A DNA stretch of 64,000 nt. Origin: Cellulomonas cellasea. GTDB lineage: Bacteria > Actinomycetota > Actinomycetes > Actinomycetales > Cellulomonadaceae. The stretch is from contig NZ_JAUDBQ010000016.1 in NCBI RefSeq assembly GCF_030372105.1, positions 47,491 to 111,490 of the forward strand, written 5' to 3'. The notes beneath the pieces were generated by a model. It saw only the letters and a program-made list of their open reading frames with translations, did no database searches and was not told where the DNA came from. The translations under genes were made by a program, and so were the position numbers. This document shows positions 1-64,000 of the stretch, piece by piece (the stretch's first letter is position 1; each line of letters starts with the position of its first letter).

Positions 1-153
1 CGCGTCGCGACCATCCGGCACGCCGACGAGATCGTCGTCCTCGAGGGCGGGGCCATCGTGGCCCGCGGCACCCACGAGAGCCTGCTCGAGACGTCCGAGA
101 CCTACCGCGAGATCGTCTTCTCGCAGATCAGCGAAGAGGAGGCCGCCGCGTGA
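1..153 (+). CDS. ABC transporter ATP-binding/permease, C-terminal end (partial)
   Basis: Only the last 50 codons are inside the window. The peptide begins at the end of the H-loop region ([17 protein letters not shown]) and continues with the G-T-H-E-S-L-L-E segment that closes most ABC exporter ATPase domains. Its TGA overlaps the GTG start of the next ABC gene, so the two are translationally coupled. That arrangement and the matching C-terminal segments fit a heterodimeric multidrug/lipid-type ABC exporter with one half encoded by each gene. The substrate cannot be deduced. Confidence 0.85.
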
Positions 154-2150
154 GCGCGAACCAGCGACCCGGCGCAACGCCGGTCGGGGAGAAGCCCGCG
201 ACGGGTGGGCGCCGTCCTCCGCACGGCGGGGGCCACGGCCCGATGGGCGGGCTCGGCATGCCCACAGAGAAGTCGATGGACTTCCGCGGCTCCGGCGGCA
301 GGCTGCTCGGCTACCTGCGGCCCGAGCGGCTGAAGATGACCCTCACCGTGGCGCTCGCGATCGTGTCGGTGGCGCTCGTCGTCACCGGGCCGAAGATCCT
401 CGGCCAGGCGACGAACATCATCTTCGAGGGCGTCATCGGCCGCCAGCTCCCCGAGGGGATCAGCAAGAGCGAGGCCATCGCCGGGCTGCGCGCCAGGGGC
501 GAGGACAGCTTCGCGGACCTGTTGTCGGGCGCGGACGTGGTGCCGGGGCAGGGCGTCGACTTCACACGCCTGCGCGACGTGCTGCTGCTCGTCCTGGCCA
601 TCTACGTCGGGTCGTTCGTGTTCGGGTGGCTGCAGGGCCGGCTCACCGCGGGCATCGTGCAGCGCACCGTCTTCCGGATGCGCAAGTCCGTCGAGGGCAA
701 GCTCCAGCGGCTGCCGCTCTCGTACTTCGACAAGCAGCCCCGCGGCGAGGTGCTCAGCCGTGTCACCAACGACATCGACAACATCGCCCAGACGCTGCAG
801 CAGACCCTGTCGCAGGTGATCACCTCAGTGCTCACCGTCATCGGCGTGCTCGCGATGATGTTCTGGATCTCGCCGCTGCTGGCCCTCGTGGCCCTGGTGA
901 CCGTGCCGCTGTCCGTGGTGGTGACCGCCGCCATCGCCAAGCGGTCCCAGCCGCAGTTCGTCGCGCAGTGGCAGCGCACCGGGACGCTGAACTCGCACAT
1001 CGAGGAGATGTACACCGGCCACGCGCTGGTCAAGGTGTTCGGCCACCAGCGCGAGGCGATCTCCACGTTCCACGACGAGAACGGCAAGCTGTACGACGCG
1101 TCGTTCCGCGCCCAGTTCATCTCGGGGATCATCCAGCCGGCGCTGGGCTTCCTGTCGAACCTCAACTACGTGATCATCGCGGTGATCGGCGGCCTGCGGG
1201 TCGCGTCGGGGACCATGTCGCTGGGCGACGTGCAGGCGTTCATCCAGTACTCGCGCCAGTTCACCCAGCCGCTCACGCAGATCGCGTCGATGATGAACCT
1301 CCTCCAGTCCGGCGTCGCGTCCGCCGAGCGGGTCTTCGACCTGCTGGACGCCGAGGAGCAGAGCCCCGACCCGGACCCCGCGGCGCCTGTGCCCACCCCG
1401 GTGCTGGGCCGCGTGGCCTTCGAGGACGTGTCGTTCAGCTACGACCCGGAGAACCCGCTCATCGAGCACCTGTCCTTCGTGGCCGAGCCCGGGCAGACAG
1501 TCGCCATCGTCGGACCCACCGGCGCCGGCAAGACCACGCTGGTGAACCTGCTCATGCGGTTCTACGAGGTCGACTCCGGGCGCATCACCCTCGACGGCGT
1601 GGACACCGCCGCCATGACCAGGGACGACCTGCGCTCGCAGATCGGCATGGTGCTGCAGGACACGTGGCTGATCAGCGGCTCCATCGCCGAGAACATCGCC
1701 TACGCCGCCGACGAGATCACCCGCGAGCACCTCATCGAGGCGGCGCGGACCACGCACGTCGACCACTTCGTGCGGACCCTCGCCGAGGGCTACGACACGG
1801 TGATCGACGACGAGGGGTCGAACGTCAGCGCGGGGGAGAAGCAGCTGCTCACGATCGCCCGCGCGTTCGTCGCCGACCCCGCGATCCTGGTGCTCGACGA
1901 GGCGACGTCCTCGGTGGACACCCGCACCGAGGTGCTCGTGCAGCAGGCGATGAACGCGCTGCGCGCCGGGCGGACGTCCTTCGTCATCGCGCACCGGCTG
2001 TCCACGATCCGCGACGCGGACGTCATCCTCGTCATGGAGCACGGGTCGATCGTCGAGCAGGGCACCCATGAGGAGCTGCTCGCGGCCGACGGCGCCTATG
2101 CGCGGCTGTACGCGTCGCAGTTCGCGGAGGCGGCCACGGCGCTCGACTAG
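150..2150 (+). CDS. ABC exporter half-transporter (fused membrane and ATPase domains)
   Basis: This 666-residue type IV ABC exporter half has a Pro/Gly-rich cytosolic N-terminus (about 1-45), a six-helix membrane domain (about 60-400) and a C-terminal ATPase. Visible ATPase motifs are Walker [10 protein letters not shown] near residue 454, a signature-like NVSAGEKQ near 559 (the usual LSGGQ is replaced by VSAGE), Walker [14 protein letters not shown] near 579 and the H-loop IAHRLSTI near 612. The GTG start overlaps the stop of the preceding ABC gene (GTGA). This supports a heterodimer, in which one degenerate ATP site is common. An insertion of about 50 residues between the first two helices (residues about 95-140) is typical of the actinobacterial subgroup. 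The cargo is unknown. Confidence 0.93.
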
Positions 2151-2217
2151 GGCGCTCGACGGGCGTTCGACGCGCCCCGGTCCGGACGGTGGTCCGGGCC
2201 GGGGCGCCGGGCGCGGG

Positions 2218-3078
2218 ATGATGGACGACGTGCCAGCGCCCGAGATCATCCCCCTCACCGACCCCGCCGACGAGCGCCTCGCCGACTACGTCTCGCTGAC
2301 CGACGTCGCGCTGCGCTCCAAGCACGAGCCCGCGAAGGGCCTGTACATCGCGGAGAGCTCCACGGTGCTGCGCCGCGCGATCGACGCCGGGCACCGGCCA
2401 CGGTCGGTGCTGGTGTCACCACGCTGGCTGCCCGACCTGGAGGAGATGCTCGCGAGCCTGCCCGACGACGGCACGCGCGTGCCCGTCTACGTCGCCGAGC
2501 CCGACGTGCTCGAGGCCATCACCGGCTTCCACGTCCACCGCGGGGCGCTCGCGGCGATGCACCGGCCGGTGCTGCCGTCCGTGGAGGACGTGCTGCGCGG
2601 GGCGCGCGGCGGCAACGGGGCTCGACGGGTGGCCGTGCTCGAGGACATCGTGGACCACACCAACGTCGGCGCCGCGTTCCGCTCGGCGGCGGCGCTGGGC
2701 GTCGACGCGGTGCTGGTCACGCCGCGCTGCGCCGACCCGCTCTACCGGCGCTCGGTGCGCGTGTCGATGGGCACGGTGTTCCAGGTGCCGTGGACCCGCA
2801 TCGACGAGTGGCCCGCCGGGATGGAGACCCTGCGCGACGCCGGTTTCGTCACGGCGGCCCTCGCGCTCTCCGACGACTCGATCAGCCTCGACGCGCTCGA
2901 GCGCGACCTGCCGGAGCGGCTCGCGCTGATCCTCGGCGCCGAGGGGCACGGGCTGAAGGCGACGACGGTCGCGGCGGCCGACCTGACGGTGCGCATCCCG
3001 ATGGCGGGGGGAGTTGACTCGCTCAACGTGGCCGCGGCGGCGGCGGTCGCGTTCTGGGCCACTCGCGCCACGTCCTGA
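2218..3078 (+). CDS. SpoU/TrmH-family RNA 2'-O-methyltransferase
   Basis: The 286-residue product has an N-terminal RNA-substrate-binding region (about 10-100) and a C-terminal SPOUT knot. The three family motifs are present: an Asn in the DHTNVGAAFRSA segment, LILGAEGHGL, and IPMAGGVDSLNVAAAAAVAFW, which form the SAM-binding trefoil knot. The enzyme is expected to methylate a 2'-OH in rRNA or tRNA in the cytoplasm; the site cannot be read from sequence. ATG at 2218 (or 2221) was chosen because the conserved region begins a few residues later and the upstream extension is Arg/Gly-rich and atypical. It lies 67 bp after the ABC gene on the same strand. Confidence 0.88.
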   Translation: MMDDVPAPEIIPLTDPADERLADYVSLTDVALRSKHEPAKGLYIAESSTVLRRAIDAGHRPRSVLVSPRWLPDLEEMLASLPDDGTRVPVYVAEPDVLEAITGFHVHRGALAAMHRPVLPSVEDVLRGARGGNGARRVAVLEDIVDHTNVGAAFRSAAALGVDAVLVTPRCADPLYRRSVRVSMGTVFQVPWTRIDEWPAGMETLRDAGFVTAALALSDDSISLDALERDLPERLALILGAEGHGLKATTVAAADLTVRIPMAGGVDSLNVAAAAAVAFWATRATS

Positions 3079-3112
3079 CACGGCAGACCTCGAGCGGCCT
3101 AGGCTCGCGGAC

Positions 3113-3583
3113 GTGACGGCCATCATCCGGCCCGCCGACGACGCGGACCTGCAGGGCCTGCTGGGGCTCTATGGCGAGCTGAACCCTGACGACTCGGCAT
3201 TGCCTGACGCTCGCGCGCAGGAGGTGTGGGCGGCGGTCCGCAGCCAGCGGGGCCGGACGATCCTGGTCGCCGTCGTCGGCGACGCACTGGCAGGCAGCAT
3301 CGACTGCGTGGTCCTGCCGAACCTCACCCGTGGTGGGCGGTCCATCATGTTCGTGGAGAACGTCATCGTCGCGCGGCAGCACCGTCGGCGTGGGATCGGG
3401 CGGCTGTTGATGGACGCGGCGCTGTCGCTCGCTGAGTCGACCCGTTGCTACAAGATCCAACTCTTGGCGGCGGACAGCGAGGAAGCGCACGACTTCTACG
3501 CCGCGTCCGAGTACCGGCCGCTGGCGCAGGGATTCCGGCGCTACCTCGACGAGCCGGCACGCATCGGACATCACCGCCCATGA
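3113..3583 (+). CDS. GNAT-family N-acetyltransferase
   Basis: This 156-residue GNAT domain protein has the acetyl-CoA pyrophosphate-binding motif A as QHRRRGIGRLLMDAA (about residues 84-98), preceded by the beta-4 strand FVENVIV. The C-terminal DFYAASEYRP matches the usual motif B. GTG 3113 is used because the conserved IIRPADDADL start follows directly. The last bases overlap the ATG of the next gene (ATGA), so the pair was probably co-translated. The acetyl acceptor is unknown. Confidence 0.85.
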   Translation: MTAIIRPADDADLQGLLGLYGELNPDDSALPDARAQEVWAAVRSQRGRTILVAVVGDALAGSIDCVVLPNLTRGGRSIMFVENVIVARQHRRRGIGRLLMDAALSLAESTRCYKIQLLAADSEEAHDFYAASEYRPLAQGFRRYLDEPARIGHHRP

Positions 3584-4004
3584 CCGAGGAGCTGGTGGCC
3601 AAGGAGTGCGTCTTCTGCGCCATCGTGGCGGGCCATGCGGAAGCCAGCATGGTGTTTGAGGACGAGACCGTTGCCGTGTGGATGGACCTGAACCCCGTCA
3701 CGCACGGGCACCTACTCGTGGCGCCACGGAGGCACGCCGTCGGCCTCGAAGACCTTGATGGCGTCACGAGCGCTCACGTGTGGTCGGTTGGCCACGACAT
3801 GGCGACGGCGAAGCCGCCTTCCAGACGGTCTTCCATTTCCACTTGCACGTGATCCCTCGCTACCCAGGAGACGGCCTGGGGGAGCCTTTCAAGGTCGAGA
3901 CTCACGAACGCGAGAAGTCGCTGCGTGACAGCGACGCGCAAGCGATCAAAGCCGCCATCGCGTCAACCAACGAGGATGTCGCTCCTCCGTCCGAGACCAG
4001 ATAA
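3580..4004 (+). pseudogene. HIT-family hydrolase, disrupted by an out-of-frame internal deletion
   Basis: The first frame (from ATG 3580) encodes a normal HIT N-terminus: CVFCAIVAGHAEASMVFED, then NPVTHGHLLVAPRRH. The C-terminal half, with the catalytic His-triad region FHFHLHVIPRY, is in another frame from about 3804 to the stop at 4004. The switch occurs at about 3799-3812, where the short string GACGGCGAAGCC is read in both frames. The segment normally between them, including the nucleotide-binding loop, is absent (roughly 20-30 residues). The first frame ends prematurely at 3852. The gene overlaps the upstream GNAT by 4 bp, so it is a formerly intact operon member. A sequencing error alone would not explain the missing residues. 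Confidence 0.82.
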
Positions 4005-4020
4005 CGCAGGCCGCGAGTCC

Positions 4021-4803
4021 TCACACGGGCGTCTGCGTCGGCAGGGTGAGGATCTCGGCGCCGTTGTCGGTGATGGCGATGGTGTGCTCGCTGTGGGCGG
4101 TGCGGCAGCCTGTGGCGCTGCGGAGCGTCCACCCGTCGGCGTCGGTGACGAGTTCTGCGGTGTCTGCCATGACCCAGGGCTCGAGGGCGAGCAGCAGCCC
4201 GGGGCGCAGCGTGTACCCGCGTCCGGGGCGTCCGGTGTTCGTGATGTGCGGGTCCTGGTGCATCGTCGATCCGATGCCGTGCCCGCCGAACTCGGTGTTG
4301 ATGGGGTAGCCGGCCTCGCTGAGGACCGTGCCGATTGCGTGGGAGAGGTCGCCGATGCGGGCGCCCGGCCGGGCGGCGGCGATCCCGGCGGCCAGCGCGT
4401 TCTCGGTGGCGCGGATCATCGCGAGGCTGTCCGGGGGCTGTGACGCGCCCACGACGAAGCTGATGGCGGAGTCGGCCGCGATCCCGTCGAGGGACACGGC
4501 CAGGTCGAGGGTCAGCAGGTCGCCGTCGGCCAGCGCGTAGTCGTGGGGCAGCCCGTGGAGCACAGCGTCGTTGACGGAGGTGCAGATGTAGTGGCCGAAG
4601 GGCCCGCGCCCGAAGGAGGGCTCGTAGTCGACGTAGCAGGACTGCGCGCCGGCCTGGAGGATCATCTGCTGGGTCCAGCGGTCGATGTCGAGCAGGTTCG
4701 TGCCGACTGTGGCGCGGCTCCTGAGCGACTGCAAGATGCCGCCGACGAGGGCGCCCGTCTGCCTGGCTCGGGCCAGCTCGGTGGAGTTCAGGATCTCGAT
4801 CAT
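4021..4803 (-). CDS. map: Type I methionine aminopeptidase
   Basis: The 260-residue cytosolic metalloprotease removes the initiator Met from nascent proteins. All metal ligands and the catalytic His are present at the spacing known for the E. coli enzyme: H83 (HGLPH), D100 and D111 (LDLAVSLDGIAADSA), H175 (GGHGIG), E208 (LALEPW) and E239 (SEHT). ATG 4803 (MIEILNSTE) is the start that matches the family; a longer in-frame reading to 4833 would run into the divergent promoter. It is transcribed away from an XRE regulator at 4876 across an AT-rich, palindrome-bearing 72-bp spacer. This may be an accessory rather than the housekeeping map, since actinobacteria often carry more than one. Confidence 0.93.
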   Translation of the reverse strand: MIEILNSTELARARQTGALVGGILQSLRSRATVGTNLLDIDRWTQQMILQAGAQSCYVDYEPSFGRGPFGHYICTSVNDAVLHGLPHDYALADGDLLTLDLAVSLDGIAADSAISFVVGASQPPDSLAMIRATENALAAGIAAARPGARIGDLSHAIGTVLSEAGYPINTEFGGHGIGSTMHQDPHITNTGRPGRGYTLRPGLLLALEPWVMADTAELVTDADGWTLRSATGCRTAHSEHTIAITDNGAEILTLPTQTPV

Positions 4804-4838
4804 GGGGGGAGCCCTCTCGACGACAGAAGCCAATAACT

Positions 4839-4862
4839 ATACCGGCCATAGTATCCCGGTAT
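4839..4862. promoter_or_regulatory. Operator-like inverted repeat between map and the XRE gene
   Basis: Arms ATACCGG (4839-4845) and CCGGTAT (4856-4862) form a perfect 7-bp inverted repeat with a 10-bp spacer. Related half-sites follow (GTATCCCGG at 4851-4859, GTATCGG at 4865-4871). The 30-bp stretch is far more AT-rich than its surroundings and lies only 13 bp before the XRE start and 35 bp from the map start. It probably holds both promoters and the XRE binding site; this is inferred from position and symmetry. Confidence 0.55.
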
Positions 4863-4875
4863 TAGTATCGGCCAC

Positions 4876-5181
4876 ATGGTCAGACTGCCCCTCACTCCCG
4901 CCGAGGTCGAGCGCGGACAGCGCCTAGGAGCCCTGCTGCGTCGCGCCCGGGGCCAGCGCTCGATGCTCGAGGTCGCCCTCGACGCGAGGGTGTCGCCAGA
5001 GACCCTGCGGAAGATCGAGTCGGGCCGCGTCGCGACGCCCGCCTTCCCGACCATCGCGGCAATCGCTGCTGTCCTCGGCCTCTCCCTCGACGACGTGTGG
5101 GCCGAGATCAACCAGCCGGTGCCAGGGGTCGAGCCGGCGACTGCCGCCGCCTTCGCGCGACTGGCTAGTCGTCGCGACTAG
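4876..5181 (+). CDS. XRE-family helix-turn-helix regulator
   Basis: This is a 101-residue single-domain Cro/CI-type DNA-binding protein. The helix-turn-helix spans about residues 18-75, with the recognition part VSPETLRKIESGRVATPAF, then a short Ala-rich tail. It has no ligand-binding or metalloprotease domain. It is divergent from map, and the shared spacer carries a palindrome, so it likely represses itself and map. Pairing of this type of regulator with a map gene is a recurrent arrangement in actinobacteria as far as I recall. Two small hairpins overlap its stop codon. Confidence 0.85.
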   Translation: MVRLPLTPAEVERGQRLGALLRRARGQRSMLEVALDARVSPETLRKIESGRVATPAFPTIAAIAAVLGLSLDDVWAEINQPVPGVEPATAAAFARLASRRD

Positions 5182-5195
5182 GGGACGTCTCCCCT
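5165..5195 (+). terminator. Possible double-hairpin terminator of the XRE gene
   Basis: CTAGTCG/CGACTAG (5165-5181, 3-nt loop) includes the stop codon and is followed directly by AGGGGA/TCCCCT (5180-5195, 4-nt loop). There is no U-tract, so it is only a candidate. The 160 bp up to the next gene shows nothing else. Confidence 0.35.
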
Positions 5196-5339
5196 CAAGG
5201 GTGCTGGGTAGAAGTCGATCAACGTCCTCTCTGGAAATGCGGAGGGATGTCGTGCCTGCCTTCGATAGGACGCGAGATGCCCCGACGAACAGCAGTCGAC
5301 GCCCGCGATGGTGGCGAGCGCCGAGGTGGCGCGCTTCGG

Positions 5340-6173
5340 TCAGGGCCGAGTGCTGAGCCACGTGGTGAGGTAGTGCCGGAAGGGCGCCGGTTGCTCAATC
5401 CACGGGTAGTGGCCGCAGTCTGCGATCAAGGCCAGGTCAGCGCTGAGAAGCGCTGCGTAGTCCCTGACCGGCTGCACGCCGGTGAGGAGGTCTTGGTCGC
5501 CGCCGATGACGAGGCTTCGAGGCGAGCGCATCGTGCGGATGCGTTCGACGGCGTCGTCGGGGATGTCGGTGAACCACGCGGAGGCCGCTGCCAGGCTGAC
5601 GGCCCCGACGTCCGCATGCGCCTGTTCCGTAGGGGTCCAGTGTGCGTAGCTGGCCGGAGCCTGCCGGCGGAAGGACTCTCGGAAGTCGGATTCTGTGCTG
5701 GGCTCGTCGGTCGACATCGCGATGAGAGCATCGAGTGCTTCGCGCTCGGCGTGTTCGGCGGCGATCGACTCGATATCGGAGGGTGTGCCGGTCAACCAAG
5801 TCGCCGGTGGTGTGACGAGCGCCATGGATCGCACTCGGTCGGGGAACTGCGCTGCGGCGGCTAGGGCGAGCCGAGTTCCGGCAGAGTGAGCCACCAGGTC
5901 AATGGTGTCGAGGCCGAGTGCATCGGCCAGCGTGATGACGTCCGCTGCGTCGGTCCACCATCCGCGCGAGATGCCCCCGCTCCTTGGCGTTCCTCGGGGG
6001 TGGAGGACTGCCAGTGCGTGATCGCTTCCCAGGCCGGCGAACTCGCCCAAGTACTCAGGGCCGCGGCAGGGGCCGCCGGGCAGGACGATCGCCGGCTCTC
6101 CGAGGGCTTCTCCGAGAGTGGAGACGGCGAAGGGCAATCGAAGGTCATCGACGCGCACGCCGCAGCCTTTCAC
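5340..6173 (-). CDS. Alpha/beta-fold hydrolase
   Basis: This is a cytosolic alpha/beta hydrolase of about 277 residues. Oxyanion-loop residues PGGPCRG are followed by the nucleophile elbow VAHSAGT (Ser near residue 95, with Ala in place of the first Gly), an acid in the GGDQDLLTG strand and the catalytic His in DCGHYPWIEQP. The overall pattern resembles proline-iminopeptidase or epoxide-hydrolase-like members; the substrate is unknown. GTG 6173 is preferred because conserved sequence starts just after it; an upstream ATG at 6293 would add 40 atypical residues. The region has slightly lower GC than its neighbours. Confidence 0.75.
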   Translation of the reverse strand: MKGCGVRVDDLRLPFAVSTLGEALGEPAIVLPGGPCRGPEYLGEFAGLGSDHALAVLHPRGTPRSGGISRGWWTDAADVITLADALGLDTIDLVAHSAGTRLALAAAAQFPDRVRSMALVTPPATWLTGTPSDIESIAAEHAEREALDALIAMSTDEPSTESDFRESFRRQAPASYAHWTPTEQAHADVGAVSLAAASAWFTDIPDDAVERIRTMRSPRSLVIGGDQDLLTGVQPVRDYAALLSADLALIADCGHYPWIEQPAPFRHYLTTWLSTRP

Positions 6174-6332
6174 GTTGGCGGTGCGCACGACCGCTCGAAT
6201 CTGATCGTCTTTCGCGGATGTCGCCTCGTCTCCGGTGTGGCGGCGTCCGCCAGTGAGCGCGTGGACGATGGGCCCGCTGCGTCCGTCGGCCAAGTCCTCT
6301 CAGCGTGCTCCAGCTTTCCGTTGGCGACGCCC

Positions 6333-6364
6333 TTGCGGAAGGATGCGGTGCTAGCCTTCCGTAA
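6333..6364. promoter_or_regulatory. Inverted repeat in the fic promoter region
   Basis: TTGCGGAAGG (6333-6342) and CCTTCCGTAA (6355-6364) are inverted with 9 of 10 positions matching and a 12-bp spacer. A further TTTCCG half-site lies at about 6315-6320. It ends 21 bp before the preferred fic start. This looks like an operator for an unlinked or self regulator; the assignment is by symmetry and position only. Confidence 0.45.
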
Positions 6365-6385
6365 GAGCGCGAGATGGGGAAGCTT

Positions 6386-7591
6386 ATGAGTCGAGAGCTC
6401 GTCACCCCTGGGTGGCCGCCACTCGGAGTCGAGCGTCGCGAGTGGACCTCGCGCATCGACCCCGGGCGTCTCGACGTCTGGGAGCGCATCCGGATCGCTC
6501 GGCCCTACGACGCGAGCGTTCCGGCGTTCATCGCGCCCCTCGAGGTGCGGCTGGAGCCCGAGACGGCCGCGATCGTGGCCTCGGCGAGCGCCGAAGTGGT
6601 GCGGTTCGACGCCGAGATGGCGGCCATGCCCGTCCCCATGCCCGCCATCCTGCTGCGCAGCGAGTCGGCGTCCAGCTCCCAGATCGAGCGGCTGACGTCC
6701 AACGCCCGCAACCTGGCCATCGCCGAGTTAGACCTGGGGTCGCGGCAGAACGCCGAGCTCGTCGTTGCCAATGTCCGCGCGATGCAGCGCGCCCTGGACG
6801 TGGGGACCGGCATCACGCGGCGCTCGATCATCGAGACGCACCAGAGGCTGCTCGAGCACTCCGACCCCGAGATCGTCGGCGGGCTGCGGAGCGAGCAGGT
6901 GTGGGTGGGGGGCTCGGACGCGAGCCCGCACGGCGCCGAGTTCGTCCCGCCGCACGCTGATCGCGTGTCAGCGCTTATCGACGACCTCGTCGATTTCTCC
7001 GCCCGGGACGACATCCCGGTGCTCGCCCACGCGGCACTCGTCCATGCGCAGTTCGAGACGATCCACCCGTTCCTCGACGGCAACGGCCGCACCGGCCGCG
7101 CGATCATGCACACCCTGCTGCGCGGGCGTGGCTTGACTCGGCACTCCACCGTGCCGGTCTCCTCGGGGCTGCTGCGTGACACGGCCCGGTACTTCCAGGC
7201 GCTCACCGCCTACCGGGAGGGCCACCACGACGCGATCGTCGCCGAGACGGCGCGCGCCGCGTTCGCCGCCGTGTCGAACGGGCGGCAACTCGCCTCCGAG
7301 ATGGCCGCGATCCGTGAGACGGCCCGCGCAAGCCTCGTGGCCCGAGCCGACTCCGCCGCCTGGCCGCTGATCGACCTGCTGATGCGCCAACCGGTGGTCA
7401 ACGCCGAACGAGTGGCCCGCGAGCTCGGCGTCACCACACGCACTGCCCGCAACGCTCTGGACCTCCTGGCAGAGGCGGGTGTCGTGGCCCTGGCGAGCAC
7501 CGCGAAGCGTGACCGCATCTGGCAGATCACCGCGGTCACGGACGCGATGGACGCCTTCGCGCGGCGGGCTGGTCGTCGGGCGAACGGATAG
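6386..7591 (+). CDS. Fic-domain protein (probable AMPylator/UMPylator) with C-terminal winged helix
   Basis: The 401-residue stand-alone Fic protein has the core motif HPFLDGNGRTGR at residues 227-238, with every catalytic and phosphate-binding residue intact. An N-terminal alpha-inh-like element SSSQIER (S96-R102) matches the autoinhibitory S/TxxxE pattern, so class II self-inhibition is likely. The C-terminus (about 325-385) reads as a winged helix (VNAERVARELGVTTRTARNALDLLAEAGVV), typical of Fic proteins that may bind DNA. ATG 6386 is preferred over 6374 because GGGGA lies just upstream. No antitoxin gene is adjacent. Confidence 0.88.
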   Translation: MSRELVTPGWPPLGVERREWTSRIDPGRLDVWERIRIARPYDASVPAFIAPLEVRLEPETAAIVASASAEVVRFDAEMAAMPVPMPAILLRSESASSSQIERLTSNARNLAIAELDLGSRQNAELVVANVRAMQRALDVGTGITRRSIIETHQRLLEHSDPEIVGGLRSEQVWVGGSDASPHGAEFVPPHADRVSALIDDLVDFSARDDIPVLAHAALVHAQFETIHPFLDGNGRTGRAIMHTLLRGRGLTRHSTVPVSSGLLRDTARYFQALTAYREGHHDAIVAETARAAFAAVSNGRQLASEMAAIRETARASLVARADSAAWPLIDLLMRQPVVNAERVARELGVTTRTARNALDLLAEAGVVALASTAKRDRIWQITAVTDAMDAFARRAGRRANG

Positions 7592-7600
7592 CGCCTCGCG

Positions 7601-8629
7601 TCACGAGGGGCGGCTGGCGCCGGTGAGCGCGCGGACGATGGGGCCGGCGACCTCCGGGTCGGCCAAGTAGTCCTCGACGGCATGTGGGGAGGACGGGTTG
7701 TTCGTCCGCTCGTCCCGGATCGCCTCGCCACCGGTGAAGAGCGGCCCCAGCGGGTGGACCAGGGCGATGACGTCACGGACGTCGTAGGCGTTGACCCAGC
7801 CAGGCGCGGCGGGCTCCCACGGTTGGATGGCCTCGGGCACGGGGCGGTGCTCGGTGCCGGCGCCCGGCCCGCTCAGGTGGCGGCGCACCACGCGCAGGCC
7901 CAGCGGCGACCCTGTGGTGGCGAGCAGCCGGATCACGACCCCGGGCGGCAGGCTCTGGCAGGCGTCGTAGGCGACCACGCTGCCCAGGCTGTGGCCGATC
8001 ACGACCAGGTCGGTGTGCCCGTCGTCGACCGCCGACGCCACCGACCTGTGCACCACGCCCTGCACCAGGGTGCGCAGCCCCACATCGGTCAGGTAGTAGG
8101 CCACGTCCCGGTAGAACTGCTCGATGACCCACGCGGCCAGCCCGGTCTTCACGGCGAGGAACTGGAGCGCCGAGCGGGCGACCTGCAGCCGCAGGAAGTC
8201 GGACCACTCGACCTCCGGGTGGACGAGCTGCTCCGTGCGCCGGATCTCCTGGATCTCGGCCACGGCCGCGCGCCCGTCCGCGCCGGTCTGCGGCAGCCGG
8301 TCCTCGGCGCGGTACCCGGCGCCCTCGGCGGCGTCGATCAACATGTGCTGGATCAGCGCGTCCACGTCCTGGCCGCTCGCGAGGTCCGGCGGCGGGCCGC
8401 CCGCGGCGTCGAGATCGGCCACGCGGGCTGCGAGGTCGTTCCCGTAGAAGGGGAGGTGGACGGCCTCCAACGTCGGCGGCCCCTCGGCTGCGAGGACCGC
8501 GCCCTTCGCGAGCCCGGCCAGCCACAGGCGGGTCAGGGCGGCGACGTGCCGCGCGACGTCCTCCGGCGACCGGCCCATGCCCAAGGGCATCTGCTGGCCA
8601 CGCCCATGCACCAGGAGCAGAGCGGTCAT
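7601..8629 (-). CDS. Alpha/beta-hydrolase-fold (lipase-like) protein
   Basis: This 342-residue protein begins MTALLLVHGRGQQ, a His-Gly oxyanion motif, and has a strict nucleophile elbow VIGHSLGS (Ser near residue 213). A candidate catalytic His lies in the C-terminal SPHAVEDYLAD segment. There is no signal peptide. The long region between the first strand and the elbow, rich in Leu/Ala helices, resembles lipase-class or PGAP1-like large-lid hydrolases. ATG 8629 is used because the first strand starts immediately there. Its stop lies 9 bp from the convergent fic stop. Substrate unknown. Confidence 0.72.
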   Translation of the reverse strand: MTALLLVHGRGQQMPLGMGRSPEDVARHVAALTRLWLAGLAKGAVLAAEGPPTLEAVHLPFYGNDLAARVADLDAAGGPPPDLASGQDVDALIQHMLIDAAEGAGYRAEDRLPQTGADGRAAVAEIQEIRRTEQLVHPEVEWSDFLRLQVARSALQFLAVKTGLAAWVIEQFYRDVAYYLTDVGLRTLVQGVVHRSVASAVDDGHTDLVVIGHSLGSVVAYDACQSLPPGVVIRLLATTGSPLGLRVVRRHLSGPGAGTEHRPVPEAIQPWEPAAPGWVNAYDVRDVIALVHPLGPLFTGGEAIRDERTNNPSSPHAVEDYLADPEVAGPIVRALTGASRPS

Positions 8630-8873
8630 GACTGCCTCCGTCGTCGGCGATGCCGCGTCCGACGCGTCGCGCCGTCGCCCTTGCATCGTGGCACGGACCC
8701 GCTCGCGGGGCGCACGCAGCAGGCGTTTCGCCGCGTGATCCTGCTGGAGGACGAGTGAGATACAAGCGGGATGCGAGTCGCGCGAGGCGGTTGCGGGCCC
8801 GCCCGGACCGGCGCAATGTCGAGATGTGGGGTCCCCGACCGGGTGGCCGCCACGCCGGCGACGGAGGCCCGTG

Positions 8874-10058
8874 ATGTCGCAAGATCCCCACCCGCCCGGC
8901 CCTGGCCCCGAGGCTCCGGCCCTGCCCGGCGACCTGCTCGCGAGCCTGGGCGCAGGCGCCGGAGACGTGGCCGATCGGGTGCTCGCCGCCCTGCTCGGCT
9001 CCCAGGAGCTGCACGCGCTCTACGCGGGCGACCGCCTCGGTTGGTACCGGTCGCTCGCGGAGCATGGCGCGTCCACGGCCGAGGAGCTCGCGCGGCGCAC
9101 CGGCACCGACGCCCGGTACACCCGCGAATGGCTCGAGCACCAGGCGGCGGTCGGCTACCTCACGGTCGAGGCCACCCCTGTCGCCGCGCCGGGCGCGGAG
9201 CCTGCCGCCGAGGCGGACGCGCGCCGCTTCGCCCTGACCCCGGGCGCGCAGGAGGTGCTCACCGACATGGCCTCGTTGGCCTACCTGGCGCCCTTCGGGC
9301 GGCTGGCCGCAGCCTCCTGGCGGGTGATCGACGAGACCGTCGAGGCCTACCGCACCGGCACGGGCGTCAGCTGGGCGCGCCTGGGCGCCGACGCGCGGGA
9401 AGCCCAGGCCGCTCTCAACCGCCCGTTCTTCCTGCGCCAGCTCGCCCAGGAGGTCGTGCCCCAGCTCCCCGCGCTCGCGGCGCTGCTCGCGGACGGCGCC
9501 CGCGTCGCGGACATCGGGTGCGGCGAGGGCTGGTCGTCGATCGCGTTCGCGCTCGGGTTCCCCACCGCGCGGGTGGACGGCATCGACCTGGACGGGCCGT
9601 CAGTGGCGGCCGCCCACGGGCACGCGCGGCAGGCGGGCGTGGGGGACAGGGTGCGGTTCGTCGAGGCGGACGCCGCGGGGTACGCGGACGCTGGCCCCGG
9701 CCACGCCGGCGCCTACGACGTGGTGACCGCCTTCGAGTGCGTGCACGACCTGCGCGACCCGGTGGGCGTGCTGCGCGGCATGCGGGCGCTCGCGGACCCA
9801 CAGGGGTACGTGCTCGTCGTCGACGAGCGCACCGAGCCGGCGTTCAGCGCGCCCGCCGGTGTCGCGGAGCGGCTGTTCTACGGCTACTCGCTCACGGTGT
9901 GCCTGCCCGACGCGCTCGCCGAGGCGCCCAGCGCGGGCACCGGGACCGTGATGCGGCCCGACGTGCTGGCCGGGTACGCGCACGCGGCGGGGTTCGACGA
10001 CGTCGAGGTGCTAGGCGTCGAGCACGACACCTTCCGGTTCTACCGGTTGGTGCTCTGA
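8874..10058 (+). CDS. Class I SAM-dependent methyltransferase with N-terminal winged helix
   Basis: The 394-residue protein has an N-terminal winged-helix/dimerisation region (about 20-120; HGASTAEELARRTGTDARYTREWLEHQAA). A Rossmann-type methyltransferase follows, with motif I VADIGCGEGWSS near residue 207 and an acidic loop GIDLD. This architecture is common in actinobacterial S-methyltransferase-like and O-methyltransferase-like proteins; the acceptor is unknown. ATG 8874 follows GGAGG at 8863-8867. The 15-bp tandem repeat at 10071 lies in the same frame just past the stop codon. Confidence 0.85.
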   Translation: MSQDPHPPGPGPEAPALPGDLLASLGAGAGDVADRVLAALLGSQELHALYAGDRLGWYRSLAEHGASTAEELARRTGTDARYTREWLEHQAAVGYLTVEATPVAAPGAEPAAEADARRFALTPGAQEVLTDMASLAYLAPFGRLAAASWRVIDETVEAYRTGTGVSWARLGADAREAQAALNRPFFLRQLAQEVVPQLPALAALLADGARVADIGCGEGWSSIAFALGFPTARVDGIDLDGPSVAAAHGHARQAGVGDRVRFVEADAAGYADAGPGHAGAYDVVTAFECVHDLRDPVGVLRGMRALADPQGYVLVVDERTEPAFSAPAGVAERLFYGYSLTVCLPDALAEAPSAGTGTVMRPDVLAGYAHAAGFDDVEVLGVEHDTFRFYRLVL

Positions 10059-10070
10059 CGCCTCGCTCCA

Positions 10071-10161
10071 GTGGCATCCGGGCCGGTGGCATCCGCTCCA
10101 GTGGCATCCGGGCCGGTGGCATCCGGGCCGGTGGCATCGCGGTCCGGTGGCGTCGCGGTTG
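10071..10161. repeat. 15-bp tandem repeat, six units, convergent intergenic
   Basis: Units of GTGGCATCCGGGCCG start at 10071, 10086, 10101 and 10116, followed by diverged units at 10131 (16 bp) and 10147. The array fills the gap between the methyltransferase stop (10058) and the YbaK stop (10166). Head-to-tail copies with no spacers rule out CRISPR. It could arise by slippage; no hairpin is evident. Confidence 0.9.
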
Positions 10162-10165
10162 GGAC

Positions 10166-10738
10166 TCAGGGCAGCGCGAGCCCGTCCACGACCTCGGCGC
10201 CCGGCGCGGTGGCGAGCAGGGCGCCCGGCAGGGCCAGCTTCGAGCGGCGCAGGCCGCTGCCGATGATCACCGGGTCGCCCGCCGGGTCCGGCGCGGCCAC
10301 CCGGGCGTCCACCAGCACGCGGTACCCGTCGGGCAGGCCGATCGGGGTGATCCCGCCGTACTCCATGCCCGACTCCTGCGTGGCGCGGTCCATCGGCAGG
10401 AATGACGCCTTGCGGACGTCCAGCAGCCGCTTGACCGCGTTGTTCACGTCGGCCCGGGTCGTGGCGCGCACGACGGCCGCGGCGATGCGCTCCGCGCCCT
10501 CGCGGCGGCCCGCGACGAGCACGCAGTTGACCGACGCGGACAGCGGCAGGCCATGCGCCTCCGTCATCGCGGCGGTGTCGGCGAGGTCGGGGTCGATCTC
10601 GGCGACGACCACGGACTCGGCGACGGATGGCTCCACGGCCGCCCAGCCGCTGAGCGCGGCGAACGTGGGCTCGGCCAGCAGCTCGGGGTGGTCGAGGGCG
10701 CGCAGCCAGGTCAGGGTCCCGAGGGTCGTCACGGTCAT
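10166..10738 (-). CDS. YbaK/EbsC-family aminoacyl-tRNA deacylase-like protein
   Basis: This is a 190-residue single-domain YbaK/ProX-type protein. The family clears mischarged tRNA (for example Cys-tRNA-Pro) in trans. Conserved features include ASVNCVLVAGRR, an Asn-Lys motif in RADVNNAVKRLLDVRKASFL, and the glycine-rich segment GMEYGGITPIGLP. ATG 10738 (MTVTTLGTL) is chosen over an upstream start that would add Arg/Pro-rich sequence. It lies downstream of the PEBP and SulP genes on the same strand with a 69-bp gap. Confidence 0.85.
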   Translation of the reverse strand: MTVTTLGTLTWLRALDHPELLAEPTFAALSGWAAVEPSVAESVVVAEIDPDLADTAAMTEAHGLPLSASVNCVLVAGRREGAERIAAAVVRATTRADVNNAVKRLLDVRKASFLPMDRATQESGMEYGGITPIGLPDGYRVLVDARVAAPDPAGDPVIIGSGLRRSKLALPGALLATAPGAEVVDGLALP

Positions 10739-10807
10739 GAGGGCGAGGCTAGCGAGGGGCCTGGCGGGCTGGCGTGGCCGTCCGGCCCGCGTCACGGCGG
10801 AGCGCGG

Positions 10808-11347
10808 TCAGCGCTGGGCGGTGCCCATCAGGACCCCGCGGGCCAGCGTGTGCCGCACTGCCGCGAGGGAGACGGCGCCGGGCATCGCGCCCACCGTCAC
10901 CCCCAGGCGCTCCACATCCAACGCGTGCACCGCGATGTAGTACCGGTGCGGGCGGTCGCCGTGGGGCGGCCCGGCCCCCTCGTATCCCGCGAGCCCGTGG
11001 TCGCCGCGCACATGGAAGGCGCCAGGCGGCAGCCGGTTCCCCTCGGGGGTCCCGACGCCGTGCGCCAGCGACGTCGTGGTGACGGGCACGTCGACCAGCA
11101 CCCAGTGCCAGAACCCGGAGGCGCCCGGCGCGTCGGGGTCGAAGACGTTGACCAGGAACGAGCGCGTCTGGGCGGGGAAGCCGGACCAGCTCAACTGCGG
11201 CGAGGCGTTGCCGCCCGGTGGCGCCTGCACCGAGTCCGGCAGCGGCTCGCCGTGGCGCACGTCCTCGCTGACGAGGTCGAACGACGCGACGTGCGGGAGC
11301 ATCGCGTACGGCTCAGGGGCCAACGGGCGGGTCAGTGAGACGGCCAT
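10808..11347 (-). CDS. PEBP-family protein (YbhB/YbcL-like)
   Basis: The 179-residue phosphatidylethanolamine-binding-protein homologue has the ligand-pocket motifs SPQLSWSGFP, DPDAPGASGFWHWVLVDVP (the DPDxP and GxxHW signatures) and the C-terminal HRYYIAVHALD. There is no signal peptide, so it is cytosolic. Bacterial PEBPs have no firmly established general role. It sits 52 bp downstream of the SulP gene and may be in the same transcript. Confidence 0.9.
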   Translation of the reverse strand: MAVSLTRPLAPEPYAMLPHVASFDLVSEDVRHGEPLPDSVQAPPGGNASPQLSWSGFPAQTRSFLVNVFDPDAPGASGFWHWVLVDVPVTTTSLAHGVGTPEGNRLPPGAFHVRGDHGLAGYEGAGPPHGDRPHRYYIAVHALDVERLGVTVGAMPGAVSLAAVRHTLARGVLMGTAQR

Positions 11348-11399
11348 GAAGACCTCCGCGCGGGTCGGGGTCGGCTCGGCTCCCCGGCCGACCCCTCCA

Positions 11400-13145
11400 T
11401 CATGCGCGGGGGTGTGGCCCGGCGCCTGTGGGGAGCCGGTCGCCGCCGCCGCGGCGCACATGCGAGCGGGCATGCTCGATCGCGTCGTCCAGGTCGGCGA
11501 ACAGGTGGTGCTCGTGCTGCAGCTCCTCGAGCACCCCGACGGACTCCACGAGGCGCCGGTGCTCGGGACGCAGGCCCTTGAGCAGCACCACGATGCCGCG
11601 GCGCCGCAGGTCCGCGACGACCTCGGCGAGGGCGTTCGCCCCGCTCGTGTCCAGGACGTTGATCGAGGAGAGGCGCAGCACCACGACGCGCACGTCGGCG
11701 ACCTGCGCCAGCTCGTCGAGGAAACGGCGCACGTCCGCGAAGAACAGCGCGCCGTCGATCCGGTACAGCGCGATGTGCTCGTTCAGCAGCGCGTGCTCCT
11801 CGGCCAGGCCCACGGCCTCCGTGTCGGAGGCGGGGATCTGCTCGCGGTGCAGGCCGCTGGCCCGGGCCACGGCGCGCAGGGCGAGCACCGCGGCGACGGC
11901 GATCCCGATCTCGACGGCCATCACCAGGTCGAACACGATCGTGGCGCCCAGCGTCAGCACGAAGACCAGCGCGCCGGACCGGCCCGATCGGCAGATCGAG
12001 CGGGCCGTCGGCAAGTCGATCATCCGGGCCGCCGTGACCAGCAGAACGCCCGCGAGCGCCGAGAGCGGGATCCGCGCGACCCACGGCGCGGCCGCGTAGA
12101 CGATCACCGCGAGCACCCCCGCGTGCAGCAGCGCGGACATCCGGGTGCGGGCGCCGGCGCGCACGTTCACAGCGGTGCGGGCGATGGCGCCGGTCGCGGG
12201 CATGCCGCCGAACAGGCCGGAGGCGACGTTCGCCAGCCCCTGGCCCACGAGCTCGCGGTTGGGCTGGGTGCGGGGGATGTCGTCGGCCATCCCGTCGGCC
12301 ACGCGCGCGGACAGGAGCGACTCGAGGGCGGCGAGCGCGGCCACGGCCAACGCCGCCGAGAACAGCGCGGAGGTGGTCTCGACGCTCGCTATCGGCACCG
12401 AGGGGGCGGGCAGGGAGGACGGGAGCGCGCCGATCCGGTCCACGCCCAGGCCCGTGAGCTCGACCAGCAGCGTCGCGGCCACCACGGCGACGAGGGAGGC
12501 GGGCAGGGTGCGGTTGACCCGCGGCAGCAGCGTCATGATCGCGATGACGAGCGCGACGACGCCGAGCGCGGGCAGCGCCGCGAGCCAGTCGACCTGGCCC
12601 AGGGTGCGCAGCGCGACGAGGGCCGCGTTCTCCCCGGCGGCCTTGGGGGTGTCCAGGGCCAGCGGGACCTGCTGCAGGGCGATGACGACGCCGATGCCCA
12701 GGGTGAACCCCTCGACCACGGGCCAGGGGATGTAGGCGACGAGCCGCCCGAGGCCCACGAGGCCGCCCAGGATGACCAGGCCGCCGGCCATGATCGAGAC
12801 CACCGCGACGGACTCGGGGCCGTAGCGGGCCACGATGGGGATGAGCACGACTGTCATCGCGCCGGTGGGCCCGGAGACCTGCAGCTGGGAGCCGCCGAAC
12901 ACGGCCGCGACGGCGCCGGCGACGACGGCGGTGACGAGGCCCGCGGTGGCGCCCAGGCCGGAGGTGACCCCGAACCCGAGGGCGAGCGGCAAGGCGACGA
13001 TGGCGACGGTGAGGCCGGCGACGGCGTCGGCGCGCCAGGAGCCGCGCAGCCCCGCGTAGTCGGAGCGGCGGGGGAGGGTGCGGCGCGCGAGCAGGGCCGC
13101 TGTGGCGCGCCAGTCGACCCGCGCCAGGAATGCCGGGGCGCTCAT
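11400..13145 (-). CDS. SulP-family anion transporter with C-terminal STAS domain
   Basis: The 581-residue SLC26/SulP protein has a membrane domain at about residues 35-415 with the family features AVAGLTVAIVALPLALGFGV and the signature-like VSGPTGAMTVVL. A cytosolic STAS domain follows at about 440-555 (VRVVVLRLSSINVLDTSGANALAEV). The likely substrate is sulfate or bicarbonate, not decidable here. Its ATG overlaps the stop of the upstream ArsR gene (13142-13145), so both come from one mRNA and share the operator at 13518. The His-rich tail (QHEHHLFAD) is a minor oddity. Confidence 0.9.
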   Translation of the reverse strand: MSAPAFLARVDWRATAALLARRTLPRRSDYAGLRGSWRADAVAGLTVAIVALPLALGFGVTSGLGATAGLVTAVVAGAVAAVFGGSQLQVSGPTGAMTVVLIPIVARYGPESVAVVSIMAGGLVILGGLVGLGRLVAYIPWPVVEGFTLGIGVVIALQQVPLALDTPKAAGENAALVALRTLGQVDWLAALPALGVVALVIAIMTLLPRVNRTLPASLVAVVAATLLVELTGLGVDRIGALPSSLPAPSVPIASVETTSALFSAALAVAALAALESLLSARVADGMADDIPRTQPNRELVGQGLANVASGLFGGMPATGAIARTAVNVRAGARTRMSALLHAGVLAVIVYAAAPWVARIPLSALAGVLLVTAARMIDLPTARSICRSGRSGALVFVLTLGATIVFDLVMAVEIGIAVAAVLALRAVARASGLHREQIPASDTEAVGLAEEHALLNEHIALYRIDGALFFADVRRFLDELAQVADVRVVVLRLSSINVLDTSGANALAEVVADLRRRGIVVLLKGLRPEHRRLVESVGVLEELQHEHHLFADLDDAIEHARSHVRRGGGDRLPTGAGPHPRA

Positions 13146-13498
13146 GGCCGCTCCTCGCGTTCGAGGTCGGCGAGCGCGGACTTCGCGCCGGCGAGGGTGT
13201 CGAGCAGCACGGTGCGGGCGGCGGCGAGCATCTGGGCCACCGCGGGGTGGGCGAGCGTGTAGTGCACGGCGTTGCCCTCTCGCCGCGCGGTGACGACTCC
13301 GGCGCGGCGCAGCACGGCCAGGTGCTGGGACAGGTGGGAGGCCTCGATCCCGATCTCGGCGAGCAGCTCGCTGACCTGGCGGGGCTGCTCGGCGAGCAGT
13401 TCCAGCGTGCGGATGCGCACGGGGTGGGCGAGGGCCTTGAACAGCTCGGCCTTGAACTCGTGGACGGGCCGGTCGACGCCCGGCGGGGGAAGGGGCAC
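13142..13498 (-). CDS. ArsR/SmtB-family transcriptional regulator
   Basis: This is a 118-residue winged-helix repressor with the ArsR core KALAHPVRIRTLELLAEQPRQVSELLAEIGIEASHLSQHLAVLRRAGVVTARREGNAVHY. The alpha3 metal motif ELCVCDL is replaced by QVSELLAEIG, so it is not a canonical arsenic or cadmium sensor. It is co-transcribed with the SulP transporter by a 4-bp overlap, as in other actinobacterial ArsR-SulP pairs. A palindrome 20 bp before its start is the likely autoregulatory operator. Confidence 0.9.
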   Translation of the reverse strand: MPLPPPGVDRPVHEFKAELFKALAHPVRIRTLELLAEQPRQVSELLAEIGIEASHLSQHLAVLRRAGVVTARREGNAVHYTLAHPAVAQMLAAARTVLLDTLAGAKSALADLEREERP

Positions 13499-13517
13499 AG
13501 CTCTCCGATCACACGAC

Positions 13518-13533
13518 TTGATGGATTCATCAA
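13518..13533. promoter_or_regulatory. ArsR operator candidate
   Basis: TTGATG (13518-13523) and CATCAA (13528-13533) form a perfect inverted repeat around GATT. It lies 20 bp upstream of the arsR start and between arsR and the imuA promoter. Its size and AT content resemble ArsR-family operators. The site is about 38 bp from the imuA -35 box on the other strand. Confidence 0.55.
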
Positions 13534-13570
13534 TCCGTTGAGCGATCGTACGCCGTCTGGGGGCGCTCGA

Positions 13571-13623
13571 TTGACAGCCGCTCAGATGTCAGCGTGTACT
13601 GGCATGATCGAACAGGTGTTCGA
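13571..13623 (+). promoter_or_regulatory. SOS promoter of imuA-imuB with LexA box
   Basis: A -35 TTGACA (13571-13576), an 18-bp spacer and a -10 TGTACT (13595-13600) are followed 7 bp later by a perfect Cheo/LexA box, TCGAAC-AGGT-GTTCGA (13608-13623). LexA bound there would block the start site. The same layout precedes dnaE2 at 17714-17766, with the string CAGCGTGTACTGG shared exactly. The LexA motif is established for Gram-positive and actinobacterial SOS genes; the promoter assignment is by match. Confidence 0.88.
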
Positions 13624-13667
13624 GATCTGTTCGATTTCGAGATGTGCTCGATAGGGAAGGGCGGGGC

Positions 13668-14621
13668 ATGGAGACGGCGGTGCTGAGCCGGGAGGAGCGT
13701 GCGGCCCGTGCCCGCGCGGCGCTGGCCCACGCCGAGCAGCGGACCGGGGCGCGCCCCCTCGTGCTCCCCGGCGGGGAAGCCGTCCCCCGGCCGGCCGGGC
13801 CGGGGGCCAGTGGCATGGCGGAGGCGGACGTGGGGCCTCGGGGCGGCGCGGAGCCCTTCAATGGCGCGGAGCCTTTCAACGGCGCGGAGCCTTTCCTCGG
13901 CGCCGTGCTCTTCAGCGGTGCGGAGTCCGGCAGTGCGGAGGCCCGCCCCGTGGCCCCGGCCGAGGCGCCCCAGCGCTCGCTGCTCCTGAGCGAGCGGCCC
14001 TCATTGCCCGTTCCCGACGAGCTCGCGCCCCTGCTGCCCGACGGGCTGCGCCGGGGCAGCGCCCTGGCGGTCATCGGCTCCACCTCGCTGCTGCTCACCC
14101 TGCTCGCCCACGCGTGCGCCGAGGGCGCCTGGGCGGCCGTCGTCGGGCAGCCGAGCGTGGGCCTGCTCGCCGCGGCGCAGGCGGGGGTGGCCCTGGAGCG
14201 CCTCGCGCTGGTGCCCCGCCCCGGCCTCGACGCGCCGAGTGTGGTGGCCGCCCTGGTCGACGGCCTCGACGTCGTGCTCGTCGGGCCCGGCGCGGTGCTC
14301 GCCGACAGCGACCGGCGACGGCTCACAGCGCGCGCCCGCGACCGGGGGGCCGTGCTGCTCTCGAGCGTGGCGTGGCCGGGGGCGAACGTCGTCTTGACCG
14401 CCGCCAGCGAGCGGTGGAGCGGCGCCGAGGACGGCGCCGGGAGGCTGCGCGCGCATGACCTGCGCGTCACCCGCAGTGGACGTGGTGGCGCCGGCGTCCC
14501 GCAGAGCATCGGCCTGACACTCCCACTCGGCAGGTCGGCGGGCAGGCCCCCGCCCGTCCCGGGCGCTGGGCGAGGGCGTGGGGCGGCACGGGGGCCTGCG
14601 CCGCTGCGGTTGGTCGGATGA
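13668..14621 (+). CDS. imuA: ImuA-type (SulA-like/RecA-fold) mutasome accessory protein
   Basis: This 317-residue protein is translationally coupled to imuB (4-bp ATGA overlap) and lies behind a LexA box, the setting of the imuA' gene in actinobacterial mutasomes. Its core (about 115-275) resembles a reduced RecA fold: LPDGLRRGSALAVIGSTSLLLTLLA in the P-loop position without a complete Walker A, then VVGQPSVGLLAAAQAGVALERLALVPRPG and LDVVLVGPGAVL. Such proteins bridge ImuB and other factors in translesion synthesis. An N-terminal linker carries five 6-residue repeats (GAEPFN-like, from 13845). ATG 13668 follows a purine-rich GGGAAGGGCGGGG. Confidence 0.82.
   Translation: METAVLSREERAARARAALAHAEQRTGARPLVLPGGEAVPRPAGPGASGMAEADVGPRGGAEPFNGAEPFNGAEPFLGAVLFSGAESGSAEARPVAPAEAPQRSLLLSERPSLPVPDELAPLLPDGLRRGSALAVIGSTSLLLTLLAHACAEGAWAAVVGQPSVGLLAAAQAGVALERLALVPRPGLDAPSVVAALVDGLDVVLVGPGAVLADSDRRRLTARARDRGAVLLSSVAWPGANVVLTAASERWSGAEDGAGRLRAHDLRVTRSGRGGAGVPQSIGLTLPLGRSAGRPPPVPGAGRGRGAARGPAPLRLVG
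13845..13934 (+). repeat. 18-bp tandem repeat inside imuA
   Basis: Five 18-bp units begin at 13845, 13863, 13881, 13899 and 13917 and encode GAEPFN, GAEPFN, GAEPFL, GAVLFS and GAESGS. The units keep frame and fall in the low-complexity linker before the conserved core, so copy-number change would only alter linker length. Confidence 0.85.
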
Positions 14622-16222
14622 GCACGCGCACCACGGTCGTGTGGGTGCCGGATTGGCCGGTCGTGGCCGCCGTGCGCGGCGACGAGGTGGCCCCGCACCT
14701 GCCCGCCGCCGTCCACGACGGGCGGCGTCTCGTCGCCGTCTCCGCCCTCGCCCGCACACAGGGCGTGCGCCGGGGGATGCGCCGTCGGCAGGCGCAGGGC
14801 TGCTGCCCCGAGCTCGTGCTGCTCGCCGCCGACGAGGGGCGTGACGTGCGGCTCTTCGAACCCGTCGCCACAGCGGTCGAGACAGTCGTCGCGGGCATCG
14901 AGGTGGCCCGCGCCGGCCTGCTGCTGCTGCCGGCCGGGGGAGCCAGCCGCTACCACGGCTCGGAGGAGGTGCTCGCGGAGCGGATCGTCACGGCCGTCGC
15001 CCAGCGCACCGGCCACGAGGCCCACGTCGGGACGGCCGACGGGCTGCTCGCCGCGATCCTGGCCGCCCGCGAGGACGCGACGGTGCCACCCGGCGCCTCG
15101 CGTGACTACTTGGCCCCGCGCGGCATGAGCGAGCTCGCCCACGCCGCCGTCCAGGACGGCCTCGACGCCCAGGTGCGCGATCTTGTGGACCTGCTCGGCC
15201 GATTGGGCCTGCGGGTCCTCGGCGACCTCGCCGCCCTGCCCGACGGGGACGTGCAGGCCCGGTTCGGCACGCTCGGCGCCTGGGCGCAGCTGCTCGCGCG
15301 CGGCCACGACGCCCGCCCGCCGGCTCGCCGCCGCCCGGAGACAGACCTCGAGGTGTCCTGCGAGCTCGACCCGCCGGCCCACCGGGTCGACATCGCCACC
15401 TTCATGGGCAGGCGGCTCGCGGAGGAGCTCCACGCGCTGCTCATGGAGCACTCGGTCACCTGCGGGCGCCTCCAGATCACCGCCCGCACCGACGAGGGCG
15501 AGGACCTGGTCCGGGTGTGGCGCACCGACACGGGCGGGCTCGGCGGGCTCACCGCCGCGCGCATCACCGACCGGATCCGCTGGCAGCTCGAGGGGTGGCT
15601 CACGTCGGGCGCGCTGACCCGGGCGCCCCAGGAGCCCGAGGACGCCCACCCGGTGGCCTTGGTGAGCCTGGCCCTGGCCGCGCAGGACGTCGCCCCGGCG
15701 GGCGCCGAGCAGGGCCGGCTGTGGGGCGGGGCCTCGGGCGGCGACCTGCGGGCGCATCGGGCCCTGGACCGGGTGCAGGGGCTCATCGGCGGTGACGGGG
15801 TGCTGACCGCGGCGCTGCAGGGCGGTCGGGACGTGCGCGACCAGGTGTCGCTGCGGCCCTGGGGTGACCAGACCGCCGCCCCGCGCCCCGCCGACCGGCC
15901 GTGGCCTGGGCGGTTGCCCGAGCCCGCGCCGGCCACGGTGCTGCCCGAGCCCGAGCCGGTGGAGGTGCGCACCGCCGCCGGGGAGCCGGTCCGCCTCGAC
16001 GAGCGCTTCGTGATGAGCGGCAACCCCGCGACAGTGCGGGGCTCGCGCGACGGCACGGCCGAGCGTGCGGTGGTGGGGTGGGCGGGCCCATGGCCACTGG
16101 TCGAGCGGTGGTGGGCGCCGGGGGCCCGGCGCCGGGCGCATCTGCAGGTCAGCCTCGCCGACGGCGGCGCGCTGCTGCTCTCCTGGCAGGGGCGCTGGAT
16201 GTGCGAGGGGGCCTACGACTGA
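14618..16222 (+). CDS. imuB: ImuB: Y-family polymerase-like protein lacking catalytic acids
   Basis: The 534-residue Y-family homologue aligns through palm, fingers, thumb and little finger, but the first catalytic Asp pair is absent (VVWVPDWPVVAA) and the S-x-D-E motif is replaced by LLLPAGGASRYHGSE. It is therefore expected to be inactive as a polymerase, as in mycobacterial ImuB, and to act as the hub joining DnaE2 to the sliding clamp. A clamp-binding candidate is Q365-G-R-L-W369; a second weaker one is QVSLRPWG further on. The last ~140 residues are Pro/Arg-rich and end in a conserved WWAPGARRRAHLQVSL segment. It is co-transcribed with imuA. Confidence 0.9.
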   Translation: MSTRTTVVWVPDWPVVAAVRGDEVAPHLPAAVHDGRRLVAVSALARTQGVRRGMRRRQAQGCCPELVLLAADEGRDVRLFEPVATAVETVVAGIEVARAGLLLLPAGGASRYHGSEEVLAERIVTAVAQRTGHEAHVGTADGLLAAILAAREDATVPPGASRDYLAPRGMSELAHAAVQDGLDAQVRDLVDLLGRLGLRVLGDLAALPDGDVQARFGTLGAWAQLLARGHDARPPARRRPETDLEVSCELDPPAHRVDIATFMGRRLAEELHALLMEHSVTCGRLQITARTDEGEDLVRVWRTDTGGLGGLTAARITDRIRWQLEGWLTSGALTRAPQEPEDAHPVALVSLALAAQDVAPAGAEQGRLWGGASGGDLRAHRALDRVQGLIGGDGVLTAALQGGRDVRDQVSLRPWGDQTAAPRPADRPWPGRLPEPAPATVLPEPEPVEVRTAAGEPVRLDERFVMSGNPATVRGSRDGTAERAVVGWAGPWPLVERWWAPGARRRAHLQVSLADGGALLLSWQGRWMCEGAYD

Positions 16223-16354
16223 GCCGCCAGCCCGTGGGGGCGAGCTGTCGACGGCGAACGGCGCCGTGCCCGGGGGAGGTGTGGCGCGCACCCGTCCTGG
16301 GCCCGTGACCTGGCAGTGTGGGCATTCGAGTGACGTGACGAGGAGGTCATCGCT

Positions 16355-17635
16355 GTGCTGCCCCACCTGACCGACCAGGGAGCCGCCCTGGGAACGAGCC
16401 CCCGGCCGGACCCGGCCATGTCGCATCGGATCGCCGACGTCACCGTGACGGTGCGCGACGCCCAGGGGCAGCCGCTGGCGGACGCGCCGGTGGTGGTCGC
16501 CCAGACCGCGCACCGCTTCCTGTTCGGCTGCATCGGGTTCGACCTGATCGACCTCGCGAACAGCGACGGCGAGGCTGGCGAGGCGGACCGGCGGTTGGCC
16601 GACCAGTGGCTCAGCCTCTTCAACGCCGCCACGCTGCCGTTCTACTGGGGGCAGTTCGAGCCGGAACGGGGCCGCCCCGACACCGCACGGCTGCTCCGCG
16701 CGGCCCGCTGGTTCGCCGATCGGGGATGCGCGGTCAAGGGCCACCCGCTGGCCTGGCACTCCGAATGCGCCGACTGGCTGCTCGACCTGCCTACCAGCGA
16801 GGTCGCGGACGTGTTGGACGCCCGCATCCGGCGCGACGTCGCCGACTTCGCGGGGGTGGTCGACACCTGGGACGCGATCAACGAGGTCGTCATCATGCCC
16901 GTGTTCGACAAGGTCCCCAACGCGATGACGCCGCTGTGCCGCGAGCGCGGGCGCATCCCGACCATCCGGCTGGCCTTCGACGCCGCCCGTCAGGCGAACC
17001 CGGCGGCGACCCTGCTGCTCAACGACTTCGACATGTCCACCGCCTTCGAGTGCCTCATCGAGGGCTGCCTCGAGGCGGGCATCGAGATCGACGCCATCGG
17101 GCTGCAGAGCCACATGCACCAGGGGGCCTGGGGCGAGGACCGCACCCTGGAGGTGCTCGACAGGTTCTCCCGCTACGGCCTGCCGCTGCACCTGACCGAG
17201 ACGACCATCCTGTCCGGCGAGCTCATGCCCGCCCACCTCGAGGACCTCAACGACCACCAGGTCGACGAGTGGCCGTCCACTCCGGGGGGCGAGGAGCGCC
17301 AGGCGCGCGAGGTGGCGAGCTACTACCGGACGCTGCTGTCGCACCCGTCGGTGGAGGCCGCCACCTACTGGGGGCTGAGCGACGCGGGGATGTGGCTGGG
17401 GGCGCCCGGCGGCCTCGTGCGGGCCGACGGCACGCCGAAGCCGGCGTATGACGCCCTGCACGGGCTCGTGAAGGGGGAGTGGTGGCATGAGCCGCGCACT
17501 CTGGCCACCGATGCCCATGGACGTGTGAGTGTGCGGGGATTCCTCGGCGACTACAGCATCACCGCAGGCCAGGGCAGCGCGACGGTCACTCTCGACCGGG
17601 CGGGGGTCGCTGGCGCGGAGGTCCGGCTGGGCTGA
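16355..17635 (+). CDS. GH10 endo-xylanase-family protein, apparently intracellular
   Basis: This is a 426-residue family 10 glycoside hydrolase. The acid/base is E177 in TWDAINEV and the nucleophile E282 in LHLTETT, with substrate-site motifs KGHPLAWH and IDAIGLQSHMHQG. There is no signal peptide, so it should act on imported xylo-oligosaccharides or aldouronates rather than polymer. N- and C-terminal extensions (about 20-60 and 385-426) look like small beta-rich segments. GTG 16355 follows AGGAGG at 16341-16346. It sits between imuB and dnaE2, an unexpected place for a carbohydrate enzyme; dnaE2 has its own SOS promoter downstream. Confidence 0.9.
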   Translation: MLPHLTDQGAALGTSPRPDPAMSHRIADVTVTVRDAQGQPLADAPVVVAQTAHRFLFGCIGFDLIDLANSDGEAGEADRRLADQWLSLFNAATLPFYWGQFEPERGRPDTARLLRAARWFADRGCAVKGHPLAWHSECADWLLDLPTSEVADVLDARIRRDVADFAGVVDTWDAINEVVIMPVFDKVPNAMTPLCRERGRIPTIRLAFDAARQANPAATLLLNDFDMSTAFECLIEGCLEAGIEIDAIGLQSHMHQGAWGEDRTLEVLDRFSRYGLPLHLTETTILSGELMPAHLEDLNDHQVDEWPSTPGGEERQAREVASYYRTLLSHPSVEAATYWGLSDAGMWLGAPGGLVRADGTPKPAYDALHGLVKGEWWHEPRTLATDAHGRVSVRGFLGDYSITAGQGSATVTLDRAGVAGAEVRLG

Positions 17636-17713
17636 CTCGCGGGTCGCCGCGGGGCCGGGGGCAGGGTCGGGCGCAGGGCTGAGGCGAACGCTCGGCGGGC
17701 GTCGCCTGGTGGT

Positions 17714-17766
17714 TTGACGTCCCGGTGTCCGGCAGCGTGTACTGGTGTGATCGAACATGTGTTCGA
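17714..17766 (+). promoter_or_regulatory. SOS promoter of dnaE2 with LexA box
   Basis: A -35 TTGACG (17714-17719), an 18-bp spacer and a -10 TGTACT (17738-17743) are followed after 7 bp by the perfect LexA box TCGAAC-ATGT-GTTCGA (17751-17766). Spacing and core sequence copy the imuA promoter. The box ends 49 bp before the preferred dnaE2 start and shows that dnaE2 can be induced independently of the GH10 gene in front of it. Confidence 0.88.
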
Positions 17767-17815
17767 CGGCGCGGGCCCCCTCGCGCCGGGCAGCCAGTGG
17801 ACGGGAGGGCTCGTC

Positions 17816-20800
17816 GTGCCGCGGACGACGGACGGCCGGTACGCCGAGCTGCACGCCCACTCGGCGTTCAGCTTCCTCGACGGCGCGAGCCAGCCCGAGG
17901 AGCTCGCCGCCGAGGCTGTGCGGCTCGGCCTGGACGCCCTCGCGCTCACCGACCACGACGGCCTCTACGGCGTGGTGCGCTTCGCCCAGGCCGCGCGCGC
18001 CGTCGGGCTGCCCACCGTGTTCGGCGCCGAACTGCACCTGCCCGTCCCCGGCGGGGGGTGGGGCGCGCAGCGCGTCAGCGGCCCCGACGTGCTCGACGCG
18101 CCCACCGGCGTCCCCGACCCCCGCGCCACCCACCTGCTCGTGCTGGCCCGCGGGCCCGACGGCTACCGCGCGCTGTCGAGGGCCATCGCCACGGGACACC
18201 TGGCCGCCGGGGCCAAGGGCGCCGCGCAGCACACCTGGGAGGGGCTCGCCGAGCAGGCCGCCGGGCAGTGGCTCATCCTCACCGGCTGCCGCAAGGGCTC
18301 CGTCCGCCAGGCCCTCGCCAGCGGCGGGGGAGCAGACGGCGAGGTGACGCCCGAGGGATTCCTCGCCGGCCGCGCCGAGCTCGACCGGCTCGTCGGGCTG
18401 TTCGGCCACGAGAACGTCGCCGTCGAGGCCACCGACCACGGCGGCCCGTTCGACGCCGAGCGCAACGACGCCCTCGCGGCGCTCGCGGCCGCCGCCGACC
18501 TGCCCCTCGTCGCCACCGGCAACGTCCACTACGCCACCCCCCGGGACGCCGATCTCGCGGCGGCGCTCGCGGCCGTGCGGGCCCGCTCCTCGCTCGACGA
18601 CCTCGACGGCTGGCTGCCCGGCGCCCCCACCGCCCACCTGCGCTCGGCGGCGGAGATGCTGGCCCTGCACCGACGCCACCCGCAGGCCGTGGCCACCGCC
18701 GCGCGCCTGGCCGCCGAGTGCGCGTTCGACCTCGCCCTGGTCGCCCCCCAACTGCCGCCCTACCCCGTGCCGCCCGGCCACACGGAGGCGAGTTGGCTGC
18801 GCGAGTTGGTGCGTCGCGGCGCCCTGGAGCTGTACGGGCCGCCGGAGGCCGAGCGGGTGCCCGGGGCGTACGCGCAACTCGAGCACGAGCTGCGCGTCAT
18901 CGAGGACCTGGGCTTCCCGGGGTACTTCCTGGTCGTCTACGACCTGGTCGACTTCTGCCGCCGCAACGGCATCATGGCGCAGGGCCGCGGCTCGGCCGCC
19001 AACTCCGCGGTCTGCTACGTGCTGCGGGTCACGGCGGTGGACGCGGTGGCCCACGGGCTGCTGTTCGAGCGCTTCCTGGCGCCCGAGCGGGACGGGCCCC
19101 CGGACATCGACGTGGACATCGAGTCGGGCCGCCGCGAGGAGGTCATCCAGTACGTCTACGCCAAGCACGGCCGCACGCATGCCGCGCAGGTCGCGAACGT
19201 CATCACCTACCGGCCGCGCTCGGCGGTGCGCGACGCGGCGCGCGCGCTCGGCTACGACGCGGGGCAGCAGGACGCGTGGAGCAAGTCCATCGAGCGCTGG
19301 GGCAGCCTGCGCGGCGCGGACCCAGTGACGCCCGACGGCCGCGACGCCGCGCCCGCGCGTGACGCGCCGCCCGCCCGGACCGGTCGGGGCCGCGACCCGC
19401 ATGACGCGGTGTGGGGGACGACGTTCGAGCCCACCGCCGACCGGCACGACGTGGTCCCGCGCACCCGCCCCCCGGCGGCGTCCGAGCTCGACGAGATCCC
19501 CGAGCAGGTCATCGACCTGGCGGAGCGATTCCTGCGCCTGCCGCGTCACCTGGGCATCCACTCGGGCGGCATGGTGATGTGCGACAGGCCCGTCATCGAG
19601 GTCTGCCCGGTGGAGTGGGCCCGGATGCCGGGGCGCACCGTGCTGCAGTGGGACAAGGAGGACTGCGCCGACGCGGGGCTGGTGAAGTTCGACCTGCTGG
19701 GCCTGGGCATGCTGACCGCCCTGCGGATCGCGTTCGACCTGGTGCGCGAGCATGAGGGCGTCGAGCTCGACCTGCACGCCCTGCCGTACGAGGACCCGCT
19801 CGTCTACGACCTGCTCAGCGCCGCCGACACGGTGGGCGTGTTCCAGGTGGAGTCGCGCGCCCAGATGGGCACCCTGCCGCGCCTGCAGCCGCGCCGGTTC
19901 TACGACATCGTCGTGGAGGTCGCGCTCATCCGCCCCGGGCCCATCCAGGGCGGCTCGGTGCACCCGTACATCAACCGGTACCACGGCCGGGAGAAGGTCA
20001 CCTACCTGCACCCCAAACTGGAGAAGTCGCTCGCGAAGACCCTGGGGGTGCCGCTGTTCCAGGAGCAGCTCATGCAGATGGCCATCGACGTCGCGGACTT
20101 CACCCCCGCCGAGGCCGACCAACTGCGCCGGGCGATGGGCTCCAAGCGGTCCACCGAGCGGATGGAGGCCCTGCACGCCCGCCTGCTCGCCGGGATGGCC
20201 GCGAACGGCATCGACCGGGAGACCGGCGAGCAGATCTTCGACAAGCTCAAGGCCTTCGCCGACTTCGGGTTCCCCGAGTCCCACGCGTACTCGTTCGCGT
20301 TCCTCGTGTACGCGAGCGCCTGGCTCAAGGTGCACCACCCGGCCGCCTTCTACGCCGGCCTGCTGGCCGCGCAGCCGATGGGCTTCTACTCCCCACAGTC
20401 CTTGGTCGCCGACGCGCGCCGCCACGGCCTGCAGGTGCTGCGCCCGTGCGTGCAGGCCTCCGGGGTGCAGGCACGGGTCGAGCGGCTGGGCCCGACGCCG
20501 CCGGGTGGGGAGCCGCGCCTCGTGCCGACGCACTCCGGCACGGCGCCGGTGCACGAGCACGCGACAGCCGACAACGGCCGGGCGCTCGCGGTCCGGATGG
20601 GCCTCGCCTCGGTGCGGGGCGTGGGGGAGGACGTCGCCGAGCGCGTGGTGGCCGAGCGCGTCGCGCATGGGCCGTTCGTGGACCTGCGCGATCTGGTGCG
20701 CCGGGTGAGCCTGACCACCGCGCAGCTCGAGGCGCTCGCCACCGGCGGCGCCCTGGGCGCGTTGGGGGCCACCCGGCGGGAGGCGTTGTGGGCCGCGGGC

Positions 20801-21286
20801 GCCCTCGCCCTGGAGGGGCCCGACACGCTACCCGGCGTCGCGGTGGGCGTCAGCGCCCCCACGCTGCCCGGCATGACGGACGTCGAGCTGGCGGTGGCCG
20901 ATGTGTGGGCCACCGGCGTCTCAGTGGACTCCTACCCCACGCAGCACGTGCGCGAGGGCCTCGACGCCGCCGGTGTGCTGCGCGTCGAGCAGGCGTACCG
21001 CCACGAGGAGGGGAGGCGGGTCGCGGTGGCGGGGGTCGTCACCCACCGACAGCGGCCGGGGACGGCGGGCGGGGTCACGTTCCTGTCGCTCGAGGACGAG
21101 ACGGGCCTGCTCAACGTGGTCTGCTCGCCGGGGCTCTGGCAGAAGTTCCGCAAGGCGGCCCGCACGTCGGCGGCGCTGGTGGTGCGCGGCCGGCTGGAAC
21201 GGGCCGACGGCGCCACGAACCTCATCGCCGAGCACCTGGCCCCGCTGTCCCTGCGGGTGCGGACCACGTCGCGCGACTTCCGTTGA
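17816..21286 (+). CDS. dnaE2: Error-prone DNA polymerase III alpha subunit DnaE2
   Basis: The 1156-residue C-family polymerase carries out mutagenic translesion synthesis with ImuA/ImuB. An N-terminal PHP domain begins YAELHAHSAFSFLDGAS. The palm has the catalytic acids in PDIDVDIESGRREEV (D430, D432, D434). HhH, OB-fold (VAVAGVVTHRQRPGT) and C-terminal regions follow. A Pro/Arg/Asp-rich insert of about 60 residues (about 497-560) interrupts the fingers region. GTG 17816 is chosen because it follows GGGAGGG at 17803-17809 and lies downstream of the promoter and LexA box; longer readings would run through the operator. Confidence 0.93.
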   Translation: MPRTTDGRYAELHAHSAFSFLDGASQPEELAAEAVRLGLDALALTDHDGLYGVVRFAQAARAVGLPTVFGAELHLPVPGGGWGAQRVSGPDVLDAPTGVPDPRATHLLVLARGPDGYRALSRAIATGHLAAGAKGAAQHTWEGLAEQAAGQWLILTGCRKGSVRQALASGGGADGEVTPEGFLAGRAELDRLVGLFGHENVAVEATDHGGPFDAERNDALAALAAAADLPLVATGNVHYATPRDADLAAALAAVRARSSLDDLDGWLPGAPTAHLRSAAEMLALHRRHPQAVATAARLAAECAFDLALVAPQLPPYPVPPGHTEASWLRELVRRGALELYGPPEAERVPGAYAQLEHELRVIEDLGFPGYFLVVYDLVDFCRRNGIMAQGRGSAANSAVCYVLRVTAVDAVAHGLLFERFLAPERDGPPDIDVDIESGRREEVIQYVYAKHGRTHAAQVANVITYRPRSAVRDAARALGYDAGQQDAWSKSIERWGSLRGADPVTPDGRDAAPARDAPPARTGRGRDPHDAVWGTTFEPTADRHDVVPRTRPPAASELDEIPEQVIDLAERFLRLPRHLGIHSGGMVMCDRPVIEVCPVEWARMPGRTVLQWDKEDCADAGLVKFDLLGLGMLTALRIAFDLVREHEGVELDLHALPYEDPLVYDLLSAADTVGVFQVESRAQMGTLPRLQPRRFYDIVVEVALIRPGPIQGGSVHPYINRYHGREKVTYLHPKLEKSLAKTLGVPLFQEQLMQMAIDVADFTPAEADQLRRAMGSKRSTERMEALHARLLAGMAANGIDRETGEQIFDKLKAFADFGFPESHAYSFAFLVYASAWLKVHHPAAFYAGLLAAQPMGFYSPQSLVADARRHGLQVLRPCVQASGVQARVERLGPTPPGGEPRLVPTHSGTAPVHEHATADNGRALAVRMGLASVRGVGEDVAERVVAERVAHGPFVDLRDLVRRVSLTTAQLEALATGGALGALGATRREALWAAGALALEGPDTLPGVAVGVSAPTLPGMTDVELAVADVWATGVSVDSYPTQHVREGLDAAGVLRVEQAYRHEEGRRVAVAGVVTHRQRPGTAGGVTFLSLEDETGLLNVVCSPGLWQKFRKAARTSAALVVRGRLERADGATNLIAEHLAPLSLRVRTTSRDFR

Positions 21287-21330
21287 AGGGCAGCCGCACC
21301 CGAGCCGGACCCGGTGGTTACGCTGCCTAG

Positions 21331-22224
21331 ATGCCCCTCTTCGGCTCGCTGGTCGCCTACCTCCCCACCCCGCGCACCGTCACGGAGGAGGTCGCCGAGG
21401 GTGTGCTCGCCCAGCTCGTCGACCGGGCCGTGGCCGGTGGCGCCAGCGGCGTCGCGGTGCTCGGCAGCACGGGCGGATTCGCGTACCTGGACCGGGCCCA
21501 GAGGCGGCGGGTGTGCGAGGCGGCTGTGGAGGCCGCGGCCGGGCGGGTCCCGGTGCTGGCGGGCGTCGGCGCCCTGACCACCCGCGACGTCCTCGACCTC
21601 GCGCGCGACGCCGAGCAGGCGGGGGCAGACGCGCTGCTCGTGCCGACGATGGCGTACCTGCCGCTCACCGACGACGAGGTGCACGAGCTGTACCGGTGTG
21701 TGACCCAGGTGGTCGGGATCCCGCTGTGGGCGTACCACAACCCCGTCGCCACCCGGTACGACTTCAGCATCGAGCAACTGCGCCGCGTCACCCGGCTGCC
21801 CGGCGTCCAAGGCGTCAAAGACCGGGGGGCCAGCGCCGACCTGGTGCGCGGACGCGCGCGGGAGCTGCACCACAAGCTCCCCGCCGACATCGAGATCGGC
21901 TTCAGCGGCGACGGCCTCGGCGTGCACGGCCTGCTCGGCGGCGCCCGCACCTGGCACTCCGGGCTCGCGGGCGTGCTGCCCGCCCGCTACGCCGAGGTCG
22001 CCGACGTGGCCGCCGCCGGGCACGCCGAGCGCGCCCTGGCCCTGATGGCTGGGCTCCAGCCGCTCGCCGACCTCGCCGCGACCGGCGGCGCGCGCGTCGT
22101 GCACGCCGTGGGGGAGGCGCTCGGCGTGGATGTCGGCCCGCTGCCGGCCCCGCTGCGGCGGCCCGGGCCCGGCGTGCTCCGAGAGATCGACCGGGCGCTC
22201 GCGGGCCTCGACGACCCCGCGTAG
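21331..22224 (+). CDS. Dihydrodipicolinate synthase/N-acetylneuraminate lyase-family aldolase
   Basis: This 297-residue (beta/alpha)8 class I aldolase has the Schiff-base Lys in GVQGVKDR and the catalytic Tyr in LWAYHNPVA, plus an N-terminal GSTGGFAYL carboxylate-binding loop. The loop departs from the GTTGE of true DapA, so a different keto-acid substrate is likely (for example a sugar-acid aldolase). It lies 44 bp downstream of dnaE2 on the same strand and is convergent with the AI-2E transporter gene. Exact reaction undecided. Confidence 0.87.
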   Translation: MPLFGSLVAYLPTPRTVTEEVAEGVLAQLVDRAVAGGASGVAVLGSTGGFAYLDRAQRRRVCEAAVEAAAGRVPVLAGVGALTTRDVLDLARDAEQAGADALLVPTMAYLPLTDDEVHELYRCVTQVVGIPLWAYHNPVATRYDFSIEQLRRVTRLPGVQGVKDRGASADLVRGRARELHHKLPADIEIGFSGDGLGVHGLLGGARTWHSGLAGVLPARYAEVADVAAAGHAERALALMAGLQPLADLAATGGARVVHAVGEALGVDVGPLPAPLRRPGPGVLREIDRALAGLDDPA

Positions 22225-22237
22225 GCGCCGGGGCGGC

Positions 22238-23455
22238 CTACTCCTCGTCGCCTTGATAGGCCTCATACGGCTCGCGCACGTCCCCGGGCTCCAGCTCCGG
22301 CTCGGGCTCCCGCAGCCGGGAGAACACCGTCCACGCGACCGCGACCAGCGGCACCGCGATGACCGCGCCCAGGATGCCGGCCGTCAACGTGCCGCCCAGC
22401 ACCACCACGGCGATCACGACGGGGTGCAGCGCGACCTGCTTGCCCATCACCAGAGGCTGCAGCACATGCCCCTCGAACTGGCCGATCAGCGCGATCCCGA
22501 TGCCGACGATCGCCGCCTGCACCGGCCCGTTCGCCGCCAGGGCCACGATCATCGCGATGACCATCGCCGCGGGGGCGCCCACCAGCGGGATGAACGCGCC
22601 GATCAGCACCAGCACCGCGAGGGGCGCCGCCAGCGGCACCCCGATGATCGACAGCAGGATGAACGCCAGCAGGCCGTCGGTGAACGCGATGATCAGGATG
22701 CCGCGCGTGTAGCCGGAGAACGTGTACCACCCGGCGGCGCCCGCGACGCTCCACGACCTCCGAGCGCTCAGGGGGAGCTGCGCCAGGAACCACTCCCACA
22801 TCTGCCGCCCGCTGGTGAGGAAGAACACCGCGCAGAACGTCGCCAGCGCGAGCGCCGTCAGCACCTCCACCACGCTGCCCGCGCCTGCCGCGGCCTCCGA
22901 CGCGAGCTCGCTGGCGTGCTCCTCCACCCACGTCCGGCCGTTCTCGATCCACTGGTTGATCTGGTCGGAGGTGACCCGGAACGGCGAGCCGTCCTCGAGG
23001 AAGTCGATGATGTCCTGGATGCCGCTGGCGAACTGGTCGGACAGCTTGGACCACTGGCCCGCGACCGACACCCCCACGTAGGTGAGCATCCCCAGCAGGA
23101 TCAGCACCCCGCCCAGCAGCCCGAGGGCCGTGGCCAGCGGCCGCGGCATCACCCGGGCGAACAGCTCCACCGCGGGGCGCAGCACCGCCGTGAACACCAG
23201 GGCCAAGAACAGGGAGATGAACAGCAGCTGCACGCGGGACGTGGCGTAGAAGACCAGGGCGATGGCCGCCGTCACCACCAGCAGCCGCCACGACACCCCG
23301 GCCAAGTTCGTCAGCCAGCGCGGCGCCGTCGGCTCGGCGACGACGATGGGGGCGGCGCGACGGGAGCCCGCGAGGCGCCGCGTCGAGGACGTCACGCCGA
23401 CCGGGTGCCGGGGCGGGCCCGAGGCCCGGTCGCCCGACGCGCCCTGATCGGCCAT
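22238..23455 (-). CDS. AI-2E (PerM)-family transporter
   Basis: The 405-residue polytopic membrane protein has two N-terminal helices (about 55-100), a long periplasmic/extracytoplasmic loop (about 130-215) and about five C-terminal helices including the family segment GVPLAAPLAVLVLIGAFIPLVGAPAAM. The acidic cytosolic C-terminus (PEPELEPGD...) ends the protein. The family includes AI-2 exporter TqsA and Na+/H+ antiporters, so the substrate is open. Its stop is 13 bp from the convergent aldolase stop. Confidence 0.9.
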   Translation of the reverse strand: MADQGASGDRASGPPRHPVGVTSSTRRLAGSRRAAPIVVAEPTAPRWLTNLAGVSWRLLVVTAAIALVFYATSRVQLLFISLFLALVFTAVLRPAVELFARVMPRPLATALGLLGGVLILLGMLTYVGVSVAGQWSKLSDQFASGIQDIIDFLEDGSPFRVTSDQINQWIENGRTWVEEHASELASEAAAGAGSVVEVLTALALATFCAVFFLTSGRQMWEWFLAQLPLSARRSWSVAGAAGWYTFSGYTRGILIIAFTDGLLAFILLSIIGVPLAAPLAVLVLIGAFIPLVGAPAAMVIAMIVALAANGPVQAAIVGIGIALIGQFEGHVLQPLVMGKQVALHPVVIAVVVLGGTLTAGILGAVIAVPLVAVAWTVFSRLREPEPELEPGDVREPYEAYQGDEE

Positions 23456-23578
23456 CAGCCCTCCTCCGGTGTGGCGGGCGTCACCCCGAGATCGGGTGAT
23501 CTGGCCCCGTACGCTGCGGTGATGCTGTCCCTGGACAGTCTGCCCCGCACCCGCGATTCATGCTCGACCGGCTCGCCA

Positions 23579-23587
23579 TGCTATGTT
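23579..23587 (+). promoter_or_regulatory. Possible extended -10 promoter for tRNA-Leu
   Basis: TGC-TATGTT (23579-23587) matches an extended -10 element, with no convincing -35. It is 46 bp before the mature tRNA 5' end. The AT-rich character is local. Candidate only. Confidence 0.3.
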
Positions 23588-23632
23588 TCTGCCCGCACCT
23601 GAGGGAGCCGAAAGGCGTCCTGAGGTCCACCT

Positions 23633-23715
23633 GTCCGGGTGGCGGAATGGCAGACGCGCTAGCTTGAGGTGCTAGTGCCCGAAAGGGCGTGGGGGTTCAA
23701 GTCCCCCTCCGGACA
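23633..23715 (+). tRNA. tRNA-Leu (anticodon GAG)
   Basis: This is an 83-nt class II tRNA. The acceptor arms GTCCGGG (23633-23639) and the 3' TCCGGAC pair, with discriminator A at 23715. The anticodon stem CTAGC/GCTAG encloses loop TTGAGGT, giving GAG at positions 34-36 (reads CUC/CUU). A long variable arm (GCCCGAAAGGGC) and a GGGGGTTCAAGTCCCCC T-arm complete the cloverleaf. CCA is not encoded. Confidence 0.95.
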
Positions 23716-23731
23716 CTCGTTGAGACAGCGA

Positions 23732-23773
23732 CGACGAAGGCCTCGATCCCCGCCAGGATCGGGGCCTTCGTCG
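23732..23773 (+). terminator. Strong hairpin terminator after tRNA-Leu
   Basis: CGACGAAGGCC (23732-23742) pairs perfectly with GGCCTTCGTCG (23763-23773), with an inner GATCC/GGATC extension. There is only a short pyrimidine-rich tail. It is placed to end both the tRNA transcript and the convergent cupin transcript. Confidence 0.8.
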
Positions 23774-23804
23774 CTTCCACTTGCTCTCGTTGAGCGCCTT
23801 CTGC

Positions 23805-24173
23805 TCAGGAGCCGCTCCTGCGGGCGTAGGCGGGGGACGCCCCGAAGTCGACGGAGACGCATGGCTCGTCACCCACGACCCAGGCATCGTGGCCCGGTTC
23901 GACGCGCACGACGTCGTTGGGCGCGGCCTCCACCTCGGCGCCGTCGTCCATCACCACCTTCAGCCGCCCAGAGATCACGTAGAAGAAGTGCGGTGACTGG
24001 CAGCTGTCCGTGCCCGCGATCGGGCGGACGTTCTCCGACCACCGCCAGCCGGGTTCGAACGTCGCCTTGACCACCGTGTTGCCAGCCAACTCCACGACCT
24101 GCGCCTGGCCATTGCCCGTGAATGGTCGAACGTCGTCAGGCGCGTCGAAGCTCTTCGACTCCACTCCAGCCAT
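23805..24173 (-). CDS. Cupin-domain protein
   Basis: This 122-residue single cupin has strand motifs ATFEPGWRWSENVRPI, HFFYVISGRLKVVMDDGAEVEAAPNDVVRVEPGHDAWVVG and VSVDFG. Of the usual metal-binding residues, one His (in SPHFFYV) and the late His of PGHDAW are visible, so metal binding may be weaker than in classical cupins. ATG 24173 (MAGVESKSF) is preferred over a start three codons upstream. Function unknown. Confidence 0.82.
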   Translation of the reverse strand: MAGVESKSFDAPDDVRPFTGNGQAQVVELAGNTVVKATFEPGWRWSENVRPIAGTDSCQSPHFFYVISGRLKVVMDDGAEVEAAPNDVVRVEPGHDAWVVGDEPCVSVDFGASPAYARRSGS

Positions 24174-24349
24174 CAGAACCAACCCCCTTGATCGAGTGAC
24201 CCATTCGACGCTACGCCGGCGCCCGTCATCGTGAAGCCCTTCGCGTCCTGGGCTGCGCCCACCTGACCGGTCGGCGCCTCGGGGTCGTTCGTGGGGCTGC
24301 CGACGGCAAATCCCGCGACCAGCGGCGTCGTGCGCGGCAGAGTGGCGCC

Positions 24350-24772
24350 ATGAGCAGCCTGCCTGTCACCGCACCGGTCGCCTACGGGTGGCGTGAGCCC
24401 TTCGACAACGCGGAGGCCAACGCCCTGCACGCCGAGGCGTTCGGCCATCAGCCCGTCGATGACGACTGGAACGACCGGGTTGCGCGCCTGAGCCTCGGCT
24501 GGGCCACCGCCCGGGATGACGCGGGGCTGGTGGGCTTCGTCAACGTCGTGTGGGACGGGCTGGTCCACGCGTTCGTCGTGGACACCTCGGTGGCGTTGCG
24601 CGCGCGACGGCAGGGGGTCGGCGCCCGGCTGATCGCGGTGGCGCGAGATGAGGCAGCGGCTGCGGGGTGCGAGTGGCTGCACGTCGACTTCGAGGAGGAC
24701 CTCGAGGCGTTCTACGTGGACGCGTGCGGGTTCGCGCCGACACGAGCCGGGCTGGTGCGGCTGCGGCCGTGA
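24350..24772 (+). CDS. GNAT-family N-acetyltransferase
   Basis: The 140-residue GNAT has strand FVVDTSVAL followed by the CoA-binding RARRQGVGARLIAVARDEA (Q/R-x-x-G-x-G/A), then LHVDFEEDLEAFYVDACGF. It is divergent from the cupin and 52 bp upstream of an alpha/beta hydrolase on the same strand. Acceptor unknown. Confidence 0.85.
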   Translation: MSSLPVTAPVAYGWREPFDNAEANALHAEAFGHQPVDDDWNDRVARLSLGWATARDDAGLVGFVNVVWDGLVHAFVVDTSVALRARRQGVGARLIAVARDEAAAAGCEWLHVDFEEDLEAFYVDACGFAPTRAGLVRLRP

Positions 24773-24824
24773 CAGGCGGGGCAGCGCGGTCGCGCAGGTC
24801 GTCGGCGGGCGCCAGCCTGGCTCA

Positions 24825-25670
24825 GTGACCCGTTCCGAGCGCGTGGTCGACATCGACGGGGTGTCGCTGTGCCTCGACATCTCGGGGCCGCCTGACGCCC
24901 CGGTGCTGCTGCTCGCGCACGGCGCCGCCTGCTCGCTCGACGCGTGGCCGGACGAGCTGGTCGACCGGCTCGCGCGGGAGCGGCGGGTGATCCGCTTCGA
25001 CTGGCGGGACACCGGGCGGTCCACCACCTGGCCGGTGGGCCGGCCGGGCTACGGCCTGCCCGATCTGGCCGACGACCTGATGCGGGTCCTCGACGCCGAG
25101 GAGGTGGCGCGGGCGCATCTCGTCGGGCTGTCGATGGGTGGATCCGCGGCACAACTGGCGGCGCTCCGGCATCCCGGGCGGGTGCTGACGCTCACGCTCA
25201 TGAGCTGCACGCCGGGCGCCCCGGGCCGGGAGGCCGACGATCTGCCAGGGCCGGACCAGGAGGCGTTCGCGTCTGGGCCGCCCGAGCCCGACTGGTCCGA
25301 TCCGGCGGAGGCGGTGGCGTACCTCGTCGAGTCCGAGCGGGCGTACCAGCGTGGCGGCTTCGAGGCCGATGTGCAGCGCGCCGTGGCAGAGCGCACGGTC
25401 GCGCGGTCATCGGACCTGCGGGCGCGGGAGAACCACTACGCCGTCGACGGGGGGCCGGGGTGGCGCGGCAGGCTCGGCGAGATCGGCGCGCCGACGCTCG
25501 TGGTCCACGGCGCCGACGACCCGGTGTTCCCCCTGCCCCACGCGGAGGCCCTGGCGGTGGAGGTCCCGGGCGCCAGCCTCCTCGTCGTGCGGGACGCGGG
25601 GCATGGCGCCCCTCCTCGGCGGGCCTGGCCACAACTGGTCGAGCGGCTGCTGGAGCACACGTCCCGCTAG
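24825..25670 (+). CDS. Alpha/beta-fold hydrolase
   Basis: The 281-residue hydrolase has a complete visible triad: nucleophile Ser in LVGLSMGGS, Asp in VHGADDPVFP and His in RDAGHGAPP, with oxyanion motif LAHGAACS. The RVIRFDWRDTGRS segment matches the DxRGxGxS element of esterase/haloperoxidase-like members. GTG 24825 gives the family-typical start TRSERVVDIDGVSL. Substrate unknown. It precedes the pectate lyase but is separated from it by a 328-bp regulatory gap. Confidence 0.85.
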   Translation: MTRSERVVDIDGVSLCLDISGPPDAPVLLLAHGAACSLDAWPDELVDRLARERRVIRFDWRDTGRSTTWPVGRPGYGLPDLADDLMRVLDAEEVARAHLVGLSMGGSAAQLAALRHPGRVLTLTLMSCTPGAPGREADDLPGPDQEAFASGPPEPDWSDPAEAVAYLVESERAYQRGGFEADVQRAVAERTVARSSDLRARENHYAVDGGPGWRGRLGEIGAPTLVVHGADDPVFPLPHAEALAVEVPGASLLVVRDAGHGAPPRRAWPQLVERLLEHTSR

Positions 25671-25681
25671 CGGGCGCAGCG

Positions 25682-25742
25682 TGAAAGGTTTCGGCTCTTG
25701 TGCGTCGGGAAAGCGGTCTCCTACGATCGGGAAACCGGTTCC
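25682..25742. promoter_or_regulatory. Three operator-like repeats upstream of the pectate lyase
   Basis: Three partly palindromic sites follow each other: TGAAAGGTTTCG (25682-25693), GGGAAAGCGGTCTCC (25707-25721) and GGGAAACCGGTTCC (25729-25742). All share GAAA-n(2-4)-GGTyTC-like arms of the kind bound by LacI-family sugar regulators. They are spaced about 22-26 bp apart, close to two helical turns. The rest of the 328-bp gap (25743-25998) shows no other gene; the lyase has GTGAGG before its ATG. Confidence 0.5.
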
Positions 25743-25998
25743 TCGCTGCGTTGCGCCTGATCCTGGCGCTACCTGCCCGAGTGCCGGGACGGCGGCGCCG
25801 ACGACCTCCGACGGCGCCATCGGTGACCAGAGGTGTGCGCTCCCGATCCCGAGGAGACGTCCGCACGAGGCGGTGGACGACGACAGGCGGCTGAGGCCAA
25901 CCCGGCCCCGACGCCAGCCGCCGAGCCGCATGGGGCGCCCAGAGCGCGCCGCACGCACACAGCAACGGCCCGAGTTCAATGACGAATGTGAGGCAACG

Positions 25999-27579
25999 AT
26001 GAGACGACTAGTCGCACAACGCACCCTCGCGGCGAGCGCCGCGACGGCCCTGGCGGCCACGATCGGCCTGACCGCCCTGGCCATGCCCGCCGCCCAGGCG
26101 GCGACCGGCAGCGCCACCGGCTACGCGAGCAGCAACGGCGGCACCACCGGCGGAGCCGGCGGCCAGACCGTGCGGGCCACCACGGGCACCGCGATCCACG
26201 CGGCCCTGTGCAGCCGGGCCAGCACCAGCACCCCGATCACCATCGAGGTCGTGGGGACCATCAACCACGGCAACACGTCCAAGGCGTCGGGCTCCTCCTG
26301 CAGCACCGCGGACGGCGTGATCGAGCTCAAGGGGATCAGCAACGTCACGATCGTCGGTGTCGGCAGCGGCGCCACCTTCGACCAGGTCGGCATCCACATC
26401 CGGGACTCCCGCAACATCATCATCCAGAACGTGACGGTCAAGAACGTCAAGAAGTCGGGCTCGCCCACATCCAACGGCGGCGACGCCATCGGCATGGAGG
26501 ACGGCGTCCGCAACGTGTGGGTGGACCACGTCACCCTGGAGGCCTCGGGTGGTGAGTCGGAGGGCTTCGACGGCCTGTTCGACATGAAGAACAACACCCA
26601 GTACGTGACGCTGTCGTACAGCGTCCTGCGCAACTCGGGCCGTGGCGGCCTTATCGGCTCCAGCGAGAGCGACACCACGAACGGCTTCGTCACGTTCCAC
26701 CACAACCGCTACGAGAACATCGACTCCCGCGCGCCCTTGCTGCGTGGCGGCATCGCGCACATCTACAACAACCACTACGTGAGCCTCAACGAGTCCGGCA
26801 TCAACTCGCGGGCCGGGGCCAAGGCGAAGGTGGAGAACAACTACTTCGAGGACTCCAAGGACGTCCTCGGCACCTTCTACACGGACCAGGCCGGCTACTG
26901 GCAGGTCGCCGGCAACATCTTCGACAACGTGACGTGGTCCAGCCGCAGCGGCGACAACCAGCCCGCCGGCCCCAACCCCACGTCGAACACGACCGTCAGC
27001 ATCCCGTACTCCTACGGCCTGGACGGCGCGAGCTGCGTGCCCGACGTCGTCCGCCAGACGGCAGGCGCCAACACGGGGCTGCGCGTGTCGAACGGCTCGT
27101 GCACGCCGCAGACGCCGAGCCCCACGACCAACCCGACGACGAACCCCACCACCAACCCCACGTCCAACCCGACGACCAGCCCGACGACCAGCCCGACGTC
27201 GAACCCGACGCCGAGCGGGACCAACCTGAGCATCGGCGCCAGCTCCGACGGCTCGAGCAAGGCGAGCGGGACGAGCTACGGCAACGCCCACGACGGCTCG
27301 ACGAGCACCTACTGGTCGCCCTCGGGAACCACCGGGCGGATCTCGATCAAGTGGGGCTCGGCCACCACCGTGTCCAAGGTCAACATCCGTGAGGCGTCCG
27401 GCGCCGTCGGCAACATCGGGGCGTGGAAGGTCGTCAACAACGACACCGGCGCGACCCTGGCCACGGGCAACGGCGCCGGGGTGATCTCCTTCACCGCGAC
27501 CTCGCTGAAGAAGATCAACTTCGAGATCACCAGCGCGTCGGGCACGCCGCGCATCGCGGAGTTCGAGACCTACAAGTAG
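25999..27579 (+). CDS. Secreted pectate lyase (PL1) with C-terminal F5/8-type domain
   Basis: The 526-residue exoenzyme should cleave polygalacturonate by beta-elimination outside the cell. It has a signal peptide at residues 1-34 (cleavage after AQA) and a PL1 parallel beta-helix at about 35-350. Signatures are WVDH (in RNVWVDHVTL), FDMKNN and the catalytic Arg in SRAPLLRGG (RxPxxR). A Thr-Pro-Asn linker of 4-residue repeats (about 372-410) leads to a ~115-residue discoidin-like carbohydrate-binding domain (NLSIGASSDGSSKASGTSYGNAHDGS...). It is a single-gene transcript with its own operators upstream and a strong terminator downstream. Confidence 0.92.
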   Translation: MRRLVAQRTLAASAATALAATIGLTALAMPAAQAATGSATGYASSNGGTTGGAGGQTVRATTGTAIHAALCSRASTSTPITIEVVGTINHGNTSKASGSSCSTADGVIELKGISNVTIVGVGSGATFDQVGIHIRDSRNIIIQNVTVKNVKKSGSPTSNGGDAIGMEDGVRNVWVDHVTLEASGGESEGFDGLFDMKNNTQYVTLSYSVLRNSGRGGLIGSSESDTTNGFVTFHHNRYENIDSRAPLLRGGIAHIYNNHYVSLNESGINSRAGAKAKVENNYFEDSKDVLGTFYTDQAGYWQVAGNIFDNVTWSSRSGDNQPAGPNPTSNTTVSIPYSYGLDGASCVPDVVRQTAGANTGLRVSNGSCTPQTPSPTTNPTTNPTTNPTSNPTTSPTTSPTSNPTPSGTNLSIGASSDGSSKASGTSYGNAHDGSTSTYWSPSGTTGRISIKWGSATTVSKVNIREASGAVGNIGAWKVVNNDTGATLATGNGAGVISFTATSLKKINFEITSASGTPRIAEFETYK

Positions 27580-27648
27580 CACCCGCCGCGTCGCCGGACC
27601 CGTCTCGCGGTGACGTGAGAGGGCAGTCCGCGCGGTGAGGCAGCGACA

Positions 27649-27684
27649 TCGAAGGCCCCGGGGCGCGCGCTCCGGGGCCTTCGA
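27649..27684. terminator. Bidirectional terminator between pectate lyase and VOC gene
   Basis: TCGAAGGCCCCGG (27649-27661) and CCGGGGCCTTCGA (27672-27684) form a perfect 13-bp stem with a 10-nt loop between convergent genes. No U-tract follows, as is common for high-GC actinobacterial terminators. Confidence 0.8.
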
Positions 27685-27693
27685 CGCGCGCGA

Positions 27694-28125
27694 TCACTCG
27701 GGGCGCCGTTCCAGCACGTGCAGGTAGTGCGGGTTCGACATGACGCCCAGCACGTTCCCGAACGGGTCCACCACCGCCGCGGTGACGTAGCCCTCGCCCC
27801 GGGGCGTCGGCTCCTCGAAGGGCGTGGCGCCCCGTGCCAGCAGGTCCTCGTAGGTCTGCCGCGGGTCGTCGACGTGCCAGTAGGCGATGGCGCCTCCCGG
27901 GTCGTCGCTGGAGCGTGGTGGCGCGAAGGAGGAGTCGATGATGCCGAGCTCGTGCTGGTAGTCGCCGATGCGGAACTCCATGTACCGCGGGGGAGCGGGA
28001 GGCTCGGGCATGACGTAGTACGGCTCGACGCCCAGCAGCTGGCTGTACCAATCGGCGGCTGCTGCGACGTCCGGGGCCCAGAAGCTGATGGTGGTGAGTC
28101 CTCGCAGAGGGCTGGTCTTGCTCAT
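27694..28125 (-). CDS. VOC (glyoxalase/bleomycin-resistance fold) protein
   Basis: The 143-residue protein has two beta-alpha-beta-beta-beta modules: LRGLTTISFWAPDVAAAADWYSQLLGVEPYY and AIAYWHVDDPRQTYEDLLARGATPFEEPTPRGEGYVTAAVVDPFGNVLGVM. Metal-ligand positions are only partly conserved (His in YQHELGI, Glu in MEFRIG), so the activity cannot be named. It is monocistronic and divergent from the alkylation-repair operon. Confidence 0.85.
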   Translation of the reverse strand: MSKTSPLRGLTTISFWAPDVAAAADWYSQLLGVEPYYVMPEPPAPPRYMEFRIGDYQHELGIIDSSFAPPRSSDDPGGAIAYWHVDDPRQTYEDLLARGATPFEEPTPRGEGYVTAAVVDPFGNVLGVMSNPHYLHVLERRPE

Positions 28126-28304
28126 CGCCCGCGCTCCCTCGTGTCGATGGCCGAGCGGCCAACCGGCCGCCCGGTGTTGTCGTCATCGTCACCCCGGCCC
28201 GTCGGGGCCCGCACCCGCAGGGGCGTGTCGCCGTCCGCCGCCGTCGCCACGGTCATGTCTGAAACCCGCCAGCCTTCGCCGCGCCGCGGGGTGAGGATGG
28301 ACCC

Positions 28305-29927
28305 ATGAGCAGCGACCGGACCGCGCACGCCGACGGGGCGCGATGCGCCCTGGGCGACCCGATGTTCGCGGAGCGCTACCGGGCGATCGACGCGCGCGAC
28401 ACCCGGTTCGACGGGCGGTTCTTCACGGCGGTCTCCTCGACCGGGATCTACTGCCGGCCCTCATGCCCGGCCCGCACCCCGGCGCCTCGGAACGTCACCT
28501 TCTTCCTCACGTCGGCCGCCGCGCACCAGGCGGGCTACCGCGCCTGCAAGCGCTGCCTGCCGGAGGCGGCGCCCGGCACACCGGACTGGGACCTGCGGGG
28601 CGACCTGGCCGCCCGCGCGATGCGCCTGATCGCCGATGGCGTTGTCGACAGGGAGGGCGTCGACGGCTTGGCCGCGCGTCTGGGCTACACGGCCCGGCAC
28701 GTCCACCGGCTGCTGGTGGCCGAGCTCGGCGCGGGGCCGCTCGCCCTCGCAAGGGCCCGGCGGGCCCAGACTGCCCGCTCGCTGCTGGTGGGCACCAGCC
28801 TGCCGATGGCGCAGGTGGCATTCGCAGCGGGCTTCGGCTCGATCCGGCAGTTCAACGAGACGGTCCACGAGGTCTTCGCGGCCCGGCCGAGCGAGGTGCG
28901 CGCCCGCGCCGGCGCCGTCCCGGGCGGCCACCCGCCGACGGGCGCGACCGCGGCGGACGCGCCGGTGCGGCTCGACCTCGACCTGCCCGTGCGGCAGCCG
29001 TTCGACGCGCCAGGCGTCTTCCGATTCCTGGCCATGCGCGCGATCCGGGGGGTGGAGGTGGCCGACCTCCGCGGCGACGGCCCGCTGCGGTACGCCCGGA
29101 CGCTCACCCTCCCGCATGGCCCCGGCGCGCTCGAGGTCGTCGCGACGCCTACGGCAGGCGGATGGCGGCTGCGCGCGGGGCTCGAGCTCGCCTCATTGGC
29201 CGACGTCGTCCCCGCAGTCGCCCGCGCCCGGCGCATGCTCGACCTGGACGCCGACCCTCTCGCCATCGACGACGCGCTGGGCGCCGACCCCCGGCTGGCC
29301 CCGCTTGTCACGCGCACGCCGGGGATCCGCGTGCCGGGCGCGGTGGACCCGCATGAGCTGGTGGTCCGGGCGCTCGTCGGGCAGCAGATCTCCGTCGCCG
29401 CCGCCCGCACCCACCTGGGCCGCCTCGCCACCGAGGTGGGGGCTCCGCACGCCTCGGGCATCCCCGGCCTCGATCGGATCTTCCCCACACCCGCCCAGAT
29501 CGTCGAGGGAGTGCCGGAGCCCGACGAGCACCTGGACCCGGACCGGCCCCTGCGACTTCCCCGTCAGGCGGTGCGCGCCGTGCTGGCGACCGCCCGGGCC
29601 CTGGCCGACGGCAGCCTCGACGTCCATGTCGGCGCCGATCCGGAGGCGCTGCGCGCCCAGCTCGTCGCCCGCCCGAGGATCGGCCCGTGGACCGCCGCCT
29701 ACATCGCCATGCGCGTGCTGGGCGATCCCGACGCCTGGCTCGACGGCGATGTCGCGCTCGTCGCCGGCGCGCGCGCGGTCGGCGTGCTCGAGGACGACGG
29801 CCCCATGGCCGCCAGCCACCGGGCGCTCACACGCCATGCCGCCGCCTGGGCGCCATGGCGCTCATATGCCGCGATGCACCTGTGGCAGGCCGCCGACGCG
29901 GCCCGCCCCGAGAGGAGAGCCCCATGA
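28305..29927 (+). CDS. Ada-AlkA fusion: methyl-phosphotriester sensor, AraC HTH and 3-methyladenine glycosylase
   Basis: The 540-residue protein joins three domains. The Ada N-domain has zinc ligands C50, C54, C81 and C84 at exactly the spacing of E. coli Ada (4-27-3), so C50 would accept methyl groups from phosphotriesters. An AraC-type HTH covers about 95-205 ([29 protein letters not shown]). The AlkA glycosylase covers about 225-530, with the helix-hairpin-helix [15 protein letters not shown] and the catalytic Asp in AWLDGDVAL. It should remove alkylated bases and activate alkylation genes. It overlaps the Ogt gene by 4 bp, forming a compact adaptive-response operon. Confidence 0.93.
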
Positions 29928-30502
29928 CCGCGAGCACTGCGACGGCGAGCACCACGATGGCGAGCACTGCGACGGCCGGCACGCCAGATGGCCCGTTCAC
30001 CGTCCTGCTCAACGGCGGCGACGTCCTCGCCTCCGGTTGGACCGAGGACGTCGCGTCCCTCCTCGCGCTCGTGCACCCGTCCCTGCGCCCCGCGCCCGGC
30101 GACGTGGTGCGGGCGGGACCGGCGACCCAGGACGAGGCGGCCAGGTCGGCTCTCGGCGCGGTCGCCGCGTTCTACGACGGCGACCTCGAGGCGCCCGCCA
30201 GGATCGCCGTCCGCCAGCGGTCGGGGGAGTTCCGCATGCGTGCCTGGGAGGTGCTGCGGCAGGTCGCCCCCGGCGAGCGCGTCACGTACTCGGACTACGC
30301 GGTGCGCGCGGGCCATCCCGCGGCGGTGCGGGCGGCGGCCGCGGCATGCGCGATGAACGCCGCGGCGCTGTTCGTCCCCTGCCACCGGGTCCTGCGGTCC
30401 GACGGCGGGCTCGGCGGGTTCCGGTACGGCCTCGCCCGCAAGCAGCGGCTGCTCGACCATGAGGCGGGATCGGGCCCGCAGCCGGTGTTGTTCCCGTTCT
30501 AG
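29924..30502 (+). CDS. ogt: Methylated-DNA-protein cysteine methyltransferase (Ogt/MGMT)
   Basis: The 192-residue suicide enzyme transfers O6-methyl from guanine to its own Cys. The active site is C153 in [12 protein letters not shown], preceded by the helix-turn-helix [26 protein letters not shown] with the Asn hinge. The N-terminus (residues 1-20) is a Thr/Ala/Ser repeat made of three 15-bp units. ATG 29924 follows GAGAGGAGAG and overlaps the TGA of the Ada-AlkA gene. Confidence 0.93.
29930..29974 (+). repeat. 15-bp tandem repeat at the 5' end of ogt
   Basis: Three 15-bp units, GCGAGCACTGCGACG at 29930 and 29960 and a variant at 29945, encode ASTAT-like peptides directly after the start codon. 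The following 11 bp resemble part of a fourth unit. They lie outside the conserved enzyme. Confidence 0.8.
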
Positions 30503-30545
30503 CCCAACCCCCGCGCCTCGGCCCGGCCAGCGGCGAGGGCAGCCG

Positions 30546-30719
30546 TCAGACGGCGGGCCCCGGCTGCCCACCAGGGTGCGGGGGAGTGCTGTCGCGCGCG
30601 TCGAGGATCCCGTCGCGCACGGCACGCCGGACGATCCAGTACGCGGCGTACAGCGTCGCGGCGAGCACCAGGAGGCTGATCAGCAGGGAGATGACGGAGG
30701 CGGCTGCGAGCGATCTCAT
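30546..30719 (-). CDS. Small single-pass membrane protein (hypothetical)
   Basis: This 57-codon frame starts at ATG 30719 and ends at TGA 30546. It encodes one hydrophobic helix (residues about 4-29: LAAASVISLLISLLVLAATLY...) followed by a basic stretch WIVRRAVRDG and a Pro/Gly-rich tail. The inside-positive pattern suggests an out-in orientation. It lies between ogt (convergent) and the LacI gene on the same strand. I do not recognise a family; codon third positions are GC-rich as in real genes. Confidence 0.6.
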   Translation of the reverse strand: MRSLAAASVISLLISLLVLAATLYAAYWIVRRAVRDGILDARDSTPPHPGGQPGPAV

Positions 30720-30803
30720 GTCCGGATGCTAGGGACAGGGCGGGACCACCGAGCGGGATTCGGCCAGGGGAGTTGTGGGTCTTGGCCGGAGGATTCGGGG
30801 GTG

Positions 30804-31859
30804 TCAGGCGCCGCGCAGCCGGGCCGTGCTCTCCCGGACGATGAGCTCGGTGGCCAGGTCGATGCGCTGGTTCGCCGGGGTCTCCCCGCGCGCGAGGCTC
30901 AGCACCATGCGGGTCGCGGTGCCGGCCATCTCGCGCAGGGGCTGGCGGATGGTGGTGAGCGGCGGCCCGATCCACTCGGTGAGGGGCAGGTCGTCGTAGC
31001 CCACCACCGACAGGTCCTCGGGAACGCGCAGCCCGAGCTCGCGGGCCGCGCGGATGACGCCGAGGGCCTGCAGGTCCGATCCGGCGAAGATGGCGGTGGG
31101 CCGGTTGGGGCGGCTGAGCAGGTCGAGGCCGTGCTGGTAGCCGCCCTGGACGAAGAAGTCGCCGTGGCGCACGAGCTCGGGGTCGACGGGCGCGCCGACC
31201 TCGTCGAGCGCGGTGCGGTACCCGTCGATGCGGGCGCGGCTGCAGAGCACGTCGGTGGGCCCGGCGATGACGGCGATGCGGCGGTGGCCGAGGCCGAGCA
31301 GGTGGCGGGTCGCGGCGAGGCCGCCGTTCCAGTTCTGCGAGCCGACGGTGGGGATACCGGCGGGCGGCTCCCCGGCGGTGTCGACCACGACGAAGGGGAT
31401 GGCGCGGGACTCGAGTTGGCGGCGTTGGGTGGGCTCGAGGTCGGACATCACCAGGATGACGCCGAGCGGGCGCCGGGCGAGCAGGTCGTCGAGCCATTCT
31501 TGGCGGGGCCGGTGTGCGCCGCCCAGGTCCGAGAGCACCACACCGACGCGGGCGGGGCCCGCCACCTGCTCGACGCCCTTGATGATCTCGACGGCCCACG
31601 CCGAGTCCAGCTCGTGGAACACGAGGTCGAGCAGCCGGGGCCCGGACGGGGTGCGGCTGCGGCGGCGCTGGTAGCGGTGGTGGGCGAGCGCGGCCTCGAC
31701 GCGAGCGCGGGTCGCCGCGGCCACGTCGGGGCGACCGTTGAGCACCTTGGACACCGTGGGCACGGAGACCCCGGCCTCGGCGGCGATGGTCGCGATGGTG
31801 GGGGCGGTGCTGGCGCCCGGGTCGTGGTCGATGCTGCTCATCCGGGTCTCGGTCCCCAT
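30804..31859 (-). CDS. LacI-family transcriptional regulator of the xylan-oligosaccharide locus
   Basis: The 351-residue repressor has an N-terminal LacI HTH (TIATIAAEAGVSVPTVSKVLNGRPDVAAATRARV, about 21-55) and hinge. A periplasmic-binding-protein-like effector domain follows (about 75-345), with typical segments VGVVLSDLGG, GVILVMSDL and VPEDLSVVGYDDLPLTEWIGPPLTTIRQP. It is divergent from the GH3-ABC operon over a 213-bp spacer with TTTCGA motifs, so it probably represses that operon and perhaps manD-GH67 until a xylo- or uronic-acid sugar binds. ATG 31841 is an alternative start. Confidence 0.9.
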   Translation of the reverse strand: MGTETRMSSIDHDPGASTAPTIATIAAEAGVSVPTVSKVLNGRPDVAAATRARVEAALAHHRYQRRRSRTPSGPRLLDLVFHELDSAWAVEIIKGVEQVAGPARVGVVLSDLGGAHRPRQEWLDDLLARRPLGVILVMSDLEPTQRRQLESRAIPFVVVDTAGEPPAGIPTVGSQNWNGGLAATRHLLGLGHRRIAVIAGPTDVLCSRARIDGYRTALDEVGAPVDPELVRHGDFFVQGGYQHGLDLLSRPNRPTAIFAGSDLQALGVIRAARELGLRVPEDLSVVGYDDLPLTEWIGPPLTTIRQPLREMAGTATRMVLSLARGETPANQRIDLATELIVRESTARLRGA

Positions 31860-32021
31860 CTCTGCTTCGCGCCCCGCAAGTTTCGATCAAAAAGGTAGCA
31901 CTTGGGCGCATCTGTCACGCGGGGCAAATGGGGGGTGCGCGGGTGATCTGGCCTGCCCGGCGCCCTTGACGCGTCTGCGCGGGACCCCTAGCGCCCTTGC
32001 ACCAGACATATCGGACACTCG

Positions 32022-32035
32022 TTCGATAGTTTCGA
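32022..32035. promoter_or_regulatory. LacI operator candidate before the GH3-ABC operon
   Basis: TTCGATAGTTTCGA (32022-32035) contains two TTCGA half-sites and sits 37 bp upstream of the GH3 start. A related AAGTTTCGATC occurs at about 31879-31888, next to the regulator's own start. CGAAA/TTTCG-rich sites are typical of actinobacterial xylan regulators. The remainder of the spacer (31860-32072) shows no gene. Confidence 0.45.
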
Positions 32036-32072
32036 GACCCACGGCGTGGTGGGTGCGGAGGTGTCCTGACCG

Positions 32073-34490
32073 ATGGCCGTCGACCCGGACTTCCTCGCGC
32101 ATGACGCCACCGCCCCCGGGCCTGACGGCGGCATCGACCCCGGCCCGGCGCCCTGGCGGGACCCTTCCAGGCCCGTCGCCGAGCGCGTCGAGGCGCTCCT
32201 CGCCCGGATGTCCCTGGACGAGAAGCTGGCCCAACTCGTCGGCCTGTGGGTCGGGGCCGACGCCTCAGGCGCCGTCGTCGCCCCGCACCAGAACGAGATG
32301 TCCGACGGCGCACTCGTCTGGGACGAGGTCATCCGCGACGGCCTGGGCCAGCTCACCCGCCCGCTCGGCGCCGCGCCAGTCGACCCGGTGGCGGGCGCGC
32401 GCTCGCTGGCGCGCTCCCAGGCCGCCATCATGTCCGCGAGCAGATGGCGGATCCCCGCACTCGTGCACGAGGAGTGCCTCACCGGATTCACCACCTGGGG
32501 CGCCACCGCGTACCCCGTGCCGCTATCCTGGGGGGCCGCCTTCGACCCGGCCCTCGTGGAGCGCATGGCCGCGCGGATCGGCGCCTCGATGCGGGCCGTG
32601 GGCGTCCACCAGGGGTTGGCGCCCGTGCTCGACGTCAGCCGGGACGCGCGCTGGGGGCGCACCGAGGAGACCATCGGCGAAGACCCCTACCTGGTCGGCA
32701 CCCTCGGCGCCGCATACGTGCGTGGACTCGAGGGCGCGGGGGTCATCGCGACGCTCAAGCACTTCGCCGGGTACTCGGCGTCCCGCGCGGGGCGGAACCT
32801 GGCGCCCGTGTCCATGGGACCCCGCGAGCGCGCGGACGTCATCCTCCCGCCGTTCGAGATGGCCCTGCGCGACGGTGGCGCCCGCTCCGTCATGCACTCC
32901 TACGCCGACGTCGACGGGGTGCCGGCGGCCGCCGACGTCGGCCTGCTCACCACGCTGCTGCGCGACGAGTGGGGGTTCACCGGCACCGTCGTCGCGGACT
33001 ACTTCGGCATCCGGTTCCTGCAGGCGCTGCACGGCGTCGCACAGGACGAGGGGGAGGCCGCGGCGCTCGCGCTCACCGCCGGGGTCGACGTCGAGCTGCC
33101 CAGCGTCCACTGCTACGGGGCGCCGCTGCGGGAGTCGGTGGCCCGCGGCGATGTCGACGAGTCGCTCGTGGACCGCGCGGCCCGCCGCGTGCTCGCCCAG
33201 AAGATCGGGCTGGGCATGCTGGACGACGGATGGGAGCCGGAGCCGGCGGGCCTCGACGAGGTCGACCTCGACGACGACGAGAACAAGGCGCTGGCCCTGC
33301 GGCTCGCGCGCGAGGCGGTGGTGCTGCTGGCCAACCCCCACGCCACGCTGCCCCTGCGCGACCTCCAGCGCGTCGCCGTGGTGGGCCCGCTGGCGGACGA
33401 CCCGCTCGCGATGATGGGCGACTACACCTTCCCGGCGCACGTCGCCGTCCACCACCCCGACGTCCCCCCGGGCGTCGACGCGCCGACACTGCTGGACGCG
33501 CTGCGCGGCGCCGGGGTGGATCCGCTCCACGCCCCCGGCTGCGCCGTCACCGGCGACGACACGTCGGGCTTCGCCGCGGCGGTGCGCGCCGCCGCCGCCG
33601 CGGACGTGTGCGTCGTGGCCGTCGGCGACCGTTCCGGGCTGTTCGGGCGCGGCACGTCGGGGGAGGGCAGCGACGCGACAGGCCTGCGGCTGCCCGGCGT
33701 CCAGGAGGACCTGGTGCGGGCCGTGCTGGGCGCTGGGACACCCGTGGTGCTGGTCCTCGTCACCGGGCGGCCCTATGCCGTGGGGGCGCTCTCGGACGAC
33801 GCGGCCGCCGTGGTGCAGGCGTTCTTCCCCGGGCAGCTCGGCGGGCAGGCGCTGGCCGAGGTGCTGCTCGGCGCCGTCAACCCGTCTGGGCGCCTGCCGG
33901 TGGGGATCCCCGCCGACCCGTCGGGCCAGCCCGCGCCGTACCTCACCGCCGCGCTGGGGCGGCGATGCGACATCTCCTCGGTGGACCCCACCCCGCGGTT
34001 CCCGTTCGGGCACGGCCTGTCCTACACGTCCTTCGCCTGGGAGGGCGCGCGCGTGGTCGGCACGGCGGACGGGCAGCGGGCCCGATGGGACTCCGCGGGG
34101 TCGGTGCAGGTGGAGGTCCTCATCCGCTGCTCGGGGGATCGGGCGGGGACGGAGGTCGTCCAACTCTACCTGCACGACCCGGTCGCCCAGGTGGTGCAAC
34201 CGGTGATGCGTCTCGTCGGCTACGCCCGGGTGGACCTCAGGCCAGGGGAGGTCGCGAGGGCGCGATTCACGGTCCACGCGGACCTCGCCTCATTCACCGG
34301 GCTGTGCGGCCGGCGGATCGTCGAGCCCGGCGACGTCGAGCTGTGGCTCGCCCGGTCCAGCGCGGATGTGCACGCGGTGCTGCCGCTGAGCCTCGAGGGG
34401 CCACTGCGGGAGGTCGGCCACGACCGCGTGATGACGTCGTCGTCGGCGGTCGCCCTCGTGGAAGGGGCCGGCGGGGTGGTGGTCTCGTGA
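32073..34490 (+). CDS. GH3 beta-glycosidase (probable beta-xylosidase/glucosidase)
   Basis: The 805-residue cytosolic GH3 enzyme has no signal peptide. The N-terminal TIM barrel carries VLDVSRDARWGRTEETIGEDPYLVG, KHFAGY and the nucleophile D309 in VVADYFGI. An alpha/beta sandwich (PLADDPLAMMGDYTFP, VVAVGDRSGLFGRGTSGEGSDATGL) would supply the acid/base, and a fibronectin-III-like C-terminal domain (about 650-770) follows. The RTEETIGEDPYLVG signature and partner genes favour a beta-xylosidase. It is the first gene of the operon, overlapping the first permease gene by 4 bp (GTGA). Confidence 0.92.
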   Translation: MAVDPDFLAHDATAPGPDGGIDPGPAPWRDPSRPVAERVEALLARMSLDEKLAQLVGLWVGADASGAVVAPHQNEMSDGALVWDEVIRDGLGQLTRPLGAAPVDPVAGARSLARSQAAIMSASRWRIPALVHEECLTGFTTWGATAYPVPLSWGAAFDPALVERMAARIGASMRAVGVHQGLAPVLDVSRDARWGRTEETIGEDPYLVGTLGAAYVRGLEGAGVIATLKHFAGYSASRAGRNLAPVSMGPRERADVILPPFEMALRDGGARSVMHSYADVDGVPAAADVGLLTTLLRDEWGFTGTVVADYFGIRFLQALHGVAQDEGEAAALALTAGVDVELPSVHCYGAPLRESVARGDVDESLVDRAARRVLAQKIGLGMLDDGWEPEPAGLDEVDLDDDENKALALRLAREAVVLLANPHATLPLRDLQRVAVVGPLADDPLAMMGDYTFPAHVAVHHPDVPPGVDAPTLLDALRGAGVDPLHAPGCAVTGDDTSGFAAAVRAAAAADVCVVAVGDRSGLFGRGTSGEGSDATGLRLPGVQEDLVRAVLGAGTPVVLVLVTGRPYAVGALSDDAAAVVQAFFPGQLGGQALAEVLLGAVNPSGRLPVGIPADPSGQPAPYLTAALGRRCDISSVDPTPRFPFGHGLSYTSFAWEGARVVGTADGQRARWDSAGSVQVEVLIRCSGDRAGTEVVQLYLHDPVAQVVQPVMRLVGYARVDLRPGEVARARFTVHADLASFTGLCGRRIVEPGDVELWLARSSADVHAVLPLSLEGPLREVGHDRVMTSSSAVALVEGAGGVVVS

Positions 34491-35503
34491 GCGTGCACGA
34501 CCCGGTGCTGTCGGGCCCGCCGCCCGCCGCGCCTGACGCCGCTCCGCGAGTCCCCGCCGGGCCGGCCCGCGGCGCCCGGCCCGTGCGCACCGCCCCCCGC
34601 CGGCTCACTTGGCGCCAGGCATGGCGGCGTGACTGGCGGCTGTACACGCTGGTCCTCACGCCGCTGCTGTTCCTGCTGCTGTTCCGCTACCTGCCGATGG
34701 CCGGCAACGTCATCGCCTTCCGCCGCTTCCAACCCGGCGGCAGCCTGTTCGGCGAGGAGTGGGTGGGCCTGCGGTACGTGGAGATGTTCGTCAACGACCC
34801 CACGTTCTGGAACGTCTTCCGCAACACGTTCATCCTCGGCGCCCTGACCCTGCTGGTCTGCTTCCCGATGCCGATCGTGCTCGCGCTGCTCATCAACGAG
34901 CTCCGCACGGCCAGGCTCAAGCGCCTCGTGCAGACCATCTCGTACCTGCCGCACTTCATGTCGATCGTCATCGTCGCCGGGATGGTCTTCCAGCTGCTGT
35001 CGGTGCAGGGCACGGTCAACCAGTTGGTCGGGCTGTTCGGCGGCGAGCCGGTCAGCTTCCTGCAGGACGCCGGCTGGTTCCGCACCATCTACGTCGGCTC
35101 CGAGCTCTGGCAGAGCGTGGGCTGGGGAACGATCCTCTACCTGGCGGCGCTGACGACCGTGGACGGCAACCTGTACGAGGCTGCGCGCATCGACGGCGCG
35201 AACCGGTGGCAGCAGACCTGGCACATCACGCTGCCGGGCATCCGGCCCACGATGATCACGCTCCTCATCCTCAACGTCGGCACCTTCATGGCGGTGGGCT
35301 TCGAGAAGGTGCTGCTGCTGTACAACCCGCTCACGTACCCGACCGCCGACGTCATCTCCACCTACCTGTACCGGGTGGGGATCCTCTCCTCGAACTTCAG
35401 CTACGCGGCGGCGATCGGCCTGTTCGAGGCGCTCATCGGCCTGACGCTGATCCTGTCCGCCAACGCGATCTCGCGCCGCACCGTGGGGACGAGCCTGTGG
35501 TGA
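34487..35503 (+). CDS. ABC sugar permease, LplB type
   Basis: The 338-residue binding-protein-dependent permease has a Pro-rich cytosolic N-terminus of about 45 residues and six predicted membrane helices. The coupling motif is EAARIDGANRWQQTWHITLPGIRPT (EAA loop). The LplB-type start RYLPMAGNVIAFRRFQPG..W.GLRYVEMF is clear. With the next permease and binding lipoprotein it forms an importer like the aldouronate-type LplA-YtcP-YtcQ systems. No ATPase gene is present, so a shared MsiK-like ATPase elsewhere is expected. Confidence 0.92.
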   Translation: MSVHDPVLSGPPPAAPDAAPRVPAGPARGARPVRTAPRRLTWRQAWRRDWRLYTLVLTPLLFLLLFRYLPMAGNVIAFRRFQPGGSLFGEEWVGLRYVEMFVNDPTFWNVFRNTFILGALTLLVCFPMPIVLALLINELRTARLKRLVQTISYLPHFMSIVIVAGMVFQLLSVQGTVNQLVGLFGGEPVSFLQDAGWFRTIYVGSELWQSVGWGTILYLAALTTVDGNLYEAARIDGANRWQQTWHITLPGIRPTMITLLILNVGTFMAVGFEKVLLLYNPLTYPTADVISTYLYRVGILSSNFSYAAAIGLFEALIGLTLILSANAISRRTVGTSLW

Positions 35504-36429
35504 CCACCGACGTGGCCCGCGCCGCCGAGGAGGTCGCGCGCCCACGGACCACAGTCGTGCGGGACACCCCCGGGTACCGGGTCTTCCGGGTGGTCAACGC
35601 GGTGGTGCTGGGAGTGGTCTGCGTGGTGATGCTCTACCCGTTCGCCACGATCGTCGCGCAGTCGTTCAGCGCCGAGCGGCATATCAACGCCGGCGAGGTG
35701 AACCTCGTGCCACGCGGCTTCAACGTCGACACCTACCAGCTGGTGATGGCCGACTCGATGTTCTGGGCCAACTACCGCAACACGGTCGTCTACACGGTCG
35801 TGGCCACGGTCATCGCCATGGCGCTGACCACGACGTTCGCGTACGCGATCTCCAAGCGGCATCTCAAGGGCCGCTCGTTCCTCATCGGCGCCGCGGTGTT
35901 CACCATGTTCTTCAACGGCGGCCTGATCCCCAACTACGTGCTGATCAGCACGCTCGGATTCAAGAACACCCTGTGGGCGATCGTGCTGCCCAACGCCATC
36001 AGCGTGTTCAACCTGCTGGTGATGAAGTCGTTCTTCGAGAACATGCCCGAGGAGCTCGAGGAGGCCGCGGCCATCGACGGCCTCAGCACCTACGGGATCT
36101 TCTTCCGCATCGTGCTGCCGCTCAGCAAGGCAGTGCTCGCCACGATGGTGCTGTTCTACGCGGTGAGCTTCTGGAACTCCTGGTTCGCGGCGTTCCTCTA
36201 CATGGACCGCTCCGAGCTGTTCCCCGTGACCGTGTACCTGCGCAACCTGCTCGCCGCGGCCACCAGCGCGACAAGCGTCGGCGGGGGGTCCACCGACAAC
36301 CTCACCCAGGTCGACTCGAACATCAAGGCCGTGGCGATGGTGCTCACGGTGCTGCCCATCGTCGCCCTCTACCCGTTCATCCAGAAGTACTTCGTCTCGG
36401 GCGTGATGCTCGGGGCGGTGAAGCAGTGA
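35500..36429 (+). CDS. ABC sugar permease, YtcP type
   Basis: The 309-residue partner permease has six membrane helices and the EAA loop EEAAAIDGLSTYGIFFRIVLPLSK. The large first extracytoplasmic loop has the family segments INAGEVNLVPRGFNVDTYQLVM and FFNGGLIPNYVL. GTG 35500 overlaps the upstream stop by 4 bp. It is followed by a 15-bp tandem repeat before the binding-protein gene. Confidence 0.92.
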   Translation: MTTDVARAAEEVARPRTTVVRDTPGYRVFRVVNAVVLGVVCVVMLYPFATIVAQSFSAERHINAGEVNLVPRGFNVDTYQLVMADSMFWANYRNTVVYTVVATVIAMALTTTFAYAISKRHLKGRSFLIGAAVFTMFFNGGLIPNYVLISTLGFKNTLWAIVLPNAISVFNLLVMKSFFENMPEELEEAAAIDGLSTYGIFFRIVLPLSKAVLATMVLFYAVSFWNSWFAAFLYMDRSELFPVTVYLRNLLAAATSATSVGGGSTDNLTQVDSNIKAVAMVLTVLPIVALYPFIQKYFVSGVMLGAVKQ

Positions 36430-36432
36430 GGC

Positions 36433-36479
36433 CAGTCCCAGCAGGTCAGTCCCAGCACGGTCAGTCCCAGCACGGTCAG
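36433..36479 (+). repeat. 15-bp tandem repeat between permease and binding-protein genes
   Basis: CAGTCCCAGCAGGT (14 bp) at 36433 is followed by two CAGTCCCAGCACGGT units at 36447 and 36462 and a trailing CAG. The array starts 3 bp after the permease stop codon and leaves the binding-protein ribosome site (GGAGGGAG near 36498) free. Confidence 0.85.
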
Positions 36480-36509
36480 ACGACGAGGTTCCGCACCGGA
36501 GGGAGCATC

Positions 36510-38153
36510 ATGACAAGGTCACACAGGCGCGCCTGGGCCATAGCGACGGCGGGCGCGCTGGCGCTGGGCCTCGCGGCATGCGGCAGCGGCGAGGAGACGG
36601 AGGACGACACCGCGTCCGACCTCGCGGACAAACGCGTCGGCGCGATGGCGGACTACGGGGTGGGGGACCAGTTCGCCGCCACGGAGCCGGTGTCGTTCTC
36701 GCTGTTGTACCGCGAGCACCCCGACTACCCGTACGACCCCGAGTGGACGATGGCCAAGGAGCTGACAGAGCGCACCGGAGTCTCCCTCGACCTGTCGATG
36801 GCGCCGCTGAGCGACTTCGAGCAACGGCGCTCGCTGGTGATCGGCGGCGGTGACGCGCCGCTCATCATGCCCGTGACCTACCCGGGCCAGGAGACCCCCT
36901 TCGTCGCCGCCGGGGCGATCCTGCCCGTGAGCGACTACCTCGACCTGATGCCGAACTTCCAGGACAAGGTCGAGAAGTGGGGCCTGGAGGCGGACATCGA
37001 CCGGCTGCGCCAGGAGGACGGCAAGTTCTACCTGCTGCCCGGGCTGCTCGAGGACCTCCGGCCCGACTACAGCCTGGCGCTCCGCACCGACGTCCTCGAC
37101 GAGCTCGGGCTCAAGGAGCCGGCAACCTGGGACGACCTGCATGACGTGCTGCTGGCCGTCAAGCAGGCGCACCCCGACGCGTACCCGCTCTCCGACAGAT
37201 TCAAGGGCAAGAGCCTGCTCAACTACGCCGCCACGTCCTTCGGCACGGTGGCCGGATGGGGCTTCGGGTCGGGGGCGGCCTGGGACCCCGACGCCGAGGA
37301 GTTCGTCTACGCGGCAACCACGCCGGAGTACCGCGAGCTGCTGACGTACCTCCACTCGCTCGTCGAGCACGGGCTGCTGGACCCCGAGTCCTTCACCCAG
37401 GAGGACGACGCCGCAGTGGCCAAGCTCGTCACCGGCAAGTCCTTCGCCATCTCCACGAACGCGCAGCTCCTGGCGGGCCACCGCAAGGCGTTCGCCGAGG
37501 CGGGCGACACGACCGCCCAGATCGCGAAGATCCGCGTCCCGAAGAGCCCCGCCGGCGACCTGATCAGCGGCGAGCGGCTGGAGAGCGGCGTCATGATCTC
37601 CGCCGAGGCGCTGGAGAGCGAGAACTTCGTCGCGCTGCTGCAGTTCGTCGACTGGCTCTACTACTCCGACGCGGGACTCGAGTTCGCCACCTGGGGGGTC
37701 GAGGGGACCACGTTCGAGAAGGGCGCCGACGGCAGCCGCACGCTGACCGCGGACGTCGACTTCGTCGGCCTGAACCCGTCCGGCACGACGAACCTGCGCA
37801 CCGACCACGGGTTCTTCAACGGCGTCTTCCTGCTCGCCCAGGGCTCCACCACCGAGCTCGCCGAGTCCATGCAGACCGAGGAGGAGATCGCCTGGCGCGA
37901 GTCGATGCGCGCCAAGGACAGGACCCCCGTCCCGCCGCCCTACCCGCTCAACGAGGTCGAGCGCGAGCAGGTCTCGCTCTACCAGAGCGCCCTCACCGAC
38001 TACGTCGACCAGAACACCCTGCAGTTCATCCTCGGGTCGCGCGACCTCAGCACCTTCGACGCGTTCGTCACCGAGCTCGAGGGCATGAACCTGCAGGCAT
38101 TCCTCGACGTCGTCAACAACGCCCAGAAGCGGTACGCGGAGGCCAACGGCTGA
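36510..38153 (+). CDS. Extracellular solute-binding lipoprotein (oligosaccharide ABC importer)
   Basis: The 547-residue lipoprotein has a basic n-region, hydrophobic core and lipobox LAAC with lipidated C24. The mature protein is a large type of family 1 binding protein like YtcQ/LplA (LYREHPDYPYDPEWTMAKELTERTGVSLDL, and a DGKFYLLPGL segment typical of the group). It would capture xylan-derived oligosaccharides, likely aldouronates given the GH67 neighbour, and deliver them to the two upstream permeases. ATG 36510 follows GGAGGGAG. Confidence 0.92.
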   Translation: MTRSHRRAWAIATAGALALGLAACGSGEETEDDTASDLADKRVGAMADYGVGDQFAATEPVSFSLLYREHPDYPYDPEWTMAKELTERTGVSLDLSMAPLSDFEQRRSLVIGGGDAPLIMPVTYPGQETPFVAAGAILPVSDYLDLMPNFQDKVEKWGLEADIDRLRQEDGKFYLLPGLLEDLRPDYSLALRTDVLDELGLKEPATWDDLHDVLLAVKQAHPDAYPLSDRFKGKSLLNYAATSFGTVAGWGFGSGAAWDPDAEEFVYAATTPEYRELLTYLHSLVEHGLLDPESFTQEDDAAVAKLVTGKSFAISTNAQLLAGHRKAFAEAGDTTAQIAKIRVPKSPAGDLISGERLESGVMISAEALESENFVALLQFVDWLYYSDAGLEFATWGVEGTTFEKGADGSRTLTADVDFVGLNPSGTTNLRTDHGFFNGVFLLAQGSTTELAESMQTEEEIAWRESMRAKDRTPVPPPYPLNEVEREQVSLYQSALTDYVDQNTLQFILGSRDLSTFDAFVTELEGMNLQAFLDVVNNAQKRYAEANG

Positions 38154-38167
38154 GCGCGACCCACGAA

Positions 38168-38220
38168 GCCCGAGGACACCCCCATGCGCACCCCTGAACC
38201 GCATGAGGGCGTCCTCGGGC
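38168..38220 (+). promoter_or_regulatory. Hairpin enclosing the start of the YesL-like gene
   Basis: GCCCGAGGAC (38168-38177) and GTCCTCGGGC (38211-38220) are perfect 10-bp complements with a 33-nt loop. The left arm contains the gene's GAGGA ribosome site and the loop contains its ATG (38184). Formation would lower translation of the YesL-like protein relative to the binding protein; a role as partial terminator is also possible. Confidence 0.5.
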
Positions 38221-38960
38221 GTGCCGTCTCCCTCGTCTACTGGGCGCTCGCCCTCGAGGGGCTGCTGCTGCTGACCACAGCGCCCGGCCTGGTGCTGATC
38301 GCCCTGCTCACCCCCGACGCCAGCAACGCGCCCCTCCTGGCGATCGCGCTGGTCCCCGTCGCGCCAGCGCTCTCGGCGGCCGTCTTCGCGTGGCGCGCCC
38401 GCGGCCGTGAGCACGACCTGGCGCCCGCGCAGCACTTCTGGCGCGGCTACCGGCTCAACGCGCTCGACGTGTCCCGGTGGTGGCTGCCCGCGCTCGCGGT
38501 CGGGACGGCGCTCGCGGTGAACCTCGCCCACCTGCGCGCCGTCCCGGGCGGATGGCTGCTCGGCCCGCTGCTCGGGCTGCTCACGCTCGCCAGCGGGCTC
38601 GTCGCCGGGCATCTGCTGGTCATCACGTCCCTGTACGCGTTCCGCACCCGTGACGCGCTGCGGCTCGCCGGGTGGTTCCTGGTGCGACGGCCCTTGTCGA
38701 CGCTGGGCCTGGCGTCGTACGCAGTGCTCGCGGCGGGGGTTGTGGTGGTCGGCTCGGACTGGGTGCTGGCGCTGCTGGGCTCGGTGCTCGCCGCCGCGCT
38801 GCTGCGCAACGCGGCGCCGATCCTGCGCGACGTCGAGGCGACGTTCACTGTGCCGATTGGATCAGTGCCGACCGGATCAGTGCCGGGCGGATCAGTGCCG
38901 ACCGGATCAGTGCCGGGCGGGTCAGCAGATGGCGCGGCCGCTGGCGTCGGGGACGCCTGA
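38184..38960 (+). CDS. YesL-like (DUF624-type) membrane protein
   Basis: The 258-residue protein has five to six hydrophobic helices and the HFWRGYRLNALDVSRWWLPAL segment typical of YesL proteins. These are found at the ends of LplB/YtcP-type sugar importer operons; their role is unknown. The C-terminus after residue 220 is a [10 protein letters not shown] repeat from a 15-bp tandem repeat. The last 39 bp overlap the 3' end of the convergent GH67 gene, so the natural end was probably extended by repeat growth. Confidence 0.8.
   Translation: MRTPEPHEGVLGRAVSLVYWALALEGLLLLTTAPGLVLIALLTPDASNAPLLAIALVPVAPALSAAVFAWRARGREHDLAPAQHFWRGYRLNALDVSRWWLPALAVGTALAVNLAHLRAVPGGWLLGPLLGLLTLASGLVAGHLLVITSLYAFRTRDALRLAGWFLVRRPLSTLGLASYAVLAAGVVVVGSDWVLALLGSVLAAALLRNAAPILRDVEATFTVPIGSVPTGSVPGGSVPTGSVPGGSADGAAAGVGDA
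38850..38924. repeat. 15-bp tandem repeat at the YesL/GH67 convergent junction
   Basis: Five units (GTGCCGACCGGATCA type) start at 38850, 38865, 38880, 38895 and 38910, alternating GACC and GGGC variants. They encode the tail of the YesL-like protein and end within the stop codon of the GH67 gene on the other strand (TCA at 38922-38924). Confidence 0.9.
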
Positions 38961-41024
38961 CTTGCGGAAGAAGTAGGCGCTGACCTGGTCGCGCCACTCG
39001 CGCGCGCTGCGGACCTGCTCGGCGAGGCGGGCGGCGACCTCCTCGAACACCCCGGCGGGGATGGCGCCGTCGAGCTCGGACCAGGCGGCGGCCATCTGCT
39101 CGACGCGTGCGGCCCCGGCGGCCCGGGAGTCGTAGATGTGCTGGATCACGGTGCTCCCCGAGTGCAGCACATGCGCGTACGGCACGTGGTGGAAGAACAG
39201 CAGCAGCTCGTCGGGGCAGGAGTCGGGTGACTCGTAGACGTCACGCCATGGCGCCGGGTACTGGCCGGTGAACCCGGTGCCCGTCGCCCGAGTGCGGTCG
39301 ACCCCCACGCCGTCGCGATCGGCGAAGTGGTACGTGCCCCACGGGGTGTACTCGTACCCGTCGACGTCGGGCCCGTAGTGATGCCCGGGGCGGACCATGA
39401 ACCCGACGCCGAGCGGCGCGGTGTACTGCTCGTACGTGTGCCACGAGTCGCCGAGCACGTCGAGCAGCGTCGACCGGACGCGCTCCGTGGCGCCGGGGAA
39501 GGCCAGCCCCGCCCACTCCGCCAGCACCCGCTCCGGCGACAGCGTGGGGTCCCAGGCGAGGCGGCCGAACGCGTACAGGTTCGCCTGCGCGAGCGGGTGG
39601 CCCGTCCAGAACGGGTCGTCGCCGACGTTCGACACCGCCACCACGCCGCCGCCCGGGGCCAGCGCCGAGCCGGCCACGACATCGGCCACCGACCGCCCGG
39701 CGCCCCACGGCCGGAACGCGAGGATCTCGTGCCACCACGGGTGCAGGTGGCACACGTGCCGCTGCTGGCCGGTGTACTCCTGGGTCGCCTGCAGTTCCAC
39801 GGCCAGCCGGGTGTGCGGCATCGCGGCGAGCACGGGGGAGACGGGCTCCCGGGCCTGGAAGTCCATCGGGCCGTGTTTCACCTGGAGCACCACGTTGTCG
39901 TCGAACTTCCCGTCGAGGGGCGCGAAGCAGTCGTGGGCGGCCCGCGCGCGGTCCGTCGAGCGGTCGCGCCAGTCTTGGCGGTGGTCGTACACGAACGCCC
40001 GCCAGAACACCGTCCCCCCGAAGGGCGCCAGGGCGCGGGCCAGCAGGTTCGCCCCGTCGGCGTGGTCGCGGCCGTAGGCGAACGGGCCGGGCTGCCCCTC
40101 GGAGTCGGCCTTGACCACGTAGCCGCCGAAGTCCGGCACGGCCGCGTACACCTTCGCCGTCGCGTCCGCCCACCATCGGCGGACGTCCGGGTCGTCGGGG
40201 TCGGCTGTCGGGAGGCCGCCGACCAGCATCGGCGCCGCGAAGGACACCGATAGGTGCAGGCGGATGCCGTGGGCGCGGAACACATCCGCTAGGCGGGCGA
40301 CGTCCGCGAGCCCGTCGGTGAGCAGCCGCGCCTCGAGGGCGTGCACGTTGACGTTGTTCACCGCGACCCGGTTGACGCCCACGGAGCCCAGCAGCCGGGC
40401 GTACTCCGCCACCCGGGACAGGTCCTCGCGGACGGCGCCGTCGCTGAAGAACAGGGAGCCCCCGGCGTACCCGCGCTCCACCTGGCCCATCACCGGGTGT
40501 GGGCCCAGGTTGTCCCAGTGGTCGAGCATGCGGATCGGCAGCGCGGGCGCATGCGTGGTGTCGCTGGCGGCGCCCGGCCCGTCCGTGACGACGCTCTCGC
40601 CCTGCCGGACGAGGTGGTGCAGGCCGGCGAGCAGCCCCGACCCGGTCGTGGCGACGACGATCGTGCGGCCCGGGACGCGCACTTCGCGGAACGCGTCGCG
40701 GGGGAGCGGGCTCGTCAACGGCTCCGACGCGGCACGGGGCCTCCAGTGGGAGCCGGTGAGCGCGGACGTGGAGGCGAGCACGATGTCGGGCGCTGGGCCC
40801 CGCACCGGCCCGTCGAGCGGATCGGCGCCCGTGACCTGCGGGTCCAGCGTGCGCAGCAGGACGCCGCCGTGTGCCGACGTCGCCCGGTCGGCCTCGCGGA
40901 GCACGGTGTCCCAGGTCGGCTCGCGTGCTGCGGGCTGCTCCGGGAGCAGCACCGCGACGGTGCGGCGGCCGAGGGGGGCGAAGGCGGCGTCGGGCAGCCA
41001 GGCCGGGTGCGCGTCACCAGTCAT
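38922..41024 (-). CDS. aguA: GH67 alpha-glucuronidase
   Basis: The 700-residue cytosolic GH67 enzyme removes (4-O-methyl)glucuronic acid from the non-reducing end of xylo-oligosaccharides. Family signatures are the [20 protein letters not shown] region, [35 protein letters not shown] and WHEILAF, followed by [23 protein letters not shown]. There is no signal peptide, matching uptake of aldouronates by the adjacent importer. It overlaps the upstream manD by 11 bp and so shares its transcript. ATG 41024 follows the end of manD directly. Confidence 0.93.
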
Positions 41025-42237
41025 GGACGGTGCCGTCCTGGAGGCGGCTGACCGGCAGGTAGGCGGGCTGGTACGGGTGGCGCTCCGCCGCAGCGTCGTC
41101 GTACCCCACGCCGAGCCCGGGCTCCTCGCCGGGGTGCAGATAGCCGTCGGCGAACGTCGCCGAGACGCGGAAGACCTCATGCGTCAGGGCGGTGTGCGGC
41201 ATGTGCTCCTGGATGCCGAAGTTGTGGATCGCCAGGTCGAGGTGCAGCGCGGCTGCCATGCCGACGGGGGAGATGTCCGTGGGCCCGTGGATGCCGGACT
41301 TGACCTGGTGCTGCGCCGCGAAGTCGAGGATGCGGCGCAGGGCCGTGATCCCGCCGGCATGCGTCACCGACGAGCGCACGTAGTCGATGAGCTGCTCGCG
41401 CACCAGCGTCTGGTAGTCCCAGACGGTGTTGAACACCTCGCCGATCGCCAGGGGCGTGGTGGTGTGCCGGCGGACCAGCCGCAGCGCCTCCTGATCCTCC
41501 GCCGGGGTGCAGTCCTCCAGCCAGAACAAGCCGTAGGGCTCCAGGTCCTTGCCGAGCCGCGCCGCCTGGATCGGCGTCATGCGGTGGTGGCCGTCGTGCA
41601 GCAGCGGCAGCTCGGGGCCGAACTCGCCGCGCACCGCCTCGAAGACGCCGGGCACCTGCCGCAGGTACGCCCGGGTGTCCCAGTCCTCCTCGGCGGGGAG
41701 CGGCGCGCGCGCGGCGGGCTCGTACCGGGCGCCCGGCGCCGGGACCCCGTACAGCGTGGTGATCCCCGGCACGGCGGTCTGCACGCGGATGGCGCGGTAG
41801 CCCTCGTCGAGATGGCCCCGCACCGAGTCGAACAGCTCGGGCAGGTCGCGGCCCGACGCGTGGCCGTAGGCGAGCGCCCCCGTGCGGGACGCCCCACCGA
41901 GGAGCTGGTACAGCGGCAGCCGGGCGATCTTCGCCTTGATGTCCCACAGCGCCATGTCGACGGCGGCGATCGCGGACATCGTCACCGGCCCCCGCCGCCA
42001 GTACGCGCCGCGGTACAGCAGCTGCCAGGTGTCCTCGATGCGATGCGCGTCCCGGCCCAGCAGCAGCGGGGCCACATGGTCGCGCAGGTAGGAGGCGACG
42101 GACAGCTCGCGGCCGTTCAGCGTCGCGTCGCCCAGCCCGACGACGCCGTCCTCGGTGGTCAGCCGCAGCGTCACGAAGTTGCGGTCCGGGCTCGTGACGA
42201 GGACCTCGGCGGAGCGGATGGCCGTGCCGTGCGTCAT
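41014..42237 (-). CDS. manD: D-mannonate dehydratase, enolase superfamily (ManD)
   Basis: The 407-residue mandelate-racemase/ManD-type enolase-superfamily protein has metal ligands in [20 protein letters not shown] and [10 protein letters not shown] and the C-terminal [14 protein letters not shown]. The [12 protein letters not shown] loop is characteristic of the ManD subgroup. Dehydration of D-mannonate to 2-keto-3-deoxygluconate is the expected reaction and connects glucuronate released by the downstream GH67 enzyme to central metabolism. Some ManD-subgroup proteins act poorly on mannonate, so specificity is not certain. Confidence 0.88.
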
Positions 42238-42526
42238 GACGCCCCCGATCGCGTTCCGCCCCCGCGGGTCGGCGTCGGCGCCGACGCCGACGAGCCTAGG
42301 ACGCGGCGCAGGGCACGTCGATAACGATCGCGAGATCCGTCGCGGTCGATTTGCCGACCTCTGCGCGACCCCTGCGCGATGCCTGCGCGCGGCCGGGCGA
42401 CGCGGCTGATTGCGCGGATCCCGAGGGGCGGCCAGGCTGGACGCAGCGCGTGCCGCCAGTCGCGCCTGGGCGCCCGAGGCGACAGGCCCCGGCGCCGGGC
42501 GCGCGCCCACGCCTGGAGGTGGCCGT

Positions 42527-43129
42527 ATGCCTGTCGACGATCGACGACGCGACGCCCCCCGCGTGCACCCGACAACTGCCGCGCAGTGGCGGGCCTGGCT
42601 CGACGGCCACCACGCGGACGAGCCGCCCGGCGTCTGGCTGGTGTCCTGGCGCGCCCCCACGTGGCGTCCCGTCGTGGGCTATGAGGCCGCGATCCAGGAC
42701 GCTCTCGCCTACGGCTGGATCGACTCCACGGCGGTGCGGCTCGACGACGAGCGGTCCGCGATCTGGTTCACCCGGCGACGGCCCGGCAGCGGCTGGTCCC
42801 GCTCGAACTAGGAGCGCGTCGCCCGCCTCGAGGCCGAAGGGCGGATGGCGGAGGCGGGCAGGGCCTGCGTCGCCGCGGCGCATGCCGACGGCTCGTGGAC
42901 GCGGCTCGACGGCGTCGAGGAGCTCATCGTCCCCCGTGACCTGGCCACGGCCTTCGACGCCTGTCCCGGCGCCTGGCAGAGCTGGGAGGGGTTCACCCCC
43001 TCGCAGCGCCGCTCGATCCTCGCCTGGGTCGCGGACGCCCGCCGCGCGCCCACCCGCGCCGCGCGTGTCGAGGAGACCGCGCGCCGTGCCGCCGACGGCC
43101 AGCCCGCCCACCAGCCTCGACGCCGGTGA
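42527..43129 (+). pseudogene. YdeI/OmpD-associated-family gene with in-frame amber codon
   Basis: One continuous frame from ATG 42527 to the TGA at 43127-43129 encodes a full-length (about 200-residue) YdeI-like protein, interrupted by a single TAG at 42809-42811. The N-terminal part ([24 protein letters not shown]...DALAYGWIDSTAVRLDD...IWFTRRRPGSGWSRSN) and C-terminal part (ERVARLEAEGRMAEAGRACVAAAHADGSWT...) join exactly where homologues read S-x-x-N-K-E-R-V, so an AAG Lys codon became TAG. No bases are missing and codon bias is unchanged downstream, so the mutation is recent, or a sequencing error, or the codon is read through. Confidence 0.85.
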
Positions 43130-43155
43130 GACCGCCCAGCCGGTAAGTTGGGCGT

Positions 43156-44241
43156 GTGTACCGCCTCCTCTTCAACCTGGTCTTTCGCCGCATGGACCCC
43201 GAGCGGGCGCATGAGCTCGCGTTCCGCTTCATCCGCTTCGTGGCGGCGGTCCCCGTGCTCGGCTCCGCGATCGCCCGCCTGAGCGCGGCTCCGCCCACTG
43301 GGGCTGTGCGCACACTGGGCCGCACCTTCCCCTCGCCGTTCGGCGTGGCCGCGGGCTTCGACAAGAACGCGCAGGGCGTCGCGGGCCTGCGGATGCTCGG
43401 GTTCGGCTTCGTGGAGATCGGCACCGTGACCGCGCACCCCCAGCCGGGCAACGAGCCGCCGCGGCTGTGGCGGGTGCTCGACCAGCGGGCGCTGCGCAAC
43501 CGGATGGGCTTCAACAACGAGGGGTCGGCCGAGGTCGCGCGCCGGCTGCACCGGCTGCGGAGCACCGCCGCCGGGCGGTCCCTGGTCATCGGCGTGAACA
43601 TCGGCAAGACGAAGGTCACCCCCGCGAGCGACGCCGCGCAGGACTACGCGATCAGCGCCCGCCGGCTCGGCGCCTACGCGGACTACCTGGTGGTCAACGT
43701 GTCCTCCCCGAACACCCCGGGCCTGCGCGACCTGCAGTCCGTCGAGTCGCTGCGGCCCATCCTCCAGGCGACGCGCGCCGCCGCCGACGAGGCCACCGCG
43801 GCGGTCGGCCGCCCGCGTGTGCCGCTGCTGGTGAAGATCGCCCCCGACCTGTCCGACGAGGACGTCGACGCCGTGGCCGACCTCGTCACCGAGCTGGGCC
43901 TCGACGGGGTGGTCGCCGTGAACACGACCATCGCGCATCAGCTCGGCGAGGGCGGGCTGTCCGGCCCGCCGCTGCTCCCACGCGGGCTGGACGTTGTCGC
44001 CCGCTTGCGCGGGCGGCTCGGCCCGGACGCCGTGATCATCGGCGTGGGCGGCGTCACCACAGCCGCCGACGCCCGCGAGTACCTGGCCGTGGGGGCCACG
44101 CTGGTGCAGGGCTACACCGGCTTCATCTACGAGGGCCCGTTCTGGGCGGCCGGCATCAGCAAGGCGCTGGCAGCCGACGCCGCGCGGGCGGCAGGCGCCT
44201 CGCCGGCGGGCGATGTGGCACATGACAGCGCGGGACGCTGA
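43156..44241 (+). CDS. pyrD: Dihydroorotate dehydrogenase (quinone), class 2
   Basis: The 361-residue FMN enzyme oxidises dihydroorotate to orotate with menaquinone at the membrane, in pyrimidine synthesis. The N-terminal amphipathic helices [28 protein letters not shown] mark class 2. Motifs include [15 protein letters not shown], the catalytic-Ser region [25 protein letters not shown] and the phosphate loop [20 protein letters not shown] 43156 fits the family length. A small gene follows at 4 bp. Confidence 0.95.
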
Positions 44242-44245
44242 CCCC

Positions 44246-44458
44246 ATGGTGATGCGACCGCGGTGGGCGTGGGAGCTCGACGACGTGGACGGGCGCGCGC
44301 TCGACCGCCCGATCAGCCCGGTCTTCACCACCCAGTTCGACGCCGAGCAGTGGATCGGCGAGCAGTGGCGCACCCTCGCCCAGCAGGGCGTGCACTCCGC
44401 GCGCCTGCTGCATGACGGCCACCAGGTCACCCCCACCCTCGTGCTGCGCATCCCGTGA
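44246..44458 (+). CDS. Small conserved-type hypothetical protein
   Basis: This is a 70-residue acidic soluble protein (MVMRPRWAWELDDVDGRAL...FTTQFDAEQWIGEQWRTLAQQGVHSARLLHDGHQV). It lies 4 bp after pyrD and overlaps the next gene's GTG by 4 bp, so it is inside a tight operon, which supports its reality. The Trp- and Asp/Glu-rich pattern is seen in small actinobacterial proteins of unknown role. No domain recognised. Confidence 0.72.
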   Translation: MVMRPRWAWELDDVDGRALDRPISPVFTTQFDAEQWIGEQWRTLAQQGVHSARLLHDGHQVTPTLVLRIP

Positions 44459-45105
44459 CGCAGCCGCCGTCCGGCGCCGCCACGGGTGAGGACGCGCGCC
44501 TGCCCCAGCGGTACGCGCGGCTGTTCGTCGGCCTGGTCCTGTTCGCGGCGTCGCTCGCGATGCTCGTCCGCTCGGGGCTCGGCAACATGCCGTGGGATGT
44601 GCTCGGCCAGGGGGTCGCGCTCCGGCTCGGCTGGACGCTGGGCGCCGCGACGTTGATGCTCAGCGTGCTCGTGCTCGCGTGCTGGTTCCCGCTGCGGCAG
44701 CGCCCGGGCGCGGGGACCGTGGCCAACGTGCTGGTGATCGGCGCCCTGGTGGACCCGTTCCTGCTGCTGCTAGCCCAGCTGCCGGAGGAGCTCGACCTGC
44801 CGGCCGCCGTGGGACTCGTGGTCGGCGGGATCCTGCTCAACGCCGTCGCCAGCGGGCTGTACATCGGCGCGCGCCTCGGCCCCGGGCCGCGTGACGGGCT
44901 CATGACCGGCCTGGTCCGGCGCACCGGGCGCCCGGTGAACCTGGTCCGCACCAGCATCGAGGTGCTGGTCGTGGCCGTCGGGTGGGCGCTCGGCGGCACT
45001 GTCGGCTTCGCGACCCTCGCCTACGCGCTGGCCATCGGGCCGTTGGTGCACGTGCTGCTGCCACGCCTGACAGTTCCCGAGCGGCGGACGGCCTCCGAGG
45101 CCTGA
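44455..45105 (+). CDS. YczE-like integral membrane protein
   Basis: The 216-residue protein has five predicted helices and the YczE/YitT-related segments RLFVGLVLFAASLAMLVRSGLGNMPWDVLGQGVA and GPGPRDGLMTGLVRRTGRPVNLVRTSIEV. YczE-family members are poorly understood (one affects surfactin-type synthesis in Bacillus). GTG 44455 overlaps the preceding small gene. A hairpin terminator follows. Confidence 0.85.
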   Translation: MTQPPSGAATGEDARLPQRYARLFVGLVLFAASLAMLVRSGLGNMPWDVLGQGVALRLGWTLGAATLMLSVLVLACWFPLRQRPGAGTVANVLVIGALVDPFLLLLAQLPEELDLPAAVGLVVGGILLNAVASGLYIGARLGPGPRDGLMTGLVRRTGRPVNLVRTSIEVLVVAVGWALGGTVGFATLAYALAIGPLVHVLLPRLTVPERRTASEA

Positions 45106-45110
45106 GACGC

Positions 45111-45147
45111 GAGCAGCCGCCCTCCCGGAGGAGGACGGCTGCTTCTC
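45111..45147. terminator. Bidirectional terminator between yczE-like and aldo/keto reductase genes
   Basis: GCAGCCG (45113-45119) pairs with CGGCTGC (45136-45142), and CCTCC (45121-45125) with GGAGG (45130-45134), closing on a 4-nt loop and followed by TTCTC. It lies between convergent genes. Confidence 0.75.
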
Positions 45148-45184
45148 GCATCCGGCTGGCCGGCCGTGTGGCCGGGCGGGCGGC

Positions 45185-46195
45185 TCAGCGCGAGGCGGGG
45201 GAGTTCTTCGCCGTCTCGGCGGGGTCGCGGACGACGGAGTCGCCCAGCGCGTCGTCGATCCGCGTGAGCAGCTCCGGCGGGATGACGACGCCCGACGCCT
45301 TGACGTTCTCCGCGACCTGCTCGGGCCGGCTGGCGCCGATCAGCGCCGCGGCGACGTTGTCGTTCTGCAGCACCCAGGCGACGGCGAGCTGCGCCATCGA
45401 CAGGCCGAGCTCGTCGGCGATCGGCTGCAGCTTCTGCACGCGTGCCAGCAGCTCGTCGTCGCCCAGGAAGCGCGAGATCATCCGCGCGCCGCCCTTCTCG
45501 TCGGTGGCCCGCGACCCGGCGGGGGCGGGCGCGCCCGGCTTGTACTTGCCGGTCAGCACACCCTGCGCCACGGGGGACCACACGATCTGCGAGAGGCCGA
45601 GCTCCTTCGAGGTGGGGACGACCTCCTCCTCGATGACCCGCCACAGCGCCGAGTACTGCGGCTGATTGGAGATGAGCTGGAAGCCGAGGTCCTGGGCCAG
45701 CGCGTGCCCGGCGCGGATCTGGTCCGCCGTCCACTCGCTGACGCCGATGTACAGGGCCTTGCCCTGGCGGACGATGTCGGCGAACGCCTGCATCGTCTCT
45801 TCCAGCGGCGTGTCGTGGTCGTAGCGGTGCGCCTGGTACAGGTCGACGTAGTCCGTCTGCAGCCGCTCCAGCGAGCCGTGGATCGACTCCATGATGTGCT
45901 TGCGCGACAGGCCGCTGTCGTTCGCCCCGCCCGGCCCCGTGGGCCAGTACACCTTCGTGAAGATCTCCAGCGACTGGCGGCGCTGACCCTTCAGCGCCTC
46001 GCCCAGCACCGTCTCGGCCTTGGTGTTCGCGTAGACGTCAGCGGTGTCGAACGAGGTGATGCCAGCGTCGAGGGCAGCCTGGACGCATGCCTTCGCGGTG
46101 TCGTTCTCGACCTGCGAGCCGTGCGTGAGCCAGTTGCCGTAAGTGATCTCGGTGACCTTGAGGCCCGAGTTGCCCAGGTAGCGGTAGTTGACCAT
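45185..46195 (-). CDS. Aldo/keto reductase (Kv-beta/YghZ-like)
   Basis: The 336-residue NADPH-dependent TIM-barrel reductase has the catalytic tetrad visible as Asp in SFDTADVYANTKAE with its Tyr, the Lys in EIFTKVYW and the His in YQAHRYDHDTP. The cofactor region LIGASRPEQVAENVKASGV closes the protein. The closest general group is the Kv-beta-like/L-glyceraldehyde-3-phosphate reductase subfamily; the physiological substrate is unknown. Confidence 0.9.
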   Translation of the reverse strand: MVNYRYLGNSGLKVTEITYGNWLTHGSQVENDTAKACVQAALDAGITSFDTADVYANTKAETVLGEALKGQRRQSLEIFTKVYWPTGPGGANDSGLSRKHIMESIHGSLERLQTDYVDLYQAHRYDHDTPLEETMQAFADIVRQGKALYIGVSEWTADQIRAGHALAQDLGFQLISNQPQYSALWRVIEEEVVPTSKELGLSQIVWSPVAQGVLTGKYKPGAPAPAGSRATDEKGGARMISRFLGDDELLARVQKLQPIADELGLSMAQLAVAWVLQNDNVAAALIGASRPEQVAENVKASGVVIPPELLTRIDDALGDSVVRDPAETAKNSPASR

Positions 46196-46215
46196 CCCGC
46201 CACCTTATCGGCGGC

Positions 46216-46821
46216 TCAGGAGGGTCGCTGACCGTGCTTGACCTGCGGCTTCGGCAGACGCGACGGGCGGAGCTGGAACACGCGCAGCACGGCGTACATG
46301 GTGGCGCCCTTGGGGATCGCCTCCTCGCCGAACTTGGCCTTCAGGCGCTTCTTCAGCCCGCGCCACATGATGAAGCCGTCCACGATCATCGCCAGGACGA
46401 ACAGGTACAGCAGCACGAGGGCGAGGACCGCCGCCTCCGGGCTCGCGGTCGCGAGGACCATCTGCAGCACGATCAGGCCCAGGGCCGCCGGCAGGAAGAA
46501 CTCGCCGAGGCTCCAGCGCGCGTCCACGTAGTCGCGGATGTAGCGGCGCACCGGGCCGCGGTCCTTGGCGGGCATGTAGCGCTCGTCGCCGGACTGCATC
46601 GCGGCGAACTCGCGCTCGCGCTGCACCCGCGCCTTCGCCTTGGCGTTCCGCGCCGCGGCCTTGCGGTCGGCGGGCACCAGGGGTCGCTTGTTCGCGGCCT
46701 CGGCCTGCTTCCGCTTGGGCGTGGGCCGGCCCTTGCCGGGCTCCACCGAGGCGGCGGGGCTCACGGGCTCAGGGCTGATGCCGCCGGTCAGGGCCTGGTC
46801 GTCCTTGCTGCGTCCGAACAC
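46216..46821 (-). CDS. DUF3043-type membrane protein
   Basis: This 201-residue actinobacterial protein has a Lys/Arg/Ala-rich cytosolic N-terminal half (KGRPTPKRKQAEAANKRPL..., about 30-95), the conserved DRGPVRRYIRDYVDARWSLGEFFLP segment and two adjacent helices (about 115-165) before a basic tail. GTG 46821 (VFGRSKDDQ) is preferred because the gene is divergent from the M20 peptidase only 34 bp away. Function unknown. Confidence 0.85.
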   Translation of the reverse strand: MFGRSKDDQALTGGISPEPVSPAASVEPGKGRPTPKRKQAEAANKRPLVPADRKAAARNAKAKARVQREREFAAMQSGDERYMPAKDRGPVRRYIRDYVDARWSLGEFFLPAALGLIVLQMVLATASPEAAVLALVLLYLFVLAMIVDGFIMWRGLKKRLKAKFGEEAIPKGATMYAVLRVFQLRPSRLPKPQVKHGQRPS

Positions 46822-46855
46822 CCCACCAGAGTAGTCGAGAGTACGGTGGGCTCTT

Positions 46856-48544
46856 GTGACGATCCCACCTGCACCCACCCCTGACCGTGTCGCTGCGCTG
46901 CGCGAACGCACCTCCGAGGCGTTCGCCGGGCTGCGCTCCGACCTCGAGGCCCTGGTCCGGATCCCCAGCGTGTCGAGCCCCGCATTCGACCAGGCGCACG
47001 TCCAGGCGAGCGCGGAGGCGGTGGCGGAGCTGCTGCGCGGCGCCGGCGTGGACGACGTGCGCATCCTGTCGGCCGACGGCCCCGACGGCGCCCCCGGGCG
47101 GCCAGCGGTGGTGGCCCGCAGACCTGGCCCGCAGGGCGCCCCGACGGTGCTGCTCTACGCGCACCACGACGTGCAGCCCCCCGGCGACCCCGCCGCGTGG
47201 ACGACCCCGCCGTTCGAGCCCGTGGAGCGCGACGGTCGCCTGTACGGGCGCGGCGCCTCCGACGACAAGGCCGGGATCATCGCCCACCTGGGCGCCCTGC
47301 GCGTGCTCGGCGACGAGCTCGGCGTGGGAGTCACCCTGTTCATCGAGGGCGAGGAGGAGATCGGCTCGCCCTCCTTCGCGCAGTTCCTCACCGCGCACCG
47401 CGACGAGCTCGCCGCCGACGTGATCGTCGTCGCGGACTCCTCGAACTGGAAGGTCGGCACGCCCGCGCTGACCACGTCGCTGCGCGGGCTGGTGGACCTG
47501 GACGTCGAGGTGGCGGTGCTCGAGCACGCCGTGCACTCCGGCATGTTCGGCGGCCCGGTGCTCGACGCCGTGACGCTGCTGGCCCGGCTCATCGCCACGT
47601 TGCACGACGAGCACGGCGATGTGGCCGTCGACGGCCTCGTCACCGGGACGCCGCCCGAGGTCGACTACGACGAGGGCGACTTCCGCTCCGACGCCACGGT
47701 GCTGCCGGGCGCGGACCTGGTCGGCTCGGGGTCGATCAGCTCGCGGTTGTGGACCAAGCCCGCGCTGGCGGTCATCGGCATCGACGCCACGAGCGTCGCG
47801 CAGGCCTCGAACACCCTGGCGCCGCGTGCGACGGCCCGGCTGTCGCTGCGCATCCCCCCGGGCCAGGACCCCGCCGCCGCGCAGGCCGCGCTGCGCGCGC
47901 ACCTCGAGGGCCACGCGCCGTTCGGCGCGCGTGTGACGGTGCGCGACGGCGAGCAGGGCCAGCCGTTCCAGGCGCCGGTGGACTCCGACGCGATGCGCGT
48001 GGCCCGCTGGGCGTTCGGCGAGGCGTGGGGGACGCCGTCCGTCGACATCGGGCTCGGCGGCTCCATCCCGTTCATCGCCGACCTGCTCGAGGTGTTCCCG
48101 GACGCCGCGATCCTCGTCACGGGGGTCGAGGACCCGGAGAGCCGCGCGCACGGCGCGAACGAGTCCCAGCACCTGGGCGAGCTCGAGCGCGTGGTCCTCG
48201 CCGAGGCGTTGCTGCTGGACCGGCTCGGGAGCCGCGGTCGGCGGCAGGGATGTCGTCGGTGGCGGGGATGTTGTCGGTGGCAGGGCGCTCGGGCGCGGCC
48301 TCGCGGTGGGCGAGGTCGAGCGCCCGCGACCAGGCCAGCACCGGCTCCGGGATCTCGGGGCTGGGGCCCTCCAGGCCGAACGCCGCCGCCACGGCAGTCG
48401 ACGGCACGGTGCCGCCGGAGCGCCGCAGGAACCGCGCGACGATCCACGCCTCGGCGACGACCTCGGAGCCGCCGCCCCGGGCGCGCCGCTCGAAGCGCTG
48501 CTCCAGGTACACCACGCGCTCATCCCAGCCGAGCACGCGCGTGA
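46856..48544 (+). CDS. M20-family dipeptidase, C-terminally extended by readthrough into the facing gene
   Basis: The zinc peptidase core (about residues 1-458) is intact. Metal ligands and catalytic residues appear in YAHHDVQPPGD, YGRGASDDKAG, EGEEEIGSPS, VADSSN and HGANESQ, with the dimerisation domain between. The family end corresponds to LAEALLLDRLG near 48230, but no stop codon occurs there. The frame runs about 100 further Arg/Pro-rich residues through the antisense of the thioesterase gene to TGA 48542-48544. The junction holds an 18-bp tandem repeat. GTG 46856 is close to the divergent DUF3043 start, suggesting a short or leaderless mRNA. Confidence 0.88.
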   Translation: MTIPPAPTPDRVAALRERTSEAFAGLRSDLEALVRIPSVSSPAFDQAHVQASAEAVAELLRGAGVDDVRILSADGPDGAPGRPAVVARRPGPQGAPTVLLYAHHDVQPPGDPAAWTTPPFEPVERDGRLYGRGASDDKAGIIAHLGALRVLGDELGVGVTLFIEGEEEIGSPSFAQFLTAHRDELAADVIVVADSSNWKVGTPALTTSLRGLVDLDVEVAVLEHAVHSGMFGGPVLDAVTLLARLIATLHDEHGDVAVDGLVTGTPPEVDYDEGDFRSDATVLPGADLVGSGSISSRLWTKPALAVIGIDATSVAQASNTLAPRATARLSLRIPPGQDPAAAQAALRAHLEGHAPFGARVTVRDGEQGQPFQAPVDSDAMRVARWAFGEAWGTPSVDIGLGGSIPFIADLLEVFPDAAILVTGVEDPESRAHGANESQHLGELERVVLAEALLLDRLGSRGRRQGCRRWRGCCRWQGARARPRGGRGRAPATRPAPAPGSRGWGPPGRTPPPRQSTARCRRSAAGTARRSTPRRRPRSRRPGRAARSAAPGTPRAHPSRARA

Positions 48545-48857
48545 CGATCTCGAACCGCTCCCACAGGACGAGCGAGCGCCGGAACTTGATCGACTCGCCG
48601 ACCACCACCGGGTACCAGCGCTCCTGGCTGACGACGTGCTGCGCGCCGCTGCGGACCAGCAGGTCCACCCGGCCGATGTCGAGCAGCGTGAAGAACACGC
48701 CGTTGTTCATGTGCCGCAGCAGGTCGAGGTCGTTGGGCATCACCCGCATGGGCGTGCGGTACTCGTCGAAGCCGGAGGGCCGGTCCTGCGGGGGAGTGCG
48801 GCGCACCGCCCTGCGGGCCGCGAGCCACACCAGCAGGAGCCGCACCAGGCGGTTCAT
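48117..48857 (-). CDS. Acyl-CoA thioesterase (hotdog fold), C-terminally extended by readthrough
   Basis: The first ~185 residues are a 4HBT/thioesterase-like hotdog domain: YRTPMRVMPNDLDLLRHMNNGVFFTLLDIGRVDLLVRSG, VVVGESIKFRRSLVLWERFEIVTRVLGWDERVVYLEQRF and VAEAWIVARFLRRSGGTVP. Homologues end soon after PEPVLAWSRALDLAHRE (near 48300). Here the frame continues about 60 low-complexity residues into the antisense of the M20 gene, stopping at 48117. Substrate unknown. Confidence 0.85.
   Translation of the reverse strand: MNRLVRLLLVWLAARRAVRRTPPQDRPSGFDEYRTPMRVMPNDLDLLRHMNNGVFFTLLDIGRVDLLVRSGAQHVVSQERWYPVVVGESIKFRRSLVLWERFEIVTRVLGWDERVVYLEQRFERRARGGGSEVVAEAWIVARFLRRSGGTVPSTAVAAAFGLEGPSPEIPEPVLAWSRALDLAHREAAPERPATDNIPATDDIPAADRGSRAGPAATPRRGPRARARPGAGTRSRRARGSPGPRPP
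48247..48282. repeat. 18-bp tandem repeat at the M20/thioesterase junction
   Basis: Two 18-bp units, GGGATGTCGTCGGTGGCG (48247) and GGGATGTTGTCGGTGGCA (48265), with a partial third on the left (GGTCGGCGGCA at about 48236). They lie exactly where both facing genes should have ended. Confidence 0.75.
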
Positions 48858-48959
48858 GCGGCGGCCGGGGCGGGCAGGTGGGGCGTCGGCCCGGTGGCGT
48901 CGAGCAGCGGCATGGTCACGTCCTCGTGGGTGCGGTGGTCGGCGGGCCGATCGGGCGGG

Positions 48960-49559
48960 CTAGACGGTGGGGGCGGGTTCGTACTGGAGGTCGAGGCGCA
49001 CCAGGCTGGCCTCCTCGGGCGAGTCGAGGCGCGCGACGAGGTGCAGGGCCATGTCGATGCCCGCCGAGACCCCGGCGGAGGTCACCACGTCGCCGTCGTC
49101 GACGAACCGGGACTCGGTGTCCCGCAGCACCGTCGGGTCGATCGCCGCGAGCTCGTCGAACGCCCGCCAGTGCGTCGTCGCGGGCCGGCCGGACAGCAGC
49201 CCGGCGGCGGCGAGCACCAGGGCCCCGGTGCACACGCTCGTCATGAGCGGGGTCGTCGCGCGGACCTGCCGCAGCCAGTCGAGGTGGGCGCGGTCCCGGG
49301 CCAGCGCCCGGGTCCCGGACCCGCCGGGGTACACCAGGACGTGCAGGGGCCCGACGTTCGCCGCGCTGTGGTCGGGGACGAGCCGCAGGCCCTTCGCGCA
49401 CCGTATGCCGCCGCCGTCGGCGGAGAACGTCACGACCTCGGGCCGGAGCGCGGAGCGGCGCGCCCAGGCTGCCAGCACCTCGTACGGCCCGACGACGTCG
49501 AGCTCCTCGCAGTCGTCGAACACGAGGATCCCCACCCGCAGCTGTCGTCCGGTCGGCAT
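48960..49559 (-). CDS. DJ-1/PfpI-family protein
   Basis: The 199-residue class I glutamine-amidotransferase-like fold has the nucleophile-elbow Cys in SVCTGALVLAAAGLLSGRPATTHW, the early FDDCEELDVVGPYEVL acid-containing strand and VYPGGSGTR. The arrangement resembles the isonitrile-hydratase/AraC-N-terminal subgroup without the HTH. ATG 49559 starts the first strand. It lies 34 bp after nadA on the same strand; a link to NAD synthesis is not evident. Confidence 0.88.
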   Translation of the reverse strand: MPTGRQLRVGILVFDDCEELDVVGPYEVLAAWARRSALRPEVVTFSADGGGIRCAKGLRLVPDHSAANVGPLHVLVYPGGSGTRALARDRAHLDWLRQVRATTPLMTSVCTGALVLAAAGLLSGRPATTHWRAFDELAAIDPTVLRDTESRFVDDGDVVTSAGVSAGIDMALHLVARLDSPEEASLVRLDLQYEPAPTV

Positions 49560-49593
49560 GACTGTCCTCTCGCGGTGGGGGCTCGCAGGCTGG

Positions 49594-50799
49594 TCAGATC
49601 CCGGGCAGCGCCAGCATCTGGTCGAGGGCGGCGCGCGCCCAGCGGGCGTCGTCCTCATCGACGACGATGCGGTTGACGACGCGCCCGGCCACGAGGGACT
49701 CCATCGCCCAGACGAGGTGCGGCAGGTCGATGCGGTTCATCGTGGAGCAGAAGCACACCGTCGAGTCGAGGTAGTGCACCTGCTTGTCGGGGTGGGCTTT
49801 CGCGAGTCGGCGCACCAGGTTCAACTCGGTGCCGATCGCCCAGGCGGAGCCCGGCTCGGCGGCGTCCAGCGCCTTGATGATGTGCTCGGTGGAGCCCACC
49901 TGATCGGCGGCGGCGACCACCTCGTGGCGGCACTCGGGGTGCACGATCACGTTGATCCCCGGGACGGCCGCCCGGGCCTCGGTCACGTTCCGCTCGGTGA
50001 AGCGCCCGTGCACCGAGCAGTGCCCGCGCCACAGGATCATCCGCGCGTCGCGCAACTCCTGGGCGGTGAGCCCTCCGCCGGGCTTGCGCGGGTCGTAGAC
50101 CACGCAGTCGTCCAACGACAGCCCGAGCAGGCGCACCGCGGTGTTGCGGCCCAGGTGCTGGTCCGGCATGAAGAGCACCTTGCCCGTGCCGTCCACCCCG
50201 CCGACCTTGTCGAAGGCCCACCGCAGGGCGACATGCGCGTTCGACGACGTGCACACCGTCCCGCCGTGGCGGCCCGTGAAGGCCTTGATCGCCGCGGAGG
50301 AGTTCATGTACGTGACGGGCACGGTCTGCTCGACGACGCCCGCGTCCGCGAGCACGTCCCACGCGTCCTCGACCTGGTGGATCGCGGCCATGTCGGCCAT
50401 CGAGCAGCCGGCCGCCAGGTCGGGCAGCACGACCTGCTGGGCGTCGGACGTGAGGATGTCCGCGGACTCGGCCATGAAGTGCACGCCGCAGAAGATGATG
50501 AACTCGGCCTCGGGCCGCGCGGCGGCCTCGCGTGCGAGCTTGAACGAGTCGCCCGTGACGTCGGCGAAGTCGATCACCTCGTCGCGCTGGTAGTGGTGGC
50601 CCAGCACGAACGCCCGGTCGCCCAACGCGGCGCGGGCGGCGCGGGCGCGCTCGACCAGGTCGGGGTCGCTCGCCGCCGGGAGGTCGCCGGGGCACTCGAC
50701 GCCCCGCTCCGAGGAGAGGTCGGCGCCCCGTCCGAGCAGCAGCAACGCCGACGGCGCGGGCTCGGCGAAGGTGGTCAGCGGGGAGTCGGTGAGGCTCAC
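49594..50799 (-). CDS. nadA: Quinolinate synthase A
   Basis: The 401-residue 4Fe-4S enzyme condenses iminoaspartate and dihydroxyacetone phosphate to quinolinate in NAD synthesis. The three cluster Cys are visible in IIFCGVHFMAE, VHPECRHEV and TVCFCSTMNRI. Substrate motifs are VLGHHYQRDEV, TYMNSSAAIKA, CTSSNA and MPDQHLGRNTA. Usually nadA is followed by nadB and nadC in actinobacteria; neither is next to it here. Confidence 0.95.
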   Translation of the reverse strand: MSLTDSPLTTFAEPAPSALLLLGRGADLSSERGVECPGDLPAASDPDLVERARAARAALGDRAFVLGHHYQRDEVIDFADVTGDSFKLAREAAARPEAEFIIFCGVHFMAESADILTSDAQQVVLPDLAAGCSMADMAAIHQVEDAWDVLADAGVVEQTVPVTYMNSSAAIKAFTGRHGGTVCTSSNAHVALRWAFDKVGGVDGTGKVLFMPDQHLGRNTAVRLLGLSLDDCVVYDPRKPGGGLTAQELRDARMILWRGHCSVHGRFTERNVTEARAAVPGINVIVHPECRHEVVAAADQVGSTEHIIKALDAAEPGSAWAIGTELNLVRRLAKAHPDKQVHYLDSTVCFCSTMNRIDLPHLVWAMESLVAGRVVNRIVVDEDDARWARAALDQMLALPGI

Positions 50800-50876
50800 G
50801 TGCCTGATCTTCCCATAACGGCAGGTGTGCAGGTCCGGGGAGCGGCGCGGGCGGCCCGGCGTGCCATCATCGCCCG

Positions 50877-52052
50877 ATGCGCGTGCTCATCGCCCCGGAC
50901 GGCTTCGGCGACACCCTGACGGCTGAGCAAGCCGTCGACGCGATCAGCGAGGGCTGGGCGCAAGCCGCCCCGCACGACGTGCTCATCCGCTGCCCGCTGG
51001 CCGATGGCGGCCCCGGGTTCCTCGACACCCTGCGCGCCGACTTGGGCGGCGAGCTGCTCTCGGTGACCGTCGGCTCCCCGCTCGGCGAGCCAGTCCCGGC
51101 AGCCGTGCTCGTCGTGGACGGGCCGGGCGGTCGCACCGCCTATGTCGAGTCGGCGCACGCCACCGGGCTGCACCTGGTGCCGCCCGAGCGCCGGGACCCC
51201 ACGCGCACATCCTCCGCCGGGGTCGGCGAGCTGCTCCGGGCCGCGGTCGGGACCGGCGCGCGGCGGGTCGTGGTGGGCCTGGGCGGGTCGGCGACGAATG
51301 ACGCGGGCGCCGGGATGCTCGCGGCGCTCGGCGTCGGGCCCGGCGGCTCGCGGCTGGCCGGCGGCGGCGGCGGGCTGGGCGACGTCGCCCCCGCGGACCT
51401 GGCGGGCCTGGGCGACGTGCGCTCGGCGCTGCGCGACGTGGAGATCGTGGCCGCGTGCGACGTCGACGTGCCGCTGCTCGGCCTGCACGGCGCCAGCGCG
51501 GGATTCGCCGCGCAGAAGGGCGCCACCGACCTGCAGGCGCAGGAGCTCGAGCGCGCCCTGGGGCACTTCGCGCATCTGGCGGTGGGAGCCCTGGGCGACG
51601 CGCTGCGGCCCGACCTGCTGGCGCGGCCCGGGACGCCGGCAGCGCGGCTCACCGCGGCCCCCGGCGCCGGCGCCGCGGGCGGCCTCGGCTTCGGCCTGTC
51701 GCTGCTCGGCGCGCGGCTGGTCCCCGGATCCGCCCTCGTCGCCGACGCGGTGGGCCTCACGCAGCAGATCGCCGACGCGGACCTCGTCGTGACCGGGGAG
51801 GGCCGGTTCGACTGGCAGTCGCTGCACGGGAAGGTGGTCGCGGCCGTCGCCGAGCGCGCCCTCGTGGCAGCCGTCCCCGCCATCGTGATCGCCGGCCAAG
51901 TGGACGCCACCCGCCGGGAGTGGGGCGCCGCGGGCATCGCCGGCGCCTACGCCGTCGCGCAGAACCCCGCCCAGGTCGCCGAGTCGCTGGCCGACCCGGC
52001 GGGCATGCTCCGTCGCCGGGCCGCGCGGGTGGCGCAGACCTGGTCGCGCTGA
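50877..52052 (+). CDS. Glycerate kinase (GlxK/GarK type)
   Basis: The 391-residue family 1 glycerate kinase has N-terminal MRVLIAPDGFGDTLTAEQAVDAISEGW and PLADGGPGFLDTL (family PxADGGEG with Glu replaced by Pro-Gly). The glycine-rich VGLGGSATNDAGAGMLAALG and VVTGEGRFDWQSLHGKV follow. All are characteristic of the ATP-dependent phosphorylation of D-glycerate. It is divergent from nadA by 77 bp. Confidence 0.9.
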   Translation: MRVLIAPDGFGDTLTAEQAVDAISEGWAQAAPHDVLIRCPLADGGPGFLDTLRADLGGELLSVTVGSPLGEPVPAAVLVVDGPGGRTAYVESAHATGLHLVPPERRDPTRTSSAGVGELLRAAVGTGARRVVVGLGGSATNDAGAGMLAALGVGPGGSRLAGGGGGLGDVAPADLAGLGDVRSALRDVEIVAACDVDVPLLGLHGASAGFAAQKGATDLQAQELERALGHFAHLAVGALGDALRPDLLARPGTPAARLTAAPGAGAAGGLGFGLSLLGARLVPGSALVADAVGLTQQIADADLVVTGEGRFDWQSLHGKVVAAVAERALVAAVPAIVIAGQVDATRREWGAAGIAGAYAVAQNPAQVAESLADPAGMLRRRAARVAQTWSR

Positions 52053-52173
52053 CGTCCCGGCGAAGGTCCTAGGGCGTGCGGCGTAGGGTGGGAACAACTT
52101 GCCGCAGGGCGCTGTTGATGACACGACGGAAGTGCCTGACCACTCGACCCTTTCATCGAGGCCTGGAGAGACC

Positions 52174-52524
52174 ATGAGCGAGACCACCGAGACCGCGACG
52201 CACGGCGTCAACCTCACCGACGTCGCAGCGGACAAGGTCCGCAGCCTGCTCGAGCAGGAGGGCCGTGACGACCTGCGCCTGCGCGTGGCCGTGCAGCCCG
52301 GCGGCTGCTCGGGCCTGATCTACCAGCTCTACTTCGACGAGCGGGTGCTCGACGGCGACGCGCTGCGCGACTACGACGGCGTCGAGGTCGTCGTCGACCG
52401 GATGAGCGTGCCGTACCTGGACGGCGCGACGATCGACTTCGCGGACACCATCGAGAAGCAGGGCTTCACGATCGACAACCCGAACGCCGGCAGCTCCTGC
52501 GCCTGTGGCGGCTCGTTCGGCTGA
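52174..52524 (+). CDS. erpA: A-type iron-sulfur carrier (ErpA/HesB family)
   Basis: This 116-residue A-type carrier has the three ligand Cys C45 (PGGCSG), C109 and C111 (SSCACGG), and the core LRVAVQPGGCSGLIYQLYFDE...VVVDRMSVPYLDGATIDF. It passes Fe-S clusters to client enzymes. Neighbouring ctaC and the convergent TusA/desulfurase-like genes are the usual actinobacterial context. ATG 52174 follows GGAGAG. Confidence 0.94.
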   Translation: MSETTETATHGVNLTDVAADKVRSLLEQEGRDDLRLRVAVQPGGCSGLIYQLYFDERVLDGDALRDYDGVEVVVDRMSVPYLDGATIDFADTIEKQGFTIDNPNAGSSCACGGSFG

Positions 52525-52575
52525 GCCCGCCACCTCGCGGACGACGGCTGTCGACGCGGGACCCACGCACGACCA

Positions 52576-52612
52576 CGAGGAGCCCGGCGCCATCACGGCG
52601 CCGGGCTCCTCG
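52576..52612. terminator. Strong terminator between erpA and the TusA-like gene
   Basis: CGAGGAGCCCGGCGCC (52576-52591) pairs perfectly with the sequence 52597-52612 around the 5-nt loop ATCAC, a 16-bp stem between convergent genes. Confidence 0.85.
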
Positions 52613-52636
52613 CGCGTCGTGGGCCGGGCCCGGCCG

Positions 52637-52927
52637 TCAGGGACCGGCCGCGTCGCCGAGCCCAGCGTCTCCGAGCCCAGTGCCGCCCAGCCCAGCGCCG
52701 CCGAGGAGCACTGAGATCGCGGTGACCCCCTCGCTCTCGTCCTCGACGCCGAGGATCGCGTGCCCGCGCATGCGCGCCCAGGCGGGCACGTCGTGGCGGG
52801 CCGCCGGGTCCGTGGCCAGCACGGTGACGATGGCGCCGTCCGGCAGGTCGCGCGCCACGCGTGCCAGCCGGATCACCGGCAGCGGGCAGCGCAGCCCGCG
52901 CGCGTCGACGGTGACGGCCTCGGTCAC
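52637..52927 (-). CDS. TusA/SirA-like sulfur carrier protein
   Basis: This 96-residue protein has the TusA signature VDARGLRCPLPVIRLARVARDLPDG with the sulfur-accepting C14 and the later DPAARHDVPAWARMRGHAILG. It should shuttle persulfide sulfur. Its GTG (52925-52927) overlaps the stop of the upstream desulfurase-like gene, so the two are made together. The last ~20 residues are a Gly-Leu-Gly-Asp/Thr repeat from 15-bp units. The adjoining partner lacks lysine, so the sulfur source is in question. Confidence 0.88.
   Translation of the reverse strand: MTEAVTVDARGLRCPLPVIRLARVARDLPDGAIVTVLATDPAARHDVPAWARMRGHAILGVEDESEGVTAISVLLGGAGLGGTGLGDAGLGDAAGP
52655..52699. repeat. 15-bp tandem repeat at the 3' end of the TusA-like gene
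   Basis: Three 15-bp units of GCCGAGCCCAGCGTC type at 52655, 52670 and 52685, with a decayed fourth at 52700, encode the Gly/Leu-rich C-terminus on the minus strand. Confidence 0.8.
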
Positions 52928-54096
52928 AGCCCGTGCACCCCGAGCATCTCCCGGACGCGAGCCACCGCGCCGGGGAGCACGTCGCAGAACCGCTCCACAT
53001 CGTCCGCCCGCACGTCGCGCGGCAGCGCCAGACGCACGTTCCCGTGGGTGAGCACGCCCATCGCGGCCAGCACATGGCTCGGCTCGAGGGCGCTCGACGC
53101 GCACGCCGAGCCGGATCCGACGGCGAAGCCCAGCCGGTCGAGCTCGCCGACCAGCGCCTCGCCGTCCACGTACAGGCACGAGAACGTCACCACGTGGGGG
53201 AGCCGGTCCTCGGGGTCGCCCACGACCTCGACGTCGGGGACCTGCGCGGACACCCGCTCCCGGATGCGGCGCACGAGGTCGCGGCGGCGGGCGTCGGCGT
53301 CCGCGCGGGCGCGCAGCGCGTCCTGCAGGGCCACCGCGGCGGCGAGGGCCGCGGGGACGAAGACGCCGCCAGGCGACCAGCGGTCCTCGTCCTCGGGCCA
53401 GTCCGGCGCACGCCGCACACCCGCGCGGGTGACGAGCACCCCGATGCCGCCCGGCGCGCCCCAGTCGCCCGGATCGGCCGCGAGGACGTCCCAGGCGTCC
53501 CCGACGGGCGCGTGGCCGAGGCTCGCGCCGGCGTCCACCAGCAGCGGCACGCCCGCGCGGCGCGCGAGCCCGCGCGCGGCGTCGACCGGCTGGACGGTGC
53601 CGACCTCGCCGTTCGCGTGCTGCAGCGCCGCCAAGGCGACCCCGGGGGCCGCGACCGCCGCCGCCCACGCGTCCAGGTCGACCCTGCCGCGCCGGTCCAC
53701 CGCCACGTCGACCCGGCGGCCCGCCGCGCCGCCCCAGGGCTGGGCCGCGGCGAACGTGGCGGCCTCGAGCGCGGCGCCGCGTTCCACCGCCGAGACGACC
53801 ACGTCGCGCCCGGCGCGCCGTCGGCCGCGCGCCACGCCGCGCACCGCGGCGTGCAGCGCCAGCGTGGGGGAGCCGTGCAGGTCCACCTCCTCGGTGCGGG
53901 CGCCCACGGCGTCGGCGATCGCCGCGCGGGCGCCGTCGAGCAGCAGGCGCGCGCGGCGGCCCTCCGAGTGCAGCCGGCGGGGGTCCGCCCATCCCTCGTC
54001 CACGGCCTGGGCGAACGCCTCGCGGGCGGCCGGGAGCAGTGGCGCCCGGCCCCCGGCGTCGAGGAACACGCGGGAGGGGAGCGTGGCGTCCGTCAC
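52924..54096 (-). CDS. Cysteine-desulfurase-like class V aminotransferase-fold protein without lysine
   Basis: The 390-residue IscS/NifS-like fold begins FLDAGGRAPLLPAAREAF and has ALQHANGEVGTVQP, PLLVDAGASLGH and the mobile-loop Cys C332 in GSGSACASSALEPSH. The PLP Schiff-base motif (S-x-H-K-x-x-G-P-x-G-x-G) reads DPGDWGAPGGIG, with Asp near residue 211 in place of Lys, and the whole protein has no Lys. It therefore cannot form the usual internal aldimine. It is coupled to a TusA-like gene by a GTGA overlap, so some role in sulfur handling may remain. GTG 54096 precedes the first conserved strand. Confidence 0.85.
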   Translation of the reverse strand: MTDATLPSRVFLDAGGRAPLLPAAREAFAQAVDEGWADPRRLHSEGRRARLLLDGARAAIADAVGARTEEVDLHGSPTLALHAAVRGVARGRRRAGRDVVVSAVERGAALEAATFAAAQPWGGAAGRRVDVAVDRRGRVDLDAWAAAVAAPGVALAALQHANGEVGTVQPVDAARGLARRAGVPLLVDAGASLGHAPVGDAWDVLAADPGDWGAPGGIGVLVTRAGVRRAPDWPEDEDRWSPGGVFVPAALAAAVALQDALRARADADARRRDLVRRIRERVSAQVPDVEVVGDPEDRLPHVVTFSCLYVDGEALVGELDRLGFAVGSGSACASSALEPSHVLAAMGVLTHGNVRLALPRDVRADDVERFCDVLPGAVARVREMLGVHGL

Positions 54097-54372
54097 ATGC
54101 CGCTCCGGGCTCGCGGGTGCGGGGTGGGGGCGCGGTGAGAGGTCACCTGGGCACGGTAGCGCGGCCTGCCCGCTCGACATGAGCCGGAAAGCCCATGTCA
54201 GACGCCCGCGACGGGGCGCCAAGGGTGCTGACAGGTTGTCGTCTTCAGCGCGCCGTGGTCACGCTGAACGCGAATCTTGACGCTAGGCTGCACACGTCGA
54301 GGACGAAGGTCCCAGGTGGAGGCCGCCCGAAGAGGTGGTGGCCCAGGCCGGGACGTGAGTGAGAGGTCCCCA

Positions 54373-55266
54373 GTGCGCCCGCAGAACCCCAGCCGGAACC
54401 GGCGCCCCGCTGTGAAGTGGGGGGCCCTGGTGACCGTCGCCGTCCTATTCCTCGCGGGGTGCTCCGCGGAGGTCCAGCGGGGCTTCCTGCCCGGCTACAC
54501 CGACGGGCAGGTGACCAACCAGACCGGCCGGATCACCAACCTGTGGGTCGGCTCGTGGATCGCCGCGCTCGCTGTCGGCGTGATCACCTGGGGCCTGATC
54601 CTCTGGTGCATCACCGTCTACCGGAAGCGCAAGGACGACGAGCGGCTGCCCGTGCAGCTGCGGTACCACGTCCCGCTCGAGGTCATGTACGTGATCATGC
54701 CCCTGATCATGGTCGGCGTCCTCTACTACTTCACCGCGCGCGACCAGTCGGAGATCCAGTCCAACGAGGCAGAGTCCGACCTCACCGTGCAGGTGATCGG
54801 CAAGCAGTGGAGCTGGGACTTCAACTACCTCACCGATGACGCCTACGACACCGGGGAGCACGCCCAGGAGATCGGCGCGGACGGCGTCCTCGCCGAGCAG
54901 CCGACCCTGTGGCTCCCCGTCGACGAGCGCGTGCAGTTCGTCCTCAACTCCCGCGACGTCATCCACTCCTTCTGGGTGCCCGCGTTCCTCTACAAGCAGG
55001 ACATGTTCCCGGGGCGGACCAACCTGTTCCAGATCGTGCCCACCCGCGTGGGCGAGTACGTCGGCAAGTGCGCCGAGCTGTGCGGCGAGGAGCACTCCTC
55101 GATGCTCTTCAACGTCAAGGTCGTGGAGCGTGACGAGTACGACGCGCACATCGCCGAGCTGCGTGAGAAGGGCCAGACCGGCGCGCTCGGGCTGGAGTAC
55201 AGCCGCCTGCAGGACTTGAACGGCGTGGCGAACCCCGCCCGCGCCACGGAAGAGGTTGACAACTGA
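54373..55266 (+). CDS. ctaC: Cytochrome c oxidase subunit II
   Basis: The 297-residue CuA subunit has an N-terminal lipoprotein-type signal with lipobox LAGC (C30) and two membrane helices (about 58-80 and 105-125). The cupredoxin domain has the aromatic motif [10 protein letters not shown] and CuA ligands in DVIHSFW and [14 protein letters not shown]. It accepts electrons from the bcc complex in the actinobacterial aa3 chain. GTG 54373 follows GAGAGG; an earlier GTG at 54355 is possible. The stop shares a base with the ctaD start. The 276-bp gap upstream (54097-54372) holds a plausible -10 TAGGCT at 54284 but no clear -35. Confidence 0.93.
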
Positions 55267-57077
55267 TGGCCACCGCAACCGAGGCGATCCCCGGCCTGGC
55301 CCCGAACCGCCAGACACTCGGGCGGACGGTGGTCAAGTGGATCACCTCCACCGACCACAAGACGATCGGGTACCTCTACCTGATCACGTCGTTCCTCTTC
55401 TTCTGCTTCGGCGGCGTGCTCGCCCTGCTGATCCGGGCCGAGCTCTTCGAGCCCGGCATCCAGATCGTGCAGTCGAAGGAGCAGTACAACCAGCTCTTCA
55501 CGATGCACGGCACGATCATGCTGCTGCTGTTCGCGACGCCGCTGTTCGCTGGCTTCGCGAACGTCATCATGCCGCTGCAGATCGGCGCGCCCGACGTCGC
55601 GTTCCCGCGGCTCAACATGTTCGCGTACTGGCTGTACCTGTTCGGCGGCATCATCGCGTGCGCCGGGTTCGTGACCCCGCAGGGGGCCGCGTCGTTCGGC
55701 TGGTTCGCCTACGCGCCGCTGTCCAACGCCGTCTACTCGCCAGGGCTCGGTGGAGACCTGTGGGTGTTCGGGCTCGCCCTCACCGGCTTCGGCACGATCC
55801 TGGGCGCCGTCAACTTCATCACCACGATCGTGACGATGCGCGCGCCCGGCATGACGATGTTCCGGATGCCGGTGTTCACCTGGGGCACGCTCATCACCGC
55901 GCTGATGATCCTCATGGCGTTCCCGCCGCTCGCCTCGGCCCTGTTCGCGCTCGGCGCGGACCGCCGGCTCGGCGCGCAGGTGTTCAACCCGGACAACGGG
56001 GGAGCGCTGCTCTGGCAGCACCTGTTCTGGTTCTTCGGGCACCCCGAGGTTTACATCATCGCCCTGCCGTTCTTCGGCATCGCGTCGGAGATCATCCCGG
56101 TGTTCAGCCGCAAGCCGCTGTTCGGCTACAAGGGCCTGGTCTACGCGATCATCGCGATCGCGGCGCTGTCGATGACGGTGTGGGCGCACCACATGTACGT
56201 CACCGGCGCCGTGCTGCTGCCGTTCTTCGCGCTCATGACCATGCTGATCGCCGTGCCGACAGGCGTGAAGTTCTTCAACTGGATCGGCACGATGTGGCGG
56301 GGGAAGATCACCTTCGAGACGCCGATGCTGTGGACCCTCGGGTTCATGGTGACGTTCCTCTTCGGCGGCCTCACCGGGATCATCCTGTCCAGCCCGGCCC
56401 TCGACTTCCACCTGTCCGACTCGTACTTCGTGGTGGCGCACTTCCACTACGTGGTCTTCGGCACCGTGGTGTTCATGATGTTCGCCGGCCTGTACTTCTG
56501 GTGGCCCAAGTTCACCGGGCGCATGCTCGACGAGCGGCTCGGCAAGATCCACTTCTGGACGCTGTTCATCGGCTTCCACGCGACGTTCCTGGTGCAGCAC
56601 TGGCTGGGGGTCGACGGCATGCCGCGCCGGTACGCCGACTACTCCCCGCAGGACGGGTTCACCTGGATGAACCAGCTCTCGACCGTCGGGTCGGTGCTGC
56701 TCGCCGCGTCCACGCTGCCGTTCCTGTGGAACGTGTACATCACCTGGCGCCGGGCGCCCAAGGTGACGGTCGACGACCCGTGGGGCTACGGGGCGTCGCT
56801 CGAGTGGGCCACGAGCTGCCCGCCGCCGCGGCACAACTTCACGTCGCTGCCGCGCATCCGCTCCGAGCGCCCCGCGTTCGACCTCCACCACCCGGAGATC
56901 GCCGCCCTCGACCGCGCGCAGCCGGACACCGGTGTGCTCGACCAGTTGCTCGGCGACGCCGACCGGCGTGGTGAGAACACACTGGTGGAAGAGCGCCTCG
57001 CGCAGGGGACAGGGGAGCCTGAGCAGTCCGCGACCCAGGTGAAGGACCAGGGCGACGAGCCGGAGGACCAGCGATGA
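55266..57077 (+). CDS. ctaD: Cytochrome c oxidase subunit I
   Basis: The 603-residue heme-copper oxidase core has twelve helices. Ligands are visible as His in FTMHGTIM (heme a), HPEVY (CuB His and cross-linked Tyr), WAHHMYV (two CuB His) and HFHYVVFG (heme a3 and a). The K-channel and proton-pumping framework looks standard. The last ~90 residues form an acidic cytosolic tail. It overlaps ctaC by one base and ctaF by 4 bp. Confidence 0.96.
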
Positions 57078-57472
57078 AGATCGAGTACAAGCTCTTCCTC
57101 TACGGGGTGGTGTTCTTCCTTCCCGTCGGCCTGATCTACGGGCTGTGGAGCGGCTGGGAGCCCATCGGCTCCCTCGGCATCCCGCTGGTGGCGGCCCTCG
57201 TCGGGATGATCGGCGGCTACTTCCTGCTGCTGTCGCGCCGCATCGACCCCCGCCCCGAGGACGACCCCGAGGCCGAGATCGAGCAGGGCGCCGGTGACCA
57301 GGGCGTGTTCAGCCCGTGGAGCTGGTGGCCGCTGGTCATCGCCGGCGCCGCCGCGCTGGTCTTCCTGGGCATGGCTGCCGGTTGGTGGATCGCCTACATC
57401 GGCGCCGCGTTCGCCGTGATCGGGCTGGTGGGCTGGGTGTTCGAGTTCTCCCGCGGCCAGCACGCCCACTGA
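57074..57472 (+). CDS. ctaF: Actinobacterial cytochrome c oxidase subunit IV
   Basis: The 132-residue four-helix protein ([32 protein letters not shown]..., [38 protein letters not shown]...) matches CtaF, the small subunit specific to actinobacterial aa3 oxidase supercomplexes. It starts 4 bp before the ctaD stop and ends the oxidase operon at a strong terminator. Confidence 0.93.
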
Positions 57473-57500
57473 CGCGATCTCAGCAACGACTACGCAAGAC

Positions 57501-57537
57501 CCACGAGCCCCCACGCGCCTAGCGTGGGGGCTCGTGG
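57501..57537 (+). terminator. Terminator of the ctaCDF operon
   Basis: CACGAGCCCCCACGC (57502-57516) pairs perfectly with GCGTGGGGGCTCGTG (57522-57536), a 15-bp stem with a 5-nt loop. The right arm abuts the first possible start codons of the next gene. Confidence 0.88.
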
Positions 57538-57560
57538 TGACTGTGAGCGAGGGCGTGGAT

Positions 57561-58049
57561 GTGGGACGGGACAGGCGCGGCAGGCGGCGGAGGGCTATGG
57601 CCGCCGTCGCGGGAGCGTTGGCGCTCCCGATGCTCGGCGGTTGCGCCTGGTTCGGCGGCGACGAGGACACGGGCGACATGGTCGAGGTCTTCGACCTGGC
57701 GGTGGGCGACTGCCTGCGCACGCCCGCGGAGATCACCGCCGAGCTGACCGAGGTCGAGCGGGTGTCGTGCGAGCAGCAGCACACCCTCGAGGTGTTCGCG
57801 GTCACGGGCTATGAGCCGGCCGACGCCGAGTTCCCCGGCGACGCGCAGCTCGCCACCTACGCCGACGGCGCCTGCGTCGCCGAGTTCGAGGGCTACGTCG
57901 GCCTCGACTACCGCGACTCCGACTTGTTCTTCACGTACCTGCTGCCCTCGGCGCGCGGCTGGTCGCAGGGCGAGGACCGTGACATCACCTGCCTGGTGAC
58001 CACCACGGGCGCCCAGTTGACCGCGTCCGTGCGCGGCGCTGAGGTCTGA
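57561..58049 (+). CDS. Septum-formation-type lipoprotein
   Basis: The ~162-residue product has a basic n-region, a hydrophobic core and lipobox LGGC (C28 from this start). The exported part has paired Cys and the pattern VFDLAVGDCLRTP...VERVSCEQQHTLEVFAVTGYEP...CVAEFEGYVGLDY...LPSARGWSQGEDRDITCLV. This matches the septum-formation family of actinobacterial surface proteins. Several GTG starts exist (57534-57561); the first ones lie in the upstream terminator, so 57561 is preferred, but this is uncertain. It lies only 6 bp before the DUF4280 gene. Confidence 0.75.
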   Translation: MGRDRRGRRRRAMAAVAGALALPMLGGCAWFGGDEDTGDMVEVFDLAVGDCLRTPAEITAELTEVERVSCEQQHTLEVFAVTGYEPADAEFPGDAQLATYADGACVAEFEGYVGLDYRDSDLFFTYLLPSARGWSQGEDRDITCLVTTTGAQLTASVRGAEV

Positions 58050-58055
58050 GGCGCC

Positions 58056-58442
58056 GTGGGCAGGCCCCAGGTGACGTCGACGGCGATGCTCATGTGCTCG
58101 TTCGGCGTCGCGCCAGCGACGATGCAGGTGCTGCCGGTCAAGCGGGTGATGGTCGAGGGGAAGCCCGCGGCGACGATCATCGACGCGACGCCGTTCGTCA
58201 ACATCCCCCCGTTCGCGATGTGCATGAGCCTGGCGAACCCGGCCGTGGCGGCGGCCACCAGCGCGGCGCTGGGCGTGCTCACCCCGATGCCGTGCACGCC
58301 TGTGACGACCCCCTGGGCGGGGGGCTCGCCGACGGTGCAGATCGGCGGCGCGCCGGCCCTGGTGGCGGGGACGACCTGCGCCTGCGCGTACGGCGGGGTC
58401 ATCCAGATCGTGATGCCGGGGTCGGTGCGCACCACCAGCTGA
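58056..58442 (+). CDS. DUF4280 (PAAR-like) protein of a contractile injection system
   Basis: The 128-residue protein has the complete DUF4280 pattern: MLMCSFGVAPATMQVLP, PAATIIDATPFVNIPPFAMCMSLANP, VLTPMPCTPVTTPW and CACAYGGVIQIV, with regularly placed Cys that may bind metal. In other bacteria DUF4280/PAAR-like proteins cap the spike of phage-tail-like injection machines. GTG 58056 lies 6 bp after the lipoprotein gene, and a DUF4255 gene follows 157 bp downstream. Confidence 0.87.
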   Translation: MGRPQVTSTAMLMCSFGVAPATMQVLPVKRVMVEGKPAATIIDATPFVNIPPFAMCMSLANPAVAAATSAALGVLTPMPCTPVTTPWAGGSPTVQIGGAPALVAGTTCACAYGGVIQIVMPGSVRTTS

Positions 58443-58599
58443 GCGCCGCCCCGGGGCGCCCGCGTCCAAGTTGCGTAGCGATTACCGATGAGCGGCGCCG
58501 TGCCCGCCGCATAGCCTCGGCAAGCCCGTGCCACCCGCATGCCTGCGGCCATCACGGGCATGTGCGCACATTGGTCAGGCTCGACGGAGGAGAGGTCTG

Positions 58600-59253
58600 T
58601 TGCTGATCCCCACGGTCGAGGACGGCCTGGAGGCGTTCTGGCGCGCCACGCTGCCATTGCCCCGCGAGGTGGGCGACGTGTCCTTCGAGACGCCGGCGTC
58701 GAGCTGGTCTTCTCAGGTGAACCGCATCACCGTCAACGCGTTCCTCTACGGGATCAGCAGGAGCGCGCAGCCGCCGCGCCCCGCCGCGGCACGGGCCACA
58801 GGCGCCGGCGCGCAGCAGCGGGCCCCGCTGCCGATGGTGCAGCTCGACTACTTGGTGAGCGCCTGGGCGAGCGTCGTGCGCGATGAGCACCAGTTGCTCG
58901 GCGACGTGATGTCGCGGGTGCTCGCCCACCAGGTGCTGCCCCCGCAGTACCTGCCCGCCCCGTTGGCCTCGGGGGTGCAGCTCGCTGTCGTGCAGGATCA
59001 GGGCAACCGGCCGCGCGACCTGTGGGGCGCGCTCGGCGGGCAGCTGCGCGCGAGCTTCCTGCTGATGGTGACCGTCGCGGGTGACGCCTTCGACTGGGAG
59101 GCGGCGCCTCCGGCCGTCACATCGGTGGCCGGCTCCGCGGTCGCGACTCCGCGGGGCGCGCCCGAGGCGCCCACCGCCGCGCGCGGGGGCTCGGGCATCC
59201 GCCGGGAGGGCTCCGGCCTGGTGCGGGACGCCGACGGATCTGGGCCCGCGTGA
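58600..59253 (+). CDS. DUF4255 (Pvc16/Afp16-type) protein, predicted tail-terminator of an eCIS
   Basis: This 217-residue protein has the DUF4255 core: LIPTVEDGLEAFWRATLPLP, VSFETPASSWSSQVNRITVNAFLYGISR, PMVQLDYLVSAWASVVRDEHQLLGDVMSRVLAHQVLPPQYL and DLWGALGGQLRASFLLMVTVAGD. The family forms the sheath/tube terminator of extracellular contractile injection systems. TTG 58600 is chosen because GGAGGAGAGG lies at 58586-58595 and the conserved start LIPTVEDG follows at once. The Ala/Gly-rich tail after residue 180 is variable. Confidence 0.88.
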   Translation: MLIPTVEDGLEAFWRATLPLPREVGDVSFETPASSWSSQVNRITVNAFLYGISRSAQPPRPAAARATGAGAQQRAPLPMVQLDYLVSAWASVVRDEHQLLGDVMSRVLAHQVLPPQYLPAPLASGVQLAVVQDQGNRPRDLWGALGGQLRASFLLMVTVAGDAFDWEAAPPAVTSVAGSAVATPRGAPEAPTAARGGSGIRREGSGLVRDADGSGPA

Positions 59254-59260
59254 CCGTCGG

Positions 59261-61450
59261 ATGAGGGTGCTGTGTGCTGTCGACCGGGTGGAGGTCGCGC
59301 CCGGGTCGAGTGTCGAGATCCCGCTGGAGGTCGTGAACACCGGCCACGTGATCGAGGGCGTCGGCCTGCGCGCGCGCGGGTCGCTGGAGGAGTTCGCCCA
59401 CGCGCGTCCCGAGCGGGTCGCGCTCTTCCCCGACGCGTCCGGGACGGTCACCGCCGTGGTGGACGTGCCCGCCGTGTTCCCGGCGGGCGCCCACCCGCTG
59501 GCGCTGCTCGTCACCGGCAACGACCCGGCGGTCGTGGCCGGGGCCCATGAGGTCCTGGTGGTGGTCGGGGTCCGCCCCGCGCTGGCGGTGGAGGCCGACC
59601 CCGCCGTCGCGCGGGCGTGGCGCAAGGCCGAGTTCGCCGTCGACGTGGTCAACAAGGGCAACGTGCTGCTCGACGTGGCGCTGCGGGCTGATGACGCGGA
59701 CCGCAGCCTCCGGGCGAAGGTCACGCCGTCGAGCGTCTCGGTGGCGCCCGGTGAGCGGGCCCGCTGCACGGTGGAGGTCCGCGGGCCGCGCCACCTGGTG
59801 GGCTCCGACCGCGACCGGGCGCTGCGACTGGACGCGACGGCGGCCGAGCAGCAGGCGACGGTGCCGTTGGTGCTGCGCCAGCGGCCGCTGATCGGCCGGG
59901 GCCTGCTGACCACGCTGACCCTGGTCGCGATCGTCGGCATGTGGGCGGCGGTGTCACTCCTGGGCATCCGCGCGGTGCTGGGCCAGGACCCGCTGACCCG
60001 GGTGGCGCCGGCGTCGTTCTTCGCCGCGTCCGGCTCCGCCGACGGCGCCGCGGGCGGCGTGGCGGGGGCCGTCCCGAAGGACGGGGCCGTGGCCGCGGGC
60101 GTCGGGGGAGTGCTGAGCGGGCAGGTGCGGGGCGCCGTCGACCCCACGGGCGTCGGGCGGATCACTGTCGAGGTGATCCGGCTGGGACGCGACGGGCCGG
60201 TGGTGGTCAGCTCGGCCGCCACCCAGGCGGACGGCGGCTACACGGTGGCCGGGCTGCTGCCCGGCTCCTACCATCTGCGGTTCAGCGCCGAGGGCTATGA
60301 CGACGTGTGGCACCCGCAGGCGCCCGCGCTGGAGGGCTCGGACCCCGTGCGCGCCACAGCGGGCGAAGTGACCGACGGTGTGGACGCCGTGATCACGGGA
60401 CATGAGGCGGCCTTGCGGGGGACTGTCACGCTCGCGGACGACGACGAGGTCGTCACTGTGACCGCCCGGCCGACCTGGGCCGGTGGCGAGGCGCTGTCGC
60501 CGTGGGAGGCCACGGCCGCCGCCGACGGCTCCTACGTGCTCGCGGGCTTGCCCGCGCCGGGCTCCTACGAGGTGACGTTCAGCGCCGAGGGGTACGCGCC
60601 GACCACCCTCGCCGAGCGGGTGCTCGGAGGCCAGGAGCGCTTCGTGACGGACGTGCGGCTCGGGGCGGGCTCCGGGCAGATCACCGGCCGGGTCACGGAC
60701 GGAGGGGCCGGGCTAGGCGGCGTCGTGGTGAGCACCACCGTCGACGGCAAGACGCTCGAGGTCGGCACCCCCACCACGGGCACGGTGGGCGCCTACGTCT
60801 TGACCGGGCTGCCCACCCCCGGCACGTACGTGCTGACCTTCGCGAAGGACGGCCACGCCTCCCGCACCCTCGTCGTGGACCTGGGGCCGGGGGAGCAGCG
60901 CACCGGCGCCGACGTCGCGCTGCGCGCGGGCGCGGGGACGATCACCGGCAAAGTCACCGACGCGGCGGGGGCCGGGCTCGGCGGCGCCACCGTGCGCCTC
61001 GGCGGGTCATCGACGGCGGCGGTCGTCACGACGCTCACGCAGGGCGACGTGGGCGCGTTCCAGCTGACGGGGCTCGCGGGCGCGGGCTCGTACACGGTCA
61101 CCGTCGAGCTCGCGGGGCACGCGGCCGCGACGGTGCCGGTCGTGGTGGGCTCCGACGGGAGCTCGGCGCCGGTGCGCGTCACCCTGACGTCGGCGGTGGG
61201 CGCCGTCTCCGGCCGGGTGTTGAACGCGGGCGTGGCAGTGGGCGGCGCCAGCGTCGAGGTGACCGACGGCAAGCAGACCTGGCGCACCACGTCCGCGAGC
61301 GGCACCGGCGCGTTCACCGTGGGCTCGCTCGCGCCGCGCCGCTACACCGTGCGGGTGCTGCAGGGCGCGCAGGTGGTCGCCGCGACCCTGGTCACCGTCA
61401 CTGCCGGGGGCGTCGCCTCGCAGGACGTCGACCTGACGGCGGGGAGCTGA
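59261..61450 (+). CDS. One-pass membrane protein with carboxypeptidase-regulatory-like repeats
   Basis: The 729-residue protein has two N-terminal Ig-like beta domains (about 1-100 and 105-205; APGSSVEIPLEVVNTGHVIEGV..., RKAEFAVDVVNKGNVLLDV). One transmembrane helix follows (about 210-235; LLTTLTLVAIVGMWAAVSLLGI). The C-terminus has about five carboxypeptidase-regulatory/CNA-B-like modules (GGYTVAGLLPGSYHLRFSAEGY, GSYVLAGLPAPGSYEVTFSAEGY, and similar). There is no signal peptide, so the N-half may be cytosolic. It lies 7 bp after the DUF4255 gene and 1 bp before a paralogue, in the same operon. Similar proteins accompany actinobacterial eCIS loci as far as I recall; the role is inferred. Confidence 0.8.
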   Translation: MRVLCAVDRVEVAPGSSVEIPLEVVNTGHVIEGVGLRARGSLEEFAHARPERVALFPDASGTVTAVVDVPAVFPAGAHPLALLVTGNDPAVVAGAHEVLVVVGVRPALAVEADPAVARAWRKAEFAVDVVNKGNVLLDVALRADDADRSLRAKVTPSSVSVAPGERARCTVEVRGPRHLVGSDRDRALRLDATAAEQQATVPLVLRQRPLIGRGLLTTLTLVAIVGMWAAVSLLGIRAVLGQDPLTRVAPASFFAASGSADGAAGGVAGAVPKDGAVAAGVGGVLSGQVRGAVDPTGVGRITVEVIRLGRDGPVVVSSAATQADGGYTVAGLLPGSYHLRFSAEGYDDVWHPQAPALEGSDPVRATAGEVTDGVDAVITGHEAALRGTVTLADDDEVVTVTARPTWAGGEALSPWEATAAADGSYVLAGLPAPGSYEVTFSAEGYAPTTLAERVLGGQERFVTDVRLGAGSGQITGRVTDGGAGLGGVVVSTTVDGKTLEVGTPTTGTVGAYVLTGLPTPGTYVLTFAKDGHASRTLVVDLGPGEQRTGADVALRAGAGTITGKVTDAAGAGLGGATVRLGGSSTAAVVTTLTQGDVGAFQLTGLAGAGSYTVTVELAGHAAATVPVVVGSDGSSAPVRVTLTSAVGAVSGRVLNAGVAVGGASVEVTDGKQTWRTTSASGTGAFTVGSLAPRRYTVRVLQGAQVVAATLVTVTAGGVASQDVDLTAGS

Positions 61451-61451
61451 C

Positions 61452-64000
61452 ATGCGTGTGGTGACCGAGCCGCGTCGGGCGGTGGCGCACCCCGGCCAGG
61501 AGACCGTGCTGACGGTCGCCGTGACCAACACCGCCGACGTGATCGCCGGGGCGACGGTGCGGTTCCTGGGCGCCGACGCGAGCTGGGTCACCGTCGAGAC
61601 GCCGACGCTGCGGCTGTTCCCCGGCGCCACCGAGCAGACCGAGGTCCGGGTGCTGCTGCCCGAGGGCGTGCCCGCCGGCGAGCGGCAGATGGCCGTCCAG
61701 GTCACAGCGCTCGGCGAGGGCGGTCTCACCCATGTCGAGGACATCACCCTCGAGGTGCCGCGCGCGCCGCGCGTGGACGTCCGGCTCGAGCCGGCCACGG
61801 TCACCGGCGGCCGGGGCGGCGTCTTCGGCGTGGTGGTCGAGAACAACGGCAACACCACGGAGACGTCCTCGCTGGTCGGCGCGGACGCCGAGGGCAAGGT
61901 CAGGTTCGCGTTCACCCCCGACACCTTCGTGCTGGCCCCGGGGGAGCAGGTCACCACGGAGCTGCGCGCCCGCGGCCGGCGGCCGTGGTTCGGCAGCCCC
62001 GCGGTGCGCCCCTTCGAGTTGCGCGTCACGGACCCGCGCGGAGACGTCGCCACGGGTCGTCGCGGCCGCGGCGGCGCCCCTGACTGGGACGAGGAGGACC
62101 TCGCACAGGGGCCGAGTGTCGTGTCCGACGCGACACCGCCGGCGGCCATCGGGGTGCTCGTCCAGCGTCCCCGGTTCAACCGCGGGCTCATGTCCCTGCT
62201 CGGGCTGCTCGTGGCGGTGAGCGTGTTCGCGGTGGTGATCGCCGTCGCGCTGACCAGCGTGGTCAACCGCTCCGCAGCCGACCGGGACTTGGCGCTGCAG
62301 GTGGCGCAGGCACGCGAGCAGGGGGCCACGGTGGGGACGTCGTCGATCGGCGGCGTGGTGCGGCTGCTGTCCTCCGAGGGCGCGGTGGCTGGCGTCGCCG
62401 TCGAGGCCTTCGGCGCGTCGGACCCCACGCAGGCGCTGGCGACGACGGCCACCGGCGACGACGGCGCGTTCCAGGTGTCGAAGCTGCCCGCCGGGGAGTA
62501 CAAGCTCAGGTTCCGCGGCGCGGGGTTCAGCGAGGTCTGGTACCCGTCCTCGCCGTCCCCTGAGGACGCCGCCGCCGTCGAGCTCGGCACAGGGCAGTCG
62601 GTGGGCGGGCTCGTCGTGCTGCTCGGCGGCGTGCCCGCGACGCTTTCCGGGACTGTGGTGGGCGCCGATGTGGCGGGGGCCACCGTGCAGCTCGAGCTGC
62701 CGATCGAGGCCGAGGACCTGGCCGGCGCGGCGCCGGGGGCCACCACGGGCGCGATCGTCCGCACCGCCCCGGTGGGCGCGGACGGCACATTCCAGCTCGA
62801 GGACGTCCCCTCGCCGAACGTCTACGACATCGTGGTCTCGAAGCCGGGCTTCAGCACCCAGGTGCAGCGCGTCGACGTCGCGGCGGGCGAGTTGCGCTCC
62901 GGCATCGAGATCCGGCTGCTGGAGGGCGACGGCACGATCTCCGGCGTGGTGGTCGGGTCCCAGGGGCCGATCGGCGACGCCACCGTGATCGCGACGGCCG
63001 GGGACGTCACGGTGCGCACCGTGACGCTCACCGACGGCGACGTCGGCTCCTTCACCCTGCGCAATCTGCCCACCCCGGCGACGTTCACGGTGGTCGTCGC
63101 GGCGGCCGGCCACTCGTCGGCGACCCTCAGCCTCGACCTCGCCGCAGGCCAGGCCCTCACCGGCGTCTCCGCGACCCTCGGGATCGACTCGGGGCGCCTC
63201 GGGGGCAGGGTCGGGGTCACCCCGGCCGGCCTGCGCGCCGGCGGGGTGGGCGTGACCGTCAGCGACGGCGCGCGCACCTGGCAGACGGTCAGCCAGTCAA
63301 CTGTCGACGTGGGCGCGTGGTCGGTGTCCGGCCTGGCGATCCCCGGCTCGTACACCGTGACGTTCACCCGGGACGACCTCGCCACCCAGGTCGTATCGGT
63401 GAGCCTCGACGGCAACGGCTCCGTCACCTCCGGCGCCCCGCGGGCCGACCAGGTCAACGCGACGATGCGGGCCTCCACCGCCCAGCTCGCCGGCATCGTC
63501 TCGCAGACCGACGAGCAGGGGGCCGTGACCGGGCCGGCGCCCAACGTGACGGTGACGCTGTCCTCCGGCAGCACGCAGTACCAGGTCACGACCGCCTCGA
63601 CGCCGGCCGCCCAACGGGGCAGGTACGCGGTGGACGCACTGCCACCGGGCACGTACACGGTGACGTTCTCCCGCTCGTCGACGGCCTCCACCTCGAGCAT
63701 CGTGACGCTGGTCGCGGGCCAGACCGCCGTGCTCGACGCCACCCTGGCCAGCCCCGCGAGCGTGCGCGGCAAGGTCACCCAGGCCGGTGTCGACGCGGCG
63801 GGCGTCGTCGTCAACCTGTACCGGGCCACCGACTACGGCACAGCCGCCGGCCCCGTCGCCAGCACCACCACGAACACCAGCGGCGCCTACGCCTTCCCCG
63901 AGGTGGAGGCCCCCCAGCACTACCTCGTCGAGGTGCGGATGAGCGCGTCCGGGCCGCCGACCGCGACATCCGCGGTCACCACAGTGCTCAACAGCCAGGC
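61452..64000 (+). CDS. Paralogous one-pass membrane protein with carboxypeptidase-regulatory-like repeats (partial)
   Basis: The frame from ATG 61452 stays open to the window end (849 codons, no stop). Its layout repeats that of the upstream gene: two Ig-like domains (about 1-110 and 111-200), an acidic linker, one transmembrane helix (about 245-270; LMSLLGLLVAVSVFAVVIAVALTSVV), a short coiled stretch ADRDLALQVAQAREQG, then at least six regulatory-like modules. Examples are FQVSKLPAGEYKLRFRGAGF, FTLRNLPTPATFTVVVAAAGH and WSVSGLAIPGSYTVTFTRDD. The start ATGCGTGTG mirrors that of the paralogue. It probably arose by tandem duplication. Confidence 0.82.
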   Translation, partial: MRVVTEPRRAVAHPGQETVLTVAVTNTADVIAGATVRFLGADASWVTVETPTLRLFPGATEQTEVRVLLPEGVPAGERQMAVQVTALGEGGLTHVEDITLEVPRAPRVDVRLEPATVTGGRGGVFGVVVENNGNTTETSSLVGADAEGKVRFAFTPDTFVLAPGEQVTTELRARGRRPWFGSPAVRPFELRVTDPRGDVATGRRGRGGAPDWDEEDLAQGPSVVSDATPPAAIGVLVQRPRFNRGLMSLLGLLVAVSVFAVVIAVALTSVVNRSAADRDLALQVAQAREQGATVGTSSIGGVVRLLSSEGAVAGVAVEAFGASDPTQALATTATGDDGAFQVSKLPAGEYKLRFRGAGFSEVWYPSSPSPEDAAAVELGTGQSVGGLVVLLGGVPATLSGTVVGADVAGATVQLELPIEAEDLAGAAPGATTGAIVRTAPVGADGTFQLEDVPSPNVYDIVVSKPGFSTQVQRVDVAAGELRSGIEIRLLEGDGTISGVVVGSQGPIGDATVIATAGDVTVRTVTLTDGDVGSFTLRNLPTPATFTVVVAAAGHSSATLSLDLAAGQALTGVSATLGIDSGRLGGRVGVTPAGLRAGGVGVTVSDGARTWQTVSQSTVDVGAWSVSGLAIPGSYTVTFTRDDLATQVVSVSLDGNGSVTSGAPRADQVNATMRASTAQLAGIVSQTDEQGAVTGPAPNVTVTLSSGSTQYQVTTASTPAAQRGRYAVDALPPGTYTVTFSRSSTASTSSIVTLVAGQTAVLDATLASPASVRGKVTQAGVDAAGVVVNLYRATDYGTAAGPVASTTTNTSGAYAFPEVEAPQHYLVEVRMSASGPPTATSAVTTVLNSQ

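What the first reader, a model, noticed from the sequence alone, without database searches (positions are those of the whole stretch)
58056..64000. Edge of a probable extracellular contractile injection system (eCIS) locus
DUF4280 (PAAR-like) and DUF4255 (Pvc16/Afp16-type) genes lie together and are followed by two giant membrane proteins in the same direction with almost no spacing. DUF4255 is a known structural marker of eCIS, and the DUF4280 family is associated with spike-capping functions. No sheath, tube, baseplate or AAA+ ATPase gene is inside the window, so the rest must lie beyond 64000 if this is a real system. The free-living, polymer-degrading actinobacterial setting makes effector and target questions open.
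Basis: partly seen in the sequence, partly recalled or inferred. Interest (0 to 1): 0.78.

Follow-up and report, generated by a model that had tools for sequence, protein, structure and literature searches.

The report
Membrane-docked phage-tail-like injection machine
The window ends inside a gene cluster for a phage-tail-like injection machine, whose other genes sit at the end of a second contig, and the cluster carries three conserved membrane proteins that would likely hold the machine against, and reach through, the wall of a single-membrane bacterium; how such machines attach there is largely an open question.

Summary
DUF4280, Pvc16_N/DUF4255 and two membrane-repeat genes are real. The contig stops at base 64000; sheath, two tubes, LysM-tube, spike, gp25, baseplate J and Tail_P2_I genes lie at the end of contig C3 of the same assembly. 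Relatives G002 and G006 hold both halves on one contig, about 87 and 55 bp apart at the break. A 27-28 kb block sits between ctaF and sodA-qcr-ctaE there (in the window genome by its contig-end flanks); in the other 4 of 4 genus members that junction is closed. The AAA+ ATPase is elsewhere in the genome, beside an eCIS_core (DUF4157) gene. The sheath belongs to a monophyletic type (47 of 88, support 0.995) apart from the Streptomyces type. Its hallmark is a trio of predicted N-in/C-out proteins (about 730, 850 and 2,000 aa: two Ig-like domains, a TM helix, long repeats) plus a tail-anchored zinc-ribbon protein in CisA's place. The trio's N-module is homologous to proteins of the Streptomyces Sco4256-4258 kind, published as effectors. 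Because the outer parts are conserved and, in relatives, often wall- or glycan-binding, I favour a membrane/wall dock over toxic cargo: inferred, not shown.

The parts
54277..57472 (+). ctaC-ctaD-ctaF (cytochrome c oxidase II, I, IV): left flank of the insertion site, not part of the CIS
   Evidence: Pfam COX2, COX1, Cyt_c_ox_IV; in 4 of 4 genus members without this CIS type ctaF is followed after about 110-470 bp by sodA-qcr
57534..58049 (+). Septum_form lipoprotein, first gene of the CIS cluster on this side
   Evidence: PF13845 5e-13; lipobox LGGC (sequence, motif read by eye); next to DUF4280 in 15 of 15 type A loci where DUF4280 was found, 6 of them in other families beside the sheath; one locus of another type (G183) has DUF4280 without it
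58056..58442 (+). DUF4280, PAAR-like, likely spike tip
   Evidence: PF14107 4.2e-29, PAAR_motif 8.8e-06; weak PDB matches only
58528..59253 (+). DUF4255/Pvc16_N tail terminator (cap); the true start may lie further in
   Evidence: PF14065 1.4e-24; 9gts_0A 'Pvc16 N-terminal domain-containing protein' 1.7e-20
59261..61450 (+). mem1, 729 aa: two Ig-like domains, TM helix 213-239, linker, transthyretin-like repeats
   Evidence: AlphaFold2 mean pLDDT 84.9; 728-800 aa in 24 relatives
61452..64000 (+). mem2, 849 aa seen, cut by the contig end: N-module, TM about 249-267, repeats
   Evidence: 834-898 aa in 23 relatives

Best explanation
This is one end of a contractile injection system gene cluster, and its three tandem membrane proteins likely dock the particle to the inside of the cell membrane and reach out through the cell wall. 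Shown from sequence: the core machine genes, the trio's conserved order and lengths, a strong TM helix in each, and homology of the trio's N-module to Streptomyces proteins of the Sco4256-4258 kind. Inferred: the N-modules (two Ig-like domains) are cytoplasmic and would bind the baseplate; the repeats are outside and would hold or sense the wall; the tail-anchored zinc-ribbon protein beside Tail_P2_I would do the cytosolic part of CisA's job; the AAA+ ATPase and eCIS_core protein encoded elsewhere would act in trans, for cargo loading or priming. On envelope stress or contact the docked particle would fire through its own membrane and wall, either killing the cell or reaching a neighbour; I cannot tell which. 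That this is a CIS I hold at about 0.97; the docking role sets the confidence below.
For: Core genes. Both halves joined in two relatives, same insertion site. All three membrane genes present in 15 of 15 type A family loci (found with the sheath; window genome included) whose fetched stretch reaches that far, and in 10 of 10 loci of four other families, which were picked because they showed several strong matches to the N-profile. Lengths hardly vary: 728-800, 834-898, 1884-2129 aa (giant3 without one locus cut by its contig). Ectodomains are at least as conserved as N-modules: mean identity 51.9 v 47.5, 54.6 v 47.7, 42.2 v 40.8%, unlike swapped toxin tails. A hydrophobic 19-residue window above 1.6 in 99 of 99 N-module frames; flank charge positive-inside in 71, equal in 15, reverse in 13. 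Ectodomain families in 22 relatives: ricin lectin 4, fn3 4, ChW 2, PASTA 1, LysM 1 (members may overlap); of the 120 listed of 1136 Streptomyces-type hits 87 ricin, 30 ChW, 1 PG_binding_1, 2 without (my count). 16 of 20 single-gene loci have CIS genes within the fetched stretch. A zinc-ribbon protein with C-terminal TM in 24 of 24 loci where its gene was found, at CisA's place; CisA is a membrane protein needed for firing in S. coelicolor (PMC12237407, section 7 and passages). Same two-sandwich-TM build in a Streptomyces relative.
Against: No localisation or interaction data. In S. coelicolor the similar proteins Sco4256-4258 are reported as effectors: toxic in E. coli, needed for filled tube lumen and for cell death, with particles seen free-floating (PMC10066040, passages); Sco4256 was found in purified particles (PMC10020575, passages and section 11). 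At least 10 of the 22 relatives have none of the named outer families; 2 of 22 also match CDtoxinA, which I take as cross-match of the lectin fold (in one search all 10 proteins listed with it also carry ricin families). The positive-inside signal is not uniform (13 of 99 reversed), and some trio members show a second, weaker hydrophobic window. The zinc-ribbon/CisA link is weak in sequence (BLASTP 3e-04).
Confidence: 0.6

Rival explanations
1. The trio are cargo effectors, as proposed for Sco4256-4258: threaded into the tube lumen by their N-module and fired into a membrane, where the TM and the tail would do damage.
For: Homologous N-module and TM. In S. coelicolor loss of Sco4256-4258 empties the lumen and removes stress-induced death, and each is toxic in E. 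coli (PMC10066040, passages). Small folded domains in single file could fit a tube lumen (my estimate).
Against: No toxin or enzyme family at a curated cut-off in the window genome's trio. The tails are long, conserved end to end and fixed in length. giant3 has about 2,000 residues. A separate eCIS_core (DUF4157) candidate cargo gene exists.
Confidence: 0.25
2. A released, classical eCIS whose giant repeat proteins act as tail fibres on the particle surface.
For: giant3 lies just past the baseplate and zinc-ribbon genes, near the usual fibre place, though on the other strand; a 2026 fibre survey links carboxypeptidase-regulatory and Ig-like domains to one fibre class (eBAP4) and shows a Cellulomonas example of it (PMC12923769, passages).
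Against: Each protein has an internal TM after 210-265 residues; in that survey eBAP4 systems lack Tail_P2_I, which this locus has. Baseplate-anchor (eBAP) models were not run here.
Confidence: 0.08
3. A decaying or split, non-functional remnant.
For: ATPase and eCIS_core are away from the cluster; mem2 and giant3 of G006 and giant3 of G019 did not give normal frames.
Against: The core genes of the window genome found by family search are open frames; the trio's order is kept in five families; ATPase and eCIS_core are kept in 3 of 3 genus members with this CIS and absent from 2 of 2 without any.
Confidence: 0.04

Closest known systems
Streptomyces coelicolor CIS (CIS-Sc, eCIS type IId)
   Same: Best PDB matches by sheath (8bky, 2.7e-134), baseplate J (9gtp, 4.2e-153) and cap (9gts, 1.7e-20) (that these are Streptomyces CIS entries is recalled); two tube paralogues; no tail-fibre or tape-measure family seen.
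   Different: Separate sheath clade (47 of 88, support 0.995); ATPase not in the cluster in this genus; three long repeat-tailed membrane proteins; CisA's place taken by a short tail-anchored zinc-ribbon protein.
Sco4256-4258 (Streptomyces CIS-associated 'effectors')
   Same: N-module of two Ig-like domains plus one TM; tandem genes beside CIS genes; same predicted build.
   Different: About 430-490 aa with a lectin-type or short tail in Streptomyces, against 730/850/2,000 aa with transthyretin-like repeats here. The S. coelicolor proteins themselves were not fetched; the link runs through named Streptomyces relatives, one called 'hydrolytic protein'.
CisA (Sco4242)
   Same: Place just after Tail_P2_I; zinc-ribbon part before a TM. 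A membrane-bound particle fired through the wall was already proposed for S. coelicolor with this protein (PMC10020575, discussion passage).
   Different: The product here ends with the TM and has no outer domain (24 of 24); a CisA-like protein stands there in G005 (424 aa) and G001 (387 aa).
Thylakoid CIS of Anabaena and haloarchaeal T6SS-like CIS (Hbor_38620)
   Same: CIS held at a membrane by adaptor parts (PMC8894136, PMC11566945, passages).
   Different: Different adaptors: modified fibre and baseplate in Anabaena, a putative six-TM anchor in archaea; the two-Ig-TM-repeat trio is not mentioned in the passages seen.

Membership tests
Contractile injection system (eCIS/CIS) | Pvc16_N/DUF4255 tail terminator | tested here: met
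   PF14065 1.4e-24; 9gts 1.7e-20
Contractile injection system (eCIS/CIS) | Contractile sheath and tube | tested here: met
   Phage_sheath_1 and 1C; two Phage_T4_gp19
Contractile injection system (eCIS/CIS) | Baseplate and spike (gp25, baseplate J, VgrG-like, CIS_tube-LysM, PAAR-like) | tested here: met
Contractile injection system (eCIS/CIS) | AAA+ ATPase encoded in the cluster | tested here: not met
   Absent from the cluster in G000, G002, G006. An AAA+/WHD gene lies elsewhere: G000:C23, about 300 kb away in G002 and G006. It is 49-54% identical to the ATPase near 11 other type A clusters but only 38 and 41% in G309 and G319
Contractile injection system (eCIS/CIS) | Tail fibre (Afp13) and tape measure (Afp14) | tested here: inconclusive
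   No such Pfam match in the cluster genes scanned; fibre-anchor (eBAP) models were not run; a disordered 976-aa protein could be a ruler
Type IId CIS (Streptomyces type) | Best solved relatives are CIS-Sc structural proteins | tested here: met
   (entry origin recalled)
Type IId CIS (Streptomyces type) | Falls within the published IId clade | not tested
   The 2019 classification was not at hand; the sheath clade is apart from the one holding Streptomyces sheaths (midpoint root)
Type IId CIS (Streptomyces type) | CisA | tested here: inconclusive
   Zinc ribbons and TM at the right place, no outer domain; BLASTP 3e-04
Sco4256-type proteins | N-module plus single TM, CIS-linked | tested here: met
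   by way of Streptomyces relatives
Sco4256-type proteins | Toxic cargo in the tube lumen | not testable with these tools
   needs cells
Type VI secretion system | ClpV and TssJLM membrane complex | not tested
   None noticed among the cluster genes scanned; no dedicated search

The most novel reading that the evidence does not exclude
A trans-envelope contractile injection system of single-membrane bacteria: mem1 and mem2 would span the wall and the 2,000-residue giant3 would project beyond it, so that a cytoplasmic particle docked by their Ig-like N-modules and a tail-anchored zinc-ribbon adaptor would fire outward through its own wall in the T6SS manner, with ATPase and cargo supplied from a satellite locus. 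The Streptomyces 'effectors' would be short forms of the same dock.
Probability: 0.3. Interest if true: 0.85.

Novelty: new variant of a known kind. Interest (0 to 1): 0.62.

Why it matters
How a CIS finds the membrane in a cell with a thick wall and no outer membrane is largely open: in Streptomyces CisA is needed for firing, and the cargo candidates there carry membrane spans and glycan-binding tails that fit anchors as well as toxins. This clade, found in many Actinomycetota genera including cultured Cellulomonas species, offers fixed-length, wall-length candidates that can be deleted and imaged. It also shows a CIS whose ATPase lies outside its cluster, whereas one paper calls an in-cluster ATPase invariable (PMC10020575, introduction passage), so surveys that demand it would miss such systems.

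Tried and rejected
Extending past 64000 on the same contig: impossible, C8 ends there. DUF4280/DUF4255 as stray genes: rejected by the core genes. ATPase lost: rejected, one lies elsewhere. The giant proteins as ordinary secreted repeat proteins: unlikely, since 20 of the 22 listed PF13620 matches of this genome are at the two contig ends. A tail-assembly-chaperone/tape-measure story for the gene after tube1 and the disordered 976-aa protein rests on one PHROG match (5.4e-06) and place only; the stretch between tube2 and LysM in type A relatives is loose (about 850-1,330 codons, from coordinates), so it is kept as a side note. PDB search with the N-module gave only weak Ig-type matches; Foldseek gave generic multi-Ig, pilin and S-layer proteins with low TM-scores. 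Papers: no paper in the held library joined 'contractile injection' with 'carboxypeptidase regulatory-like', but that wording misses PMC12923769, which speaks of carboxypeptidase-regulatory domains in one fibre class. Cellulomonas with CIS gave 3 papers; one was opened, passages only.

Rows dropped: G006 mem2 and giant3 and G019 giant3 (broken or odd frames) from the length and identity counts; the G219 giant3 (cut by its contig) from the quoted length range, though it is in the identity means. In one search the gene after tube1 was queried in a wrong frame by my mistake, with X at its stops; that column is not used (corrected). Type A loci that end before the trio (G057, G031 twice, G034, G041, G083) are not in the 15 of 15, and G065 was not fetched. 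Some genomes counted for the ATPase hold a second CIS, so a hit there need not belong to type A.
Full report
What is there. The window is G000:C8:47491-111490, and C8 has 111490 bases, so base 64000 is a contig end. At the right edge lie, all on +, a Septum_form lipoprotein gene (57534-58049), DUF4280 (58056-58442), Pvc16_N/DUF4255 (58528-59253), mem1 (59261-61450) and mem2 (61452 to the end).

The rest of the machine. A family search of the same genome finds one sheath and two tube genes, all on contig C3 at 146-149 kb of 163.7 kb. Read towards the C3 end, the cluster is: LuxR-type regulator (-), sheath, tube1, a chaperone-like gene, DUF6760, tube2, a 976-aa disordered protein, CIS_tube-LysM, VgrG-like spike, gp25, baseplate J (TIGR02243, 8.5e-129), Tail_P2_I, a zinc-ribbon gene; then, facing them, a >2,000-aa repeat gene (giant3) cut by the contig end. 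20 of the 22 listed CarboxypepD_reg matches of the genome lie at the ends of C8 and C3.

The two contig ends belong together. In G002 (single-contig genome) and G006 the cluster is continuous in this order, and about 87 and 55 bp lie between the part matching the last seen residue of mem2 and the part matching the first seen residue of giant3. G006 is Cellulomonas timonensis by its contig length and position. The flanks agree: ctaC-ctaD-ctaF on the C8 side, sodA-qcr-ctaE on the C3 side. In the other four genus members (G001, G003, G004, G005) ctaF is followed by sodA after about 290, 160, 110 and 465 bp between aligned parts (G003's contig ends in qcrB). So a block of 27-28 kb sits in a respiratory gene cluster in 3 of 7 genus members; for the window genome this is inferred from its two contig ends.

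ATPase and cargo gene elsewhere. No AAA+ ATPase is in the cluster in the window genome, G002 or G006. PF22977 (winged-helix domain of CIS ATPases here) finds one gene in each, away from the cluster, and none in the two CIS-less members. The window genome's copy (L172:8439-10535, 698 aa) has WHD and AAA domains. Against it, the ATPase near 11 other type A clusters is 49-54% identical over the aligned part; a twelfth (G050) gave only a 50-residue match at 54%; two (G309, G319) are at only 38 and 41%; ATPases of other CIS types are at 34-50%. Beside it lies a 780-aa eCIS_core (DUF4157) gene (L172:10658-13000), and the same pair is kept in G002 and G006. In 35 family genomes PF22977 rings in 15 of 18 with this CIS type (a 16th, G050, shows an ATPase by tblastn; some hold a second CIS), below its cut-off in 1 with another sheath, and in 0 of 16 with no sheath match.

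Type and spread. With the sheath as query 35 of 150 family genomes match: 21 at 76-100% identity (type A), the other 14 at 34-51% for their best match. In a tree of 88 sheaths type A (47) is monophyletic with support 0.995; the rest have 41-54% identity to the window genome's (midpoint root; G005's own value not computed there). Named carriers include Cellulomonas, Actinotalea, Sanguibacter, Rarobacter, Nocardioides, Jiangella, Nakamurella, Ruania and Acidimicrobiaceae bins (the best 80 of 528). The best PDB matches are 8bky/8bl4 for the sheath and 9gtp/9gts for baseplate J and cap; that these are Streptomyces CIS entries is recalled, since the listing gives only molecule names.

The trio. mem1, mem2 and giant3 share an N-module and a strong TM helix. 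AlphaFold2 of mem1 (24 sequences, mean pLDDT 84.9, pTM 0.36) gives two beta-sandwiches (1-208), helix 213-239, a disordered linker and then beta-sandwich repeats (Pfam finds five CarboxypepD_reg stretches). All three genes are there in 15 of 15 type A family loci long enough to show it (three of these 45 genes with odd frames), and in 10 of 10 loci of four other families picked for several strong N-profile matches. The lengths are tight, and the outer parts are as conserved as the inner ones. Gene order around the trio varies between families: G305, for example, has the sheath side next to DUF4255. A profile of the N-module and TM rings in 91 of 394 genomes of the class at E 0.001, but many weak ones are generic Ig matches. 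Of 20 genomes chosen among the stronger single hits, 16 have CIS genes in the fetched stretch and 4 do not (G205, G228, G291, G382).

What the outer parts look like elsewhere. In 22 such relatives Pfam names ricin lectin (4), fn3 (4), ChW (2), PASTA (1) and LysM (1); members may overlap, and at least 10 have none of these. Among Streptomyces-type proteins at about 80-100% identity in the N-module, 87 of the 120 listed (of 1136) carry ricin, 30 ChW, 1 PG_binding_1 and 2 neither (counted by eye; mostly Streptomyces by name). One hit is named 'hydrolytic protein' from S. coelicoflavus; it carries ricin families. A model of G261's protein has the same two sandwiches, helix 219-241, disordered linker and a C-terminal domain (mean pLDDT 73.7). 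In S. coelicolor Sco4256-4258 are three single-TM proteins with similar N-termini and, for two, ricin-like tails, proposed as effectors (PMC10066040, passages); a second group found Sco4256 in particles and related proteins in 90% of 105 Streptomyces IId clusters (PMC10020575, section 11 and passages). I did not fetch the S. coelicolor sequences, so the equation with Sco4256-4258 rests on architecture, gene order and close named Streptomyces relatives.

The zinc-ribbon protein. The gene after Tail_P2_I is where S. coelicolor has cisA. In the 24 of 24 type A loci where it was found it encodes four CxxC motifs (two ribbons), a proline-rich linker and a hydrophobic stretch that ends 0-3 residues before the C-terminus: a tail anchor. 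The genus members with the other CIS type have a longer protein there (424 aa in G005, 387 in G001); G005's has zinc ribbons and an F5/8-like outer domain by Pfam and a TM read by eye, matching what the papers say of CisA. Sequence similarity between the two is weak, so I call the short protein a positional and architectural counterpart.

How it most likely works. Shown: the genes and their conservation. Inferred: the particle assembles in the cytoplasm; the N-modules and zinc ribbons bind its baseplate at the membrane; the repeats span the wall and may sense it; the ATPase and eCIS_core protein act from the satellite locus. The main rival is that the trio is cargo, as proposed in Streptomyces. 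Against cargo speak the fixed length, the conserved outer parts, the wall- or glycan-binding look of many tails across the family, and giant3's size; for cargo speak the published lumen and toxicity data. Both could hold if the dock is pulled out on firing.

Known or new. It is a CIS, near to but outside the sheath clade that holds Streptomyces: a new variant of a known kind. My searches of the held library turned up no description of this trio as a dock. The general idea is not new: CisA as adaptor, a membrane-bound S. coelicolor particle long enough to pass the wall, and anchored CIS in Anabaena and haloarchaea are published (passages).

Noticed in passing
G000:C23, L172:8439-13000 (and L173, L174): Satellite pair: CIS-type AAA+/WHD ATPase followed by an eCIS_core (DUF4157) protein of 780 aa with no further Pfam domain at E 0.05, about 300 kb from the CIS in G002 and G006.
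   Followed up: partly
L010:2636-6709 (C3:147.6-151.7 kb): A tail-assembly-chaperone-like gene (PHROG 508, 5.4e-06), DUF6760, tube2, and a 976-aa protein that looks disordered by composition (80% A, P, G, S, T, R, V; no Cys or Tyr): a possible disordered tape measure in a CIS type said to lack one.
   Followed up: partly
window 57534-58442: Septum_form lipoprotein and DUF4280 travel together in 15 of 15 type A loci where DUF4280 was found: beside DUF4255 in this genus and several relatives, beside the sheath in 6 loci of other families.
   Followed up: partly
ctaF (57472) to sodA/qcr on C3: Clean occupied/empty insertion site of a 27-28 kb CIS block inside the cytochrome oxidase/bc1 gene cluster.
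   Followed up: yes
L043 (G006 mem2 and giant3), L078 (G019 giant3): Trio genes that do not read as normal-length frames in two relatives; assembly error or decay, left as they are.
   Followed up: no
window 13589-20668 (-): 2,359-aa open frame without a Pfam match at 1e-5; may be antisense in this GC-rich genome.
   Followed up: no
   Followed up: no
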